The notes below the pieces were generated by a model, which was given only the letters and a program-made list of their open reading frames with translations, did no database searches and was not told the DNA's origin. Positions 1 to 54,882 of a stretch of 54,882 bases of DNA are shown in pieces. The DNA is from an uncultured Clostridia bacterium (GTDB lineage Bacteria; Bacillota; Clostridia; Oscillospirales; Acutalibacteraceae): the NCBI GenBank assembly GCA_944376655.1, contig CALWDJ010000013.1, forward strand, positions 1 through 54,882. The letters are read 5' to 3'. Numbering within the stretch: position 1 is the first letter of the stretch; every line of letters begins with the position of its first letter. The translations under genes were made by a program, and so were the position numbers.

Positions 1-111
1 CACGGATTCCGAAGAGCGGATTCTGCGGGCTTGGTTGCTATGCGATTGCAGGCATATTTCACCGCTATGGTGGTAAACATGAAGAGAATTACGGCAGTAA
101 TTCCGGGTTGA
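1..111 (+). CDS. C-terminal end of a DDE transposase (partial)
   Basis: The window opens inside an open frame ending in TGA at 109-111. The 36 visible residues include HGFRRADSAGL and MRLQAYFTAMVVNMKRI, which resemble the C-terminus of IS1182/DDE_Tnp_1_6-type transposases (family pattern HGLRRARYRGL...RLQALLTAAAxNLKR). The rest lies outside the window, so whether the element is intact is unknown. It ends on a terminator hairpin and sits next to a tRNA gene with decayed tRNA copies, so the locus looks like an insertion hot spot. An alternative frame also stays open to 149 but has no recognisable similarity. Confidence 0.55.
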   Translation, partial: HGFRRADSAGLVAMRLQAYFTAMVVNMKRITAVIPG

Positions 112-126
112 TCGCCCGGATTTTTT
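102..126 (+). terminator. Rho-independent terminator after the transposase end
   Basis: Six-bp stem TCCGGG/CCCGGA around a 7-nt loop, followed by a run of T. It overlaps the last codons of the partial transposase frame. Confidence 0.6.
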
Positions 127-246
127 GCTTTCGGCTGCATTATCCCTGATTTTTGCTCATGCAAGAAAAAAAGGTATGTCTTTCGTTTATGAAAAACACA
201 CCTTTTTCAGTGCCCTTGATTTTACTGGGTTTTCCGGCGGAGTTTT

Positions 247-323
247 TGGCGTTCCCGAGGTGATTCGAACACCCGACCTACCGCTTAGGAGGCGGTCGCT
301 CTATCCAGCTGAGCTACGGAAAC
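247..323 (-). tRNA. tRNA-Arg (anticodon CCT)
   Basis: Read on the minus strand, this is a complete cloverleaf: acceptor stem GTTTCCG/CGGGAAC, D arm TAGCTCAGCTGGATAGAGC, anticodon stem ACCGC/GCGGT with loop CTCCTAA (anticodon CCT, decoding AGG), T arm with GTTCGAATC, discriminator G and an encoded CCA at 247-249. tRNA-Arg(CCT) is a common integration target in Firmicutes. Three degraded relatives lie just upstream, at 407-664. Confidence 0.95.
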
Positions 324-406
324 ATCTTTAAAATCTATTCAATTTTAGGCTTAGATTAACTCATTGTCAATCACTTTTCCTCAAATGGCGGTCGTTATAA
401 CATATT

Positions 407-450
407 CTTAGGAGGGGTATGTTATATCCATTTAACTAAGGGGGCATTTT
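407..450 (-). repeat. Decayed tRNA-Arg-like copy C
   Basis: On the minus strand this reads as a 5' tRNA half: GCCCCCTTAG, a D-arm-like AAATGGATATAAC, then CCTCCTAAG at the anticodon position. After CTCCTAAG the sequence changes to AATATGTT, so the 3' half of a tRNA is missing. AACATA and TATGTT flank the anticodon-like core as a 6-bp inverted repeat. It is nearly identical to copy B at 500-543. Confidence 0.65.
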
Positions 451-469
451 ATGAAAAATATTCAGTTGT

Positions 470-543
470 ATGCAGAATTTAGACTCGAACGAACTACCTC
501 TTAGGAGGGGTTTATTATATCCATTTAACTAAGGGGGCATTTC
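470..543 (-). repeat. Decayed tRNA-Arg-like copy B with T-arm remnant
   Basis: Minus-strand copy sharing GCCCCCTTAG, AAATGGATATAA and CCCTCCTAAG with copy C. It continues into GAGGTAG and a T-loop-like GTTCGAGTC, so it keeps a near full-length tRNA outline. The acceptor ends (GCCCCCT against AATTCTG) do not pair, so a functional tRNA is unlikely. It may be a tRNA pseudogene or a tRNA-like sequence carried by a mobile element. Confidence 0.55.
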
Positions 544-578
544 CAAAATCTATAATAATATTAAGTTGTAAACGAACA

Positions 579-664
579 GATTGTCAATCGCCTTTCCTCC
601 AAAAGCGGATGTCAAAACATATTCTTAGGAGGCGAGTGCTCTATCCAGCTGAGCTACGTAGACA
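579..664 (-). repeat. Truncated tRNA-Arg 5' half (copy A) and its direct-repeat flank
   Basis: On the minus strand GTCTACGTAGCTCAGCTGG and ATAGAGCACTCGCCTCCTAAG match the 5' half and anticodon loop of the intact tRNA-Arg(CCT), including the whole D arm. The match stops just after the anticodon loop. The sequence that follows (AATATG, then GGAGGAAAGGCGATTGACAAT) recurs at 362-417 beside copy C as a diverged direct repeat of about 53 bp. A break at the anticodon loop is what a tyrosine-recombinase attachment site would leave. Confidence 0.6.
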
Positions 665-715
665 TTTTTAAATAAAGATTTTTAAATTCAACAGCGTGTT
701 TATGATACTCCGTTA

Positions 716-752
716 ACAAAAAAGGGTCCGGAGCTTTGAAGCTCAAGACCCC
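716..752 (-). terminator. Terminator of tRNA-Gly
   Basis: Minus-strand hairpin GGGTC-TT-GAGCTT with partner AGCTC-CG-GACCC, followed by TTTTTT. It lies 6 nt past the CCA end of tRNA-Gly. Confidence 0.85.
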
Positions 753-757
753 GCAAA

Positions 758-832
758 TGGAGCGGGTGATGGGAATCGAACCCACACGACCAGCTTGGAA
801 GGCTGGGATTCTAGCCATTGAACTACACCCGC
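758..832 (-). tRNA. tRNA-Gly (anticodon TCC)
   Basis: Complete minus-strand cloverleaf. Acceptor GCGGGTG/CACCCGC, anticodon stem CCAGC/GCTGG with loop CTTCCAA (anticodon TCC), T arm GTGGGTTCGATTCCCAT, discriminator T and encoded CCA at 758-760. A strong hairpin terminator follows at once. carD ends 40 nt upstream on the same strand. Confidence 0.96.
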
Positions 833-872
833 GCAACGACAAGAATTATAATACCACAACCTCACCGATTAG

Positions 873-1391
873 TCAATAGTTTTTGTCGTGTTTTTTACAT
901 ATTTTTTCTTCACTGCTCAGAAGAGCCGGTATATCCTCCGGCGAAACACCGAGCGCCGCGGCAAGCTCACCGAAAGCGAGCTCTTCAGCGCGGCTCATAT
1001 ACTTTTCGTATGTGAACCCGATTTTTTTACCGGATTTTTTCGCTTCCCGCTTTATACGGTAAATTCCGGCAGCAAGCTCCAGCAGCTCCGCGCAGCTGTG
1101 ACTTTCAATACAGGCTCTGAAATCCTCCTCGCCGGCAAGCTCGGTCTGCGCTTTCTCCTGTATTGCGCTTATCCCCGCAATAAGCCGCTTTGCCTCATCT
1201 GAACTTATAAGCCGGCGCATATAAACCTTTGCATTTTCAACAGGCGCATAAATTATATTATTGCTTCGATAAAGCGGACGGAGAGTATAATAAAGCTGCG
1301 GCTCCCCTTTTTTGAACTCCTTTTCCGAAATGTCCTCAACCGTGCATACGCCGGTCTGTCCGTAAAATATTTTTTCTCCCCTGTTATACAA
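873..1391 (-). CDS. CarD-family transcriptional regulator
   Basis: A 172-residue protein whose N-terminal ~60 residues (GEKIFYGQTGVCTVEDI ... YYTLRPL) match the CarD/TRCF RNA-polymerase-interacting domain, a Tudor-like fold that binds the polymerase beta lobe. The remaining ~110 residues are helical and charged, as in the DNA-contacting C-terminal domain of CarD. The family usually modulates open-complex stability at rRNA and other promoters. The start is TTG at 1391 with AGAGG six bases upstream. Its likely promoter lies upstream of the hairpin at 1418-1446, so its own transcript must pass that terminator. Confidence 0.85.
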   Translation of the reverse strand: MYNRGEKIFYGQTGVCTVEDISEKEFKKGEPQLYYTLRPLYRSNNIIYAPVENAKVYMRRLISSDEAKRLIAGISAIQEKAQTELAGEEDFRACIESHSCAELLELAAGIYRIKREAKKSGKKIGFTYEKYMSRAEELAFGELAAALGVSPEDIPALLSSEEKICKKHDKNY

Positions 1392-1417
1392 TATTAACCT
1401 CTTTTCTTAAAAGCGAC

Positions 1418-1446
1418 AAAAAGCTCCGGCAATAAAATGCCGGAGC
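1418..1446 (-). terminator. Terminator of the xpt-bmp-nup operon, also in the carD leader
   Basis: Perfect GCTCCGGCA/TGCCGGAGC hairpin with A/T runs on both sides, so it could work in both directions. It follows nupQ by about 55 nt and precedes carD by 26 nt. Confidence 0.8.
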
Positions 1447-1463
1447 AAAAAAATACCACTGAT

Positions 1464-1492
1464 ATTATAACACAGTCTGTCGAAAAATGTAA
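1464..1492 (-). promoter_or_regulatory. Putative carD promoter
   Basis: Minus strand: -35 TTACAT, 17-nt spacer, -10 TATAAT, in the gap between nupQ and carD. The -35 is weak. Transcription would start near 1457, upstream of the terminator hairpin. Confidence 0.5.
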
Positions 1493-1500
1493 GATTTTTT

Positions 1501-2487
1501 TCAGCGTTCCTCACGGAAATATGAAAGACCTAAATGCGCCGGAGGCTGATTTTCGCGCTTTTTACGCATACTCACTATGATAAGAACGAGTATCGTGACG
1601 ATATACGGAAGCATTTTGAAAATCTCCTGTGTGCTGACTGCAAGGTTCGGAATATAGTTGTGGATAATAAACAGTCCGCCGAAAAGTATAGAACCGAAAA
1701 TGCTTATATTCGGTCTCCAAACGGCAAAGATAACCAGCGCTATCGCGAGCCAGCCGCGGTCGCCGAAGGCATCGTTCGACCATACGCCGTTTGCGTAGTC
1801 CATAACATAATAAAGTCCTCCGAGACCCGCTATGACGCTGCCTATGCAGGTGGCAATATACTGATACCTTCCTACCCGTATTCCCGCGGCATCTGCCGTG
1901 GCGGGATTCTCGCCCACTGCACGCAGATGCAGGCCGACCTTTGTACGGTTAAGCACAAAAGAAGCGATAAGGGCAATCACTATCGCCGCGTATGCCAGAA
2001 AGCTGTAAGACAGGAATATATCCCCGAACCAGCCGAGCTTATCCGCGAACGGAAGTGTTTTTCTGAAGCAATCGCTTGTGGCGGTAAGAGTTACCGAAGG
2101 CAGTGTGCTTCCGGTGAGCTTGATAAGCGAGCCGCCGAAAAAGTTACCGAAGCCTACGCCGAATGTGGTAAGCGCAAGACCCGTAACATTCTGATTGGCG
2201 CGCAGCGTGGTGGTAAGGAAAGCGTAGATAAGACCCATCAGAAGGGAGCCTATAATACAGCAGATAAGCGGTATAAAAACCGCCAGAAACGGGTTTATCG
2301 CCGATTTGTCGGGAACTGACTGCTCGTACATAAAGGCGCCGATAACGCCGCTTATTCCGCCGACATACATTATTCCGGGTATGCCGAGGTTGAGGTTTCC
2401 GGATTTTTCTGTGATTATTTCTCCGGTCGAGCCGAGCAGAAGCGGTATGCCCTGCATAACCGCGCGCTGAATAAAGGAAATCAACAT
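1501..2487 (-). CDS. nupQ: Nucleoside-type ABC transporter permease (NupQ/YufQ-like)
   Basis: A 328-residue integral membrane protein of the BPD_transp_2 family (BmpABC/NupOPQ class), with about eight to ten hydrophobic segments and the typical GEIITEKSGNLNLGIPG start and AVGENPATADAAGI cytoplasmic loop. With NupP it should form the membrane channel through which NupO and the BMP lipoprotein import nucleosides or purine bases. Its ATG overlaps the stop of nupP (TAATG), so the two are translationally coupled. It is the last gene of the operon and is followed by a strong terminator. The exact substrate cannot be read from the sequence; the upstream xpt gene argues for purines. Confidence 0.88.
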   Translation of the reverse strand: MLISFIQRAVMQGIPLLLGSTGEIITEKSGNLNLGIPGIMYVGGISGVIGAFMYEQSVPDKSAINPFLAVFIPLICCIIGSLLMGLIYAFLTTTLRANQNVTGLALTTFGVGFGNFFGGSLIKLTGSTLPSVTLTATSDCFRKTLPFADKLGWFGDIFLSYSFLAYAAIVIALIASFVLNRTKVGLHLRAVGENPATADAAGIRVGRYQYIATCIGSVIAGLGGLYYVMDYANGVWSNDAFGDRGWLAIALVIFAVWRPNISIFGSILFGGLFIIHNYIPNLAVSTQEIFKMLPYIVTILVLIIVSMRKKRENQPPAHLGLSYFREER

Positions 2488-3599
2488 TATGCCTTACCTC
2501 CTTTATCTGAACCGCGGAATTTAACGGTATAATTGATGAAAAACTCGCTTCCTATAATAAAGAAAATGATTATTCCGGTAATTATCTCGGAGAACGAGGC
2601 GTTAAGCCCGAAAATAGTCGAAATTTCGATAGCGCCCTTTTGCAGGAAAACTATGAGCAGTGTGGTAAGCACCATAAAGAGCGGATTGAATTTCGCGAGC
2701 CACGAAACCATTATAGCTGTAAAGCCTCGTCCCGCGGCGGTATCGCGCGTTATTGTATGGTCTGTTCCGCTGACCAGCAGAAGACCCGCTATACCGCAGA
2801 TGGCGCCTGATATGAGCATTGTGCGGATTATTACCTTTTTGACATTGATGCCGATATATCTCGCGGTGTTTTCACTCTCGCCGACGACCGATATTTCATA
2901 GCCGTGCTTGCTGTACTTCAGGTAAATATACATAACCACGGTAAGCACCGCGACTATCAGTATATTTATAAGGTAATCGTGACCGCCGATAGACGGCAGC
3001 CAGCCCGCGTGGGTATCTCCGTTGATTATGCCTATCTGACCCGAGCCCTTCGGGACCGACCACTGGAGCGAAAAATACGACACAAGCTGTATCGCTATAT
3101 AATTCATCATAAGGGTGAAGAGGGTCTCATTGGTATTCCATTTTGCCTTGAAAAGCGCCGGAATAAGTCCCCATACCGCTCCCGCGACTATACTTGCCAC
3201 TATTATCACCGGCAGGAGAAGAAAGGTAGGCAGCTTATCGCCGAAAAGTATCATACATGCAGCGGTAGCCATGCCGCCTATAAGCACCTGACCCTCTGCC
3301 CCGATGTTCCAGAACCGCATTTTAAACGCCGGAGTAACGCCCAGAGATACGCAAAGCAGCATCGCAAGGCTCTGGAGCAGGTTCCATATCCTGCGCTCGG
3401 TACCTATCGCGCCGTCTATCATAGTGGCGTAAACCTTTATCGGGTTTTCGCCGGTCATCATCACCGTAACCACAGCGCAAACCACAAGAGCAGCCGCGAC
3501 CGCAGCTATTCTTATCAGCCATGCCGCCCACCATACCAGCGCGTCACGCTTGGCGATATGGAAAAGCGGTTCCCTTATATGCCTTTCAGCCTGTTTCAT
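2487..3599 (-). CDS. nupP: Nucleoside-type ABC transporter permease (NupP/YufP-like)
   Basis: A 370-residue membrane protein, partner of NupQ. After a cytoplasmic N-terminus of ~20 residues come several transmembrane segments, with the family's conserved AFKMRFWNIGAEGQVLIGG (about residues 105-123) and GESENTARYIGINVKKV near 240-255, the loop that contacts the ATPase. It overlaps nupO by ATGA and nupQ by TAATG, which is typical of a tightly coupled transport operon. The length and order (ATPase, long permease, short permease) match NupO-NupP-NupQ of Bacillus subtilis. Confidence 0.88.
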   Translation of the reverse strand: MKQAERHIREPLFHIAKRDALVWWAAWLIRIAAVAAALVVCAVVTVMMTGENPIKVYATMIDGAIGTERRIWNLLQSLAMLLCVSLGVTPAFKMRFWNIGAEGQVLIGGMATAACMILFGDKLPTFLLLPVIIVASIVAGAVWGLIPALFKAKWNTNETLFTLMMNYIAIQLVSYFSLQWSVPKGSGQIGIINGDTHAGWLPSIGGHDYLINILIVAVLTVVMYIYLKYSKHGYEISVVGESENTARYIGINVKKVIIRTMLISGAICGIAGLLLVSGTDHTITRDTAAGRGFTAIMVSWLAKFNPLFMVLTTLLIVFLQKGAIEISTIFGLNASFSEIITGIIIFFIIGSEFFINYTVKFRGSDKGGKA

Positions 3600-5143
3600 G
3601 CTTCGCCGCCCTCCTTTTCTTCCGCTGATGAAGCGGTCATAAGATAGCCTATCTGCTCCTTTGTGGCGGTTCTGCCGTCAAGAGTGCCGGTTATCCTGCC
3701 CGAGCCGATTACAATTATCCTGTCGCAAAGCTCGGTGAGAACATCGAGGTCCTCCCCGACAAATATTACCGCCACACCGTTCTGTTTCTGACGGTTAAGC
3801 AGATTGTATATAACATACGAAGAGTTAATATCAAGTCCCCTTACCGGATACGCCGCCATAAGCACGGTAGGCGATGAGGCTATTTCCCTGCCCACAAGCA
3901 CCTTCTGCACATTTCCGCCCGACAGTCTTCTTACAGGCGTTGTGGCGCTCGGAGTCACTACCTCGAGCTGCTCGATTATCTCATCCGCCAAATGCTTCGG
4001 CTTCTTGCGCTGCAAAAACGGTGACTTGCCTTTCCGGTAGCTTCTTAACATCATATTATCGATAATATCCATATTGCCGACAAGACCCATTCCAAGCCTG
4101 TCCTCAGGCACAAAGGAAAGTCTTACGCCGAGCTCCCTTATCTGAAGCGGGGTTTTGTCCCTCAAATCGTCCTGCTTGCCGGTTTTGGGGTTATTGTAGA
4201 TTATCTCGCCGCTGTCAATATGCTGAAGTCCGGCAATCGCTTCAAGCAGCTCACGCTGACCTGAACCGGCTATTCCCGCGATACCGAGAATTTCTCCCGA
4301 CTTTGCGGTAAAGGATACGTTGTCAAGCACCTTGACGCCCTCGCGGTTCATACAGTTGATATTTTTAACCACAAGCCTTTCCTGCGGGTTTTCAGGCTCG
4401 GTCCTTTCTATATCAAGCGAGATTTTTTTGCCCACCATCATTTCGGTAAGCTCAGACTCATTTGTCGACGCAGTCTCGACCGTACCTATGTACTCACCCT
4501 TTCTGAGTACCGCCACCCTGTCCGACAGCGAAAGCACCTCGTGCAGCTTGTGCGTGATTATGATGATAGCCTTGCCGTCGTCCCTCATTCTGCGGAGCAC
4601 CGCAAAGAGCTTCTGGGTCTCCTGCGGGGTAAGCACCGCGGTAGGCTCGTCAAGTATAAGTATATCCGCGCCTCTGTAAAGCACCTTGATTATCTCTACC
4701 GTCTGCTTCTCGGAAACCGACATTTCGTATATTTTTTTATTCGGGTCTATCTCAAAGCCGTACTGCTCGCTTATCTCCTTGATTTTAGCGGCCGAACGGC
4801 GGATATTATAGTGCTCCTCTTCCTTAAGACCCAGAACGATATTTTCCGCCGCGCTGAAAACATCGACCAGCTTGAAATGCTGATGAATCATTCCGATACC
4901 GTGGCTGAACGCGTCCCGAGGGGAGCGTATTACAACCTCTTCACCGTCTATGAATATCTGTCCGTGGTCCGGAAAGTAAATACCAGCTATCATATTCATA
5001 AGCGTGGTTTTTCCGCTGCCGTTCTCACCCAGAACCGACAGTATCTCGCCGCGGTTCACCGACAGGTTGACATTGCTGTTGGCTACAACGCTGCCGAAGG
5101 TTTTTGTTATATTTTTCAGTTCAATAGCCGGACAGTTGCTCAT
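3596..5143 (-). CDS. nupO: Nucleoside ABC transporter ATP-binding protein (NupO/YufO-like)
   Basis: A duplicated ABC ATPase of 515 residues. The first domain has Walker A GENGSGKT (39-46), a Q-loop and Walker B ILILDEPTAVL. The second has the degenerate P-loop GIAGSGQRELL and signature LSGGNVQKVLVG, as in the sugar/nucleoside class (RbsA/YufO type). Its second Walker B region reads AAYPVRGLD, lacking the usual catalytic Glu, which is normal for this class. A longer frame reaches 5206, but ATG 5143 has AAGGAG 8 nt upstream and begins right at the conserved domain. It drives import through NupP/NupQ and follows the BMP lipoprotein gene. Confidence 0.9.
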   Translation of the reverse strand: MSNCPAIELKNITKTFGSVVANSNVNLSVNRGEILSVLGENGSGKTTLMNMIAGIYFPDHGQIFIDGEEVVIRSPRDAFSHGIGMIHQHFKLVDVFSAAENIVLGLKEEEHYNIRRSAAKIKEISEQYGFEIDPNKKIYEMSVSEKQTVEIIKVLYRGADILILDEPTAVLTPQETQKLFAVLRRMRDDGKAIIIITHKLHEVLSLSDRVAVLRKGEYIGTVETASTNESELTEMMVGKKISLDIERTEPENPQERLVVKNINCMNREGVKVLDNVSFTAKSGEILGIAGIAGSGQRELLEAIAGLQHIDSGEIIYNNPKTGKQDDLRDKTPLQIRELGVRLSFVPEDRLGMGLVGNMDIIDNMMLRSYRKGKSPFLQRKKPKHLADEIIEQLEVVTPSATTPVRRLSGGNVQKVLVGREIASSPTVLMAAYPVRGLDINSSYVIYNLLNRQKQNGVAVIFVGEDLDVLTELCDRIIVIGSGRITGTLDGRTATKEQIGYLMTASSAEEKEGGEA

Positions 5144-5246
5144 GCTTCTTCTCCTTCCGTTTGCCAAATCCGTAAAAATAAATTGCCGAATAATACCGCA
5201 GTGCATTTTTACGGATTTGAAATTTCCTAAACTTTAAAAGATTTGA

Positions 5247-5270
5247 GGCGGGGCAAAATATTGCCCCGCC
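5247..5270 (-). terminator. Intercistronic hairpin between bmp and nupO
   Basis: GGCGGGGCAA with partner TTGCCCCGCC, an almost uninterrupted stem. Only a weak T-rich stretch follows on the minus strand (TCAAATCTTTT), so it probably terminates partially or protects the bmp message. This is common after binding-protein genes, which are needed in excess over the membrane parts. Confidence 0.6.
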
Positions 5271-5291
5271 CGGATTTATCAGAGCCGTTTA

Positions 5292-6533
5292 TCAGAATTT
5301 GGTGTTTGAAAGGGTTATACCGTCTATCTGAATATCGAAATACGGAGCTGAACGGTATTCGGACTCATGGAAATATCCGTCCTTAACCGCTTCGGTATCA
5401 GGAGTGTAGTCAGCATCAGTGTCAACATCGGCCATATAGCTGGTCAGGTGACCGTCACCGTCAACCTTGGCGTTCTTGTTAAGATCGTCCTTAACGGTAA
5501 CGGTAAAGGTTGAGACATCGAATACATGGAGAGAACCGTCCTCGAGCTTGCCCTTTACTTCCTCGAGCTTTTCGGCGGTGCCGGCAGCGGCAGCCTTCTC
5601 ATTGACGTCGGTGATAACAACAGAACCGGTAGCAAGAGTGCCTGTCCAGTCCTTGTCTATCTCCTTGCCGTCCTTTACGCAGCCGATGATATACTCAAAA
5701 TAAGGCTCCCAGTTGATGCGTGAGGAAATGATAAAGGTGTTCGGGCATGCCTCAACAGTGCTGCCGTTGTAGGAAACATTCGGAACGTTTGCGTTCTCGC
5801 AGGCGGTCGGAGCGCCCATTGAGTCGGCGTGCTGGCTTATAAGAACGCAGCCGTTGTTTATAAGACTTGTAGCAGCTTCCTTCTCAGCAGTCTCGTCATA
5901 CCAGCTTCCGGTAAACTGAACCTCCATTGTAACAGAGGGGCATACCGACTTGGCGCCGAGATAGAATGAAGTATATCCGGAGATAACCTCAGCATATGTG
6001 AATGCGCCTACATAACCCATTTTAGCCTTGTCAGCGGTGATTTTGCCGCTCTCTATCATTTCGTTGAGCTTCATTCCCGCGGCAACACCGGCAAGGTAAC
6101 GTCCCTCATAGATAGAAGCGAAAGCGTTGTGGAAGTTCTTGAGATCAGATGTGTGCGCGGTGGTACCGGTAGCATGGCAGAACATTACTTCCGGATATTC
6201 CTCTGCGGCCTGAGCAAGGAAAGTCTCATGACCGAAGGAATCTGCGAATATAAGATCGCAGCCGCGATCGGCAAGGTCAAGAGCGGCCTCGGTGCATTCG
6301 CTGCTCTCAGGAATGTTCTTCTTCTCGACATACTCAACGCCCATCTTATCGCAGGCGGCCTTCGCGGCATCGATGAAGTTCTTGTCATAGGTTGAGTTCT
6401 CGTCGTGCAGATAGATAAAGCCTACCTTGAGAGTCTCACCGTCACTGGCGTCAGAGCCGGTTTTTGCACTGCCGCAGCCCGCGAAAGCGAAAAGCATCGC
6501 AAGACAAAGCAGCACAGCTGTAAGTTTTTTCAT
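5292..6533 (-). CDS. BMP-family substrate-binding lipoprotein (Med/BmpA-like)
   Basis: A 413-residue lipoprotein with an N-terminal signal and lipobox FAFAGC (Cys20), then a PnrA/Med-type periplasmic-binding fold: LKVGFIYLHDENSTYDKNF, DLIFADSFGHETF, GRYLAGVAAGM, QHADSMGAPTA and AGTAEKLEEVKGKL. It would sit on the outer face of the membrane and deliver nucleosides or related purines to NupOPQ. It lies 57 nt after xpt and ahead of nupO in one apparent operon. The C-terminus has an extra acidic segment (DVDTDADYTPDTEAVKDG). Confidence 0.88.
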   Translation of the reverse strand: MKKLTAVLLCLAMLFAFAGCGSAKTGSDASDGETLKVGFIYLHDENSTYDKNFIDAAKAACDKMGVEYVEKKNIPESSECTEAALDLADRGCDLIFADSFGHETFLAQAAEEYPEVMFCHATGTTAHTSDLKNFHNAFASIYEGRYLAGVAAGMKLNEMIESGKITADKAKMGYVGAFTYAEVISGYTSFYLGAKSVCPSVTMEVQFTGSWYDETAEKEAATSLINNGCVLISQHADSMGAPTACENANVPNVSYNGSTVEACPNTFIISSRINWEPYFEYIIGCVKDGKEIDKDWTGTLATGSVVITDVNEKAAAAGTAEKLEEVKGKLEDGSLHVFDVSTFTVTVKDDLNKNAKVDGDGHLTSYMADVDTDADYTPDTEAVKDGYFHESEYRSAPYFDIQIDGITLSNTKF

Positions 6534-6590
6534 AATTCTTCTTCCTCCAAAAAAAAATATGATAAGCGGTATTGCCGCAAATATCCGTTT

Positions 6591-7166
6591 TTACTGAGCA
6601 CGGAAGACGATATTGCCGTCCTCCATACTGTCTATTATGGCGAGGGATTCGACTCTTATACCCTCCGCCCTGAGCTGGTCGCCGCCGCGCTGGAAGCCTT
6701 TTTCAATAGCGCACGCCGCGCCCGCCGCCGAGGCACCCGACTGAGAGATAATATCAAAAAGTCCGGCGAGAGCCTTACCGTTCGCAAGAAAATCATCGAC
6801 AATAAGAATATTGTCGCCCTTTTTCAGATAATCCTTCTCCACAACGACCGTATAATCGGTCCCGTGGGTATAGGAATGCACAACGGTTTTATAAACATCG
6901 CCGGAAATATTACTGGTCTTATTCTTTTTTGCAAATACAACAGGAATATGCATAGCCGCCGCGGCGCCTACTGCGATAGCTATACCCGAAGTCTCAATAG
7001 TGAGTATTTTGGTTACTCCGCTGTTCTCAAACAGCCTCGCAATCTCTCTGCCCATCTCCATGATGAAATCCACATCAAGCTGATGATTGAGAAAAGAGCC
7101 GACCTTTAAAATATTGCCGGGAAGGACTTTTCCCTCTTTTAATATCTTTTCCTCAAGAGCTTTCAT
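6591..7166 (-). CDS. xpt: Xanthine phosphoribosyltransferase
   Basis: A 191-residue type I phosphoribosyltransferase converting xanthine and PRPP to XMP in purine salvage. It shows the Xpt opening MKALEEKILKEGKVLPGNIL, the base-recognition part SFLNHQLDV, and the PRPP loop ILIVDDFLANGKA near residues 124-136. Length equals the family norm. It leads a purine operon with a BMP lipoprotein and NupOPQ, so salvage and uptake are co-expressed. Upstream lies a leader with a well-formed promoter and a terminator directly before the ribosome site (AAGGAG), pointing to transcription attenuation. I do not find the conserved core of the classical purine riboswitch. Confidence 0.93.
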   Translation of the reverse strand: MKALEEKILKEGKVLPGNILKVGSFLNHQLDVDFIMEMGREIARLFENSGVTKILTIETSGIAIAVGAAAAMHIPVVFAKKNKTSNISGDVYKTVVHSYTHGTDYTVVVEKDYLKKGDNILIVDDFLANGKALAGLFDIISQSGASAAGAACAIEKGFQRGGDQLRAEGIRVESLAIIDSMEDGNIVFRAQ

Positions 7167-7193
7167 CTATTACAGACTCCTTCATATTAAAAC

Positions 7194-7222
7194 AAAAAAC
7201 AGACTTAATAATTTAAGTCTGT
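7194..7222 (-). terminator. Terminator/attenuator in the xpt leader
   Basis: ACAGACTTAA with partner TTAAGTCTGT, then TTTTTT on the minus strand, ending about 27 nt before the xpt start codon. The placement is that of a riboswitch expression platform. Confidence 0.8.
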
Positions 7223-7367
7223 AAGCTGATACCTACGCTTACTCAAGAGCGGAAAACCCGCAGCTTCAAAACGCGGCTGAAAACCAATATCCGCTGTTCC
7301 AAGGCATGCGGCTGAAAAATTTGGGCCGTGCATATCCAAATATATTGGCATTTACTGTTTACATTAT
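7223..7367 (-). ncRNA. Unassigned structured leader RNA of the xpt operon (candidate riboswitch)
   Basis: Between promoter and terminator the minus strand can form a three-way junction: P1 CCAATAT/ATATTGG, P2 ATTTGG/CCAAAT, P3 CCGC/GCGG. The P2 and P3 loops contain GGC and GCC, which could pair. A second module repeats TTTTCAGCCGC and makes CCGC/GCGG, followed by GTAAGC/GCTTAC just before the terminator. The three-helix plan is reminiscent of purine riboswitches, but the conserved joining sequences of that class (TATAAT...TTTCTACC) are not visible. Function is an inference from position. Confidence 0.5.
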
Positions 7368-7373
7368 ACTGTT

Positions 7374-7402
7374 ATCCTATCACATCACGGCATTAAAGTC
7401 AA
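7374..7402 (-). promoter_or_regulatory. Promoter of the xpt-bmp-nup operon
   Basis: -35 TTGACT, 17-nt spacer, -10 TAGGAT on the minus strand. It gives a leader of about 200 nt before xpt. Confidence 0.75.
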
Positions 7403-7485
7403 CAAAAGAGATTCTGTTTTTGCATTTTTGGTCATAGTTACAATTTGAAAAATAAGCGCGGTCACAAATTGTCGAAAAACAACAA

Positions 7486-7508
7486 TACCGCCCGATTTTC
7501 GGGCGGTA
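7486..7508 (-). terminator. Terminator of the FAD-dependent dehydrogenase
   Basis: TACCGCCCGA with partner TCGGGCGGTA, then TTGTTGTTTTT on the minus strand, 25 nt after the stop codon. Confidence 0.8.
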
Positions 7509-7532
7509 AGGACATTGACTGAGTTCTGCGTA

Positions 7533-8909
7533 TTACACTCCTGCTATGCAGTCCGCGACGTAAATTCCCATAGCTCCCGACTGCGAAAGTCCGCGGCAGA
7601 TACCGCTTCCGTCGCCTATAATATAGACGTTATCGACAAGCTCGAATTTATCGTTCAAAAAGACCGGACGGATTGAATAATACTTGCTCTCGCAGCCGTA
7701 AAGCAGCGTATCGTCGTTCGCGGTACCGGGCGCTACTCGGTCGAGCGCGTAAATGGTCTCAATTATATTTGTAAGTATTCTGTGCGGCAGCACCAGCGAA
7801 ATATCTCCGGCGGTCGCCTTAAGCGTCGGAATAACGGTATTCTGACCGAGACGGTGCTCGTTTGTACGCCTTCCCCGTATAAGGTCGCCGAAGCGCTGGA
7901 CAAGCACATTGCCCTTGCCTATCATATTGGCAAGCCTTGAGATGCTCTCAGCGTACTCGGTCGGCTGATTGAACGGCTCGGTAAACCTGATGCTTGAAAG
8001 TATAGCGAAGTTGCAGTTTTCGGTCTTCCTGTCTGGGTCGGCGAAGGAGTGGCCGTTCGCGGTTATGATTCCGTGGTTGTTTTCGGCTGATACAAGACCG
8101 CCCTTATTGAAGCAGAACATACGGCAGCGGTCCTCGAAGGTCTTGGTCTTGTAAAGGATTTTCGGCTCGTAGATACGGTCGGAAAATTCCTTCCAGATTA
8201 TATCCTTCATTTCCACCCTTACGCCGATATCAACATAATTTGAGCGGGTCTTTACGCCGAAATCGCGGCAGAAATCGGCAACAAAGTTCGCGCCGCCGCG
8301 CCCTGTGGCGATTATGATTTTATCCGCCTCTATCGTTTCGCCGTTCTTGTAGCGCAGCAGATAGCCGTCCCCCGTCTTTTCTATCTTATCGCAGTCGTAA
8401 AAGGCAAGCAGGTCGGTGCCCATTTCGCCGAGAGCTTTTATGAGATTCTGCATTGTAAGATAGTTTTTATCGGTTCCGAGGTGCTTTACGTTCATATCGA
8501 GCAGCCGCAGGTTATTCTGGAGGCATTTGAGCTTAAGCTCCTCGTTTGACATATAAACCTTAGGCTCTCCCGAAGTGCAGTAGGTTTTAAGCACCTCGTC
8601 AACCTCGTTTATATACCTGTTCGCGGTATCGTCGCCTAATTCCTCGCCGAGAGTGCCGCCGTATGCAGTGCCGAGGTTGAATTTACCGTCCGAAAAAGCG
8701 CCGGCTCCGGCAAAGCCGCTTGTTATAGAGCAATGCTTGCAGTGCACGCAGGTGTTGTTCTTACCCGCCGGACAGTGCCTGTTTTCAAGGGTGTTTCCCC
8801 TTTCGGTTATAACCGTTTTTATTCCCGGGATATTTTTGTGCAGACGGTAAGCCGCCATGAGACCGCCTATACCGCCGCCGATTATCGCGACATCGTATTT
8901 GACAGACAT
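7533..8909 (-). CDS. FAD-dependent dehydrogenase (COG2509 type)
   Basis: A 458-residue flavoprotein with an N-terminal Rossmann dinucleotide site (AIIGGGIGGLMAAYRL), a Cys-rich segment CPAGKNNTCVHCKHC near residues 46-60, a second nucleotide motif IIIATGRGGANF, and a C-terminal FAD loop VYIIGDGSGICRGLSQSG. This arrangement matches the uncharacterised COG2509 dehydrogenases found next to diverse metabolic genes in Firmicutes. The Cys cluster could bind a metal or Fe-S cluster or be redox active; the sequence alone does not say. It stands alone between two terminators, so no partner is implied. Substrate unknown. Confidence 0.75.
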   Translation of the reverse strand: MSVKYDVAIIGGGIGGLMAAYRLHKNIPGIKTVITERGNTLENRHCPAGKNNTCVHCKHCSITSGFAGAGAFSDGKFNLGTAYGGTLGEELGDDTANRYINEVDEVLKTYCTSGEPKVYMSNEELKLKCLQNNLRLLDMNVKHLGTDKNYLTMQNLIKALGEMGTDLLAFYDCDKIEKTGDGYLLRYKNGETIEADKIIIATGRGGANFVADFCRDFGVKTRSNYVDIGVRVEMKDIIWKEFSDRIYEPKILYKTKTFEDRCRMFCFNKGGLVSAENNHGIITANGHSFADPDRKTENCNFAILSSIRFTEPFNQPTEYAESISRLANMIGKGNVLVQRFGDLIRGRRTNEHRLGQNTVIPTLKATAGDISLVLPHRILTNIIETIYALDRVAPGTANDDTLLYGCESKYYSIRPVFLNDKFELVDNVYIIGDGSGICRGLSQSGAMGIYVADCIAGV

Positions 8910-8947
8910 TTCAAATCTCCTTAAATATGTTTTTTACACAACAAATC

Positions 8948-8978
8948 GGGCTGCGCCCCCTTGCGGTGAGCACAGCCC
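8948..8978 (-). terminator. Terminator of the Gld-type operon
   Basis: GGGCTGTGC with partner GCGCAGCCC (one wobble pair), followed by GATTTGTTG on the minus strand, downstream of the DUF4340 gene. Confidence 0.65.
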
Positions 8979-9023
8979 TTACTGCTTTCATATTTTAAAC
9001 CATAAATCCGGTTTTGTCAACCT

Positions 9024-10640
9024 TTAATTTATGCTTTCTCCGGCTGCAACCTTTTCGACATATCTCAGCATACGGTTAAGGTCGGAAGAATTTATCTTGC
9101 CCATCTCAATACCGTCTATATTATACTGGTATTTTGTCTCGCTCGCTTTTCTGAAATCGACCGTTGTCTTATCCCTTCCGGTATCCGAATAGGTAAAGAT
9201 TATCGACATCTGCGGCTCGCCCGAAACATCATCAATAGTAAAATCGGTGCAGGAGAGAGAGATACATTCCTGATAGAAATCCTGGAAGTTGGAGGCAACC
9301 AGCTTTTCGCCGTCAACGGTAATTACATAGGTTTCCTCCGCATCCTCGTCATCGTCGTACACAATATCGAAGCTGTATGTCTTCTCGGGCGTCTTAATCG
9401 TGAAGTTCGACAGCTCGTTTATAGACTGCAGGCAGACCCATGAAGCGTAGTAATCGGTCGTCTTATAATCTATAAACGTAATGCTTGAAGCCGAAACCTT
9501 CTTTATAAGCGGACATCCCTCGTACCATACGGCATAATCGCCGTCATCCTGCTGCTTGAAGTAATAGCTCTGTGTAAAATCGCCTATTTTTATTTCAGCT
9601 TTAAGATCCGGCTTGTCAAGTCCGAACTTGGCCCGTTCCGACTCCGAGGTATCGAACGAATACGCTCCGGACACCGAAACCCCGCTCTTGAAAAGATTGA
9701 AAATACCGTCCACATTCTCAGCTATGCGCTTTGTGGGAGCCAGCGTCATATAAGCGGCGTAGGTCGAAAGGTTTTCGTCCGTATTGGGTGCGAGTATCAC
9801 CGTTTCCGGATAATTTTCGCCGGACAGGGTTATGGTGTCAAACGAAATCAGAGCGTCATTGTCATCAACATAATCGTCCATATCGTCGGTAACCTCTATG
9901 CCCGGTATTGAATCGGTTGCGGCAAGGCTTAAAGCGTCAAACGTGAAATTATCCCTCACGGTGCTGTCAGCGATATATATTTTATCGTCAGTCGACAGCT
10001 TTACGTATATTCCGGTATTGTCGGGCGAATCGTCGCCCACAAGTATCGAAAACTCGCTGCCATCGTTCTTTACGACATCGGCTTTGACTTTAGGATTATC
10101 AAGTCCGCATTCGGCGGCGGTTTTCTCGGTTATCTCGCGTGTAGCCTCAAGCGAGGCGGCATAGCCGGCTATATATCCGGTTGAATACGTGTCTATCACG
10201 TCTTTCCCGTAACCGTCAAGATACCAGTTGATATCAGGGTCGGTGCTTGAGGTGTCCGAAGACGAGCTGTCATCGGTTTCTTCGGGTTCCTCTGCCTCGG
10301 CATAAAGCTTGAATGTGCCGTTTTCGTTTGTCACGGTAACGGTCTTGAAATCATCGGAATCGAGTTCAAGCACGGTTATTGTCTCAATGGTCGGGACAGA
10401 GCTTTCGTCCTCCCTTTCGGGAATGAGCTTTACCACGGCCACGGTTCCGCCGGCAAGCACCGCCACGGCAAGCACCGCGGCTATTATTACCGGCAGCAGC
10501 TTTTTTCTCTGCTTCCCTGAAGCGTTTTTATGCTCGGTCGGGTCTGAAAACACTGTGGAAAACTCATCGTCCGCTCCGGTCTGCGAAACGGGCTCCTGCT
10601 CATCGTTTACAGTGCCGTCCTTTTCGGGAAAATCACTCAT
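9024..10640 (-). CDS. DUF4340 domain protein, membrane anchored
   Basis: A 538-residue protein with an acidic cytoplasmic N-terminus, one transmembrane helix (about 47-70, LLPVIIAAVLAVAVLAGG), and a large extracytoplasmic part with the repeated DUF4340 pattern (TVTNENGTFKL, CGLDNPKVKADV, FGLDKPDLKAEI, YYFKQQDDGDYAVW). Such proteins follow GldG in many Bacteroidetes and Clostridia and are thought to belong to the same ABC complex. Its start codon overlaps the gldG stop (TAATG). A low-complexity stretch EPEETDDSSSSDTSSTD lies after the membrane segment. Function in Clostridia is unknown. Confidence 0.75.
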   Translation of the reverse strand: MSDFPEKDGTVNDEQEPVSQTGADDEFSTVFSDPTEHKNASGKQRKKLLPVIIAAVLAVAVLAGGTVAVVKLIPEREDESSVPTIETITVLELDSDDFKTVTVTNENGTFKLYAEAEEPEETDDSSSSDTSSTDPDINWYLDGYGKDVIDTYSTGYIAGYAASLEATREITEKTAAECGLDNPKVKADVVKNDGSEFSILVGDDSPDNTGIYVKLSTDDKIYIADSTVRDNFTFDALSLAATDSIPGIEVTDDMDDYVDDNDALISFDTITLSGENYPETVILAPNTDENLSTYAAYMTLAPTKRIAENVDGIFNLFKSGVSVSGAYSFDTSESERAKFGLDKPDLKAEIKIGDFTQSYYFKQQDDGDYAVWYEGCPLIKKVSASSITFIDYKTTDYYASWVCLQSINELSNFTIKTPEKTYSFDIVYDDDEDAEETYVITVDGEKLVASNFQDFYQECISLSCTDFTIDDVSGEPQMSIIFTYSDTGRDKTTVDFRKASETKYQYNIDGIEMGKINSSDLNRMLRYVEKVAAGESIN

Positions 10641-12382
10641 TACGCATTCTTTCTCCTAATAAAGATATAAATACCAACTGCGATGCAGGCAATCGGAAGT
10701 ATAAACATAAATATTATACGCATTGCGCTCGCCGAGGACTGGGTCACAGAGTCGGCAAAGCTCTCGTTTGTTATGGTCTTTGATACAAACGAAATACCGG
10801 TATCCTCAGCGCCTACGGCACGCTCGGCGGCGGCAAGGGTCATATTCTTGTTGGAAACAGCTGACTGCTCGTTATACGCAGACTGAAGGAACTCTATACT
10901 GCTGAACGCCATAACATAGCTCGATATAAGCTCGTTATCGTCATTGTACTCTGAAAAATCCGCCTGAATAACAGTGGAATAGCTCTGCTGCGTATAATCG
11001 TCCGCTCCGGTCCAGCCGGCTGTGGTGCCTACCGGCGCCGCGACAACAGATTCGGGAGTTGCCGCGAGAGTGGTGACGGTTATTGAGTTCTGCGAATCAA
11101 ACGCGGCGGTAAGCGGTATATTGTATCCCGTGATAAACAGGTTCATTCCGCTTACTATATCATCGTCAGATGTCGCAGGATATGAGCCGAGAGTAGTCGG
11201 ATCGTCAGGCATATAATTCTGTGAATTGGTCTCAAAGAGTATTCCCTCACCGACGGCTATTCCCCACTGCTCAAGAAAATCATAAAGGTTTGTGAGATAG
11301 GGAGCCGAGGTATCCGCAAAGAATATCAGTCCCTTTCCGAGCTTCCCGTCATTCTCGAGAAATTCGGATATGGCATCAAGCTCGGTTCCCATAAAGTCGG
11401 TGGTGGGGCCGGGGATTATGACCGCGTCATAGTCGCTTGATATTTCGCTTACCATGCTGTCCGAAATAACATCTATCTCATAGTTGTTGGCCTTGAGAAG
11501 CGTCTGATAATCGGAAGTGTAATCGTTCTTTGAGTGTCCGGTAAGTATAGCGACCTTCTTTTCCTTGTCGCTTGCAACATAGGCTATCGCGCTGGTAACG
11601 GCGGTTTCCACATTGTTGCCGCTTACCGTATTCATAGTATAGCCGTATGCGGCATAAGTGCTGTCCTCTGACAGATTGTAAATATCGTCAAATCCGACTA
11701 CCTTATAATGCCGGCTTCCGTTCTTTTCGCAGGAAACTATTATATCGCCGTAATTAAGCTGCTCATTTGAGTAGGTCGAGGTTATCTCATTGAACTCAGA
11801 GCTCTGCGTATCAACATAGCGCAGCGAAATTTTGCTGTTGTAGGCAGGATATTTGTCAAGCAGCTTTATGGTCTGGTCATAGTACTGCGTCGCATCTGAA
11901 GATACACCGTACATATTCTGGGCAAGATAGCTCATATAACCGCCCACATAATCCTCAGGCGTAGCGCAGACTATTATCTCAACCTCGGTTTCAAGGTCAC
12001 GCAGGTAATCAATATTTTCCTCGCTCATGGAATTCTGTTTTTCGGTGGACATATCAAATTCCAGCACAAAACGATCGGCAAGCGCGGAAACGAGTATGTT
12101 TACAACAATAATTCCGGCAAGCACGGCGGCGGTAATAGCTATCGAAAAACCTCCGCGGCGCAGAAGCGCCTGATTTCTGAGCTTTTTCGGCTTTTGCCTT
12201 TTCTCTTTCTTTTCTTTTTTCTCTTTTTTCGCCTTTTTATCCTTTTTATCCGCTTTTTCGGTGGCTTCCGCGTTATCTGAAGCTCCTTCGGTGTTCTCTG
12301 CGGTCTCTGCGGCGGCTTCTTCCTCCGGAGACACCTGATTTTCCTCAGGCTGTCCGACATTCAGGTTCTTGTTTTCGTCCAT
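10640..12382 (-). CDS. GldG-like ABC-associated membrane protein
   Basis: The N-terminus is Glu/Lys rich (DKKDKKAKKEKKEKKEKRQK), then a transmembrane helix near residues 85-110, a long extracytoplasmic region with the GldG pattern (IDYLRDLETEVEIIVCATPEDY, AILTGHSKNDYT, AVIIPGPTTDF) and a C-terminal helix IIFMFILPIACIAVGIYIFI ending RRKNA. GldG belongs to the gliding-motility ABC complex GldAFG in Bacteroidetes. In non-gliding Clostridia the same trio is common and its export substrate is unknown. A longer frame starts at 12406, but ATG 12382 has GGAGGG 8 nt upstream and is preferred, giving 580 residues. Confidence 0.8.
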   Translation of the reverse strand: MDENKNLNVGQPEENQVSPEEEAAAETAENTEGASDNAEATEKADKKDKKAKKEKKEKKEKRQKPKKLRNQALLRRGGFSIAITAAVLAGIIVVNILVSALADRFVLEFDMSTEKQNSMSEENIDYLRDLETEVEIIVCATPEDYVGGYMSYLAQNMYGVSSDATQYYDQTIKLLDKYPAYNSKISLRYVDTQSSEFNEITSTYSNEQLNYGDIIVSCEKNGSRHYKVVGFDDIYNLSEDSTYAAYGYTMNTVSGNNVETAVTSAIAYVASDKEKKVAILTGHSKNDYTSDYQTLLKANNYEIDVISDSMVSEISSDYDAVIIPGPTTDFMGTELDAISEFLENDGKLGKGLIFFADTSAPYLTNLYDFLEQWGIAVGEGILFETNSQNYMPDDPTTLGSYPATSDDDIVSGMNLFITGYNIPLTAAFDSQNSITVTTLAATPESVVAAPVGTTAGWTGADDYTQQSYSTVIQADFSEYNDDNELISSYVMAFSSIEFLQSAYNEQSAVSNKNMTLAAAERAVGAEDTGISFVSKTITNESFADSVTQSSASAMRIIFMFILPIACIAVGIYIFIRRKNA

Positions 12383-12396
12383 TCCGTTTTCCCTCC

Positions 12397-13098
12397 TTAC
12401 GCCCATCTTCTCTTGTCAAGCGAACGCACGCACAGGAAAAGGAATGCGGCGCTGATGCTCACGAAATACACTACATCGGCAACAGAAAAAATATTCTGAC
12501 CGAAGTTCTCAAACGCGGTAATAAACGCCGCTTTTTCTATTATTGTGGCTATCCACGAAACCGAAACCATACTCGCGAAGCTGGACATATAAAGAACAAG
12601 TATGTTTATTACAAGTGTAAGTATAGCCGAAATAACCGCGCTCTCGGTAAGGGAAGAAATGAACATTCCTATCGCGATAAGGGCGCTGCCGAGCAGCAGC
12701 ATACCGAACAGAGCGTAAATATAGGACATTATATTTACCGTAACATACGAAGCCACTATTATCTCAAAAACAAGCGTGGGAGCAAATCCTATGGCAAAAA
12801 CCGCGAGCGCCGCGAAAAACTTGCCCAGCACTATAGAGGTGAGGCTTACCGGCGCGGTAAGCAGCGCCTGATCCACCTTCTGACGGCGATCCTCGCTCAT
12901 CAGTCTCATTGTGAGTATCGGCATCGCGAATACTATTACGGTAGACATCGCGACTATGACGGTCGCTATATCAGGACTGCCGTAGCTGTATATAAGTGAG
13001 AAATAAAGTCCCAAAAAGAAATAAAACGCCGCTAAAACTATAAAGCCTATCGGTGTTGAAAAATAGGAGCGGAACTCCCTTTTAAAAACCGCGCTCAT
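12397..13098 (-). CDS. ABC-2 type permease (GldF-like)
   Basis: A 233-residue polytopic protein with six hydrophobic segments. It begins MSAVFKREFRSYFSTPIGFI, the amphipathic start of ABC-2/GldF permeases, and has RLMSEDRRQKVDQALLTAPVS as the conserved cytoplasmic loop. It is the membrane partner of the preceding ATPase, whose stop overlaps its ATG. gldG starts 14 nt downstream. Probably part of an exporter or cell-envelope complex. Confidence 0.82.
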   Translation of the reverse strand: MSAVFKREFRSYFSTPIGFIVLAAFYFFLGLYFSLIYSYGSPDIATVIVAMSTVIVFAMPILTMRLMSEDRRQKVDQALLTAPVSLTSIVLGKFFAALAVFAIGFAPTLVFEIIVASYVTVNIMSYIYALFGMLLLGSALIAIGMFISSLTESAVISAILTLVINILVLYMSSFASMVSVSWIATIIEKAAFITAFENFGQNIFSVADVVYFVSISAAFLFLCVRSLDKRRWA

Positions 13099-14159
13099 TA
13101 TTCTTCGTCCTCCCCTTTGTCTTTTCCGGTTTTCACGGTGACGGTATCCCCGTCGGTCATTTCAAGGCTTACGGGTTCGTCTTCCTGCCTGTCTTCTATA
13201 CCGAGCAGACGCTTCGCCTCGTCATTGTCGGCAACCTCTGTAAGGCGCAGGAATATCTGCTCAAGCGATACCCTGTTGCTTGTGAGTGACAGAAGCGTTC
13301 TGCCTCTCGCCGCTACGCGCTTTGATACCTCGCCGCGTATATCCACTCCCGGCTGCGGCTCAACAAGGAAATCGTAAGAGCCTGTCTCCTTGCAGCCGAG
13401 CGAGGTGACGGATTTTACGCCTTTGACCGTTTTCAGCGCGTCAAGCATATCCTGCTCCGCGCATATTACGCGCGCCACAAGCGAATGATCGCTTGACAGC
13501 TTCTCCGAAAGGGCGTCGGGTGTATCGTCCGCTATTATCTGTCCCCTGTTTATAATGATTACACGCTTACAAACCGCCTGTATCTCGGACAGTATATGCG
13601 AGGAAAGGATTATCGTATGGTTCCTTCCGAGCCTTGCGATAAGATTGCGTATCTCTATTATCTGCTTCGGGTCAAGGCCGACCGTCGGCTCGTCAAGTAT
13701 GAGCACGTCCGGATTTCCTATAAGCGCCTGCGCGAAGCCGACTCTCTGCCGGTAGCCCTTTGAAAGATTCTTTATAAGCCTGTTCTGTACATTTTCTATC
13801 TTTACAAGCCTTAATATCTCGTCAATATGCGGCTTTTTCGGAAATTTCACCTTTTTCAGGTCATATATGAAATTCAGGTATTCCCTCACCTTCATATCTA
13901 TATACAGCGGCGGTATTTCAGGCAGATACCCGATGCGGCGCTTCGCGTCCTCCGGATATTCCGTAATATCGTAGCCGTCGATAACCACCTTGCCCTGAGT
14001 AAGGGAAAGATATCCGGTAAGGATATTCATTATGGTGGATTTTCCGGCGCCGTTAGGTCCTAAGAAGCCGATTACCTCACCCTTTTCGATGCTAAAGCTG
14101 ACATCTTTGACCGCAAGGTGAGTACCGTACCGCTTGCTGAGTCCGGTAACTTCAATCAT
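13098..14159 (-). CDS. ABC transporter ATP-binding protein (GldA-like)
   Basis: A 353-residue single-domain ATPase: Walker A GPNGAGKS (~34-41), signature LSKGYRQRVG, Walker B VLILDEPTVGLD and H-loop ILSSHILSE. After residue ~215 it has an accessory domain typical of ABC-2 exporters (GVKSVTSLGCKETGSYDFLV ... RTLLSLTSNRVSLEQIFLRLT). The last ~45 residues are acidic and Lys rich, an unusual tail. First gene of the operon, followed by the permease, GldG-like and DUF4340 genes, each overlapping or nearly touching. Confidence 0.88.
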   Translation of the reverse strand: MIEVTGLSKRYGTHLAVKDVSFSIEKGEVIGFLGPNGAGKSTIMNILTGYLSLTQGKVVIDGYDITEYPEDAKRRIGYLPEIPPLYIDMKVREYLNFIYDLKKVKFPKKPHIDEILRLVKIENVQNRLIKNLSKGYRQRVGFAQALIGNPDVLILDEPTVGLDPKQIIEIRNLIARLGRNHTIILSSHILSEIQAVCKRVIIINRGQIIADDTPDALSEKLSSDHSLVARVICAEQDMLDALKTVKGVKSVTSLGCKETGSYDFLVEPQPGVDIRGEVSKRVAARGRTLLSLTSNRVSLEQIFLRLTEVADNDEAKRLLGIEDRQEDEPVSLEMTDGDTVTVKTGKDKGEDEE

Positions 14160-14384
14160 TTGTATTCCTCCATGATAATAATTTCACTGTCTGCATGAGT
14201 CAAGGCAGATACCCCGCCATTAAGCAATGTTAATGATATCAGACAAATTTACTCAATTATTAAACAAACTGTGAATATTTCTATTATAACTGCTCCTGAC
14301 GTATCATTCAAGTAAAAAATCAGTTGTCTGCCGCAATATCGAGGGCCTCTGACGTCACATATCTTTTTATTTGCCAAAAACTGC

Positions 14385-14413
14385 TTGACTGAACGTTTAT
14401 ATAATGCTATAAT
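14385..14413 (+). promoter_or_regulatory. Promoter of the 109-residue hypothetical gene
   Basis: -35 TTGACT, 17-nt spacer, -10 TATAAT. An AAAGGAGGTG ribosome site follows before ATG 14434. The rest of the 14160-14384 gap shows no gene. Confidence 0.85.
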
Positions 14414-14433
14414 TCAAAAAGGAGGTGTGAAAA

Positions 14434-14763
14434 ATGTACGAATCTATTACATCGTATCTTGACTTTTTTGAGAAAAACGACATAAGCGAGACCGAGCTTC
14501 AGAAAAAAGCAGAAGAATTCTCCGAAAAATTCGCGCAATCAGAATTTATGAATCCTAACGCCATGGAAGCCATGGGAGAACGCATATTGGCAAGCAAATC
14601 ATCACTTAAAGCCGACGCACCCTCTATGACATCGGAGGAAGCTCTTGTATGTCTTTCTGCTTTTGTGCTGCAAAATACCTTTATACCGGGAATTGTGCCG
14701 GATTTGATTCAGCAGGGTGTTATTCCGGAGATTCTTAAACGCCTGAAAGAGCTGGACGCTTAG
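14434..14763 (+). CDS. Small hypothetical cytoplasmic protein
   Basis: A 109-residue, mostly helical acidic protein (MYESITSYLDFFEKND ... EFSEKFAQSEFMNPNAMEAMGERIL) with a hydrophobic C-terminal half (EEALVCLSAFVLQNTFIPGIVPDLIQQG). No signal peptide or clear membrane helix, and I do not recognise the family. It is certainly expressed: it has a consensus promoter and a near-perfect Shine-Dalgarno. A structured repeat begins about 70 nt downstream. It faces away from the Gld operon and has no clear partner. Confidence 0.75.
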   Translation: MYESITSYLDFFEKNDISETELQKKAEEFSEKFAQSEFMNPNAMEAMGERILASKSSLKADAPSMTSEEALVCLSAFVLQNTFIPGIVPDLIQQGVIPEILKRLKELDA

Positions 14764-14835
14764 ACGCGCAGCGTTCAAAACAGGCGCGCAGCGCGTATGC
14801 CCTTCTTTTTTGATATGAATTATTTTTCGAAAAGC

Positions 14836-14949
14836 AAATCCACGGCACGCGAGTATACTCGTGTGCCGCGGATTTCAGTCTGCCGGTAAACCTCAAATTC
14901 AATTTTCTGCGGCGGAAAGCCGCGTTTTGTTTTTCCGGCGGCAGTCGCG
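14836..14949 (+). repeat. Structured dispersed repeat, copy 1
   Basis: A 40-bp near-perfect palindrome (14836-14875, AAATCC...GGATTT) is followed by a ~73-bp core: AGTCTGCCGGTAAACCTCAA, ATTCAATTTT, a GCGGC/GCCGC hairpin, GTTTTGTTTTT and CGGCGGCAG. The core is about 80 percent identical to the minus strand of 51384-51456. CTGCCG at the start can pair with CGGCAG at the end, so the unit may fold as one structure. It lies downstream of a gene in the same orientation, as does copy 2. The rest of the 14764-15039 gap holds no gene. Confidence 0.7.
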
Positions 14950-15039
14950 TCGGAAAAGCCGCTTGTGAACGAAAAACCGCCAATTAAGCGGGTTGAAAAG
15001 CATATATAAAAGTACCTGCGGAATACAGTGTGCAAAAAC

Positions 15040-15492
15040 TCAGCCGTACATCGCGTTAGCCGACATATAATCGTATATCATTTTTCCGTGGCCCTGCTCC
15101 TCGGTCTGAATATGATTGAGTGCGGCGCGCAGCTGATTCTGCGTGAATTCAAAAACGCAGGTGTCGTAAAGTCCCGAAGCGTGTTTTTCGGTCGCGAGCG
15201 CGTCAGTGCAAAGATAACAGTCATTCTTTTTGTCCTCTGTTTCAGCTAACTGATAGGTCGCCGTAAAAGTCGGAGCCGGCTGAGATCCGCTTCCCGGCTG
15301 AGGAGCCGTGCCGTTTTCGATGGCAGCAAGGGTCGAAATATGTCCCCTTTCCACGGCGGCTATGCGCGAGAACAAATCTTTGAGCTGCGGGTCTCTCGCC
15401 GCCTCGGAATACTTTTCGTATTTCTCGGCGCAGAGCTTTTCCTGACCCTTCAGTTCCTTTAATAGAGCAGTTTCTTTTTGTGTAAGCTGCAT
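15040..15492 (-). CDS. Ferritin-like / CotF-type spore coat protein
   Basis: A 150-residue helical protein: helix 1 LTQKETALLKELKGQEKLCAEKYEKYSEAA, helix 2 LKDLFSRIAAVERGHISTLAAIENG, then a Pro/Gly linker, a CYLC motif, and two more helices (KHASGLYDTCVFEFTQNQL, RAALNHIQTEEQGHGKMIYDYMSAN). The E...ExxH spacing is that of the ferritin-like/CotF superfamily found in clostridial coat proteins. The start ATG 15492 follows GAGGTG at 6-7 nt; the frame remains open to 15525 without a ribosome site. Coat role is inferred from family, not shown here. Confidence 0.7.
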   Translation of the reverse strand: MQLTQKETALLKELKGQEKLCAEKYEKYSEAARDPQLKDLFSRIAAVERGHISTLAAIENGTAPQPGSGSQPAPTFTATYQLAETEDKKNDCYLCTDALATEKHASGLYDTCVFEFTQNQLRAALNHIQTEEQGHGKMIYDYMSANAMYG

Positions 15493-15556
15493 TTTCATCA
15501 CCTCAAATGTATTGTTGCCGTTCATAAGGAAAATTATACCTTGAAAATATATTTTC

Positions 15557-15584
15557 TTGACAAGTTTTTGAATAATGATAAAAT
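15557..15584 (+). promoter_or_regulatory. Promoter of the HAD hydrolase gene
   Basis: -35 TTGACA, 16-nt spacer, -10 TAAAAT. Start codon GTG lies 19 nt beyond. Confidence 0.8.
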
Positions 15585-15602
15585 AGTATGCGGTGATGAT
15601 TT

Positions 15603-16313
15603 GTGATAAAAAATATACTCTTTGACCTGGACGGCACTTTGCTGCCTATGGATCAGGATAATTTCGTGAAAGGCTATTTCGGCAGACTTGTAAAAAAAGT
15701 GGCGCCCCTCGGCTACGCTCCGGAAAAGGTGATAGACGGCGTATGGGCAGGTACTGCCGCCATGGTGAAAAACAACGGCTCCTGTACAAACGAGGAGGCG
15801 TTCTGGAAATGCTTCGCGGGCATTTTCGGGGAAAAAGCGCTTGACGACAAGCCGGTTTTCGACGAATACTACCGCAACGAATTTCAGCAGGTAGCGTCCG
15901 ACTGTGGATTTACCGATGAAGCCGCAGAGACCGTGCGTTCGCTTAAAAGTCAGGGTTTTCGCGTCCTGCTCGCCACAAACCCGATATTTCCGGCTGTCGC
16001 GACCGAGAGCCGCATACGCTGGGCGGGGCTTGATAAGGACGATTTTGAGTATTATACCACCTATGAGAACTCTCATTTCTGCAAGCCCAATCCGGCTTAT
16101 TTTAAGGAAATACTCGATAAAACCGGTCTTAAGGCGGAGGAATGCCTTATGGTCGGCAACGACGCCGACGAGGACACTCCGGCGGAAACTCTCGGAATAA
16201 AGATTTTTCTGCTTACCGACTGTCTTATAAACAAAAACGGCAAGGATATCTCAAAATATCCGCAGGGCGGTTTCAAGGAGCTCACTGAATACATAAACAG
16301 CCTGCCGCGCTGA
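15603..16313 (+). CDS. HAD-superfamily hydrolase
   Basis: A 236-residue HAD phosphatase. Motif I FDLDGTLLPM (nucleophile Asp7), motif II LLATNP, motif III Lys in the FCKPNPAYF segment, motif IV VGNDADEDTPAE. A helical cap is inserted between motifs I and II (residues ~15-100). Subfamily I HADs of this size act on small phosphomonoesters such as sugar phosphates or phosphoglycolate; the substrate is not evident. It starts with GTG behind GGTGAT. A strong terminator begins inside the last codons. Confidence 0.85.
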   Translation: MIKNILFDLDGTLLPMDQDNFVKGYFGRLVKKVAPLGYAPEKVIDGVWAGTAAMVKNNGSCTNEEAFWKCFAGIFGEKALDDKPVFDEYYRNEFQQVASDCGFTDEAAETVRSLKSQGFRVLLATNPIFPAVATESRIRWAGLDKDDFEYYTTYENSHFCKPNPAYFKEILDKTGLKAEECLMVGNDADEDTPAETLGIKIFLLTDCLINKNGKDISKYPQGGFKELTEYINSLPR

Positions 16314-16330
16314 CGCGGCAGGCTGTTTTA
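16297..16330 (+). terminator. Terminator of the HAD gene
   Basis: ACAGCCTGCCGCG with partner CGCGGCAGGCTGT, tetraloop CTGA, then TTTA. The stem overlaps the stop codon. Confidence 0.85.
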
Positions 16331-16385
16331 CATCTTATATAAACATCACGGATAAAAATTCATTAAGAGTAATCGGTATCGAAAG

Positions 16386-16416
16386 ACAAAGCCCTGCACT
16401 GTGTGCAGGGCTTTGT
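16386..16416 (-). terminator. Terminator of the 5S rRNA gene
   Basis: ACAAAGCCCTGCAC with partner GTGCAGGGCTTTGT, triloop, immediately after the 5S 3' end on the minus strand. Confidence 0.85.
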
Positions 16417-16417
16417 G

Positions 16418-16532
16418 TTGGCATCTACTTATTTTCCCGGGCAGCTTCCCGCCAAGTATCGTAAGCGCCGTGCGAGCTTAACTTCTGTGTTCGGTATGGG
16501 AACAGGTGGACCCTCGCCGCAATCAACACCAA
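16418..16532 (-). rRNA. rrf: 5S ribosomal RNA (solitary copy)
   Basis: On the minus strand this contains the conserved 5S core: CCCATACCGAACACAGAAGT, TTAAGC and GGTGGACC/GGGAACAGG elements. Terminal stem TTGGTGTT pairs with GATGCCAA. Length is about 115 nt. There is no 16S or 23S on either side: upstream lies its own promoter (16564-16592) and then the divergent pyruvate oxidoreductase gene; downstream is a terminator. It is therefore a monocistronic 5S gene. Confidence 0.95.
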
Positions 16533-16563
16533 CTTGTGTGTCTGTCTTACTGACAGCTTGGTT

Positions 16564-16592
16564 ATTATAGCACCCGTCAAAGCATTTGTCAA
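16564..16592 (-). promoter_or_regulatory. Perfect consensus promoter of the 5S gene
   Basis: TTGACA, 17-nt spacer, TATAAT on the minus strand, 32 nt before the mature 5S end. It is as strong as rRNA promoters usually are. Confidence 0.92.
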
Positions 16593-16685
16593 GTATTTTT
16601 TTTAATTTTTTAATTTTAAAAAAATTTTATTGCTTGTTGCGAAAGATTTTCTTATTTTGGAAACAAGATTTTGTAAGTTTCAACC

Positions 16686-16714
16686 TTTACACAGCGCGAA
16701 AAAAGTGTTATTAT
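16686..16714 (+). promoter_or_regulatory. Promoter of pyruvate:ferredoxin oxidoreductase
   Basis: -35 TTTACA, 17-nt spacer, -10 TATTAT, about 50 nt before the start codon. Confidence 0.7.
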
Positions 16715-16764
16715 ATACGATGTATGAGAATGTCTCATTAAATTTATTACAGGAGGAATTTTCA

Positions 16765-19700
16765 ATGGCCAGAAAATTCAAGACCATGGACGGCAACAAC
16801 GCCGCGGCACATGTTGCCTATGCGTTTACGGAAGTAGCAGGAATATATCCGATTACCCCGTCCAGTCCTATGGCTGACTATGTTGATCAGTGGTCTGCAC
16901 AGGGACTTAAAAACATTTTCGGCACAACGGTAAATGTTGCCGAAATGCAGTCTGAGGCGGGTGCCGCTGGTACCGTGCACGGTTCGTTAAACGCCGGTGC
17001 GCTTACCACCACCTTCACCGCTTCTCAGGGACTTTTACTTATGATACCGAATATGTACAAAATCGCGGGCGAGCTGCTTCCCTGCGTTTTCCATGTTTCG
17101 GCGCGCTGCGTAGCTTCACACGCGCTCAACATCTTCGGTGACCATTCAGACGTTTACGCCTGCCGTCAGACCGGTTTCGCGATGCTCGCAGAGACCAACA
17201 CGCAGGAAGTTATGGACTTGGGTCCGGTAGCTCACCTCGCCGCGATCGAGGGCAGAGTTCCGTTCATCAATTTCTTTGACGGTTTCCGTACCTCTCACGA
17301 GATCCAGAAGATTCAGGTATGGGATTACGAGGATCTTAAGGAAATGTGCGATATGGACGCTGTTGACGCGTTCAGAAAGCGTGCGCTCAATCCTGAGCAC
17401 CCCGTAATGCGCGGCTCACACGAGAACGGAGATATTTTCTTCCAGCACCGTGAGGCCTGCAATAAGTACTATGACGCTGTTCCCGCCATTGTTGAGAAAT
17501 ATATGGACAAGATCAACAGCAAAATAGGCACCGATTACAAGCTCTTCAACTACTATGGCGCACCTGACGCCGAGAAGATAATCATCGCCATGGGTTCTGT
17601 CTGCGATGTTATCGAGGAGGTTATTGATTACCTTATCGCCAAGGGCGAAAAGGTCGGCGTAGTTAAAGTACGTCTTTACCGTCCTTTCTGTGCGGACAGG
17701 CTTGAGGCCGCCATTCCGGCTACCGTAAAGAAGATCGCCGTACTTGACAGGACAAAGGAGCCGGGCGCTTTAGGCGAGCCGCTTTATCTTGATGTCGTTG
17801 CCGCTCTCGCGTCTACCGGCAGAAAGATTGACACCGTTATCGGCGGACGCTACGGCTTAGGCTCAAAGGACACTCCGCCTTCAAGCATTTTCGCTGTTTA
17901 CAAGGAGCTTGACAAGGAAGCTCCGAAGCACAACTTCACCATCGGCATTACCGACGATGTAACTGAGCTTTCACTCCCCGAGGAGCCGGCTCCGAACACC
18001 GCTGCCGAGGGCACAATCGAGTGCAAGTTCTGGGGTCTCGGCGGAGACGGAACCGTCGGAGCCAACAAGGACTCCATAAAGATAATCGGCGACCATACCG
18101 ACAAGTACGTTCAGGCTTACTTCCAGTATGACTCAAAGAAGACCGGCGGTATCACCATTTCTCACCTGCGCTTCGGTGACAAGCCGATAAAGAGCCCCTA
18201 CTACATCAACAAGGCTGACTTCGTCGCCTGCCACAACCCCTCCTATGTAATCAAGGGCTACAAGATGGTAAACGACGTAAAGCCGGGCGGTGTATTCCTT
18301 ATCAACTGCCAGTGGAACGCCGAGGAGCTCAACCGTCATATGCCGGCTGAGGCCAAGCGCTACATTGCAAAGAACAACATTCAGCTTTACACGGTCAACG
18401 CTATCGACCTTGCCGCCGAAATCGGTCTGGGCAAGCGCACAAACACCGTTCTCCAGTCCGCTTTCTTCTCACTTTCCAAGGTTCTCCCCGAGGCTGAGGC
18501 TATCGGTTATATGAAGGAGAAGGCCCAGAAGTTCATGAAAAAGGGCAAAGAGATAGTCGAGATGAACGAGAAGGCTATCGACGCCGGCGCTACCGCTTAT
18601 GTAAAGATTGACGTTCCGGCTGACTGGGCTGATGCTGTCGACAGCAATGAAACCGTTAAAGAGGCCGGCCCTGAGAAGCTCGTCAAGATGGTTGACAATA
18701 TCATGAAGCCGGTAGGACTTATGGACGGCGACTCACTGCCGGTATCGGTATTCATGGACCATGCCGACGGTACATTTGAGCAGGGCGCTTCGGCTTATGA
18801 GAAGCGCGGCGTTGCGGTTATGGTTCCCGAATGGAATCCGGACACCTGCGCGAAGTGCAACAAGTGCGCTTTCGTCTGCCCGCACGCTACAATCCGTCCC
18901 TTCGTGCTCACCGCCGAAGAGGTCGCGGCTGCTCCCGCCACCCTCAAGAAGGCTCCGAAGCCCTTCCTCAAGACAGATTACACATACGCTCTTACCGTTT
19001 CTCCGCTTGACTGTATGGGCTGCGGCGTCTGCGTAGGCGTATGTCCGACCAACTCACTCAAGATGGTATCTCAGGAATCGCAGCTTGCCGAGCAGGCTTC
19101 CTTCGATTACTGTGTTGCCAAGGTTGCCGAGAAGAAGGACGTTGCGACCGACGCCAACGTCATCACCTCACAGTTCAAGAAGCCGCTGCTTGAATTTTCA
19201 GGCTCCTGCGCGGGCTGTGCGGAGACCTCTTACGCCCGTCTCATTACCCAGCTCTTCGGCGACAGAATGTATATTTCAAACGCTACCGGCTGCTCGTCCA
19301 TCTGGGGCGGTCCTGCCGCTACATCTCCGTACACCACAAACGCCAAGGGTCAGGGTCCGGCATGGGCAAACTCCCTGTTTGAGGATAACGCCGAGAACGG
19401 CTACGGTATGTACCTCGGCCAGAAGGCTGTACGTGACCGTCTTATAAGCGATGTTGAGGCTATCGTAGCTTCCGACAAGGCAAGCGCCGAAGTAAAGGCT
19501 GCCGGTGAGGAATATCTTGCTACCGTTAATGACGGTGCGAAGAACTCCGCCGCTGCCGACGCGCTTGTTGCCGCTATTGAAAAGGCGGGCGCCGACTGTG
19601 ACCTCTGCAAGGATGTTCTCAACAACAAAGAGTTCCTTAATAAGAAGTCTATATGGATCTTCGGCGGCGACGGCTGGGCTTACGATATCGGCTTCGGCGG

Positions 19701-20307
19701 CGTTGACCATGTACTCGCTCAAGGCAACGATGTAAACATCATGGTATTCGATACCGAGGTTTACTCCAACACCGGCGGACAGGCTTCAAAGGCTTCCAAT
19801 ATCGGTCAGGTTGCTCAGTTTGCAGCTGCCGGTAAGGCGATCGCCAAGAAGAGCCTTGCTGAAATTGCTATGTCCTATGGCTACATCTATGTTGCCCAGA
19901 TAGCTATGGGCGCTGATATGAACCAGACCCTCAAGGCTATAAAAGAGGCAGAGGCTTACAACGGCCCGTCCCTCATCATCGGCTACGCCCCCTGCGAGAT
20001 GCACTCAATCAAGGGCGGAATGGTCAACTGCCAGAAGGAAATGAAGAAGGCTGTTGACTGCGGATACTGGGATATGTTCCGTTACAATCCGGCTCTCAAG
20101 GCGGAGGGCAAGAACCCGTTCGCGCTTGACAGCAAGCCGGCTACCGCGGACTACAAGGACTTCATTATGGGAGAGGCTCGTTACTCATCACTTACACGTT
20201 CCTTCCCCGAGCGCGCAGAAAAGCTCTTCGACAAGGCCGCCGAGACTGCAAAGGCCCGCCGCGCTCACCTCGAAAAGCTGGTTAAGCTCTACGGCACAGA
20301 GGAATAA
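16765..20307 (+). CDS. nifJ: Pyruvate:ferredoxin (flavodoxin) oxidoreductase
   Basis: A single-chain PFOR of 1180 residues, the usual length. It converts pyruvate, CoA and oxidised ferredoxin to acetyl-CoA and CO2, a central step of anaerobic fermentation. Domains in order: pyrimidine-binding domain (TEVAGIYPITPSSPMADYVD), transketolase-C-like domain, gamma domain (FWGLGGDGTVGANKDSIK), two 4Fe-4S clusters (CAKCNKCAFVCPHA and CMGCGVCVGVCPTN), a further Cys (CAGCAET) for the proximal cluster, and the TPP domain (GDGWAYDIGFGGVDHVL, VFDTEVYSNTGGQ). The start ATG 16765 has AGGAGG 9 nt upstream; the open frame extends back to 16630 without a ribosome site. Codon use is strongly biased to C-ending codons, which fits high expression. 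Confidence 0.97.
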   Translation: MARKFKTMDGNNAAAHVAYAFTEVAGIYPITPSSPMADYVDQWSAQGLKNIFGTTVNVAEMQSEAGAAGTVHGSLNAGALTTTFTASQGLLLMIPNMYKIAGELLPCVFHVSARCVASHALNIFGDHSDVYACRQTGFAMLAETNTQEVMDLGPVAHLAAIEGRVPFINFFDGFRTSHEIQKIQVWDYEDLKEMCDMDAVDAFRKRALNPEHPVMRGSHENGDIFFQHREACNKYYDAVPAIVEKYMDKINSKIGTDYKLFNYYGAPDAEKIIIAMGSVCDVIEEVIDYLIAKGEKVGVVKVRLYRPFCADRLEAAIPATVKKIAVLDRTKEPGALGEPLYLDVVAALASTGRKIDTVIGGRYGLGSKDTPPSSIFAVYKELDKEAPKHNFTIGITDDVTELSLPEEPAPNTAAEGTIECKFWGLGGDGTVGANKDSIKIIGDHTDKYVQAYFQYDSKKTGGITISHLRFGDKPIKSPYYINKADFVACHNPSYVIKGYKMVNDVKPGGVFLINCQWNAEELNRHMPAEAKRYIAKNNIQLYTVNAIDLAAEIGLGKRTNTVLQSAFFSLSKVLPEAEAIGYMKEKAQKFMKKGKEIVEMNEKAIDAGATAYVKIDVPADWADAVDSNETVKEAGPEKLVKMVDNIMKPVGLMDGDSLPVSVFMDHADGTFEQGASAYEKRGVAVMVPEWNPDTCAKCNKCAFVCPHATIRPFVLTAEEVAAAPATLKKAPKPFLKTDYTYALTVSPLDCMGCGVCVGVCPTNSLKMVSQESQLAEQASFDYCVAKVAEKKDVATDANVITSQFKKPLLEFSGSCAGCAETSYARLITQLFGDRMYISNATGCSSIWGGPAATSPYTTNAKGQGPAWANSLFEDNAENGYGMYLGQKAVRDRLISDVEAIVASDKASAEVKAAGEEYLATVNDGAKNSAAADALVAAIEKAGADCDLCKDVLNNKEFLNKKSIWIFGGDGWAYDIGFGGVDHVLAQGNDVNIMVFDTEVYSNTGGQASKASNIGQVAQFAAAGKAIAKKSLAEIAMSYGYIYVAQIAMGADMNQTLKAIKEAEAYNGPSLIIGYAPCEMHSIKGGMVNCQKEMKKAVDCGYWDMFRYNPALKAEGKNPFALDSKPATADYKDFIMGEARYSSLTRSFPERAEKLFDKAAETAKARRAHLEKLVKLYGTEE

Positions 20308-20330
20308 TTCCTCCTTTATAAAACAACACA

Positions 20331-20371
20331 AAACCGGTTGTTCCGCTTTTGCGGAGCAATCGGTTTTTCTT
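20331..20371 (+). terminator. Terminator of the PFOR gene
   Basis: AACCGGTTGTTCCGC with partner GCGGAGCAATCGGTT (one wobble), TTTT loop, T-rich tail. It may also serve the converging hydrolase gene. Confidence 0.85.
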
Positions 20372-20378
20372 TATTTCA

Positions 20379-21374
20379 TCATTTTAAATTTACTGTTTTT
20401 CCGGTTACATCATAAAAGCTCTGGGTATGAGCGACCGGAAAAACCGTAAGACGCGCTGCCGTCATACATTCGTCTGTAAGCCGTGCCATACTTATTCGGC
20501 TGTTTTCGTAGGTTTTAAAATAATAGATTCCTTTTTCCGCGCTTATGCAGCAGGAATATGTGGTGATATCAGGCTTACCGCTGTCGGTCGTTACCGCGCC
20601 GCGCGGCATGGCAACGGCGTCGAGAAGATGGAACATATGAGTGACATTTTCCTCCTCGCTGTCGCCCCATATACTGTTTGTCTTACAAAAAAAGGCTTTT
20701 ACAAAGCGTGAAGCGGGCGAAAAATCTCCCGGCAGACCAAAAGCGCCTATACCCTGCCCGAATACAGACAGTTCAAAATTCCCGCAGTTCTTATTTGAGG
20801 GATTTTCCGGTGACAGATGAATATACTGCCGCACATTTTCACAGTGAAACCGGAAAGGAGGATTATTGGTAAGCACACCGTAAGGATTATCCTCTACCGA
20901 AAGTCCGGCTTTTGTGCTTTCTACCGTTATACTTCCTGTCTTATCTGAAATTATCCAGTGAAGTTCGGCGGCAGGCATTCTCTCATTGAAAGGCTCGTCG
21001 GTGATAGTAAGACCGTAAAGCAGCTCTTTTGCCTGACTTATATTTTCACAGCTTCCAAGAATAAGCGGAATAAGCTCATATGTTGCTATGGATTTCTCGT
21101 ATTTTCCGCCTCTGTCGGCATAGACAGCGTTCCCCGGGAAATACAGCCCTGCCATACAAAGTCCTTTCTCATTTACCGCGTCGGCATAAAGCGGAAAGTC
21201 TTCGCTCACAGTTGCCATTCCTATCACAGAATAACGCATAAAAGGCATCTTCCGCCCTGACGCCGGTTTATATCCTCTCGGAGTTATCACCACGGATTCT
21301 CCGAAAGAACACTCAATATCCATATTCCGCCCGAAATACATAGGGCTGCCCTCACGGCTTATTACGGTACACAT
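20379..21374 (-). CDS. Choloylglycine hydrolase family enzyme (bile salt hydrolase / penicillin V acylase)
   Basis: A 331-residue Ntn hydrolase. The start at 21374 (AGGAAG upstream) makes Cys residue 2, the nucleophile exposed after Met removal; a longer frame to 21440 would bury it and is rejected. Conserved parts: FGRNMD (16-19 for Arg and Asp), VNEKGL, AGLYFP, GVLTNNPPF (oxyanion Asn), GLPGDFSPASRF (Arg). Overall it closely parallels the clostridial bile salt hydrolase (FGRNMDIEYSF, GLPGDFTPASRF). The position that is Asn in GLNFP of bile salt hydrolases is Tyr here, as in penicillin V acylases. Substrate is therefore open: conjugated bile salts or acyl amides. No signal peptide, so intracellular. 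Confidence 0.85.
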   Translation of the reverse strand: MCTVISREGSPMYFGRNMDIECSFGESVVITPRGYKPASGRKMPFMRYSVIGMATVSEDFPLYADAVNEKGLCMAGLYFPGNAVYADRGGKYEKSIATYELIPLILGSCENISQAKELLYGLTITDEPFNERMPAAELHWIISDKTGSITVESTKAGLSVEDNPYGVLTNNPPFRFHCENVRQYIHLSPENPSNKNCGNFELSVFGQGIGAFGLPGDFSPASRFVKAFFCKTNSIWGDSEEENVTHMFHLLDAVAMPRGAVTTDSGKPDITTYSCCISAEKGIYYFKTYENSRISMARLTDECMTAARLTVFPVAHTQSFYDVTGKTVNLK

Positions 21375-21450
21375 TATACGCTTCTTCCTTTCCTTAAATG
21401 AATTGATATATGATATTCTGTCCCGATTTAACGTTATCATAATAAAGTTA

Positions 21451-21479
21451 GTGACAAACGCCGGTTTATATGCTAATAT
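21451..21479 (+). promoter_or_regulatory. Promoter of the CmpB-like membrane protein
   Basis: -35 GTGACA, 17-nt spacer, -10 TAATAT, followed by a GGGAGGAG ribosome site. Confidence 0.65.
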
Positions 21480-21500
21480 ATCAAATGGGAGGAGAGAAAA

Positions 21501-22031
21501 ATGTTAAAAAATGCGGCAAAATATTTTCTGTTTTTTGTTTTCTATTCGGTGATAGGCTGGCTGTACGAGGTCTTCCTTGAAGTAGTGGTATACCGCTGGG
21601 GCTTTTCAAACAGGGGCGTTTTATTCGGACCCTACTGCGTAATATACGGTTTCGGCGCGCTGCTGCTTATTTTTTCGCTCGGCGGACTTCAGCGCAGGCG
21701 CATAGCAATAGGCAAAATATCCGTCACTCCGGTGCTGGTATTTATAGGTATAGTGCTTATCGCCACGGCAGTCGAGCTTATTGGCAGCTACATTATGGAG
21801 GCTGTAAAGGGCGAATGGCTCTGGGATTACAGGGATTACGCCTTTAATTTTGAGGGCAGAATCGCTCTTAATCCGAGCATACGCTTCGGCATAGGCGGTA
21901 TGGTATTCCTGTATCTGCTCCAGCCGCTTTTTGAAAAGCTCGCGGAAAAAATGCCGCGGCCGGTGCTTTATACTGTAAGCGGAGTTTTAGCGGTTATTAT
22001 GGCGGTTGACGCCGTTATCACCTTTGCATAA
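21501..22031 (+). CDS. CmpB-like membrane protein (putative ABC transporter permease family)
   Basis: A 176-residue protein with five hydrophobic segments and the family pattern FYSVIGWLYEVFLEVVVYRWGFSNRGVLFGPYCVIYGFGALL, ending with a helix pair before VDAVITFA. This is the ABC_trans_CmpB (PF06541) group, widespread in Clostridia. The transporter name is historical and no biochemical role is known. Monocistronic, with its own promoter and a strong terminator. Confidence 0.75.
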   Translation: MLKNAAKYFLFFVFYSVIGWLYEVFLEVVVYRWGFSNRGVLFGPYCVIYGFGALLLIFSLGGLQRRRIAIGKISVTPVLVFIGIVLIATAVELIGSYIMEAVKGEWLWDYRDYAFNFEGRIALNPSIRFGIGGMVFLYLLQPLFEKLAEKMPRPVLYTVSGVLAVIMAVDAVITFA

Positions 22032-22048
22032 AAATCCGGTTAAAATTC

Positions 22049-22078
22049 TGCCCTGCCATAAGGCAGGGCATTTTTTTT
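22049..22078 (+). terminator. Terminator of the CmpB-like gene
   Basis: TGCCCTGCC with partner GGCAGGGCA and eight Ts. The T-run overlaps the stop codon of the converging clp gene. Confidence 0.9.
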
Positions 22079-24368
22079 ACGCGAATACAGTATCGATTTT
22101 TATTTCCCTGTCAGCGGTGACTGAAAGCTTTTTAATACTTCCCTCTCCGCTGTCTACTATAATATCGACAAGCTTGTTTTCTATATCACGTCTTATAATA
22201 TTTCTAAGCTCTCTCGCTCCGCGTTTACCGCCGCCGCATTTGTCGGCAAGGTAACCGCAGACGCTTTCATCATAAGAAAACTCAATAAGCCTTTCTGTAA
22301 GAGAACCTTTAAGCTCATCAAGCATAAGCGCGGCGATTTTGCAGAGTGACTCGCGCGAAAGGGGTGAGAATACAACTATTTCGTCTACCCTTGCGATAAA
22401 CTCCGGACGCAGGAAGCCCTCAAGCGCCTTCATCGCCTTTTCGCGTGACGCGTCGGCAACCGTCCTGCCGAAGCCCATAAGATTGTCGTTCCTGTCGCTT
22501 CCGGCGTTCGAGGTCATAACGATTATCGTATTTTCAAAGTTTACCGTTCTTCCCTGCGCGTCGGTGATTCTGCCGTCGTCAAGTATCTGCAGAAGCACGT
22601 TAAGCACATCGGGGTGAGCCTTTTCTATCTCGTCGAACAGCACCACGGAATAAGGCTTTCTGCGCACCTTTTCGGTGAGCTGACCCGCCTCGTCGTAACC
22701 GACGTATCCGGGAGGCGCGCCTATAATGCGGGATACCGAGTGCTTTTCCATAAACTCCGACATATCAAGCCTGATAAGCGTTTCGGGCGTGTCGAAAAGC
22801 TGCTCTGACAGCACCTTTACAAGCGCCGTTTTACCCACGCCCGTAGGCCCCACGAATATGAACGAGGCAGGACGGTGCAGGTTGCTCGTATGCACTCTTG
22901 AGCGCTTTACGGCCGACGCGACAAGCCTTGTCGCCTCCTCCTGACCGATTATGCGCTTATTAAGCGCGTCTTCAAGTCCCGCCAGCTTTTTAAGGTCGCT
23001 TTCCTGCACCTTTGACGCCGGTATTCCGGTCCAGAGCTCTATTACCTTTGCTATATCAGCGTCGGTCACGGTATTGTCGGACGCCGGCTCATAAAGTCCG
23101 GCGGCGATATTCTTGTATTTTTCAAGCTCCGCCTTTACCATAGCCTGCTTTTCATAATCACGGTTCTCGATGTCGCTTTCAAGCTCTTCAAGCTCAACGG
23201 AATATTCCGCTATTTTTTTATTTGCGACATAAAGCTCGTCAATAGCCTTATTAGCAAGGCTTGCGCAGGCGCACGCCTCGTCGAGCAGGTCGATCGCCTT
23301 ATCGGGCAGGTAACGGTCGGTGACATATCTTTCGGAAAGCAGAACCGCCTTTTTTACTATATCGTCTGGTATCTTTACCCCGTGAAAGCCCTCGTAATAG
23401 CCCTTTACGCCAAGAAGCACCTTTTCGGCGTCGGCTATCGACGGTTCTTCAACCGTAACCGGCTGGAAGCGGCGTTCAAGGGCGGCGTCCTTTTCTATAT
23501 ACTTGCGGTACTCCCTGAATGTGGTCGCGCCTATAACCTGTATTTCACCTCTTGAAAGGGCAGGCTTTAAAATATTAGCGGCGTTCATCGAGCCATCGGC
23601 GGAATCACCGGCACCGACAAGATTGTGGATCTCGTCTATAAACAGTATTATATTGCCGGCGTTCTTTACTTCCTCCACAAGACCCTTGACACGGCTCTCA
23701 AACTGTCCCCTGAACTGGGTGCCGGCTACAAGCCCCGTAAGGTCAAGCAGATATATTTCCTTGTCAAGCAGTCTCGCAGGAGCGTCGCCGTTCGCGATTT
23801 TAAGCGCTAGTCCCTCGGCTATTGCAGTCTTTCCGACGCCCGGTTCACCTATAAGACACGGGTTGTTCTTGGTTCTCCTCGATAGTATCTGAATAGTGCG
23901 GTAAAGCTCCTTTTCACGCCCTACGATAACATCTATCTGCCCCGCCTTCGCCTTTTCGGTGAGATTCGTGCAGTATTGCTCCATAAAGCGGCGGCGCTTT
24001 TTCTTAGGCGCCTTCTCGGCGGTGCCGCCCTCCTGCTTCTTCTCCTTTTCGGCCTTGCTGCCGAAATTGCCGAATATATTGTTGAGCATCGGCATTGCGG
24101 GGGCGGTGCCCAAATCAAAGGTATCCTCATTGAGCTCCGCGTCGTCGGGATCGCCGCCGTCAAGCGACATTATATCCATAAACTGCTCGCTCATCTGCTC
24201 GATATCCTCATCTGAAATATTCATTTTTTTCAGCATATCGTCTATCGGCTTTATCCCTAATTCTTTAGCGCAAACAAGGCAAAGTCCGTTCGGCTCGGCA
24301 TTCGGGTTTGATACGTCTGACAGGAATACCACTGCCGGACGTTTTTTGCATTTTGAACAAAGTTTCAT
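22077..24368 (-). CDS. ClpE-like AAA+ unfoldase of the ClpP protease
   Basis: A 763-residue HSP100 protein that unfolds substrates for ClpP. It has an N-terminal treble-clef zinc site (Cys4, Cys7, Cys30, Cys33) instead of Clp_N repeats, as in ClpE; an acidic linker and a basic patch KKKRRRF; AAA domain 1 (GEPGVGKT, LFIDEIHNL); a short coiled middle domain; AAA domain 2 (GPTGVGKT, VLFDEIEKAH); and LMGFG, corresponding to the ClpP-docking IGF loop. Domain C ends with GGGKRGARELRNII. ATG 24368 (GGAG 6 nt upstream) is preferred to 24380. clpP is not in the window. Confidence 0.88.
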   Translation of the reverse strand: MKLCSKCKKRPAVVFLSDVSNPNAEPNGLCLVCAKELGIKPIDDMLKKMNISDEDIEQMSEQFMDIMSLDGGDPDDAELNEDTFDLGTAPAMPMLNNIFGNFGSKAEKEKKQEGGTAEKAPKKKRRRFMEQYCTNLTEKAKAGQIDVIVGREKELYRTIQILSRRTKNNPCLIGEPGVGKTAIAEGLALKIANGDAPARLLDKEIYLLDLTGLVAGTQFRGQFESRVKGLVEEVKNAGNIILFIDEIHNLVGAGDSADGSMNAANILKPALSRGEIQVIGATTFREYRKYIEKDAALERRFQPVTVEEPSIADAEKVLLGVKGYYEGFHGVKIPDDIVKKAVLLSERYVTDRYLPDKAIDLLDEACACASLANKAIDELYVANKKIAEYSVELEELESDIENRDYEKQAMVKAELEKYKNIAAGLYEPASDNTVTDADIAKVIELWTGIPASKVQESDLKKLAGLEDALNKRIIGQEEATRLVASAVKRSRVHTSNLHRPASFIFVGPTGVGKTALVKVLSEQLFDTPETLIRLDMSEFMEKHSVSRIIGAPPGYVGYDEAGQLTEKVRRKPYSVVLFDEIEKAHPDVLNVLLQILDDGRITDAQGRTVNFENTIIVMTSNAGSDRNDNLMGFGRTVADASREKAMKALEGFLRPEFIARVDEIVVFSPLSRESLCKIAALMLDELKGSLTERLIEFSYDESVCGYLADKCGGGKRGARELRNIIRRDIENKLVDIIVDSGEGSIKKLSVTADREIKIDTVFA

Positions 24369-24434
24369 ACAGTTCTCCATTCCGCCGCGTTAAGATTGGC
24401 TGCGCTTACGCTTCCAGCGGCGCGAAGCGTATAT

Positions 24435-25118
24435 TTAAAGCAAATTAACGGAAAGATGCGAGAAAAACCAGGATTTTTCCATTGCTTCGTCGGTGAAAAT
24501 CAAAAATCCGTTTGTTGTAAAGGAAACTATAAGTGAGATAACAAGACAGAAGACCATAGCCATTATTATGCCCTTCGGTATACCTACAATTCCTCCGAGA
24601 ACCCGGTTTGCCGTTCCCACGAGGCTGAACGAAAACATTTTGTTGACAACCTTCGCGAGGATTTTGACGACAAAGAGCAGTATTATGACCGATATAACTA
24701 TATAAATAAGCGCTATCGGCTTTGTCACAAGCGGCTTTATAAGCTCCTGCGAGGCGTTTTTGACCGCGCTTTCGGCGCCGTCCCCGATATTTGAGCTTAT
24801 GCTCTCGTTAAGACTTTCGGTGGTAATGCCGATTCTTTCGGCGCTGTTCTGCACAAAGCCGGGAAGAGCGTCCCATACGCTGTTTACCGTTTCCTCTACC
24901 GAATCTCCGGTAACGTCGCCGACCGACGCCACTATCGGCGGCTCAATTATTTTATCATAAGTCATATCAGCAAGTGGTGTACTTATTGTAAACGAAATGA
25001 AAACAGCCGCAACAAAACCTACCAGTTCGATAAGAACCCTTACAAATCCCCGCTTTGCCGACAAAAATACCGTAACAAGAATTATCGCCAGAACTATAAT
25101 ATCAAGAACCACACTCAT
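24435..25118 (-). CDS. CvpA-family membrane protein
   Basis: A 227-residue protein with the CvpA (colicin V production) layout: TM1 VLDIIVLAIILVTVFLSAKRGFVRVLIELVGFV, TM2, an extracytoplasmic insert of about 75 residues, then two C-terminal membrane segments joined by VVNKMFSFSLVGTANRVLGGIVGIPKG, the family's conserved loop. The role is unclear; family members influence envelope integrity. It closes the run that begins with ruvC. A weak dyad (ACGCTTC/GAAGCGT) lies in the 66-nt gap before clp. Confidence 0.8.
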   Translation of the reverse strand: MSVVLDIIVLAIILVTVFLSAKRGFVRVLIELVGFVAAVFISFTISTPLADMTYDKIIEPPIVASVGDVTGDSVEETVNSVWDALPGFVQNSAERIGITTESLNESISSNIGDGAESAVKNASQELIKPLVTKPIALIYIVISVIILLFVVKILAKVVNKMFSFSLVGTANRVLGGIVGIPKGIIMAMVFCLVISLIVSFTTNGFLIFTDEAMEKSWFFSHLSVNLL

Positions 25119-25139
25119 AATCTTTGCTCCTTTTTAATT

Positions 25140-26450
25140 TTACTGAACAAGCTTTACTTTATCTATACGGTTATCCGTAATTACCGCCGCCTCATTTGAA
25201 CCGGTCACGGCAAGCCACACGGCGCCAAACCCGCAGTCCGCGCTCCTTAATTTTTCCCCGCTGTCCGAAAGAAGGAAAACCTCTGTGTCGCTCATACAAT
25301 AAATATGACCGCCGGAAACCTGAATATCACTTACCGCCTGCTTAAATTCAAATTCGCTTATCTTTTCGCCCTTTGTATTAAACAGCACGATGCGGTTGTC
25401 CGTCCTGTCGCTCTCACGGTTGAATACCGCCACGGCGCCGCCCGAACCCGCTCTGAACATCGCCGCGTTATAATCGCTGTCGTACTCTTTGACGGTATAA
25501 TCAGACCATTTCACAAAAATTACCTTATTCTGCGAAACGGCGTAAAATCCCGAATTATGCGTACTGTCAAGCCCGTATACCGGCGAACCGTCAATATTTT
25601 TCGTGAAGAGCGGATCCGCCGACTCAAAGCCGTATACGCTTATCTTTGATGAATAAGCGCCTGATGTCGCGTTGAATAGCGAAACCGCTATTTTTTTGCC
25701 GTCCGGCGAAATCGCTATGTTATTCACCGTATCCGAGGCGGAAAACCATTCGTACATCAGTTTTCCGTTTTTGCCGTAAACGCTTACCGCTGCGGCGTAT
25801 GAATCCGACTGGGTAACCACTGCGTAGGCTCCCGAATCGGAAATGCACGCCGTTATAATCGGCTTTTCGGTTTGAAGGGTGCCTTTTAGCGACTGAAGAT
25901 TGTATATCAGCAGATCACTGCCGCCCTGCGAAAATACCAGCGCCCTTGTTTTTGAGGTTTTAAGCACCGGATTCTCAAATCCGTGTGCGTAGGAATATAT
26001 TTCCTTTCCTGCGCCCGAGTAGGCGTTTATTCTGGTGTCGGTTAAAACGTAATAATAACTTCCCCTGGAAACCGCCGATACCACCTCGCTGCTCTCAAGC
26101 TCTACCGGATAGCTGCCCGACCCCATTACGGCTATAAGGTTACCGACGTTTTCGATTATTCCTACCGGAAGTATAAAATGCAGTACCGTGCATATTATTA
26201 CTGCTATCGCGGCGGCGGTCAGAAGAATACGTGTCTTCCTGCGCCTTTCGAGCTTTCTGCCCTTTACCACCTTCAGATTCTGCGCCGACTCTTTCACAGC
26301 GCTTTCTGAGCTTTTCGCCTCGGGCCTCGCGCGCCGGCTTTCCGGCGTCATCACGATTTCGTCCGGCGCAGTATTCCGCTCCGGCTTGTCCCGCCGCGGC
26401 TTGGGCGCGCCCCTTAATCTGTTCACCCTTTTCTTTTTGTAATCAGGCAT
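25140..26450 (-). CDS. DUF5711 family protein, membrane anchored
   Basis: A protein of 436 residues from ATG 26450 (GGGTG upstream; the frame extends to 26480). A very basic cytoplasmic N-terminus with many Arg/Lys is followed by one transmembrane helix (RILLTAAAIAVIICTVLHFIL, ~75-95) and an outside beta-propeller-like domain with blades such as SRGSYYYVLTDTRINAYSGAGKEIYSY and FNTKGEKISEFEF. This is the DUF5711 layout of Clostridia. No catalytic motif is visible. It starts 10 nt after truA, so the genes are co-transcribed. Confidence 0.7.
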   Translation of the reverse strand: MPDYKKKRVNRLRGAPKPRRDKPERNTAPDEIVMTPESRRARPEAKSSESAVKESAQNLKVVKGRKLERRRKTRILLTAAAIAVIICTVLHFILPVGIIENVGNLIAVMGSGSYPVELESSEVVSAVSRGSYYYVLTDTRINAYSGAGKEIYSYAHGFENPVLKTSKTRALVFSQGGSDLLIYNLQSLKGTLQTEKPIITACISDSGAYAVVTQSDSYAAAVSVYGKNGKLMYEWFSASDTVNNIAISPDGKKIAVSLFNATSGAYSSKISVYGFESADPLFTKNIDGSPVYGLDSTHNSGFYAVSQNKVIFVKWSDYTVKEYDSDYNAAMFRAGSGGAVAVFNRESDRTDNRIVLFNTKGEKISEFEFKQAVSDIQVSGGHIYCMSDTEVFLLSDSGEKLRSADCGFGAVWLAVTGSNEAAVITDNRIDKVKLVQ

Positions 26451-26460
26451 TCTTATCACC

Positions 26461-27195
26461 CTAATAATATATTTCTTCAAGAAAAAGTCCCTGCGGCGGG
26501 GCGGTGTCTCCCGCTGCCGCCCGGTTTTTAGAGTTTATTATATCACGTGTCGCGTCAGGCGGTATCTTTCCAAAGGATACGCCTACGGCAGTGCCGGTTA
26601 TTATCCGCACCATATTGTAGAGAAAACCGTCGGCGGTCACTTTCAGAATAACGGTATCTCCGCTGCGGGTCACCGTACACTCACTTACGGTACGCACCGT
26701 GTCCTCGACCGATCTTCCGGCTGATGAGAAAGCGGCAAAATCGTGCCTGCCGACAAGTCCGCTGCAAAAGGTATTCATTTTATCAGCGTCAAGCTCCTGC
26801 TCTATCTTCCAGCTGTATCTCGCCGCAAAAGGGTCGCGGCAGCGGCTGTTAAGTATATAGTAGCAGTAGGTTTTTCCCTTGGCACTGTACCGCGCGTGAA
26901 AATCTGGCGGCACCTCTGCGCAGTCCCTTACCGCTATGTCGGGCGGCAGAAGCGAGTCAAGCCCCCTTAAAAAAGCCTTTTCGGGGAATTTATCGTCGCA
27001 GTCGAAATGGCAGCAGAATTTTCTCGCGTGAACGCCTGCGTCCGTACGGCTGCAGCCGGTGAGCGCCGGTCTTACACCTATAAGCCCGCAAAGCGCGTTC
27101 TGCACTGTCTCCTGCACTGTTATACCGTTCGGCTGAACCTGCCAGCCGTGATACGCGGTGCCGTCGTATGAAATTGTAAGCAGCATTCTCTTCAA
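26461..27195 (-). CDS. truA: tRNA pseudouridine(38-40) synthase
   Basis: A 244-residue TruA enzyme that isomerises uridines 38-40 of the tRNA anticodon arm. Catalytic Asp52 lies in SRTDAGVHA; other family motifs are LTISYDGTAYHGWQ, ARYSAKGKTYCYYI and FLYNMVRIITGTAVGVSFGKI. The first codon is TTG at 27195 with AGGAAG about 9 nt upstream; ATG 27186 is an alternative. It follows ecfT by 15 nt, a gene order (ecfA1-ecfA2-ecfT-truA) conserved in many Firmicutes. Confidence 0.95.
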   Translation of the reverse strand: MKRMLLTISYDGTAYHGWQVQPNGITVQETVQNALCGLIGVRPALTGCSRTDAGVHARKFCCHFDCDDKFPEKAFLRGLDSLLPPDIAVRDCAEVPPDFHARYSAKGKTYCYYILNSRCRDPFAARYSWKIEQELDADKMNTFCSGLVGRHDFAAFSSAGRSVEDTVRTVSECTVTRSGDTVILKVTADGFLYNMVRIITGTAVGVSFGKIPPDATRDIINSKNRAAAGDTAPPQGLFLEEIYY

Positions 27196-27210
27196 CGCGG
27201 CACACTTCCT

Positions 27211-28026
27211 TTAAAACATTATATTGAGTGTTATTATCCCTCCGCATACCACCGCGCAGACAGCAAGTACAGCGAAATCGCGCGGCTTTATATGCATCTG
27301 CTTCATACGCGTCCTGCCCTCGCCGCCGTTGTAGCATCGGCACTCCATAGCCTCGGCGAGCTCATACGCTCTCCTCACCGAAGAAATAAGCAGCGGTATA
27401 AGTATCGGTATAAGCGCCTTTACACGCTCTGTCAGCTTACCGTTTTCAAGGTCGGCGCCCCTCGCCTTCTGGGCGTTCATTATCTTTTCGGCTTCCTCTA
27501 TAAGCGTCGGAATAAACCGCAGAGCTATGGTCATCATCATGGCAAGCGTATGCACCGCGCTTTTAAGACCTACAAAGCGAAGCGGGGAAAGCAGGCTTTC
27601 TATCGCGTCGGTAAGGTCATTGGGCGTTGTGGTGTAGGTCAGCGCCGAGCTTAAAAATATAAGCAGCGTTATCCTCACCATCATAAAGACGGCACGGTAT
27701 ATTCCGCCCGTGGTTATTTCCAGCTTCCAGAAAGAGACAAGCGTCTCACCCTCGCCGTAAAACAGGTTGATTATACCCGTGAATATCAGCACCGGAAGTA
27801 TCGCCTTCATATTTTTGAGATACAGCTTAACCGGCACCTTAGATACCGCCATGACCGACAGCACAAACAGCACTGAAAGACCCATTGAAAGAGCGTTTTT
27901 CGCGAGAAAAATAAATACTATAAGCGCTATTAAAAGCACTGTTTTAAGACGTGGGTCGGTTCTGTGGATCAGCGAGCGGCTTTCATAATACTGACCGAAG
28001 GTTATATCCTTAAGCACCGCGCTCAC
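27211..28026 (-). CDS. ecfT: ECF transporter transmembrane component
   Basis: A 271-residue EcfT. Five or six membrane segments and the two coupling-helix signatures: AQKARGADLEN (ARG motif) and the later segment YELAEAMECRCYNGGEGRTRM (second ARG-type region). It joins two ATPases to vitamin- or metal-binding S-components in the energy-coupling-factor class. It overlaps ecfA2 by 17 nt. No S-component gene is in the window, which fits a shared group II module. Confidence 0.93.
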   Translation of the reverse strand: MSAVLKDITFGQYYESRSLIHRTDPRLKTVLLIALIVFIFLAKNALSMGLSVLFVLSVMAVSKVPVKLYLKNMKAILPVLIFTGIINLFYGEGETLVSFWKLEITTGGIYRAVFMMVRITLLIFLSSALTYTTTPNDLTDAIESLLSPLRFVGLKSAVHTLAMMMTIALRFIPTLIEEAEKIMNAQKARGADLENGKLTERVKALIPILIPLLISSVRRAYELAEAMECRCYNGGEGRTRMKQMHIKPRDFAVLAVCAVVCGGIITLNIMF

Positions 28027-28873
28027 CTGCCTTTATGCCTTTTAACACTTCCACGGCTCTTTTCACGGTAAATACATTATCCGGCACCGGAATACCTGCC
28101 GCTTTAAGCTCATAAAACACCCTTGTCACGATAGGTACGTTAAGCCCTATCTCACGCAGCCTGTCACCCTTCAGAAATACGTTTTCCGCCGTATCGAACA
28201 TTTCAAGGCTGCCCTTGTTCATAACAAGCAGCTTATCGGCCAAGAGCGCCATATCCTCCATACTGTGGGATATAATTATAACGGTGGCTCCGACAGCCTG
28301 CCTGTAATCGTGTATTATCTTCATAACGCTTTCCCTGCCCGCCGGGTCAAGTCCGGCGGTAGGCTCGTCAAATACTATTACCTCCGGCTTCATCGCCATA
28401 ACTCCGGCTATTGCGACACGCCGCTTTTCCCCTCCCGAAAGGTCAAAAGGGGATTTTTCAAGGTATTCGTCCTTAACGCCTATAAGGCGGCAGGTATCAA
28501 GCACTCTTTTTTTAAGCTCGTCGCCGGCAATACCCATATTTTTGGGGCCGAAAGCGATATCGGCGTAAACCGTCTCCTCAAAAAGCTGGTATTCGGGGTA
28601 CTGAAAGACAAGACCGACCTTTGAGCGTATTTTCCTTATTTCCTTGGGATTGTCCCATATATTTTCGCCGTCTACAAACACTTCGCCTTCAGTAGGCTTC
28701 AGCAGTCCGTTAAGGTGCTGCACAAGGGTGGATTTGCCCGAGCCGGTATGTCCGATTATGCCTATAATCTCACCTTTCTGCGCGGAAAAGCTGACGCGGC
28801 TTACCGCGTCGTTTATAAACGGAGTGTTACCGCTGTAAGTATGTGTAAGGTTCTTTACCTCTAAAACTGTCAA
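28010..28873 (-). CDS. ecfA2: ECF transporter ATPase A2
   Basis: A 287-residue ABC ATPase: Walker A GHTGSGKS, Q-loop VFQYPEYQLFEETV, signature LSGGEKRRVA, Walker B VIVFDEPTAGLD, H-loop ISHSMEDM. The C-terminus carries the family tail used for EcfA dimerisation. It pairs with EcfA1, 4 nt upstream, and overlaps ecfT. The YPEYQLFEETV stretch is diagnostic of EcfA2 against EcfA1. Confidence 0.94.
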   Translation of the reverse strand: MTVLEVKNLTHTYSGNTPFINDAVSRVSFSAQKGEIIGIIGHTGSGKSTLVQHLNGLLKPTEGEVFVDGENIWDNPKEIRKIRSKVGLVFQYPEYQLFEETVYADIAFGPKNMGIAGDELKKRVLDTCRLIGVKDEYLEKSPFDLSGGEKRRVAIAGVMAMKPEVIVFDEPTAGLDPAGRESVMKIIHDYRQAVGATVIIISHSMEDMALLADKLLVMNKGSLEMFDTAENVFLKGDRLREIGLNVPIVTRVFYELKAAGIPVPDNVFTVKRAVEVLKGIKAGERGA

Positions 28874-28877
28874 ATCG

Positions 28878-29726
28878 TTATTCCTCCGAACGCATTGCCT
28901 TTATTATCTCGGCGGCGGCTTCCTTTACCGAAAGGGCGTGGGTGTCAACCGGAAATCCGTTTTCCTTGAGACTGTAAAGCAGCTCCGCCGTCTGCGGCAC
29001 GTCAAGTCCTACTGATTTAAGGGTTTTCACGTCTGAAAAAATCACCTTCGGCACATTGTCGGCGATTATTTTGCCGTCATTCATGACAATCACCCTGTCG
29101 GCGTTCTCCGCCTCCTCCATATAGTGGGTTATAAGCACAATCGTTATGCCCTTGTCGCTGTTGAGCCTGTGAAGCGTTGAGATTATCTCCGCCCTGCCCT
29201 TAGGGTCAAGCATCGCGGTAGGCTCGTCCAGCACGAGACATTCCGGCTCCATAGCCATAATCCCGGCAATCGCTATGCGCTGCTTCTGCCCGCCCGAAAG
29301 ACGGTGAGGGGTAGATTCACGAAAGTCATACATATCTACCGCCTTAAGCGCATTGTCCACTCTGCGGCGTATTTCCGAGGGTTCAAGCCCCAGATTTTCC
29401 GGGCCGAACGCCACGTCCTCCTCCACTATCGAGGCTATTATCTGATTGTCGGGATTCTGAAAAACCATTCCCACCTTACGCTTTACCTCAATTTCGGTCG
29501 ACTCGTCCTTTGTGTTTATGCCGTCTACCAGCACGTCGCCCGACGTAGGCTTGTTAAGCCCGTTGAGCATTTTGGCGAGTGTGGATTTACCAGAACCGTT
29601 ATGTCCGAGGATTACCGTAAAGCTGCCGCGCTCTATCTCAAGGCTTAAATCCTTTACCGCGGCGTAAACGGTTTCTTCCTCTCTGTATTCATATGTCACA
29701 TTTCTGACGCTTATTATACTGTCCAT
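28878..29726 (-). CDS. ecfA1: ECF transporter ATPase A1
   Basis: A 282-residue ABC ATPase: Walker A GHNGSGKS, Q-loop VFQNPDNQIIASIVEEDVAFGPENLG (EcfA1 type), signature LSGGQKQRIA, Walker B LVLDEPTAMLD, H-loop ITHYMEEA. First of the ecfA1-A2-T set and separated by 1 nt from the methyltransferase stop. It energises import of micronutrients bound by S-components encoded elsewhere. Confidence 0.94.
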   Translation of the reverse strand: MDSIISVRNVTYEYREEETVYAAVKDLSLEIERGSFTVILGHNGSGKSTLAKMLNGLNKPTSGDVLVDGINTKDESTEIEVKRKVGMVFQNPDNQIIASIVEEDVAFGPENLGLEPSEIRRRVDNALKAVDMYDFRESTPHRLSGGQKQRIAIAGIMAMEPECLVLDEPTAMLDPKGRAEIISTLHRLNSDKGITIVLITHYMEEAENADRVIVMNDGKIIADNVPKVIFSDVKTLKSVGLDVPQTAELLYSLKENGFPVDTHALSVKEAAAEIIKAMRSEE

Positions 29727-29727
29727 A

Positions 29728-30591
29728 CTATCTTGTCCAAATCGTTGTATTTCCCGCGGGAAGACTTATTCCCTTTTCGGTGACAAAAAGACCTATCTCG
29801 TCGGTCGAGACCTCTCCGCCCCTGTCCGGTACGGCGCAGCGCCTTACCATAAAATTGAGAATTGTCGGCGAAAGACCGCCGGTATATGAGTTAAGAATAA
29901 AGAAAACAGCGTTATCGGAAAGCAGCCTTCCGGTTTCGCTCAAAAGCTCCTCGAGCTGCTGCTCGAGCTTCCAGACCTCTCCCGCCGGACCCCTGCCGTA
30001 TGACGGCGGATCCATTATCACAGCGTCGTACCGGTTGCCGCGGCGCAGCTCACGCTTTACGAATTTCATACAGTCGTCAACAAGCCACCTTACCGGAACC
30101 TCCGAAAGTCCTGAAGCGGCGGCATTTTCCTTTGCCCACTGCACCATTCCCTTTGAGGCGTCAACATGGGTCACTTTGGCTCCCGCTTTAAGACAGGCGA
30201 GTGTCGCGGCGCCGGTATAGGCGAAAAGGTTGAGTACCGAAAGCTGACGGTTTTCCTTTTTTATAAGCTCACGAGCAAGCGTCCAGTTGACCGCCTGCTC
30301 CGGAAAAAGTCCGGTGTGCTTGAAGCCCATCGGCTTCAGCCTGAAGGTAAGTCCCTCATAATTAACGCTCCAGACATCAGGCACAGGCTTCAGCTTTTCC
30401 CAGTGCCCTCCGCCGTTCGCAGAACGGTGATACACCGCGTGGGCGTTTTTCCAGCGCCTGTCCTTCCGCTCTCCCGACCAGATTATCTGAGGATCAGGAC
30501 GGATAAGGATTATATCCTTCCAGCGTTCAAGCCGCTCTCCGCTGTCCGCGTCGATAAGCTCATAATCGTCAAAGCCTGTAACGGTTCTCAT
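29728..30591 (-). CDS. Class I SAM-dependent methyltransferase (COG1092-like)
   Basis: A 287-residue Rossmann methyltransferase. A short N-terminal region (WKDIILIRPDPQIIW ... FRLKPMGFKHTGLFPEQAVNW) precedes motif I LNLFAYTGAATLACLKAGA, motif II THVDASKGMVQWAKENA, and catalytic MDPPSYGRGP. This architecture resembles RlmI/RlmK-type 23S rRNA cytosine methyltransferases but without the PUA domain, so an RNA substrate is likely but unproven. It overlaps the glmM stop (TAATG). Confidence 0.8.
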   Translation of the reverse strand: MRTVTGFDDYELIDADSGERLERWKDIILIRPDPQIIWSGERKDRRWKNAHAVYHRSANGGGHWEKLKPVPDVWSVNYEGLTFRLKPMGFKHTGLFPEQAVNWTLARELIKKENRQLSVLNLFAYTGAATLACLKAGAKVTHVDASKGMVQWAKENAAASGLSEVPVRWLVDDCMKFVKRELRRGNRYDAVIMDPPSYGRGPAGEVWKLEQQLEELLSETGRLLSDNAVFFILNSYTGGLSPTILNFMVRRCAVPDRGGEVSTDEIGLFVTEKGISLPAGNTTIWTR

Positions 30592-31937
30592 TATGCCTTG
30601 CCCTCTATAACCGCCGCAACGTCCCTTGCGAGACGCTTTATCCCGGCTATATTCTCGCCCTCAAGCATTACTCGGATAAGCGGTTCTGTACCCGACGCGC
30701 GCACAAGTATTCTGCCGCTCTTTCCGAGCTCTTTTTTAACACTTTCTATCGCGGCTTTAATATCACTGTCGGTATTAAGCTTTTCCTTAAGCTCGGGGGA
30801 GGCTTTTATATTAACGAGGGTCTGCGGCAGCACTGTCATTACCGATGCTATCTCCGACGCCGGCTTGCCGGTTTTAGCAAGTATCGCCGCCAGCATAGCG
30901 CCCGAAAGCTGACCGTCTCCCGTTGTGGCGAAGTTCTTGAATATTATGTGGCCCGACTGCTCGCCGCCTATCTGATAATCGTTTTTAAGCATTTCCTCAA
31001 GCACATAGCGGTCGCCCACCTTAGTTTCAAGCACATTTATTCCGTTGCGTTCCGCAAACTGCTTAAAGCCGAGGTTGGTCATAACCGTAACTACCGCCGT
31101 ATCGTCCTTTAATATTCCTTTGTTTTTCATATCAAGCGCAAAAACGGCTATCATTCTGTCTCCGTCAATCAGCTTGCCGTTTTCGTCCACAGCAAGACAG
31201 CGGTCTGAGTCACCGTCAAACGCAAGTCCTAAGTCCATATCGTGACCGTTTATATAATCGGTAATGTCCTCCATATGAGTAGAGCCGCAGCGCGCGTTTA
31301 TATTCACGCCGTTAGGATTGCAGTGCATCATATGGACTGTGGCACCAAGCCTTGTAAAGAGTTTTTCCGCCGTATAAGAGGCGCAGCCGTTAGCGCAGTC
31401 TATCGCTATTTTAAGGCCGGACAAATCGGTATCAACCGATTTTACGAGGTGGTCAATATACAAATCCACATAATCGTGCCTTAAAAACACACTGCCGACA
31501 TCGCCGCCGACCGGAAATTTAACCGGGCTCATATCGTCAAGCACCAGCGACTCAATTTCTTCCTCGAGCGCGTCGGGCAGCTTGTAGCCGTTGCCGTCAA
31601 AAATTTTTATGCCGTTGTATTCGCAGGGGTTGTGTGACGCGGAAATCATAATTCCGGCGTCCGCCTCTCTGTCCTTCACAAGAAAAGCGATGGCGGGAGT
31701 CGGCACAAAGCCTACCAGCACCACATCTGCGCCCACGCTGCAAAGCCCCGCCGCCAGCGCCATTTCAAGCATATTAGAGGACACGCGCGTATCCTTTCCG
31801 ATAAGCACCTTCGGCTTTTCGGTGGTCTTCTCGGTCAGCACATACGCCGCCGCCCTGCCTATATTCGTGGCAAGCTCGCAGGTAAGCTCGCTGTTCGCAA
31901 TTCCTCTTGCTCCGTCTGTTCCGAATAATCTTCCCAT
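30591..31937 (-). CDS. glmM: Phosphoglucosamine mutase
   Basis: A 448-residue phosphohexomutase that makes glucosamine-1-phosphate for peptidoglycan precursors. Features: MGRLFGTDGARGIAN start, the phosphoserine loop MISASHNPCEYNG, the metal loop FDGDSDRCLAVD, sugar-binding GGEQSGHII and phosphate-binding RASGTEPLIRVM. Length is as expected. It lies 11 nt after ruvB in the housekeeping run. Confidence 0.97.
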   Translation of the reverse strand: MGRLFGTDGARGIANSELTCELATNIGRAAAYVLTEKTTEKPKVLIGKDTRVSSNMLEMALAAGLCSVGADVVLVGFVPTPAIAFLVKDREADAGIMISASHNPCEYNGIKIFDGNGYKLPDALEEEIESLVLDDMSPVKFPVGGDVGSVFLRHDYVDLYIDHLVKSVDTDLSGLKIAIDCANGCASYTAEKLFTRLGATVHMMHCNPNGVNINARCGSTHMEDITDYINGHDMDLGLAFDGDSDRCLAVDENGKLIDGDRMIAVFALDMKNKGILKDDTAVVTVMTNLGFKQFAERNGINVLETKVGDRYVLEEMLKNDYQIGGEQSGHIIFKNFATTGDGQLSGAMLAAILAKTGKPASEIASVMTVLPQTLVNIKASPELKEKLNTDSDIKAAIESVKKELGKSGRILVRASGTEPLIRVMLEGENIAGIKRLARDVAAVIEGKA

Positions 31938-31948
31938 TTCTTTTCTCC

Positions 31949-32995
31949 TTAAAACATAGATTGCTGGGCGCCGTCCGCCCCTTTTCTCTCAATACCTAAA
32001 TGGTCATAAGCGAGCGCGGTGACGCATCTGCCCCTCGCGGTTCTCGTAAGAAAGCCTATCTGCATAAGATACGGCTCGTAAACATCTTCAATCGTGACCG
32101 CCTCCTCGCCTACCGCCGCCGCCAGTGTGTCAAGCCCGACAGGTCCGCCCGAATAGTTGGTTATTATGGTTGAAAGCATCTTGCGGTCGAAATCGTCAAG
32201 ACCCAGCTCATCTATCTCAAACCTCGCCAGAGCCGCGCGCGCCACTTCTTCTGTTATATCTCCGTCATACTCAACCTGAGCTATGTCCCTTACCCTTTTA
32301 AGCAGCCGGTTGGCTATTCTCGGCGTGCCCCTTGAGCGTGAGGCTATCTCAAGCGCACCGTCGTTTTCTATCTTTATTCCGAGTATGCCGGCCGAACGCG
32401 TGATTATTTTAGCCAAATCCTCAGGCGTGTAAAGCTCAAGCCGGAGAAGCACCCCGAAACGGTCGCGCAGAGGGGCTGTAAGCTGCCCTGAGCGTGTGGT
32501 GGCGCCGACCAGCGTGAAATGCGGCACGTCAAGCCTTATTGACCTCGCCGACGGACCTTTGCCTAAAATTATATCAAGCGAGAAATCCTCCATCGCCGGA
32601 TAAAGTATCTCCTCTACGTTTCTCGGCAGGCGATGGATCTCGTCTATAAAAAGCACGTCGCCCTCATTAAGAGATGTCAGTATCGCCACAAGGTCGCCCT
32701 GCTTTTCAATGGCAGGCCCCGACGTCACCCTTAAGTTTACTCCCATTTCCCTGGCTATTATGCCCGAAAGGGTGGTTTTTCCGAGTCCCGGAGGGCCGTA
32801 CAGCAGCACATGGTCAAGTGTTTCGTGTCTGCCTAAAGCCGCCTTTATATATATACTTAAATTTTCCTTTGCCTTGTCCTGCCCGATATATTCGCTTAAG
32901 GTTTTCGGGCGCAGGGACAGCTCCGCCTCGTCCTCGGTATAGCTGTATTCGGGAGAGACTATCCGGTTTTCAAAATCCATTTCCTGTTCAATCAA
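31949..32995 (-). CDS. ruvB: Holliday junction branch-migration helicase RuvB
   Basis: A 348-residue AAA+ motor that drives branch migration with RuvA. Walker A GPPGLGKT, Walker [11 protein letters not shown], sensor 1 LVGATTRSG, sensor 2 [17 protein letters not shown]-terminal winged helix ([16 protein letters not shown] ... [10 protein letters not shown]). The start appears to be TTG at 32995, four bases after the ruvA stop, with GAGGGGG upstream; ATG at 32980 is possible. Confidence 0.97.
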
Positions 32996-32998
32996 CGG

Positions 32999-33601
32999 TT
33001 ATAACCCCCTCGCAAGCTGTTTGAGCGCCTGCTTTATAAGCTCCTCGGTGGATAACGAGGTATCAAGCCTACCTACCGCGAGTGACGCCTCGCTCTGCGT
33101 ATAGCCGAGAGAAACCAGCGCCGCCACAGCCTCCTTTGTGCTGCTGTTCAGCGTCGCGTTGCCCACCGCCTTCAAATCAATTCCGTCGTCGGTCTCTATC
33201 GCTCCGACCTTATCCTTAAGCTCAAGCACTATCCTCTGCGCCAGCTTTATTCCGACGCCCGACGCCGCGGTAAGCGCTTTGGCGTCTCCGCTCGCGATAT
33301 AAATTCTCAGCTGTGAAGGGCTGAACTCCGAAAGAATCGCGATTCCGATTTTTGCTCCGACACCGTTTACCGCGGTTATCAGTCTGAACGCCTCAAGCTC
33401 GTCGGCGTCTATGAATCCGTAAAGGTCGAGTGCATCCTCCCTGACCGCTAAAAAGGTATAAAGAAATACCTCCTGCCCCTTTTGCGGCAGCCTGTAAAGA
33501 GTATTCTTTGTTACCGCCAGCCTGAACCCGACGCCTGAACACTCCACCACAGCCGAAACATTATCTGTATGAATAAGAGTACCTCTTAAGGACGCAATCA
33601 T
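32999..33601 (-). CDS. ruvA: Holliday junction binding protein RuvA
   Basis: A 200-residue protein that recognises the junction and recruits RuvB. N-terminal OB fold MIASLRGTLIHTDNVSAVVE, helix-hairpin-helix motifs FRLITAVNGVGAKIGIAIL and ALTAASGVGIKLAQRIVLELK, a flexible linker and the C-terminal RuvB-binding domain EAVAALVSLGYTQSEASLAV. ATG 33601 shares ATGA with the ruvC stop; a longer frame to 33658 lies inside ruvC and is rejected. Confidence 0.97.
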   Translation of the reverse strand: MIASLRGTLIHTDNVSAVVECSGVGFRLAVTKNTLYRLPQKGQEVFLYTFLAVREDALDLYGFIDADELEAFRLITAVNGVGAKIGIAILSEFSPSQLRIYIASGDAKALTAASGVGIKLAQRIVLELKDKVGAIETDDGIDLKAVGNATLNSSTKEAVAALVSLGYTQSEASLAVGRLDTSLSTEELIKQALKQLARGL

Positions 33602-34104
33602 TTTACAGCCCCCCTGTAAAGTCTTGAATAAGTCGTGCCCGAGCAGTGCGCGTGGCATACGGCAAGCGCCAGCGCGTCAGCGGTATCGTCAGGCTTCGGC
33701 ACCCGCTCGAGCGCCAGTATATTTTTGACCATTTCCATTACCTGCCGCTTTTCCGCCCTGCCGTAGCCGGTTATCGCCTGCTTGACCTGAAGCGGCGTAT
33801 ACTCAAATACCGGAAGCAGGCTGTTTTCCGCCGCAAGCACTATTACCCCGCGCGCCTGCGCCACATCTATTGCGGTCGTGGTGTTGGTGTTGAAATAAAG
33901 CCGCTCCACCGCCATCTCGTCAGGCTTGTATTTTTCTATTATGCTTATCATATCGCGGTATATGTCGCCGAGCCTCCTTGGAAAAGGTATTCCGGCAGGC
34001 GTTGTCACAGCGCCGAAAGCAACGGGATTGAACTTGCAGCGGCAGTAATCCACCAGTCCGTAGCCCACTGTCGCGTAGCCCGGGTCTATTCCTAAAATCC
34101 TCAC
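33598..34104 (-). CDS. ruvC: Holliday junction resolvase RuvC
   Basis: A 168-residue endonuclease that cuts Holliday junctions symmetrically. Catalytic acids lie in GIDPGYATVGYGL, AVERLYFN and PDDTADALALAVCH. The start is GTG at 34104 with GGAGG seven bases upstream; the frame stays open to 34224 but that extension crosses the promoter. First gene of ruvCAB and of the long downstream run. Confidence 0.95.
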   Translation of the reverse strand: MRILGIDPGYATVGYGLVDYCRCKFNPVAFGAVTTPAGIPFPRRLGDIYRDMISIIEKYKPDEMAVERLYFNTNTTTAIDVAQARGVIVLAAENSLLPVFEYTPLQVKQAITGYGRAEKRQVMEMVKNILALERVPKPDDTADALALAVCHAHCSGTTYSRLYRGAVK

Positions 34105-34144
34105 CTTATCGCCTCCATGGCATACTACCGCATTATAATTTATT

Positions 34145-34173
34145 ATTATAGCACATCTTATAAAATTCATCAA
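34145..34173 (-). promoter_or_regulatory. Promoter of the ruvC run
   Basis: -35 TTGATG, 17-nt spacer, -10 TATAAT on the minus strand, 41 nt before the GTG start. Confidence 0.7.
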
Positions 34174-34319
34174 CATTTTATTGCCGGAGCGGCTCGAAAA
34201 TATGTTTTTATAAAATCGTAGCATTTAAGAGAAAAACGGAGAAAAAAAGAGCATAAATGAGTTTTTTAAAAATCAGGCTGATTTACTTCAGAAATTTGTT
34301 GAAAAAACGAAAATTTTAC

Positions 34320-34348
34320 TTGACATTTTAAGAGTTTCATTGTATATT
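34320..34348 (+). promoter_or_regulatory. Promoter of the potABCD operon
   Basis: -35 TTGACA, 17-nt spacer, -10 TATATT. It sits 270 nt before potA, leaving a long leader. Confidence 0.8.
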
Positions 34349-34354
34349 CATTAT

Positions 34355-34617
34355 TTAGTCGGACATTACAATAAAATATGTTTGATAAAAGGCATCTGTG
34401 TAGAGAGCGGTTTCAGATTTTATGCCGTAGTTTCGGGGCTAAAGAGCTTCAGAAAACTATGAAAAACCCTTTGTTCAGGGCATATTACGAAGAAGCTGCG
34501 GGTATCGCACAGGGTATTTCTTCCCCGGGTTCAAAAATCCGGACTGATCGTAACCGGGGAGGGCGGATAATTATTCTTGTGTCGGCACTTTAGTGTTGAA
34601 CAAAGGGGGATGCTTTT
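34355..34617 (+). other. Long untranslated leader of potA
   Basis: About 260 nt without a convincing gene. It can form TAGTTT/AAACTA enclosing GCT-AAAG-AGC (34428-34459), CCCCGG/CCGGGG (34523-34560) and GGCACT/AGTGTT near the potA ribosome site. No T-run terminator and no riboswitch class that I recognise. A 71-codon frame at 34378-34593 lacks a ribosome site and looks fortuitous. A regulatory leader is possible. Confidence 0.4.
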
Positions 34618-35739
34618 ATGGGAAAAGAAAATATAGTGGAACTCAAAAACATTTCGGTCGCTTTTGACGGCGAGCAGGTGCTTGACGGGCTTAATCTCGA
34701 CATTGTAGACGGCGAGTTTATAACCTTACTCGGTCCGTCCGGCTGTGGCAAGACCACAACCCTGCGGCTCATAGCCGGTTTTTTGGAGCCGGACTCCGGA
34801 GATGTTTTGTTTGAGGGCAAAAAAATCAATGGTGTTCCTGCGTACAAGCGTCAGGTCAACACCATTTTTCAGCGTTATGCCCTTTTTCCTCACCTTAACG
34901 TTTATGAGAATATCGCGTTCGGACTGCGCGTGAAAAAGCGTCCGGAAAGCGAGATAAAGGAAAAGGTGGCGGAAATGCTCAAGCTCGTTAACCTTACGGG
35001 TCTTGAGAAGCGGCATACCGACACGCTATCGGGCGGTCAGCAGCAGCGTGTGGCGATAGCCCGCGCCATTGCCAACCACCCGAAGGTGCTTCTGCTTGAC
35101 GAACCTCTCGCGGCACTTGATTTAAAGCTGCGCAAGGATATGCAAAAGGAGCTTAAAAAGATACAGCAGCAGCTCGGCATAACCTTTATATTCGTCACCC
35201 ACGACCAGGAGGAGGCACTTACTATGTCTGACAGGGTCGTGGTTATGGATTCGGGACGTATCCAGCAGGTAGGCACCCCGCAGGATATTTACAATGAGCC
35301 GCGCAACGCCTTTGTCGCCGATTTCATAGGCGAATCGAATATTGTTGACGGTAAAATGATAAAAGACTATTACGTGGAGTTTTCGGGTCAGAAATTCGAC
35401 TGTCTCGACAAGGGCTTCGCGGCAGGCGAAGCGGTAGACGTTGTAGTAAGACCTGAGGACGTTGACATAGTTGAGCCCCAAAAGGGAATGCTTAAGGGTG
35501 TTGTAACGTCGGTCGCGTTCCTCGGCGTACATTACGAGATAATTGTTGACATCGGCGGCTTTAAATGGATGATACAGACCACCGACGAGCATTTCGCCGG
35601 AGACAGCGTAGGTCTTTACATCGAGCCGGACGCTATTCACATTATGAAAAAATCCGAATATTCGGGACTTTACGGCGACTATTCCTCATACAGCGAGGAG
35701 ATCGACCACCTTTCGGACGCAGAGGAGGAGGAGCCGTGA
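34618..35739 (+). CDS. potA: Spermidine/putrescine ABC transporter ATPase
   Basis: A 373-residue importer ATPase of the PotA/MOI class: Walker A GPSGCGKT, signature [10 protein letters not shown], Walker [13 protein letters not shown]-loop VTHDQEEAL, and a C-terminal TOBE-type regulatory domain ([15 protein letters not shown]). It overlaps potB by GTGA, and the set potABCD is complete and in canonical order. The last ~20 residues are acidic. Specificity for polyamines rests on PotB, PotC and PotD similarity. Confidence 0.93.
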
Positions 35740-36566
35740 ACAAAAAAGCCTTCGGCAACAAGCTGGTAGCCTCCCCTTATATAGTATGGTCGGCGATATT
35801 CATTGTAGTACCTTTAATAATAATGGTTTACTTTTCGCTTACCGACCAGAACGGCGCGTTTACCCTTGCGAACATCTCGGAAATAGGGAAATACAAAAAG
35901 GCTTTCGGCATATCTATTCTTTACGCGGCGGCGGCTACGCTTATAACCCTTGTTTTAGCCTACCCGATGGCGTATTTTATGACAAAGCTGAATATTTCCT
36001 CGCAGCGTATGCTTTTTATGATCGTTATGATACCGATGTGGATGAACTTCCTTATCCGCACCTATTCGTGGATAACGATACTCGCTAACACCGGACTTAT
36101 AAACACTTTTCTGTCCAAACTCGGCATAGGACCTTTAAGGCTTATAAATACGCCGGGCGCGGTTATACTCGGTATGGTGTACGATTTTATACCGTATATG
36201 ATACTTCCGCTTTACTCGGTTATGTCAAAGCTTGACAAATCGTTGCTTGAAGCGGCGGAGGATCTCGGGTCGGACGCATTCACAAAGTTCAGGAGAGTTC
36301 TTTTCCCGCTCTCAAAGCCGGGAATGATATCGGGCATAACAATGGTTTTCGTACCGTCGGTCAGCACCTTTTACATCTCCCAGAAGCTGGGCGGCAACAA
36401 AACAATGCTGATAGGTGATACGATTGAATATTTCTTCAACCTCGGTCCCACATACTATAACATCGCGTCGGCGATATCGCTGGTGCTTATGGTTATGATA
36501 CTCGTCTGCCTGTTTATAATGAACCGGTGCGGCGGAAGCGATGAGGACGGAGGTGTGTTGATGTGA
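35736..36566 (+). CDS. potB: Spermidine/putrescine ABC permease PotB
   Basis: A 276-residue permease with six membrane segments and the EAA loop [25 protein letters not shown] that docks on PotA. The start is GTG at 35736, overlapping the potA stop, with GGAGGAGG just upstream. A longer open frame upstream runs inside potA and is a shadow. Its end overlaps potC. Confidence 0.92.
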
Positions 36567-37372
36567 AGCTGCTTTCCCGTCTTTATATAGCTCTTATAAT
36601 CCTCTTTCTTTACGCGCCGGTGGCGGTGATGATAGTATTTTCCTTCAACTCATCAAGCAGCGTATGGGTTATGGGCGGCTTTTCAACGCGCTGGTACGAG
36701 GGGCTTGTCAAAAACACGGTAATGCTTTCCGCGCTTGAGCATACGCTGATAATCGCCCTGCTTTCTGCGGTGATATCCACCGTGCTCGGCACGGCGGCGG
36801 CGGTAGGCATAACCGCCATACGGAACCGCATTGCGAAAAAAGCGGTAATGTCGGTAACGCAGATACCGATGATGAACGCCGACATAGTTACAGGAATATC
36901 GCTTATGCTGCTTTTCATATTTTTCGGAAAACTGATAGGGCTTGACGAATCACTTGGGTTTGCCACGGTGCTGATAGCGCACATTACATTTAACCTGCCA
37001 TACGTTATACTGTCGGTCATACCGAGACTGCGGCAGACCGACGCGCATTTGTCCGAAGCCGCGATGGATCTCGGCTGCACGCCGGTAAAGGCATTCTTTA
37101 AGGTGATACTTCCCTCTATCTCGACCGGAATAGTCACAGGCTTTATAATGGCGTTTACCTTATCACTTGACGATTTTGTAATCAGCTATTTTACCTGCGG
37201 TCATTATCAGACCCTGCCGATAGTGATTTACACTATGACAAAGAAATCGGTCACACCCGATACCTACGCTTTGTCCACCCTTATATTTATAACTGTATTC
37301 GTGCTTCTGATACTGTACAATATACTTCAGAGCAAGAGTGAGAAAAAGCGCACCGAAATACGGCGCGTATAA
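36563..37372 (+). CDS. potC: Spermidine/putrescine ABC permease PotC
   Basis: A 269-residue permease, six membrane segments, EAA loop EAAMDLGCTPVKAFFKVILPSISTG. Other family marks are FNSSSSVWVMGGFSTRWYEGL near the N-terminus and TLSLDDFVISYFTCG near residue 200. The start is GTG at 36563 behind GGAGGTG, overlapping the end of potB. It forms the channel with PotB. Confidence 0.92.
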   Translation: MKLLSRLYIALIILFLYAPVAVMIVFSFNSSSSVWVMGGFSTRWYEGLVKNTVMLSALEHTLIIALLSAVISTVLGTAAAVGITAIRNRIAKKAVMSVTQIPMMNADIVTGISLMLLFIFFGKLIGLDESLGFATVLIAHITFNLPYVILSVIPRLRQTDAHLSEAAMDLGCTPVKAFFKVILPSISTGIVTGFIMAFTLSLDDFVISYFTCGHYQTLPIVIYTMTKKSVTPDTYALSTLIFITVFVLLILYNILQSKSEKKRTEIRRV

Positions 37373-37392
37373 ACACTGAAATAATAAATAAT

Positions 37393-37444
37393 GCACATCA
37401 GCAATTTTCCGCAATTATTCAGGGTTTGAGACAGCCTGATGTGC
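37393..37444 (+). promoter_or_regulatory. Intercistronic inverted repeat before potD
   Basis: GCACATCAG and CTGATGTGC, perfect 9-bp arms 34 nt apart, followed by the potD ribosome site AAGAAAGGAAA. It probably stabilises or tunes the potD message; no T-run follows, so termination is unlikely. Confidence 0.55.
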
Positions 37445-37464
37445 TTAAGAAAGGAAAATGATAA

Positions 37465-38571
37465 ATGAAAAAATACATTGCACTTGTCTGCGCCCTCGCG
37501 GTAGCACTCTCTGTACTTCTTACCGGCTGCGGCTACGAATACAAGGATCTTGAGCTGCGCGCCGAGTACGACAAAAGCCTTGAAGGCACCACTCTTACGG
37601 TATACAACTGGGGCGAATACATCTCCCGCGGTGAGGACGACACGGTCGACGTAAACAAGGAATTTGAAAAATACACCGGTATAAAAGTTGATTATCTTAC
37701 CTTTGATAGCAACGAAATCATGTATTCACAGTTAGCCGGCGGCGGAATCAATTACGATATCATAATACCCTCCGACTATATGATTGAGCGTCTTATAAAG
37801 GAAGATATGCTCCAGACTATCGACACCTCAAAAATCTCAAACTACGACCTTATAGCAGACGAATACAAAAAGCTGTTTTTTGATCCCGAGGATCAATACA
37901 GCGTGCCCTACAATGTGGGACTTGTCGGAATTATTTACAACGAAAAGCTGACCGGAAGTGATATAGAGCACTCATGGAAGGTTCTGTGGGACGAGAAATA
38001 CAAGGATATGGCGCTCAACTTCAACAATCCGCGCGATGCCTTTATGACAGCCCAAATGATTTTAGGACAGGACGTGAACACGCTTAATAAAGCCGACTGG
38101 GACGCCGCTGCCGATCTGCTTAAAGAGGGCAAGGCAAATCTTCAGTCATATGTAATGGACGAGATATACGGAAAAATGGAGACCGGAGAGGCTTCCGTTG
38201 CCCCCTATTACGCCGGCGACTATCTTACAATGTACGACACCAATGAGGACCTGCGTTTCTTCTATCCGGAAGAGGGAACAAATATATTTGTCGACTCGAT
38301 CTGCATACCGAAAAACGCCAAAAACTACGAAGCGGCGCTTATGTATATCAACTTCCTGCTTGAGCCTGACATAGCCACCGCGAATGCCGAATACATCGGC
38401 TACGCCTCGCCCAACACGGCGGTTATAAACAACGAGGATTACTGCTACTATCAGAACGAGATTCTTTATCCCGACGAGGCTGATCTTCCGAAAGTACAAT
38501 ATTATCATGACATTGACGAGGAAATCCGCACATATTACGAAACCCTCTGGAGCGAGGTAAAGCTCTACTGA
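37465..38571 (+). CDS. potD: Spermidine/putrescine-binding lipoprotein PotD
   Basis: A 368-residue lipoprotein: signal MKKYIALVCALAVALSVLL, lipobox LTGC (Cys22), then the PotD fold with LTVYNWGEYIS, YDIIIPSDYMIERLIKEDML, VPYNVGLVGIIYN and FFYPEEGTNIFVDSICIPKNAK. The acidic/aromatic residues around these motifs line the polyamine pocket in the family. Last gene of the operon, followed by a strong terminator. Whether spermidine or putrescine is preferred cannot be told. Confidence 0.93.
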   Translation: MKKYIALVCALAVALSVLLTGCGYEYKDLELRAEYDKSLEGTTLTVYNWGEYISRGEDDTVDVNKEFEKYTGIKVDYLTFDSNEIMYSQLAGGGINYDIIIPSDYMIERLIKEDMLQTIDTSKISNYDLIADEYKKLFFDPEDQYSVPYNVGLVGIIYNEKLTGSDIEHSWKVLWDEKYKDMALNFNNPRDAFMTAQMILGQDVNTLNKADWDAAADLLKEGKANLQSYVMDEIYGKMETGEASVAPYYAGDYLTMYDTNEDLRFFYPEEGTNIFVDSICIPKNAKNYEAALMYINFLLEPDIATANAEYIGYASPNTAVINNEDYCYYQNEILYPDEADLPKVQYYHDIDEEIRTYYETLWSEVKLY

Positions 38572-38623
38572 TAAATGAAATATAGCGGTAAATACATCGA
38601 CTGCACACGGCACAAACCGATGC

Positions 38624-38660
38624 AAAAATCCCATACCTTTTTGAGGTATGGGATTTTTTT
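38624..38660. terminator. Bidirectional terminator between potD and lacZ
   Basis: AAAAATCCCATACC with partner GGTATGGGATTTTT, seven-base loop. A and T runs on both sides let it end both converging transcripts. Confidence 0.9.
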
Positions 38661-38661
38661 A

Positions 38662-41505
<2,844 letters not shown>

Positions 41506-41519
41506 CTATATAAACAATA

Positions 41520-41564
41520 CAGTACGGAAAAGTTATTATAAATCCCATATCCTTTCCCGTACTG
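41520..41564 (-). promoter_or_regulatory. Leader hairpin of lacZ
   Basis: CAGTACGGGAAAG pairs with CTTTTCCGTACTG (13 bp with one wobble) across a ~19-nt loop, in the untranslated leader. No T-run follows; it may protect the mRNA or bind a regulator. Confidence 0.55.
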
Positions 41565-41581
41565 CATAATCTAACAAATCA

Positions 41582-41610
41582 AATATACTTTATAGTATTG
41601 GGTTTGTCAA
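41582..41610 (-). promoter_or_regulatory. lacZ promoter
   Basis: -35 TTGACA, 17-nt spacer, -10 TATATT on the minus strand. Confidence 0.85.
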
Positions 41611-41635
41611 TATTTTTTTGTATGTTTTAGTTGCT

Positions 41636-41673
41636 CAAAATGTAGAAAAAGCCGTGATAATTTCTACATTTTG
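41636..41673. promoter_or_regulatory. Operator-like palindrome upstream of the lacZ promoter
   Basis: CAAAATGTAGAAA and TTTCTACATTTTG are perfect 13-bp arms separated by 12 nt, about 26 nt upstream of the -35 box. It also lies 30 nt after the peptidase stop, so a hairpin end for that operon is an alternative, but it is AT rich and lacks a T-run. Confidence 0.5.
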
Positions 41674-41702
41674 ATATGTTTAAAAATCGCAATAAAAATG
41701 TA

Positions 41703-42179
41703 TTACGTTTTTCTGCTTTTTTGCGCTAAAATAAAGCGTTTGATTTTTCCGAGGAACGGACGAAGTTTAAATTTCCATATATATCTTAAAGGATAGCTTA
41801 CCCGCATAAAAAAGACATATGTTTTGTACTTGCGGCTTTTTTCGCAATCGTAATACTTCCCATCACGGTAAAACGCTTTAAGGACGCCGATAATATCGCC
41901 GTCCTTGACATCGTATTCTTTTGTGTAAAGGTTGTCACCTCGTATTATATAGCCGTCATTCGTGACTTTTAATATACGGTGCAGAACTAATTTATCCCGT
42001 CCGGTTCTTTTATAAAGCGGAACGTCATTTTTTTTAAGTTTGCCGTCCACTCGTTTTATTACGACAATATCTCGATGCTGTCGCAGCATAGGCTGCATGC
42101 TTATTCCGACTGTTAAAGAGCAAACTTCCTGATTTTGTTCGAGTGCCTTCTCAATCTCATCAATTCCGAGATATTGCAT
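41703..42179 (-). CDS. S24/S26-family peptidase (signal-peptidase-like)
   Basis: A 158-residue protein with the serine-peptidase box VGISMQPML (Ser27) and a second box LVLHRIL in which His67 stands where bacterial signal peptidases have Lys. A Ser-His pair is the arrangement of ER/SipW-type enzymes. Then GDNLYTKEYDVKDGDIIG forms the last conserved box. There is no N-terminal membrane helix; the C-terminus is basic and aromatic (YPLRYIWKFKLRPFLGK) and may be membrane-associated. Its start overlaps the pqqD-like stop, so it belongs to the peptide operon and may remove the leader. Last gene of the set. Confidence 0.78.
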   Translation of the reverse strand: MQYLGIDEIEKALEQNQEVCSLTVGISMQPMLRQHRDIVVIKRVDGKLKKNDVPLYKRTGRDKLVLHRILKVTNDGYIIRGDNLYTKEYDVKDGDIIGVLKAFYRDGKYYDCEKSRKYKTYVFFMRVSYPLRYIWKFKLRPFLGKIKRFILAQKSRKT

Positions 42180-42445
42180 CAGATAAGCACGTCCGCTTCT
42201 TTTAGTTTATCGGTAAATTCCTTAACAGTTTCACGCACTTCCTGCTCGGTCACGTCCTCGTAATCCTTTAACATCGCCGCCACTATCTCGTCTTCAGTAA
42301 CGTCGTTTTTAAGCATATTGAAGATGTAAGCACCAGTGCCATTCATTTTAATAAAACCCCCGAATTTTTCGAGATCTTCGCCGACCGCTACCGCAACAAT
42401 TTTATCGGCTACTTCATTTGTTACAAAGGTGTATTTCAGTTTCAT
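42179..42445 (-). CDS. PqqD-like peptide-binding protein
   Basis: An 88-residue PqqD-family protein (RiPP recognition element): FVTNEVADKIVAVAVGEDLEKFGGFIKMNGTGAYIFNMLKND, then a helical half DEIVAAMLKDYEDVTEQEVRETVKEF. PqqD-like proteins bind the leader of precursor peptides and present them to radical SAM enzymes. The ATG at 42445 has GGAG seven bases upstream. Its first 32 nt overlap the end of the kinase-like gene, and its last base pairs overlap the peptidase start. Confidence 0.85.
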   Translation of the reverse strand: MKLKYTFVTNEVADKIVAVAVGEDLEKFGGFIKMNGTGAYIFNMLKNDVTEDEIVAAMLKDYEDVTEQEVRETVKEFTDKLKEADVLI

Positions 42446-43166
42446 TTTCTTTCTCCACTTCAAAAATTTTATTGTATGCCGTCTGCGCAGCGTTAATATC
42501 CATATTGCATTTTATTCTCCATAATTTGCAGCAGGAAATAAGTCTGTCAATAAGTTTCAATGTATTTAAAGCCGCATTCGGGTCTTTAGGCATATAAACC
42601 TGATTGAAAAGAAGGTCTGCTGCTTCCGCCTTTGACATCTCTACACAGGAATTGTTTTCCGCACGCTCTATAAAACATATATGTTTGAGCGGCGTTCTCA
42701 TGTTGCAACCTAAATGCTCCTTGCCGTTCCACGGTGTACCGTAAGCATAAGGTGTTTCCGGCTCATCATCAAAAAAGCGGACAATCGGTTTATCGCCGTT
42801 TACTATTTTAAGCCTGTCCCCTATCAGCTTCTGCCACAAGAGCATATGTGTGGTTTTTCCGGTGCCGCTGTGCGCCGCTAGCGCAATTCCCGTTCCGTCA
42901 ACATCAAAAACCGCCGAATGAAGCACAAAAGCATTATGTAACGGCAGCCATTCGGCTATTTTACGATGAATTGCCGAAGAAAAAAAACCTCCCCGCTCGA
43001 ATTTTGCAAGTTTTTTCTCAATTTTAACGTCATTCTTGGAAATGAATACAGACAATTCAGGGGCGTCTGAAAAACTCACACCATAATCTGATGTATCACC
43101 ATTTTGATTCCATTCATGCTTTATTTCCAATAAATAATCTGCTATTTTAATATAAAATTTATTCAT
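42414..43166 (-). CDS. HPr-kinase-like protein of a peptide-modification operon
   Basis: A 250-residue protein with the HprK-type P-loop HSGTGKTTH (99-107) preceded by AFVLHSAVFDVDGTGIAL and followed by IVNGDKPIVRFF, NGKEHLGCN and CFIERAENNS. This is the short HPrK-like family seen in RiPP clusters (a homologue phosphorylates the lasso peptide paeninodin), not the catabolite-control HPr kinase, which is longer and has an N-terminal domain. It overlaps the maturase gene by 8 nt and the PqqD gene by 32 nt. Phosphorylation of a Ser or Thr in the peptide is a plausible role but unproven. Confidence 0.75.
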   Translation of the reverse strand: MNKFYIKIADYLLEIKHEWNQNGDTSDYGVSFSDAPELSVFISKNDVKIEKKLAKFERGGFFSSAIHRKIAEWLPLHNAFVLHSAVFDVDGTGIALAAHSGTGKTTHMLLWQKLIGDRLKIVNGDKPIVRFFDDEPETPYAYGTPWNGKEHLGCNMRTPLKHICFIERAENNSCVEMSKAEAADLLFNQVYMPKDPNAALNTLKLIDRLISCCKLWRIKCNMDINAAQTAYNKIFEVEKENETEIHLCNK

Positions 43167-44511
43167 TGCCTTTTTTATTCATATACTCTTTATAAGAGCC
43201 CATCATACCTCTTCTAATATCTTCTAATCTGTTAATTTGTTCATATTCAAAACATTTGTGTTTGGCGATAGGGCATTTTTCTAATATTATACAAGTTGGA
43301 TAATATGCGCATTTCTTGCACTTTTCATATGGTTTACAATATTTACTCCAATCGCTCCTCTTCGTTGAATTATCATATATTGTACCAAAAGTTTCATCTT
43401 CAACAAAATGCTCGCAATAACCTAATTTACCGTCCGGCAAAATCATAACCCAAGTTTTATTATCAGCCTGGCACGCATAACACTTAAATTTATTAAACAT
43501 CATAGATCTGTGCTTAATGCTAGTTTTATCCAAATATTTGCATAAAGCAACATATTTTTGAGTAATAGCTTTGCGTTCTTCATCGGTTCGAGAGGTTTTT
43601 TTATATCCCACGCCTTCATAAATCGGTTGAGCGTAGATAGTTAATTTTTTAAATACAGAAAATTTATTATTCAAAAAATCAGTTAATTCAATAAGCTCAT
43701 CAGCATTATGGCTGTCCATATTAATTCTTATTTGAACAGCTACATTTTTATTAAGCAAATACTCTATATTATTGATCACACGTTGAAAAGGATTAGGATC
43801 ACTATGAATATAATTTTTAATATTATTGTATGTTTCCTGCAAACCATCTAATGTAATTTGTATCCATTTCAACTTCCATAAAGAAGTTGCTTTGGTTATT
43901 AGTTCATCATTAAAAAGATAAGCATTTGAAACCATTGTGGAATAGAAATTTATATTATTATCTTTTAGCGTTTCGCAGATTATATCTATTGCTTGTATAT
44001 TACATAACGGTTCGCCGCCAAACCAATTAAGCCTGACAGTTTTTCCTTTACTTTGCTTTATTATATATTTAGCAACATCAAAAGCAATTTGTTGATTCAT
44101 TGATTTTACCTTAGTTCCTGCTTCGTAACAATAAAAACAACGAGCATTGCACGCTGTTGTAGGTAAAATTGTAAAATTACAAATTGTATTTTCTTTGTTG
44201 ATAGTTCTTACAGTTGCAAGAAGTTGATCTGCAAGTAACATTTCATTGTAATTTTGAGGAACCAAAAACCATTTTTTTATTAAATTTTTGATTAATTCCT
44301 TAGGTTGCGTAAAATTGCTATTTTTTAAATTATTATATTCGTTTTCAGAAATTAAAATAAGTTCTTTTGTTAAATTGTTATAAAGTAAAATACCCTGTTC
44401 TGTGTCAGAATTTATACAATAATTGATAAATCTATATTCTTGCATATGGTTATAATTTTGCTCACCTAATATAGCAGAAATAACCTCTGAAGGTTTATTT
44501 ATTTGTAGCAT
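43159..44511 (-). CDS. Radical SAM/SPASM peptide maturase
   Basis: A 450-residue radical SAM enzyme. An N-terminal region of ~110 residues (YINNCIN-like, LYNNLTKELILISENEYNNL) resembles the leader-handling domains of peptide maturases. The SAM cluster motif is CNARCFYC (Cys121, 125, 128), followed by LNWFGGEPL, STMVSNAYL and WIQITLDGL. The C-terminal third is a Cys-rich SPASM-type domain (CQADNKTWVMILPDGKLGYC, CKKCAYYPTCIILEKCP) that would hold extra Fe-S clusters. Such enzymes form thioether or C-C links in RiPPs. The gene is visibly more AT rich than the flanking housekeeping genes, suggesting transfer. A precursor gene lies 56 nt upstream. Confidence 0.88.
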   Translation of the reverse strand: MLQINKPSEVISAILGEQNYNHMQEYRFINYCINSDTEQGILLYNNLTKELILISENEYNNLKNSNFTQPKELIKNLIKKWFLVPQNYNEMLLADQLLATVRTINKENTICNFTILPTTACNARCFYCYEAGTKVKSMNQQIAFDVAKYIIKQSKGKTVRLNWFGGEPLCNIQAIDIICETLKDNNINFYSTMVSNAYLFNDELITKATSLWKLKWIQITLDGLQETYNNIKNYIHSDPNPFQRVINNIEYLLNKNVAVQIRINMDSHNADELIELTDFLNNKFSVFKKLTIYAQPIYEGVGYKKTSRTDEERKAITQKYVALCKYLDKTSIKHRSMMFNKFKCYACQADNKTWVMILPDGKLGYCEHFVEDETFGTIYDNSTKRSDWSKYCKPYEKCKKCAYYPTCIILEKCPIAKHKCFEYEQINRLEDIRRGMMGSYKEYMNKKGNE

Positions 44512-44531
44512 GAATTTGAAATCTCACTTTC

Positions 44532-44569
44532 TAAAAAAAGCAGCTTGCAACGCAAGCTGCTTTTTTTTT
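44532..44569 (-). terminator. Terminator between precursor and maturase genes
   Basis: AGCAGCTTGC with partner GCAAGCTGCT, triloop, and T-runs on both sides. It follows the precursor stop directly and precedes the maturase start by ~20 nt, so it would give many precursor transcripts and few maturase transcripts. Confidence 0.85.
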
Positions 44570-44687
44570 ACTCTAAAATTGGTTCATCACATCCAGGAGT
44601 CAATTCAGGTGTATATTCAGCACCACATGGAGAAGTTGTAACAACATTTTCCAAATTTAATTTTATAATTTCAACATATGCCTTCAT
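44568..44687 (-). CDS. Candidate RiPP precursor peptide, 39 residues
   Basis: ATG 44687 has GGAGGTGAAG seven bases upstream, one of the best ribosome sites in the window. The peptide starts MKAYVEIIKLNLENVV, a leader-like half, and ends with a core-like half containing TTSPCGAEY (Cys21) and TPELTPGCDEPILE (Cys33). The two Cys are 12 apart, with Thr, Ser, Pro and acidic residues around them. It sits between the secreted protein gene (42 nt) and the radical SAM maturase (56 nt), with a terminator right after its stop. Size, position and strand fit a precursor. It is too short to be picked up by 60-codon ORF calls. The modification type (sulfur-to-carbon thioether, phosphorylation) is not determined. 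Confidence 0.75.
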   Translation of the reverse strand: MKAYVEIIKLNLENVVTTSPCGAEYTPELTPGCDEPILE

Positions 44688-44729
44688 TATTAAACTTCAC
44701 CTCCAACGAAGAATAATGCATATACTCAA

Positions 44730-46346
44730 TTAAAATGCTGATTGAGCAGAATCAGAATAATTAATAATTGCATTGACTAAATCTTCAACACTTGGATCTG
44801 TTAACACAACAGCTGCCAATACACTTTCAATACTATAAGTAGCCGTATCACTTACAGCTGAATCGCCATTGTAAACTGTAACAGAAACCAATTCGCGCAT
44901 ATTAGGTGCAATTACATCTACATTGAAGAGCAATCTACCTTTTTCATCTACAGAATAATCAGTTATTGCTTCGCTAATAGGCGCACCGTTAAAGCTCGTA
45001 TATGAAACCATTAGTTTAACATCAGTAAGCTGATCAGGATTAGAATAATATGTTGTGACCGCTTTATGACTAAAAGAAATAGCATCACCCAAGCTAATAC
45101 TCGGAGTAGCTAAAGCGACTTTTTGTTTTTCTACGAAGTCACTAGATACCGGTATATAATTGCTCTCATTTTTTTCAACAGACGGTTTAGTCGTTGTGAC
45201 ATACTGCGCATAATCCCCAACAAGTTCAGCATCAGCCAAAAGCGAAGTATTATAGTTAAAATAGCTCTGTGCCTCTGCGCCCATTTTTAATAGGTTTGCT
45301 GCAACACGTTTCATAGCTTCTGCCGAGGTAGAGGAAGTTACTACTGACATAGCACTGTCTTTTACAGAAAAATCTCTTACCATACCAGAAACCCACTGAC
45401 CATCGCGCTTTGTGTAAAAGACAGAAGTAAATGTATCAGTAAAATGGATGCTCTTTACGCCTATAATCCATCTGTAATAACTTCCATCATTTTCCGCATC
45501 AGCAACATCAAAAACCATTGTTTCATCTGCTGCACCATTGCCATATTTATGTGTTACAACTGCAATCCCATCCTCCGAGTTCGCATAGTTAGTAATATTT
45601 GCTCTAAGTATTAATTGAGTAGTAGAAGTGCAACCTATACTGGGAGTAGCCAGTAAACTCGACATTAAATATGTAACATCTTCGGTAATCTGCTCACCGC
45701 AGTCGGCACACTCAAAAGTTATTGTGCCATTTACCTCTTCTGTCGCAGGAACAGCTGAAACAAACTCGAGATTTTCATGTGTGCAGACCGGAGCGTCTGC
45801 TACTACAGTAATCTTGCCGTCAATAAGCTGAGGATACACCCATTTCTCATTTAAGTCGGCAAACTGGCTCTCGTCAAAGATTATCGAATATACAGTACCG
45901 GCAGATGCATTGGTAGGGATTGTAACGCTGATTGTAACATTAAAAGAAGATGTTTCAAGAGGAGGAGTGTCTCCGTACTGCGGGAAGTTGATTATATCAA
46001 CCAATCTTACGGTCTTTGTTCCGTCTTCATTTGACAGAATATTATATTCGCCGCCTGTCTCGTCATTGACAAGGACAAGATCTCTATTATTCAAGTTATC
46101 ACGTACTTTTCCGATTTCAAGACCCGCAGCAAATTTAATATCCACTGACTGACCGCAGATTTTGGTGAGATCGGCACCCGTTACATTTACTCCAACTGTT
46201 CCACCTTTTTCGCCTTCGGCGCTTACTACTGTATAAACAGGAGTATCGCCCTCCGCAGCGCTTACGGAAAGGCAGCCGATAAGTGCGGTTAAGCATATGG
46301 CAGCCGAAACCATAATTGCCAGAGATTTTTTGAAAATCTTTTTCAT
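44730..46346 (-). CDS. Secreted cohesin-like surface protein
   Basis: A 538-residue exported protein: signal MKKIFKKSLAIMVSAAICL, probably cut after VSA (~30), though LIGC at 22-25 also fits a lipobox. Residues ~37-180 resemble a cohesin/dockerin-binding-type beta sandwich (GGTVGVNVTGADL, VDIKFAAGLEIGKV, ASAGTVYSIIFD, GKITVV). A Cys-rich hinge (CTHENLEF, CADCGEQI) follows, then two repeats of a Ruminococcaceae-type domain with EAMKRVAANLLKMGAEAQSYFNYN and a similar end LVNAIINYSDSAQSAF. Its stop lies 42 nt before the precursor gene on the same strand. Whether it is part of the peptide system or just upstream is open. Confidence 0.65.
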   Translation of the reverse strand: MKKIFKKSLAIMVSAAICLTALIGCLSVSAAEGDTPVYTVVSAEGEKGGTVGVNVTGADLTKICGQSVDIKFAAGLEIGKVRDNLNNRDLVLVNDETGGEYNILSNEDGTKTVRLVDIINFPQYGDTPPLETSSFNVTISVTIPTNASAGTVYSIIFDESQFADLNEKWVYPQLIDGKITVVADAPVCTHENLEFVSAVPATEEVNGTITFECADCGEQITEDVTYLMSSLLATPSIGCTSTTQLILRANITNYANSEDGIAVVTHKYGNGAADETMVFDVADAENDGSYYRWIIGVKSIHFTDTFTSVFYTKRDGQWVSGMVRDFSVKDSAMSVVTSSTSAEAMKRVAANLLKMGAEAQSYFNYNTSLLADAELVGDYAQYVTTTKPSVEKNESNYIPVSSDFVEKQKVALATPSISLGDAISFSHKAVTTYYSNPDQLTDVKLMVSYTSFNGAPISEAITDYSVDEKGRLLFNVDVIAPNMRELVSVTVYNGDSAVSDTATYSIESVLAAVVLTDPSVEDLVNAIINYSDSAQSAF

Positions 46347-46349
46347 ACT

Positions 46350-46434
46350 TTTTTTCTCCTAACCGGCTTTCGCCAAATATTCGTCTCCCCCGAGACCGGA
46401 CTGTCCAGACGAAGCTAAACCGCTTCCTATGACT
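46350..46434 (-). other. Structured untranslated leader of the secreted protein gene
   Basis: Minus-strand leader able to form GAAGC-GGTTTA-GCTTC, an outer stem TTCGTCT/AGACGAA with a competing GTCTC/GAGAC, and GGC-GAAA-GCC just before the ribosome site TAGGAG. The two alternative stems share bases, as in switching leaders. I cannot assign it to a known riboswitch class. Confidence 0.4.
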
Positions 46435-46440
46435 AATGCA

Positions 46441-46469
46441 ATTATAACATCTCAAAGAATAAAATTCAA
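46441..46469 (-). promoter_or_regulatory. Proximal promoter of the peptide operon
   Basis: -35 TTGAAT, 17-nt spacer, -10 TATAAT on the minus strand, about 95 nt before the secreted protein start. Confidence 0.7.
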
Positions 46470-46602
46470 GTGATATTTATGCAAAACAATGTCGCAGTCA
46501 ATAAAAAAAATAAAGTTTTTTTTGTGTAAATAGTCAAACATCACAACATTACAGTGTTTTTTTTAATAATCAGCAGAAAAAAGTATTTTTTATATCATTA
46601 TT

Positions 46603-46630
46603 ATTATAATACTTTTTTTCTGTATGTCAA
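46603..46630 (-). promoter_or_regulatory. Distal promoter of the peptide operon
   Basis: TTGACA, 16-nt spacer, TATAAT on the minus strand. It lies inside a 14-bp inverted repeat (CAGAAAAAAGTATT at 46574, AATACTTTTTTTCTG ending 46622). The surrounding 46490-46770 is extremely AT rich with many A and T tracts and holds no gene. Confidence 0.65.
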
Positions 46631-46769
46631 CCTTTTTTTTGCCAATATACCGGTATTTATTAAAAAATATTATTTCATTTATTGCAAAGTCCGATTTTTG
46701 GGACTTTAACTCTGATATTATTACTATTGTGAAATGACGGCAGTCAAGTTTTTAATTTTAAAAAAAATC

Positions 46770-46798
46770 TTGACAATTTCCGCATTTAACTATATAAT
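46770..46798 (+). promoter_or_regulatory. Perfect promoter of the small membrane protein
   Basis: TTGACA, 17-nt spacer, TATAAT, the strongest possible match. The LexA-type palindrome at 46806-46819 covers the start point. Confidence 0.9.
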
Positions 46799-46805
46799 AT
46801 GTATG

Positions 46806-46819
46806 CGAACATTTGTTCG
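46806..46819. promoter_or_regulatory. LexA-type operator (SOS box)
   Basis: CGAACATTTGTTCG: perfect CGAACA/TGTTCG arms with a two-base centre, matching the Gram-positive SOS box CGAAC-N4-GTTCG. It overlaps the transcription start of the 59-residue protein, the ideal place for repression. Confidence 0.7.
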
Positions 46820-46832
46820 GGAGGTTGAAATT

Positions 46833-47012
46833 ATGAGTTTTCCTATGATTTTAAGAACCGTATTTGAAATTGCATTATTTGCCGCGATTATCTGGGGCTT
46901 TTTTCACGAAGACCGTCTTGCTGCGTTTGAAAGACGTGTTTTCTGCTCTTTAAGAAGAAAAAAACTAAAAGTCATAAAGCCTGCTGTTTCTCATTTTGAA
47001 ACCGTAAAATGA
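46833..47012 (+). CDS. Small single-pass membrane protein, probably SOS-regulated
   Basis: A 59-residue protein from ATG 46833 (GGGAGG 8 nt upstream). One transmembrane helix near residues 4-24 (MILRTVFEIALFAAIIWGFF), then a basic cytoplasmic tail (FERRVFCSLRRKKLKVIK). Longer in-frame starts lie upstream, within the operator. Known SOS-induced division inhibitors of Firmicutes (YneA, SidA-like) are also small single-pass proteins, so a similar role is a fair guess, but there is no LysM domain and no sequence match that I recognise. It faces away from the peptide operon and ends at a hairpin. Confidence 0.7.
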   Translation: MSFPMILRTVFEIALFAAIIWGFFHEDRLAAFERRVFCSLRRKKLKVIKPAVSHFETVK

Positions 47013-47032
47013 TATATATTTTCTAATTTCCG

Positions 47033-47066
47033 GTTGCCGCAAAAAACACTTGATTTTTGCGGCAAC
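47033..47066 (+). terminator. Hairpin after the small membrane protein
   Basis: GTTGCCGCAAAAA pairs perfectly with TTTTTGCGGCAAC. The T's lie inside the 3' arm. The right half also holds the -35 box of tRNA-Ser. Confidence 0.65.
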
Positions 47067-47078
47067 TGATGTTATAAT
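47050..47078 (+). promoter_or_regulatory. tRNA-Ser promoter
   Basis: -35 TTGATT, 17-nt spacer, -10 TATAAT, 41 nt before the tRNA. It overlaps the preceding hairpin. Confidence 0.75.
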
Positions 47079-47118
47079 GGCTATTGCCGCCGCTGAAGTG
47101 AGCGGCTTATTACGATAC

Positions 47119-47211
47119 GGAGATGTCGCCTAGTCCGGTCGAGGGCGCACGATTGGAAATCGTGTAACCATTAACAGTGGTTCGAGAGTTCGAATCTCTC
47201 CATCTCCGCCA
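47119..47211 (+). tRNA. tRNA-Ser (anticodon GGA)
   Basis: A 93-nt class II tRNA: acceptor GGAGATG/CATCTCC, anticodon stem CACGA/TCGTG with loop TTGGAAA (anticodon GGA), a long variable arm (AACCATTAACAGTGGTT), T arm GAGAGTTCGAATCTCTC, discriminator G and encoded CCA. Own promoter upstream and terminator 6 nt downstream. Confidence 0.97.
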
Positions 47212-47250
47212 GGCAGAGCCCGGAGCCAAACGCGCTCCAGGCTTTTTTTG
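47211..47250 (+). terminator. tRNA-Ser terminator, copy 1
   Basis: GCCCGGAGC with partner GCTCCAGGC, then seven Ts. The unit begins AGGCAGAGCCCGGAGCCAAA and recurs exactly 100 bp later. Confidence 0.85.
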
Positions 47251-47310
47251 TTTTATTTTAAAATCGATGCCCGCGTTTACAGCCGCCATCTTTTTTCAGT
47301 TTCTCTTTGC

Positions 47311-47350
47311 AGGCAGGGCCCGGAGCCAAACACGCTCCGGGTCTTTTTTG
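47311..47350 (+). terminator. tRNA-Ser terminator, copy 2
   Basis: AGGCAGGGCCCGGAGCCAAA, CACGCTCCGGGTC and six Ts: a second, nearly identical 40-bp unit, with a slightly better hairpin (GGCCCGGAGC with partner GCTCCGGGTC). The stretch 47251-47310 between the copies shows no tRNA or gene, and 47351-47492 shows none either. Confidence 0.75.
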
Positions 47351-47492
47351 TCTAAGAAACACGTGACAGCTTCCATTTTTTCTTATTAAAACCGATAGCC
47401 ATGACACGCGGCTTATCCGCTTTATGAATATTAGAAATAAAAATATTTCTTCCGAGACGTTGAGTTTTTTTATATCAAAATTCAATAATTGT

Positions 47493-47526
47493 AAAAAAAT
47501 CCTGCCTGTTTCGGCAGGATTTTTTA
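47493..47526 (-). terminator. Terminator of cpsD
   Basis: AAAAAATCCTGCC with partner GGCAGGATTTTTT, five-base loop; the T-run on the minus strand ends the cpsC-cpsD transcript. Confidence 0.88.
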
Positions 47527-47532
47527 CAACCG

Positions 47533-48285
47533 TTATTTAATTCTTTTCCCCGACGGCGTGTATTCGTATCTTCTGTAATATTTTTTATAGTATTTAGTAC
47601 GTTTGGATTCTATATCATTGAGTATCGCGCCGAGAATTTTACAGCCGCTCTTTATAAGCTGATCCTTAATCTCTGCAACCTCTTTAACGGTTATTTTTCC
47701 CGGAGTAACTACGATTGCCGCACCGTCACAACGAGCAGCGATAACAGCAGCATCAATAACCGTTCCGAGCGGCGGTGAATCGATCAACACATAATTATAT
47801 ACGCTTCTGGCGCTTTCAATAAGCTGCTTGAACCTTTCCCCACCGAGAAGCTCAACAGGATTCGGAGGAAACCGTCCGCTGAATATCGCGTCAAAATACG
47901 GATCCTGTGTATTGTAAAGCACCTTATCAATGCCGGCTTGTCCTGACAAAAGCTCTGAAAGACCGTAGAAATTCTGTGAAACCACATTACGTCTGAGTAA
48001 AACAGATTTTCGCATATCTGCGTCAATCAAAAGTGTTTTTTTGCCGGCTTCGGCAAGACTTTTGGCAAGCTCTGCGGATACTGTACTTTTTCCCTCGTTT
48101 TCACGTGAACTTGTAAGCACAATAACCTTGATATCCGCTCCGCAAAACATAATATTTGTACGTAGTGTTTTAAAATTCTCGTTTGTAAGATAATCATCAG
48201 AAGATGATGTGTTGAAATTAACTCTTCCGGCTGAAATTCCCTTATTGAATTGTATATCATACTGATTATTGTCGTGTTCGAACAT
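47533..48285 (-). CDS. CpsD/CapB-type tyrosine kinase
   Basis: A 250-residue BY-kinase. Walker A SSRENEGKST, Walker A' LLIDADMRKS, Walker B YVLIDSPPLG, and a C-terminal Tyr cluster (TKYYKKYYRRYEY) that is autophosphorylated in the family. With the CpsC-like membrane adaptor just upstream it controls polymer length in capsule or exopolysaccharide synthesis. Separated from cpsC by 50 nt. No glycosyltransferases, flippase or polymerase are nearby, so its target pathway lies elsewhere. Confidence 0.9.
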   Translation of the reverse strand: MFEHDNNQYDIQFNKGISAGRVNFNTSSSDDYLTNENFKTLRTNIMFCGADIKVIVLTSSRENEGKSTVSAELAKSLAEAGKKTLLIDADMRKSVLLRRNVVSQNFYGLSELLSGQAGIDKVLYNTQDPYFDAIFSGRFPPNPVELLGGERFKQLIESARSVYNYVLIDSPPLGTVIDAAVIAARCDGAAIVVTPGKITVKEVAEIKDQLIKSGCKILGAILNDIESKRTKYYKKYYRRYEYTPSGKRIK

Positions 48286-48335
48286 AATTCTGCCTTTCTG
48301 CGATATAGCCTTTAACCGTAATTAACATTAAACGA

Positions 48336-49037
48336 CTATTTGGATTTCGTCTTTTTCTTATTCTGATTATAAGGTATATTTCCGAGAACGCTTATTTCAA
48401 GATATTTTTCAATATCCTCGGGTCCGTTGATTTTATCGTTAAGGAAGCAAATCAGAACCACTGTTCCGGCAAACACTACAAACGCGACAATAATAGCTTT
48501 CATAATATTTCCGGAAGTATTCGACGAAGACGGCGCAGACGCGATATCACCCTTACGTATTATAGTTACCTGATCTATTCCGAGCAGCTCCACTATTTTC
48601 TCCTGTGACACTTCGCAAATTGAATCAACTATTCTTTTAGAGTCAACAGCGTCAGGAGTTCTGACCGTAATTTCAAGGAATCTGGTGTTTTCCGGATTTA
48701 CAACCGTAACGGCGCTTTTCAGCTGCGCGTATGAATATTTATTGTCAAGCTCGTCCGAGACCTCGTCAAGCACCGCTTTGTCTACAATAAGATCTTCATA
48801 ATCCTTTGTAAGGTATATTGAAACCGAAAGATCGCTTGAGCTTATATTTTCCGACTGCTTGTTCATTATATAGAGTTTACCGGTTGAATCATACAAAGGT
48901 GTCGCTATAAAATTCGAATAAATAACCGCTGCAAGCACACACACTATGAGCAGTATCATAAGAATATACCACCGCGTAACTACCGTATACATCAGATCTC
49001 TTAAATTAAGTTTATTATACTCATTTTTATTTTCCAC
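48336..49037 (-). CDS. CpsC/YveK-type Wzz membrane adaptor
   Basis: A protein of about 233 residues with the Wzz/YveK layout: TM1 WYILMILLIVCVLAAVIYSNFI near residue 25, an extracytoplasmic helical domain (TPLYDSTGKLYIMNK ... EITVRTPDAVDSKRIVDSICEV), and TM2 IMKAIIVAFVVFAGTVVLICFLNDKI followed by the kinase-activating tail. GTG 49037 with GGGG upstream is preferred; a frame to 49106 would start upstream of the promoter's -10, so it is rejected, and ATG 49079 is possible. It activates the adjacent CpsD. Confidence 0.82.
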   Translation of the reverse strand: MENKNEYNKLNLRDLMYTVVTRWYILMILLIVCVLAAVIYSNFIATPLYDSTGKLYIMNKQSENISSSDLSVSIYLTKDYEDLIVDKAVLDEVSDELDNKYSYAQLKSAVTVVNPENTRFLEITVRTPDAVDSKRIVDSICEVSQEKIVELLGIDQVTIIRKGDIASAPSSSNTSGNIMKAIIVAFVVFAGTVVLICFLNDKINGPEDIEKYLEISVLGNIPYNQNKKKTKSK

Positions 49038-49096
49038 GAATAAATTACCCCAGTAAATAATTTGTGTTTTAAATGCCATTTTTATACAGCAATGAT

Positions 49097-49125
49097 ATTC
49101 TATCATATTCCGGCATATAATTCAA
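49097..49125 (-). promoter_or_regulatory. Promoter of cpsC-cpsD
   Basis: -35 TTGAAT, 17-nt spacer, -10 TAGAAT on the minus strand. Its position rules out the longest cpsC start. Confidence 0.65.
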
Positions 49126-49155
49126 GTGTGTAAAACCTGAAATACCATAATTTTC

Positions 49156-50130
49156 TTATAAAAGTTTTATGCTTATTTCACCTGACGAAAGAAATTCCTG
49201 CCTTTTATCCGGATAAGCAACGCGCAGACGGTAATTTTCGTCTATTTCAAGTGCTGTCGCCGGCTTTGAGCCGTCGGCGGATATTACGGTTATTTCCCTG
49301 CCCGGAACTATACAGCGTTTCCTGTACGCGTCAAGACAATCATGCGAACCGATTTTTTCATAATAACCGAAAAATTTTTCAAGCACCAGTGCCGCGAGCC
49401 GCGCGCGCTGCCCGCTCTTTCTCTTGCTGAAAATCGCTCCGGCTATGCCGGAAATCTCATCGGGAAATCCACCGTCAGGAACATACGCGTTGAGCCCTAT
49501 CCCGAGTATCGCGTAATCAAGCGTGCCGCTCTCGACATTTATCGCCGCCTCTGTAAGTATTCCCGATATTTTTCTGTTTTCCATAAGAACATCGTTAACC
49601 CATTTTATTCCGGTTTTTCTGCCTGTAAGCTCTTCTGCCGCCTCGGCTACGGCAACCGCCGCCGCCGTGGTTATCTGTACGGCTTTCTCACAGGAAAGAG
49701 ACGGGCGAAGCAGAATACTCATATAAACTCCGCTGTCGGAAGGAGAATAAAACCTTCTCGCGAACCTGCCCCTGCCCGCCGTCTGCTCCGACGCGGCAAG
49801 AACCGTTCCCTCTTCCGCGCCTTTTGAGGCGATTTCCTTCAATACCGCGTTTGTGGAGGTAACGGTGTTCCTTACTTCAATTTTGAGCTTTCCGTGAAGC
49901 TCTGTGAGATTTTTTTCTATCTCCTGTGCGGTAAGCACATCGCTGTCCGGCCTTATGCGGTAGCCGCGGTTTGTGACCGCTTCTATACCGTAGCCGTCAT
50001 GTCTTAGAGACTCTACCGCCTTCCACACGGCGCTGCGGCTGACTCCGAGTATTTCCGCCGCGTTTTCTCCGGAAATATAATCCTCTTTGCTGAGCAGCGG
50101 AAGCAGACGTTCCTTTACGCTTCTGGTCAT
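49156..50130 (-). CDS. birA: Bifunctional biotin ligase / biotin repressor
   Basis: A 324-residue class II biotin protein ligase: N-terminal winged helix (EDYISGENAAEILGVSRSAVWKAVESLR), biotin-binding part SEQTAGRGRFARRFYSP (the GRGRxxR loop), KWVNDVLMENRKISGILTEA, and a C-terminal SH3-like cap. It attaches biotin to carboxylase carrier proteins and represses biotin genes when charged. It follows deoD by 20 nt. No biotin genes are in the window. Confidence 0.93.
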   Translation of the reverse strand: MTRSVKERLLPLLSKEDYISGENAAEILGVSRSAVWKAVESLRHDGYGIEAVTNRGYRIRPDSDVLTAQEIEKNLTELHGKLKIEVRNTVTSTNAVLKEIASKGAEEGTVLAASEQTAGRGRFARRFYSPSDSGVYMSILLRPSLSCEKAVQITTAAAVAVAEAAEELTGRKTGIKWVNDVLMENRKISGILTEAAINVESGTLDYAILGIGLNAYVPDGGFPDEISGIAGAIFSKRKSGQRARLAALVLEKFFGYYEKIGSHDCLDAYRKRCIVPGREITVISADGSKPATALEIDENYRLRVAYPDKRQEFLSSGEISIKLL

Positions 50131-50150
50131 TTTCAGACTCCCTCCGGCGT

Positions 50151-50873
50151 TTAAAGCGACACCGCTGTCTCAAGCGCCAGCTTTATCATATCGGTAAATG
50201 AGTTCTGCCGCTCCGCTGCGGTCGTCTCCTCTCCTGTCACAAGCGAATCCGAAACCGTGCACACCGCGAGCGCCTTTTTGCCTGTTCTCGCCGCGTTGGC
50301 GTAAAGCGCCGCCGCCTCCATCTCAACCGCGAGCACTCCCATTTTCGACCACAGCGCAGCCGGCGTGCGGTCGGGAGAGACGCTTTCGGTATAAAACCTA
50401 TCGCTTGAAAGTATATTACCGACGTGATAAGGAAGCCCTAATCTTCTTGCGGCTGAGACCGCCTTTTCGAGCAGTCCGAAGTCGGCTATCGGCGAAAAAT
50501 CGCCCGGCAGCTCATACTGCTTAATAAAAGCCGAATCGGTGCAGGCGGCCTGACCTATAACGATATCGCGCAGCTTCACATCAGCCCTGTACGAGCCGGC
50601 GGAGCCTATTCTTATTATATTATCGACTCCGAAAAAGCTGAAAAGCTCATATGAGTAAATACCCATTGACGGCATACCCATTCCGCTCGCCATTACAGAA
50701 ACTTTTCTGCCTTCGTAAATACCGGTATATCCCTTTACGCCGCGGACATCGTTGACAAGCCTTGCGTCCTTCAAAAAATTTTCGGCTATCATCTGTGAAC
50801 GGTAAGGGTCTCCCGGCATAAGCACGGTTTCGGCGAAATCTCCTTTTTCCGCGTTGATATGAGGCGTTGACAT
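50151..50873 (-). CDS. deoD: Purine-nucleoside phosphorylase, DeoD type
   Basis: A 240-residue hexameric-type PNP: MSTPHINAEKGDFAETVLMPGDPYRS (phosphate loop), GYTGIYEGRKVSVMASGMGMPSMGIYSYEL, GSAGSYR, ILSSDRFYTE and catalytic VSDSLVTGEETTAAERQNSF. The Asp in VSDS protonates the base. It releases ribose-1-phosphate and purine bases, which the xpt operon enzymes can salvage. Immediately upstream of birA. Confidence 0.95.
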   Translation of the reverse strand: MSTPHINAEKGDFAETVLMPGDPYRSQMIAENFLKDARLVNDVRGVKGYTGIYEGRKVSVMASGMGMPSMGIYSYELFSFFGVDNIIRIGSAGSYRADVKLRDIVIGQAACTDSAFIKQYELPGDFSPIADFGLLEKAVSAARRLGLPYHVGNILSSDRFYTESVSPDRTPAALWSKMGVLAVEMEAAALYANAARTGKKALAVCTVSDSLVTGEETTAAERQNSFTDMIKLALETAVSL

Positions 50874-50959
50874 AAATGCTCCGTCCTTTCCTTTTTTATC
50901 ACCCTGATATTTTTTTCATATACTGTAATATCCATTGAAATCATAAAGGAGTATATGCT

Positions 50960-51364
50960 ATGGAACACAGCTTTCCCTGCCGGATAAACGGCGAAAAAGA
51001 ACTGGAATATTATGAGGAGTACTTAAACAGAAACGGCGATGCTGCTGACACTTCCGAAGAAAAAACTATGAAAATGACTGTCAGCCCGCCTTCGGGCTAT
51101 ATCGACAAGGCGCTTCCGCCCCCGCCCTGCAAGGATGACCGGCTATGCTGCTACCTTAAAACGGCTGTCGGCAAGCTCGTAAGAGTTGAATCGGTTATAG
51201 GCGGCTGTCTTGAAAGCCGTGTAGGCACGCTGCTTAAAGTCGGCGAGGACTTTATCGTAATAAAGCTGTGGCAGAGCTGCAGCACTATGATATGCGAAAA
51301 AGCGTCTGTCAGGTATATAACCGTGATACACGACAACGACGTCAATAAAATAGGACTTTATTGA
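50960..51364 (+). CDS. Hypothetical protein with an LSm-like C-terminal domain
   Basis: A 134-residue protein. The first ~60 residues look disordered (EKELEYYEEYLNRNGDAADTSEEKT, PSGYIDKALPPPPCKDD). The rest resembles small beta barrels: LKTAVGKLVRVESVIGGCLESRVGTLLKVGEDFIVIKL followed by SVRYITVIHD, a pattern seen in small Sm-like or coat-related proteins of Firmicutes. I do not recognise a named family. Good ribosome site (AAAGGAG). The dispersed repeat follows on the opposite strand. Confidence 0.65.
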   Translation: MEHSFPCRINGEKELEYYEEYLNRNGDAADTSEEKTMKMTVSPPSGYIDKALPPPPCKDDRLCCYLKTAVGKLVRVESVIGGCLESRVGTLLKVGEDFIVIKLWQSCSTMICEKASVRYITVIHDNDVNKIGLY

Positions 51365-51383
51365 TTACCGTTTGTTTTCAGCC

Positions 51384-51480
51384 GCGCCTGCCGCCGTAAA
51401 AACAAAATGCGGCTTTTCGCCGCGGAAAAATCGAATTTGAGATTTATCGACAGACTCAGGAGCGTGCTCAGGCACGCTCC
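51384..51480 (-). repeat. Structured dispersed repeat, copy 2
   Basis: Read on the minus strand: hairpin GGAGCGTGC-CTGA-GCACGCTCC (51459-51480), then AGTCTGTCGATAAATCTCAA, ATTCGATTTTT, a GCGGC/GCCGC hairpin, ATTTTGTTTTT and CGGCGGCAGG. It matches copy 1 in order and in most bases, while its first hairpin has a different sequence in the same place. It lies right after sufB on the same strand, so it may serve as its terminator. CTGTCG and CGGCAG can still pair through a wobble. Confidence 0.7.
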
Positions 51481-51490
51481 CTTAATTTGT

Positions 51491-52408
51491 TTACTTAAGA
51501 AATCCGTTGATAATCTGCTCTTCAGCCTGCTTCTCGGTAAGACCCAAAGTCATCAGCTTTATAATCTGGTCCCCGGCGATTTTGCCTATCGCCGCCTCGT
51601 GTATAAGCGAAGCGTCAATATTATTTGCGGTTATTTCGGGTATTGCGCTTACCCTGCCGTTGTCCATTATTATAGCGTCGCATTCCGAATGTCCGCTGCA
51701 TATATTATTACCGTTTATTTCAGAAACAAACTTCTGATACGAATTATCTTTCGCAACCGAGCGTGAAATAAGGTTCGTGCTCGAATTTTCGCCGTCAAGG
51801 TCAATTTTGAACTCGGTTTCGGCGGTCTGCTTTCCGTGGGTCATCAGCTTTTCCTTTACTATAAGGGTCGCACCGTCTGCGAGTCTGCCGGTCGTTACAC
51901 GCTTTGTGGAATCGACCCCTTTTATCTGGGTGGTTTCCATCTCCATATAACCGCCCTCGGCGATATTGATGATAGTTGTCGGGTTCATAATGTTCTCCCC
52001 GTTGCCGTCGCCCTCGCCGTAATGCTTTTCTATATATCTGATTTTAGCGTTTTTGCCTACGAAAAAGGTGTGTATCCCGTCGTGCTCCGCCTTTTCGCCG
52101 CCGCAGTTGTGTATGCCGCAGCCGGCTATTATGGTGACATCGGCGCCGTCGCCGATTATAAAATCATTGTAAACAAGGTCGGTAAGTCCCGTTTCGCTTA
52201 TGATTACAGGTATATGAACCGTCTCGTTTTCAGCACCGGGCTTGATTATTATATCTATCCCCGGATTATCCGTTTTTGAACGTATTTCCACATTTTCGGT
52301 TATATGCCTGTCCGCGAGCTGACCGTTGGCGCGTATATTGTAGGCGCCTTCGGTTTTCCCGTCCATATCGGCAATTATCTTCAAAAGCTCAAGCTCTGTA
52401 CTGTTCAT
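51491..52408 (-). CDS. sufB: SufB/SufD-like Fe-S scaffold protein (minimal SUF)
   Basis: A 305-residue beta-helix protein of the SufBD family: PVIISETGLTDLVYNDFIIGDGADVTIIAGCGIHNCG, IRYIEKHYGEGDG, MNPTTIINIAEGGYMEMET, and the C-terminal NICSGHSECDAIIMDNGRVSAIPEITANNIDASLIHEAAIGKI. It is much shorter than E. coli SufB (495). The sequence keeps Cys and an ASLIHEA-type Glu near the SufC contact. With only SufC beside it, this is the two-gene SMS (SUF-like minimal system) arrangement described in anaerobes and archaea. It overlaps sufC by ATGA. Confidence 0.85.
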   Translation of the reverse strand: MNSTELELLKIIADMDGKTEGAYNIRANGQLADRHITENVEIRSKTDNPGIDIIIKPGAENETVHIPVIISETGLTDLVYNDFIIGDGADVTIIAGCGIHNCGGEKAEHDGIHTFFVGKNAKIRYIEKHYGEGDGNGENIMNPTTIINIAEGGYMEMETTQIKGVDSTKRVTTGRLADGATLIVKEKLMTHGKQTAETEFKIDLDGENSSTNLISRSVAKDNSYQKFVSEINGNNICSGHSECDAIIMDNGRVSAIPEITANNIDASLIHEAAIGKIAGDQIIKLMTLGLTEKQAEEQIINGFLK

Positions 52409-53145
52409 TGATTTTCCTCCCTCGCGGTGTCCGCAAGCACCCTGCAGCCGCTGTCCACCGTGCAGAGCAGCTGCGGCAGTATTTCTTCCTTTGTCCCCTC
52501 AGAGGAAACCGTACCGCCGCCGAGGACTATTATCCTGTCCGCGATATTAAGGATGCGCTCCTGATGCGAAATGATTATGATTGTTCCTCCCGATTCCTTA
52601 CGCATTTTCTCAAAAACACGTATCAGGTTGCCGAAGCTCCACAGGTCAATACCGGCTTCTGGCTCATCGAATATCGACACCTTTGTAGAACGGGCGAGCA
52701 CAGAGGCTATCTCTATTCTTTTAAGCTCGCCGCCCGAAAGAGACGAGTTTATCTCCCGGTTTATATAGTCGCGCGCGCAGAGCCCGACCTGCGACAGATA
52801 GTCGCAGGCTTCATTTATGCCCAGCTTTTTCCCCGCGGCAAGACCCAGCATATCGTAAACCGTGAGTCCCTTGAAATGCACCGGCTGCTGAAAAGCGAAG
52901 CTGATGCCGCGGTTTGCCCTCTCGGTGACCGACATATGCGTTATATCCTCGCCGTCAAGAAGTATCTGACCCGACACGGGCGCGATAATTCCGGCGATTA
53001 TTTTTGCCAGTGTTGATTTGCCGCCTCCGTTCGGACCGGTTATGACAACAAAGCTGTTGTCTATTTTAAGATTTATATTTTTAAGAATTTCCTTTTCTCC
53101 GCTTTCGTTTTCAGCATTGAAGGAAATATTTTTGAGCTCTAACAT
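52405..53145 (-). CDS. sufC: SufC-like Fe-S assembly ATPase
   Basis: A 246-residue ABC ATPase: Walker A GPNGGGKS, Q-loop ISFAFQQPVHFKGLTVYDML, signature LSGGELKRIE, Walker B VSIFDEPEAGID, H-loop ISHQERIL. The ELKR signature and EPEAGIDLWSF are typical of SufC rather than of transport ATPases. Partner of the SufB-like protein. No sufS, sufU or sufD gene is next to it. Confidence 0.88.
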   Translation of the reverse strand: MLELKNISFNAENESGEKEILKNINLKIDNSFVVITGPNGGGKSTLAKIIAGIIAPVSGQILLDGEDITHMSVTERANRGISFAFQQPVHFKGLTVYDMLGLAAGKKLGINEACDYLSQVGLCARDYINREINSSLSGGELKRIEIASVLARSTKVSIFDEPEAGIDLWSFGNLIRVFEKMRKESGGTIIIISHQERILNIADRIIVLGGGTVSSEGTKEEILPQLLCTVDSGCRVLADTAREENQ

Positions 53146-53230
53146 TTTTTCCTCCGAAATAATTTATCTATTATATCATACCTTTTTTCGTCTCCAAAAT
53201 CAACAGTTTTAAGAAAAAACCCGTTATTTT

Positions 53231-53932
53231 TCACAGCTCCATAGGTTTAAGGAACGCACGGTACTCAGCCTGAAAGCTCTTTGAGTAACTGCGGCTCATA
53301 TGAAGCCGCTCCCCGTTGTGCAGCTTTACCGTATCGCTGCTGTACGCCGCGATATGCTTTAAATTGACTATATACGCGCGGTTTATTTTGCTGAAACAGC
53401 TTTTAGGCAGAGAGTCGTATACCCTCGCCATTGTTTTGTGGCAGCGTATACTGCCGTCGCGGAGATTGACAAGACAGTTTTTATTATCCGCCTCGATATA
53501 AAAAATATCTCCGGTGCGAAGACAGAAGGTATCGCCGCCGTCCTTTATAAACAAAGGACTGCTGACCGAACCGGCAGTAAAAAAATCGTCGAGTACCCGA
53601 AAAAGGCTTTCCCTTAAGAGCGGCTTGAGCAGAAAACGGTACGGATGAACCTTGAAGCTCTCAAAAATAAAGCCCGTATCCGCACTTAAGAAAATAATAC
53701 CGCACATTCCGCCTTTTTGCCTCATAAAATGCGCGGTTTCAAGACCGTTCAGATCCTCGCTCATATAATCAAGAATAACAAGATGATATTTTTCCCATTC
53801 AGACAGCAGCGCCTTGCCTGATCGGTACTCTGATACCACAAGCTCAATATTATGTATGCTGGCGTATTCGTATATCATCTGCTTTGTTGCAGAAGACGCC
53901 GCCGCGTCGCTGTCGCATAATGCTATGCGCAT
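53231..53932 (-). CDS. LytTR-type response regulator
   Basis: A 233-residue regulator of the AgrA/LytR class. Receiver domain with acidic pocket CDSD (7, 9) and phosphoacceptor Asp55 (LVILDYM), then a C-terminal LytTR DNA-binding domain (FCLRTGDIFYIEADNKNCLVNLRDGSIRCHKTM ... CFSKINRAYIVNLKHI). Start ATG 53932 has GAGAGG 9 nt upstream; a frame to 53971 would begin upstream of the transcription start. No histidine kinase is adjacent, so its signal source is unknown. A perfect promoter drives it. Confidence 0.88.
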   Translation of the reverse strand: MRIALCDSDAAASSATKQMIYEYASIHNIELVVSEYRSGKALLSEWEKYHLVILDYMSEDLNGLETAHFMRQKGGMCGIIFLSADTGFIFESFKVHPYRFLLKPLLRESLFRVLDDFFTAGSVSSPLFIKDGGDTFCLRTGDIFYIEADNKNCLVNLRDGSIRCHKTMARVYDSLPKSCFSKINRAYIVNLKHIAAYSSDTVKLHNGERLHMSRSYSKSFQAEYRAFLKPMEL

Positions 53933-53972
53933 TTGCTGTGCCTCTCTTTCCTTTTCGACCTTTTTCGACATT

Positions 53973-54001
53973 ATTATACATTACGTGCTAAAAAATGTCA
54001 A
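53973..54001 (-). promoter_or_regulatory. Promoter of the LytTR regulator
   Basis: TTGACA, 17-nt spacer, TATAAT on the minus strand; transcription would start near 53966. Confidence 0.9.
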
Positions 54002-54090
54002 TATATTACTTTTTTCAACTTCATAATATGTTTTTTTTGTATTTAACTCCGTTTTTATGTCTTTTTACTCCATATTTTGTAATTTTCGCA

Positions 54091-54129
54091 CCGGATTTCA
54101 GTAGTATTTCCTAATAAAGGAAAATCCGG
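54091..54129. other. Inverted repeat in the LytTR-sigma gap
   Basis: CCGGATTT ... TATTTCC ... GGAAA ... ATCCGG forms an imperfect stem. It has no T-run in either direction; a binding site or remnant terminator is possible. Confidence 0.35.
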
Positions 54130-54162
54130 CATAAAAAAATAAAAAGACAGGTTTACAAAATA

Positions 54163-54201
54163 ACGGCATTTTCCTTTCTTGAGTTTGAAAGGAAGTGCCG
54201 T
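54163..54201 (+). promoter_or_regulatory. Hairpin burying the ribosome site of the sigma-like gene
   Basis: ACGGCA/TGCCGT outer and TCCTTTC/GAAAGGA inner stems around TTGAGTTT. The Shine-Dalgarno AAAGGAAG (54187-54194) is inside the 3' arm, two bases before ATG 54204 the stem ends. Translation would need the stem to open. Confidence 0.65.
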
Positions 54202-54203
54202 AA

Positions 54204-54731
54204 ATGTGCAACAGCGAAATAATAAAAATAATAAAGGAAATACAGTCAAACGATATGAGCCGTTTCGGAGAGCTTTACGATGTTTTCTCGGTGCTTATCC
54301 GTCATTTTGAGAACAAGGCGGATTTTGAGGACGCGTCTTCTGAGCTTTCCCTGTTTCTGCTCGAGCTTATTTACTCGCTTGACACCGATAAATTCATTCC
54401 CGACAGCTCTGAAGCTCTTAAAAGGTATATCGCCGTATCGCTCCGCAACCGTTACATAGCCCTTTCCAAAAGAAAAGCCGCGCGCAGATGCGAGATCGCT
54501 TGTCTTGAGGAAAACACCGCCTCGACAGTGCTTAATCAGGACGAAAGGCTGGCGCTCAGGGAGGGGCTGCGCCTTTTGTCCGTACAGCAGAGAAAGGCGG
54601 TTGTCTTAAGGCATATTTACGGCTTCAGCGATGCAGAGATAGCGGACAGGCTCGGAATAACCAGACAGGCGGTAAACCGTCTCGGAAGCAGGGGGCTTAA
54701 GACCCTGCGGCAGTATTTCGGCATACTTTAA
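54204..54731 (+). CDS. Sigma-70-family RNA polymerase sigma factor (ECF-like)
   Basis: A 175-residue protein with a region-2-like N-terminus (FGELYDVFSVLIRHFENKADFEDASSELSLFLLELIYSLD, YIAVSLRNRYIALSKRKAARR) and a region-4 helix-turn-helix (LSVQQRKAVVLRHIYGFSDAEIADRLGITRQAVNRLGSRGLKTLRQYF). This is the short sigma type of Firmicutes, often tied to mobile elements or stress. No anti-sigma gene is beside it in the window. Its ribosome site lies in a stable hairpin. A terminator and a group II intron follow. Confidence 0.8.
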   Translation: MCNSEIIKIIKEIQSNDMSRFGELYDVFSVLIRHFENKADFEDASSELSLFLLELIYSLDTDKFIPDSSEALKRYIAVSLRNRYIALSKRKAARRCEIACLEENTASTVLNQDERLALREGLRLLSVQQRKAVVLRHIYGFSDAEIADRLGITRQAVNRLGSRGLKTLRQYFGIL

Positions 54732-54766
54732 GGCGGCATAAAAAGCGGATTACCGCCGTATTATGC

Positions 54767-54804
54767 AAAAACAGCGTATACCCTAAAAAGGCATACGCTG
54801 TTTT
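54767..54804 (+). terminator. Terminator of the sigma-like gene
   Basis: AAAACAGCGTAT with partner ATACGCTGTTTT and inner CC/GG, A-rich loop. The intron starts 4 nt after it. Confidence 0.85.
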
Positions 54805-54808
54805 CTTA

Positions 54809-54882
54809 GTGTGCTCGGCACGCGTAATAACTTGGCGGTGAAAGTCCGCTACAGGCTTGGCAGTAGGAACTGTTAGCCGAAG
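54809..54882 (+). mobile_element. 5' end of a group II intron (runs off the window)
   Basis: It begins GTGTGCTCGGCACGCG, a typical 5' splice-site start, then GGCGGTGAAAGTCCGCTACA and CAGTAGGAACTGTTAGCCGA, the conserved domain I sequences of bacterial group II introns (GTGAAAGTCC ... GGAAC-GTTAGCCGAAG). The reverse transcriptase and 3' end lie beyond the window. Insertion just after a terminator hairpin is what class C introns do. Confidence 0.8.

Follow-up and report, generated by a model that had tools for sequence, protein, structure and literature searches.

We asked whether five genes on the minus strand of a contig from an uncultured Clostridia bacterium (CALWDJ010000013.1, whose 54,882 nucleotides are the whole stretch analysed, hereafter the window) form a RiPP operon, and what its peptide might do; the bacterium is of a gut type. 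Inspection of the ORFs and their translations confirmed the five adjacent or overlapping genes listed by a first-pass annotation, in the order precursor, radical SAM/SPASM enzyme, HPr-kinase-like kinase, PqqD protein and Ser-His protease; the kinase gene overlaps the radical SAM gene by 8 nt, and the PqqD gene overlaps the kinase gene by 29 nt. Judged from its sequence, the operon very likely produces a small enzyme-modified peptide.

The precursor peptide (44568..44687, minus strand; 39 aa) is MKAYVEIIKLNLENVVTTSPCGAEYTPELTPGCDEPILE, and its leader is homologous to those found in relatives; its RBS, GGAGG (44700..44704, minus strand), was read from the sequence 12 nt 5' of the ATG. The leader probably comprises residues 1-19 (44631..44687, minus strand) and ends in T-T-S, with S19 invariant in 20 aligned precursors (out of the 69 that we listed), and cleavage would fall after S19. 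Residues 20-39 (44571..44630, minus strand) make up the putative core, with Cys21, Cys33 and the tail CDEPILE. Across the precursors, the leader follows the consensus E-I/V-I/V-x-F...D-V-I-T-T/A-S and is followed by a variable core, and such a short leader-core precursor adjoins the radical SAM enzyme. A leader motif derived from these same precursors, applied to the 79 loci of relatives, picked out 19 small RBS-bearing ORFs on the gene strand, spread over 16 loci; the opposite strand gave a match in 1 locus and the reversed sequence in 0. A relaxed pattern matched a precursor in 35 of the 121 loci searched, so the precursor was not seen in all loci.

The gap between precursor and maturase contains a terminator-like hairpin (44533..44567, minus strand; 16-bp stem, dG -22.1, z -4.26), which a simple hairpin scan did not list. 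By a loose rule, hairpins are found 3' of 43 of 69 precursors, versus 6 of 69 mononucleotide shuffles; the hairpin would hold precursor transcripts above maturase transcripts. The 69 precursors come from 61 loci, no two of them are identical, and the list was curated by hand: repeat contigs (L010 = L139, L124 = L009) and regex matches that seemed to be in other frames or unrelated (e.g. L245, L275 and L278) were omitted, and peptides that the first regex did not catch were added.

The radical SAM/SPASM maturase (43159..44511, minus strand; 450 aa) matches PF04055 (1.5e-15). It has the CxxxCxxC motif (C121, C125, C128) and the Cys-rich SPASM end (C347, C366, C398, C401, C407, C413, C420) of a radical SAM/SPASM RiPP pathway, and all of these residues are invariant in 25 sequences including the window's. 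Its profile matches the solved protein 5wgg (2e-16), which we take to be CteB. Membership in the known NCBIfam maturase families (TIGR04463, PapB, Clo7bot and others) was rejected because the scores are below the cut-offs (148.2 bits against 525 for the best model, TIGR04463, and 80 against 340 for PapB); we found no open-access paper mentioning the NCBIfam accessions. With the sactipeptide/ranthipeptide maturases the enzyme shares the CxxxCxxC motif, the SPASM-region Cys, an adjoining short Cys-bearing precursor and a separate PqqD, but it lies far below those family cut-offs, and the window adds a kinase, a signal-peptidase-like protease and a secreted protein.

In the relatives, Cys in the core tracks the radical SAM gene. 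Where a radical SAM gene lies no more than 7 kb away, 55 of 58 precursors have a core Cys; without such a gene, 1 of 11 does (Fisher 8.8e-9; per locus, 49 of 50 versus 1 of 11). L201 is scored as radical SAM-bearing because of a motif match on the opposite strand. Among the 11, L046, L203, L213 and L217 lie less than 1 kb from the point where their stretch ends on the upstream side, and the contig of L214 is only 4.4 kb long, so a radical SAM gene may lie beyond the end in these loci. The leader/core cut, made by regex, is misplaced in a few rows (e.g. L070, L137 and L217) with the Cys call unchanged. Precursor-like peptides found later stand outside these counts: L333, L342, L344 and L352 have a radical SAM gene and a core Cys, and L340 and L349 have neither. 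A RiPP carrying a Cys-based modification is well supported at the sequence level, and the modification is probably a thioether; the enzyme would join Cys21 and/or Cys33 to a neighbouring residue.

The kinase (42414..43166, minus strand; 250 aa) carries a P-loop, HSGTGKTT, at residues 99-106, in which G101, G103, K104 and T106 are invariant in 34 kinase sequences. Searching with its AF2 model (pLDDT 93.3), Foldseek returned HprK/P in the 13 best rows (best 1kkl, 5e-7), followed by PEP carboxykinases, at low query TM-scores (0.27-0.39 for HprK/P, up to 0.52 for PEP carboxykinase); structure model and sequence together point to an HprK-type fold with an intact P-loop. The first-pass annotation had proposed a peptide that may be phosphorylated in addition to being cross-linked; the kinase would then phosphorylate a Ser/Thr, with T17, T18, S19, T26 and T30 as candidates. 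The chance that it leaves the peptide alone, and instead acts as a regulator, or as an accessory NTPase, of the PqqD-protease pair, is considerable, if somewhat short of even: kinase and radical SAM are found apart in relatives, PqqD and protease occur without the kinase (19 of the 40 loci opened in the genus, some of them cut by contig ends), and S, T and Y are all absent from 5 of the 69 cores. All five of the latter nevertheless keep a Ser at the leader end, according to the precursor list, and there is a precedent, as PMC7533575 reports that an HPr kinase modifies the C-terminal Ser of a lasso precursor.

The PqqD-type protein (42179..42442, minus strand; 87 aa) belongs to the PqqD/RRE family by its PF05402 match (5.7e-14; 52.6 bits against a cut-off of 23.4) and is 95% identical in the sister species L093. 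As a predicted leader-binding protein, it would bind the leader (EIIKLN..ENVVTTS) and pass it to the radical SAM enzyme. The signal-peptidase-I-like protease (41703..42179, minus strand; 158 aa) has S27 and H67 as the S26-type catalytic Ser box and Lys/His base, and S27, M28, P30, H67, G81 and D82 are invariant in 26 sequences including the window's. It matches TIGR02228 at 2.9e-8, below the cut-off, and its profile weakly matches signal peptidase I 4nv4 (2.8e-4) and SEC11A 7p2p (3.2e-4); PF00717 is matched by 4 of the 26 members, the window's protease not being one of them. No hydrophobic N-terminal stretch was seen by eye, and cleavage is predicted to take place in the cytosol, after the T-T-S leader end. 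The nickel superoxide dismutase maturation protease, likewise of the signal-peptidase type, trims a leader in the cytosol and offers a precedent for this step, but the window's protease scores only 13.4 bits against 63.25 with its model (TIGR02754), and the substrate is another one.

A first scan of genome contigs with a single protein as query had found no relative. Keeping the best 80 of 256 radical SAM relatives, which gave 79 loci, we found the kinase in 36, PqqD in 50, the protease in 26, and all three together with the radical SAM enzyme in 24 of these loci. Locus L117, from an isolate of Faecalibacterium prausnitzii, has a radical SAM gene, a kinase gene and two precursors on a contig that stops before any PqqD or protease gene comes into view. 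The first-pass annotation had suggested checking whether the set recurs with a homologous small ORF, and named separate occurrence of the genes without any precursor-like ORF as counter-evidence. This counter-evidence is there in part: each of the four enzymes and binding proteins is found without the others, yet ORFs that resemble the precursor do come back in relatives. Some relatives have a nucleotidyltransferase gene in the locus and some an ABC gene; in the window, the mature peptide would leave through an exporter encoded outside the operon. The proposal of a RiPP operon gains support from the recurrent gene set, the common leader with variable core, the hairpins 3' of precursors and the core Cys that tracks the radical SAM gene.

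Two other known systems combine some of these genes. In lasso clusters, an HPr-type kinase is present (PMC7533575, PMC4289311), and PqqD and a nucleotidyltransferase stand around the leader peptide (PMC7533575); the kinase and PqqD are shared with the window and the nucleotidyltransferase with some relatives, but the window is set apart by its radical SAM enzyme and its signal-peptidase-like protease. A lasso peptide was rejected because the genome (95.9% complete) has no match to the PF13471 leader peptidase, and its PF00733 asparagine-synthase matches all fall outside contig 13, which is the window, on contigs 18, 36, 38 and 40. The SynChlorMet cassette also brings an HprK-like protein, a PqqD-like protein and a radical SAM/SPASM enzyme together, and among NCBIfam models the kinase comes closest to its ScmC; membership was rejected since ScmC (23 of 125 bits), ScmD (12.7 of 100) and ScmE (49.4 of 400) are all below cut-off. 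The open-access literature returned unrelated uses of the letters SynChlorMet. The combination seen here, which the annotation had not recognised as a characterised family, is likewise without a description among the open-access matches listed.

Upstream of the precursor lies a gene for a secreted protein (44730..46346, minus strand; 538 aa), probably the first gene of the operon, which may therefore start at 46346; neither this gene nor the replaced cassette described below appeared in the first-pass annotation. A promoter-like site 5' of it, TTGACA-16-TATAAT (46603..46630, minus strand), matches the consensus at 12 of 12 positions and is a consensus match only; a second 12/12 site is found at 46770-46798 on the plus strand, and promoter-like sites are no commoner than in shuffles (28 observed versus 22.7, sd 5.2). 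The AF2 model of the protein's C-terminal 323 residues (pLDDT 80.2) shows a tandem Ig-like domain (about 44733-45701, minus strand). No Pfam or NCBIfam family was found for the protein or the domain (one NCBIfam match at 0.063, below cut-off), and a solved homologue of the domain was rejected, as Foldseek matched generic tandem Ig/FN3-like structures only (query TM at most 0.25 and target TM at most 0.36 in the 50 rows listed).

The Ig-like domain has one match in the genome, and the same domain lies 5' of the precursor in relatives. Its gene is immediately 5' of the precursor in 24 of 55 loci, the window included, and was not recognised there in 31 of 55; in L009, L143 and L203 it is elsewhere within the locus. 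The domain is also found away from precursors: three genomes have 6, 8 and 11 copies, and the nine places opened there showed no precursor beside it. From the sequences, we consider it somewhat probable that the operon is a polymorphic RiPP system linked to a surface protein. That it makes an ordinary radical SAM RiPP (a bacteriocin-like or signalling thioether peptide), with a secreted protein that is only a co-transcribed neighbour and functionally unpaired, the cassette having been exchanged in one piece through horizontal transfer, is possible but unlikely. The enzyme does fall within the broad SPASM maturase group, and neither the loci of the tandem radical SAM group nor those of Bacteroidales yielded an Ig-like domain of this kind, so those maturases work without it. 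However, the domain forms the extreme C-terminus of proteins of up to 2881 aa that lie 5' of the precursor, and it is directly 5' of the precursor also where no radical SAM gene is visible (L202, L213, L214, L217, L272).

Comparison with the sister species L093 also bears on this choice. Between flanks of 86-88% DNA identity, where PqqD and the protease are retained, an interior of 3.3 kb (42457..45795, minus strand) covering the secreted protein's C-terminal domain, the precursor, the radical SAM enzyme and the kinase aligns at one place only, over about 390 columns at 67% identity, and the kinase, which follows the radical SAM gene in the window, precedes it in L093. The secreted-protein gene is still alignable as DNA from 45796 on; identity in the protein falls from 92% (residues 1-40) to 52-68% (up to about residue 200) and then to 11-43%, so the border inside it is not sharp. 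Our best reading of this comparison, which involves one sister species, is that the four were replaced by a diverged, reordered cassette. Fast evolution in place seems decidedly improbable: homology can still be recognised in all four genes that differ, and identity in the secreted protein is down to 52-68% ahead of the break, but the swapped gene order and the steep fall in DNA identity argue against it. Since the replaced block spans only the C-terminal part of the secreted protein rather than the whole gene, it also speaks against the block transfer of an unpaired cassette.

Returning to the polymorphic operon tied to a surface protein, the C-terminal Ig-like domain, which varies, would be the partner or the target of the mature peptide, each allele recognising its own peptide. 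A tentative extension, which we hold to be possible though unlikely, is a kind-recognition or signalling system in which the modified peptide would be the diffusible half and the tandem Ig-like domain the surface half that matches it. Strains would swap the two as a single allelic unit made up of domain, precursor, radical SAM and kinase, against a fixed background of PqqD, protease and secreted-protein start; in some species, anchored proteins would show the peptide's own tail on the cell surface. In the agr quorum-sensing locus of staphylococci, peptide, processing enzyme and the variable part of the receptor likewise form a variable block; here, unlike in agr, there is no sensor kinase, and the partner that varies is an Ig-like domain of a secreted protein. 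We found no open-access description of such a pairing of peptide and surface protein.

Some relatives have a secreted or anchored protein whose last residues repeat the C-terminal sequence of the precursor itself. A first run with all ORFs found shared tails for 5 of 44 precursors versus 1.1 expected (score at least 26; the L165 and L101 matches look like chance), and a second, after filtering the ORFs for genes and extending the list of precursors, for 7 of 69 versus 0.23 expected (score at least 28), where the L217 match is probably chance because it is not at the protein end. Identical or near-identical tails are seen in L201 (the secreted protein itself), L272, L009, L148, L060, L136 and L142, the L142 match coming from the first run and not being among the second-run matches listed; all seven carriers start, by eye, like secreted, lipidated or membrane-anchored proteins. 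These tails would fit a role in surface anchoring or sorting, in which the peptide is an adaptor matured or regulated by the RiPP-like enzymes, and the large secreted protein is docked through the C-terminal tag that the adaptor and anchored stalk proteins have in common. We regard this as quite improbable, as the shared tail does not include the core Cys in the radical SAM-type pairs (L009, L136, L142, L148), most loci show no partner tail, and no anchored protein with the window's own tail was found, two other genomic places having matched without showing one.

If the polymorphic, surface-linked reading is true, a group of radical SAM RiPPs of gut and rumen outside the NCBIfam maturase families would gain a secreted-protein partner, and their peptides a function beyond killing that can be put to the test. 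The partner domain would then evolve in concert with peptide, maturase and kinase, the signal-peptidase-like protease would be a leader-removal enzyme, and the allele pairs would allow direct tests of specificity.

The five genes that the first-pass annotation had proposed as a RiPP operon are found at the claimed positions, all on the minus strand as read from the sequence: a precursor (44568-44687, MKAYVEIIKLNLENVVTTSPCGAEYTPELTPGCDEPILE), a radical SAM enzyme (43159-44511), a kinase (42414-43166), PqqD (42179-42442) and a protease (41703-42179), the last four encoded by overlapping genes. Overlooked there was the gene upstream of the precursor (44730-46346), which encodes a secreted protein. 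The core of the precursor (the variable part behind the conserved leader) bears two cysteines, C21 and C33. Directly after the precursor stop lies a hairpin (16-bp, with a U-tract; dG -22.1, z -4.26), and under a loose rule hairpins were found behind 43/69 hand-curated precursors from 61 loci as compared to 6/69 mononucleotide-shuffled controls; such a hairpin would fit expression of the precursor above the enzymes. Within its own genome the kinase has no second match, and the radical SAM enzyme has only a weak one (23% identity, contig 27). A tRNA-Ser (gga; 47119-47211, plus strand) lies ~0.8 kb ahead of the first gene of the operon and separates that gene from genes for Wzz and a ParA-like ATPase (47533-49106), the latter probably the capsule kinase partner of Wzz.

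The radical SAM enzyme matches PF04055 (Pfam), its CxxxCxxC motif and seven SPASM-region cysteines are invariant in 25 sequences, and its profile matches the solved protein 5wgg (2e-16); it scores 148 bits with the best NCBIfam family, below the cut-off of 525. No Pfam match was found for the kinase, and its nearest NCBIfam model is ScmC (23 bits, below the cut-off of 125), which 21 of 34 kinase sequences match at E <= 0.001. Its P-loop (G101, G103, K104, T106) is invariant in the 34 sequences, and Foldseek with its AF2 model (pLDDT 93.3) gave HPr kinase/phosphorylase as the best rows, with low TM-scores; we only tentatively name the precursor as its candidate substrate. PqqD exceeds the Pfam cut-off. 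In the protease, S27, H67 and G81-D82 are invariant in 26 sequences, and its profile gives weak though consistent matches to signal peptidase I and SEC11A. Because its N-terminus has no hydrophobic anchor (by eye), we infer cytosolic removal of the leader. Signal peptidases follow a small-residue rule at the cleavage site, which the leader end would fit (its last residue by a regex cut is Ser in 61/69 precursors), and this protease probably removes the leader.

The radical SAM enzyme is patchily distributed, being found in 6/300 family genomes at E <= 1e-20 (own included) and by profile at 1e-50 in 8/394 genomes of the order; the kinase is more widespread (126/394 genomes of the order). A public-genome scan gave 256 radical SAM relatives, and the best 80 of these were kept as 79 loci, which come mostly from MAGs of Clostridia and Bacteroidales from gut and rumen. 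Among these 79 loci, radical SAM occurs with the kinase in 36, with PqqD in 50 and with the protease in 26, and all four enzyme genes are together in 24 (some loci are cut by contig ends). Kinase, PqqD and protease co-occur in 23/42 loci opened first and 32/56 opened later. In the window's genus, the protease is present in 53/61 genomes (own included), and 40 genus loci, some cut by contig ends, contain PqqD in 38, the kinase in 18 and a gene-strand radical SAM in 8 cases, so that PqqD and protease form the constant pair, to which the other genes are optional additions. In a tree of the radical SAM enzymes, where the letter composition of the window row was flagged as unusual, the window groups with L091 and L090 (support 100/99) within a group of 10 rows (89/94, not starred); the kinase is present in 9 of these rows and the secreted-protein domain in 9.

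Other arrangements were seen as well. In L090, the precursor and SPASM maturase genes are separated by one for a second, small radical SAM protein (4656-5435; PF04055, 5.5e-18). A group with tandem radical SAM genes (L095, L100, L103, L107, L120, L140; leader like MKExYExPxxEIVxID..DIIFAS) has two or three maturases and a nucleotidyltransferase-like gene, with an ABC transporter in all but L140. Six of 20 genus loci (L332, L334, L336, L337, L341, L343) have PqqD-protease behind a ~870-aa membrane protein; neither a kinase nor a radical SAM gene nor a convincing precursor was seen nearby, and this pair may act on precursors encoded at other places in the genome.

A leader pattern composed after such precursors had been seen matched in 16/79 loci on the gene strand, 1/79 on the opposite strand and 0/79 in reversed sequence, and a relaxed version found precursors in 35/121 loci. 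The sharpest functional clue offered by the sequences is the association of core Cys with the radical SAM gene: 55/58 precursors with this gene within 7 kb have core Cys, as compared to 1/11 without it (Fisher 8.8e-9, kinship uncorrected; 69 precursors, part of them added by hand, the leader pattern demanding no core Cys). Per locus, the counts are 49/50 and 1/11 (for five of these 11 loci the stretch is short or stops close to the precursor). Two of the three Cys-less exceptions are in L201, whose radical SAM is an opposite-strand motif match, and the third is in L100, where a second precursor bears Cys. The product is very probably a RiPP whose core Cys is modified by the radical SAM enzyme, and by analogy to the nearest maturases a thioether would be the likelier chemistry. 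In L059, L070 and L233, kinase, PqqD and protease accompany another precursor type (core C-L/A-TWSNQ-N/S-GV-A/S-C-H/Y-YG); the radical SAM of L059 and L070 belongs to another lineage (short aligned stretches of 22-28% identity).

Literature matches for the searched topics were lasso, sactipeptide, genome-mining and review papers, and no description of this gene combination was found among the titles and abstract openings listed (subscription papers are mostly outside the search). Excerpts of a rumen lasso survey give HPr kinase in ~58%, PqqD in ~46% and nucleotidyltransferase in ~30% of genomes analysed (PMC7533575); excerpts of two other papers state that some lasso clusters contain HPr kinase (PMC4289311) and that separate RRE proteins co-occur with radical SAM enzymes (PMC7470986).

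The secreted protein has a signal-peptide-like N-terminus (by eye), and its C-terminal 300 aa form two Ig-like sandwiches (model pLDDT 80.2), each capped by helices whose ends resemble LLNYGAxAQxYF. The window's row of this domain has no Pfam or NCBIfam match, and other rows have isolated weak ones. The domain was matched in 22 loci (the window, one repeat contig and some fragments truncated at contig ends among them), upstream of genes for the precursor or the enzymes and in proteins of up to 2881 aa. In 24 of the 55 loci with >700 bp ahead of the first precursor (window included), the domain gene is the immediate upstream neighbour of that precursor, and it precedes a precursor in five loci where no radical SAM gene was seen (L202, L213, L214, L217, L272).

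What most strongly supports a functional tie of peptide and domain is a comparison with L093, the corresponding locus of a sister species, i.e., one species pair. DNA identity is 85.8% over 45796-52803 and 87.6% over 37901-42456, and between these flanks only 43807-44186 aligns (67%). PqqD, protease and beta-galactosidase share 95%, 80% and 91% protein identity, as compared to 41% for radical SAM, 45% for the kinase and 53% over 32 aligned residues for the precursor; the secreted protein falls from 92% (first 40 residues) to 52-68% (to about residue 200) and 11-43% beyond. The kinase precedes radical SAM in L093 and follows it in the window. From these identities and gene orders, domain, precursor, radical SAM and kinase have all changed together, with PqqD, protease and flanks left in place. 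GC content is 0.28 in the window's radical SAM gene and 0.47 in the beta-galactosidase gene. Counting against the tie, the domain is present in 15/200 family genomes, three of which hold 6, 8 and 11 copies, and no precursor was found at the nine places opened in these three.

In several relatives (L201, L272, L009, L148, L060, L136, L142) the C-terminal sequence of the precursor recurs at the end of a neighbouring protein that by eye is secreted, lipidated or membrane-anchored; in L201 the carrier is the secreted protein itself (DEGWSDWWTPEY vs DKGWSDWWTPEF). At score >= 28, 7/69 precursors share such a tail vs 0.23 expected from mismatched loci, one of the seven matches (L217) being probably chance. 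A search of the window's own genome found no such partner protein ending in the tail of the window's precursor. In L340 and L349, with no radical SAM seen, a small precursor-like ORF without core Cys is followed by a membrane-anchored stalk protein that has DPNKESMDGWSPWR or DPNKETMNGWTPWH at its end, with kinase, PqqD and protease next. On balance we lean slightly towards a peptide that acts together with the secreted domain, a pair that may serve in anchoring, signalling or recognition.
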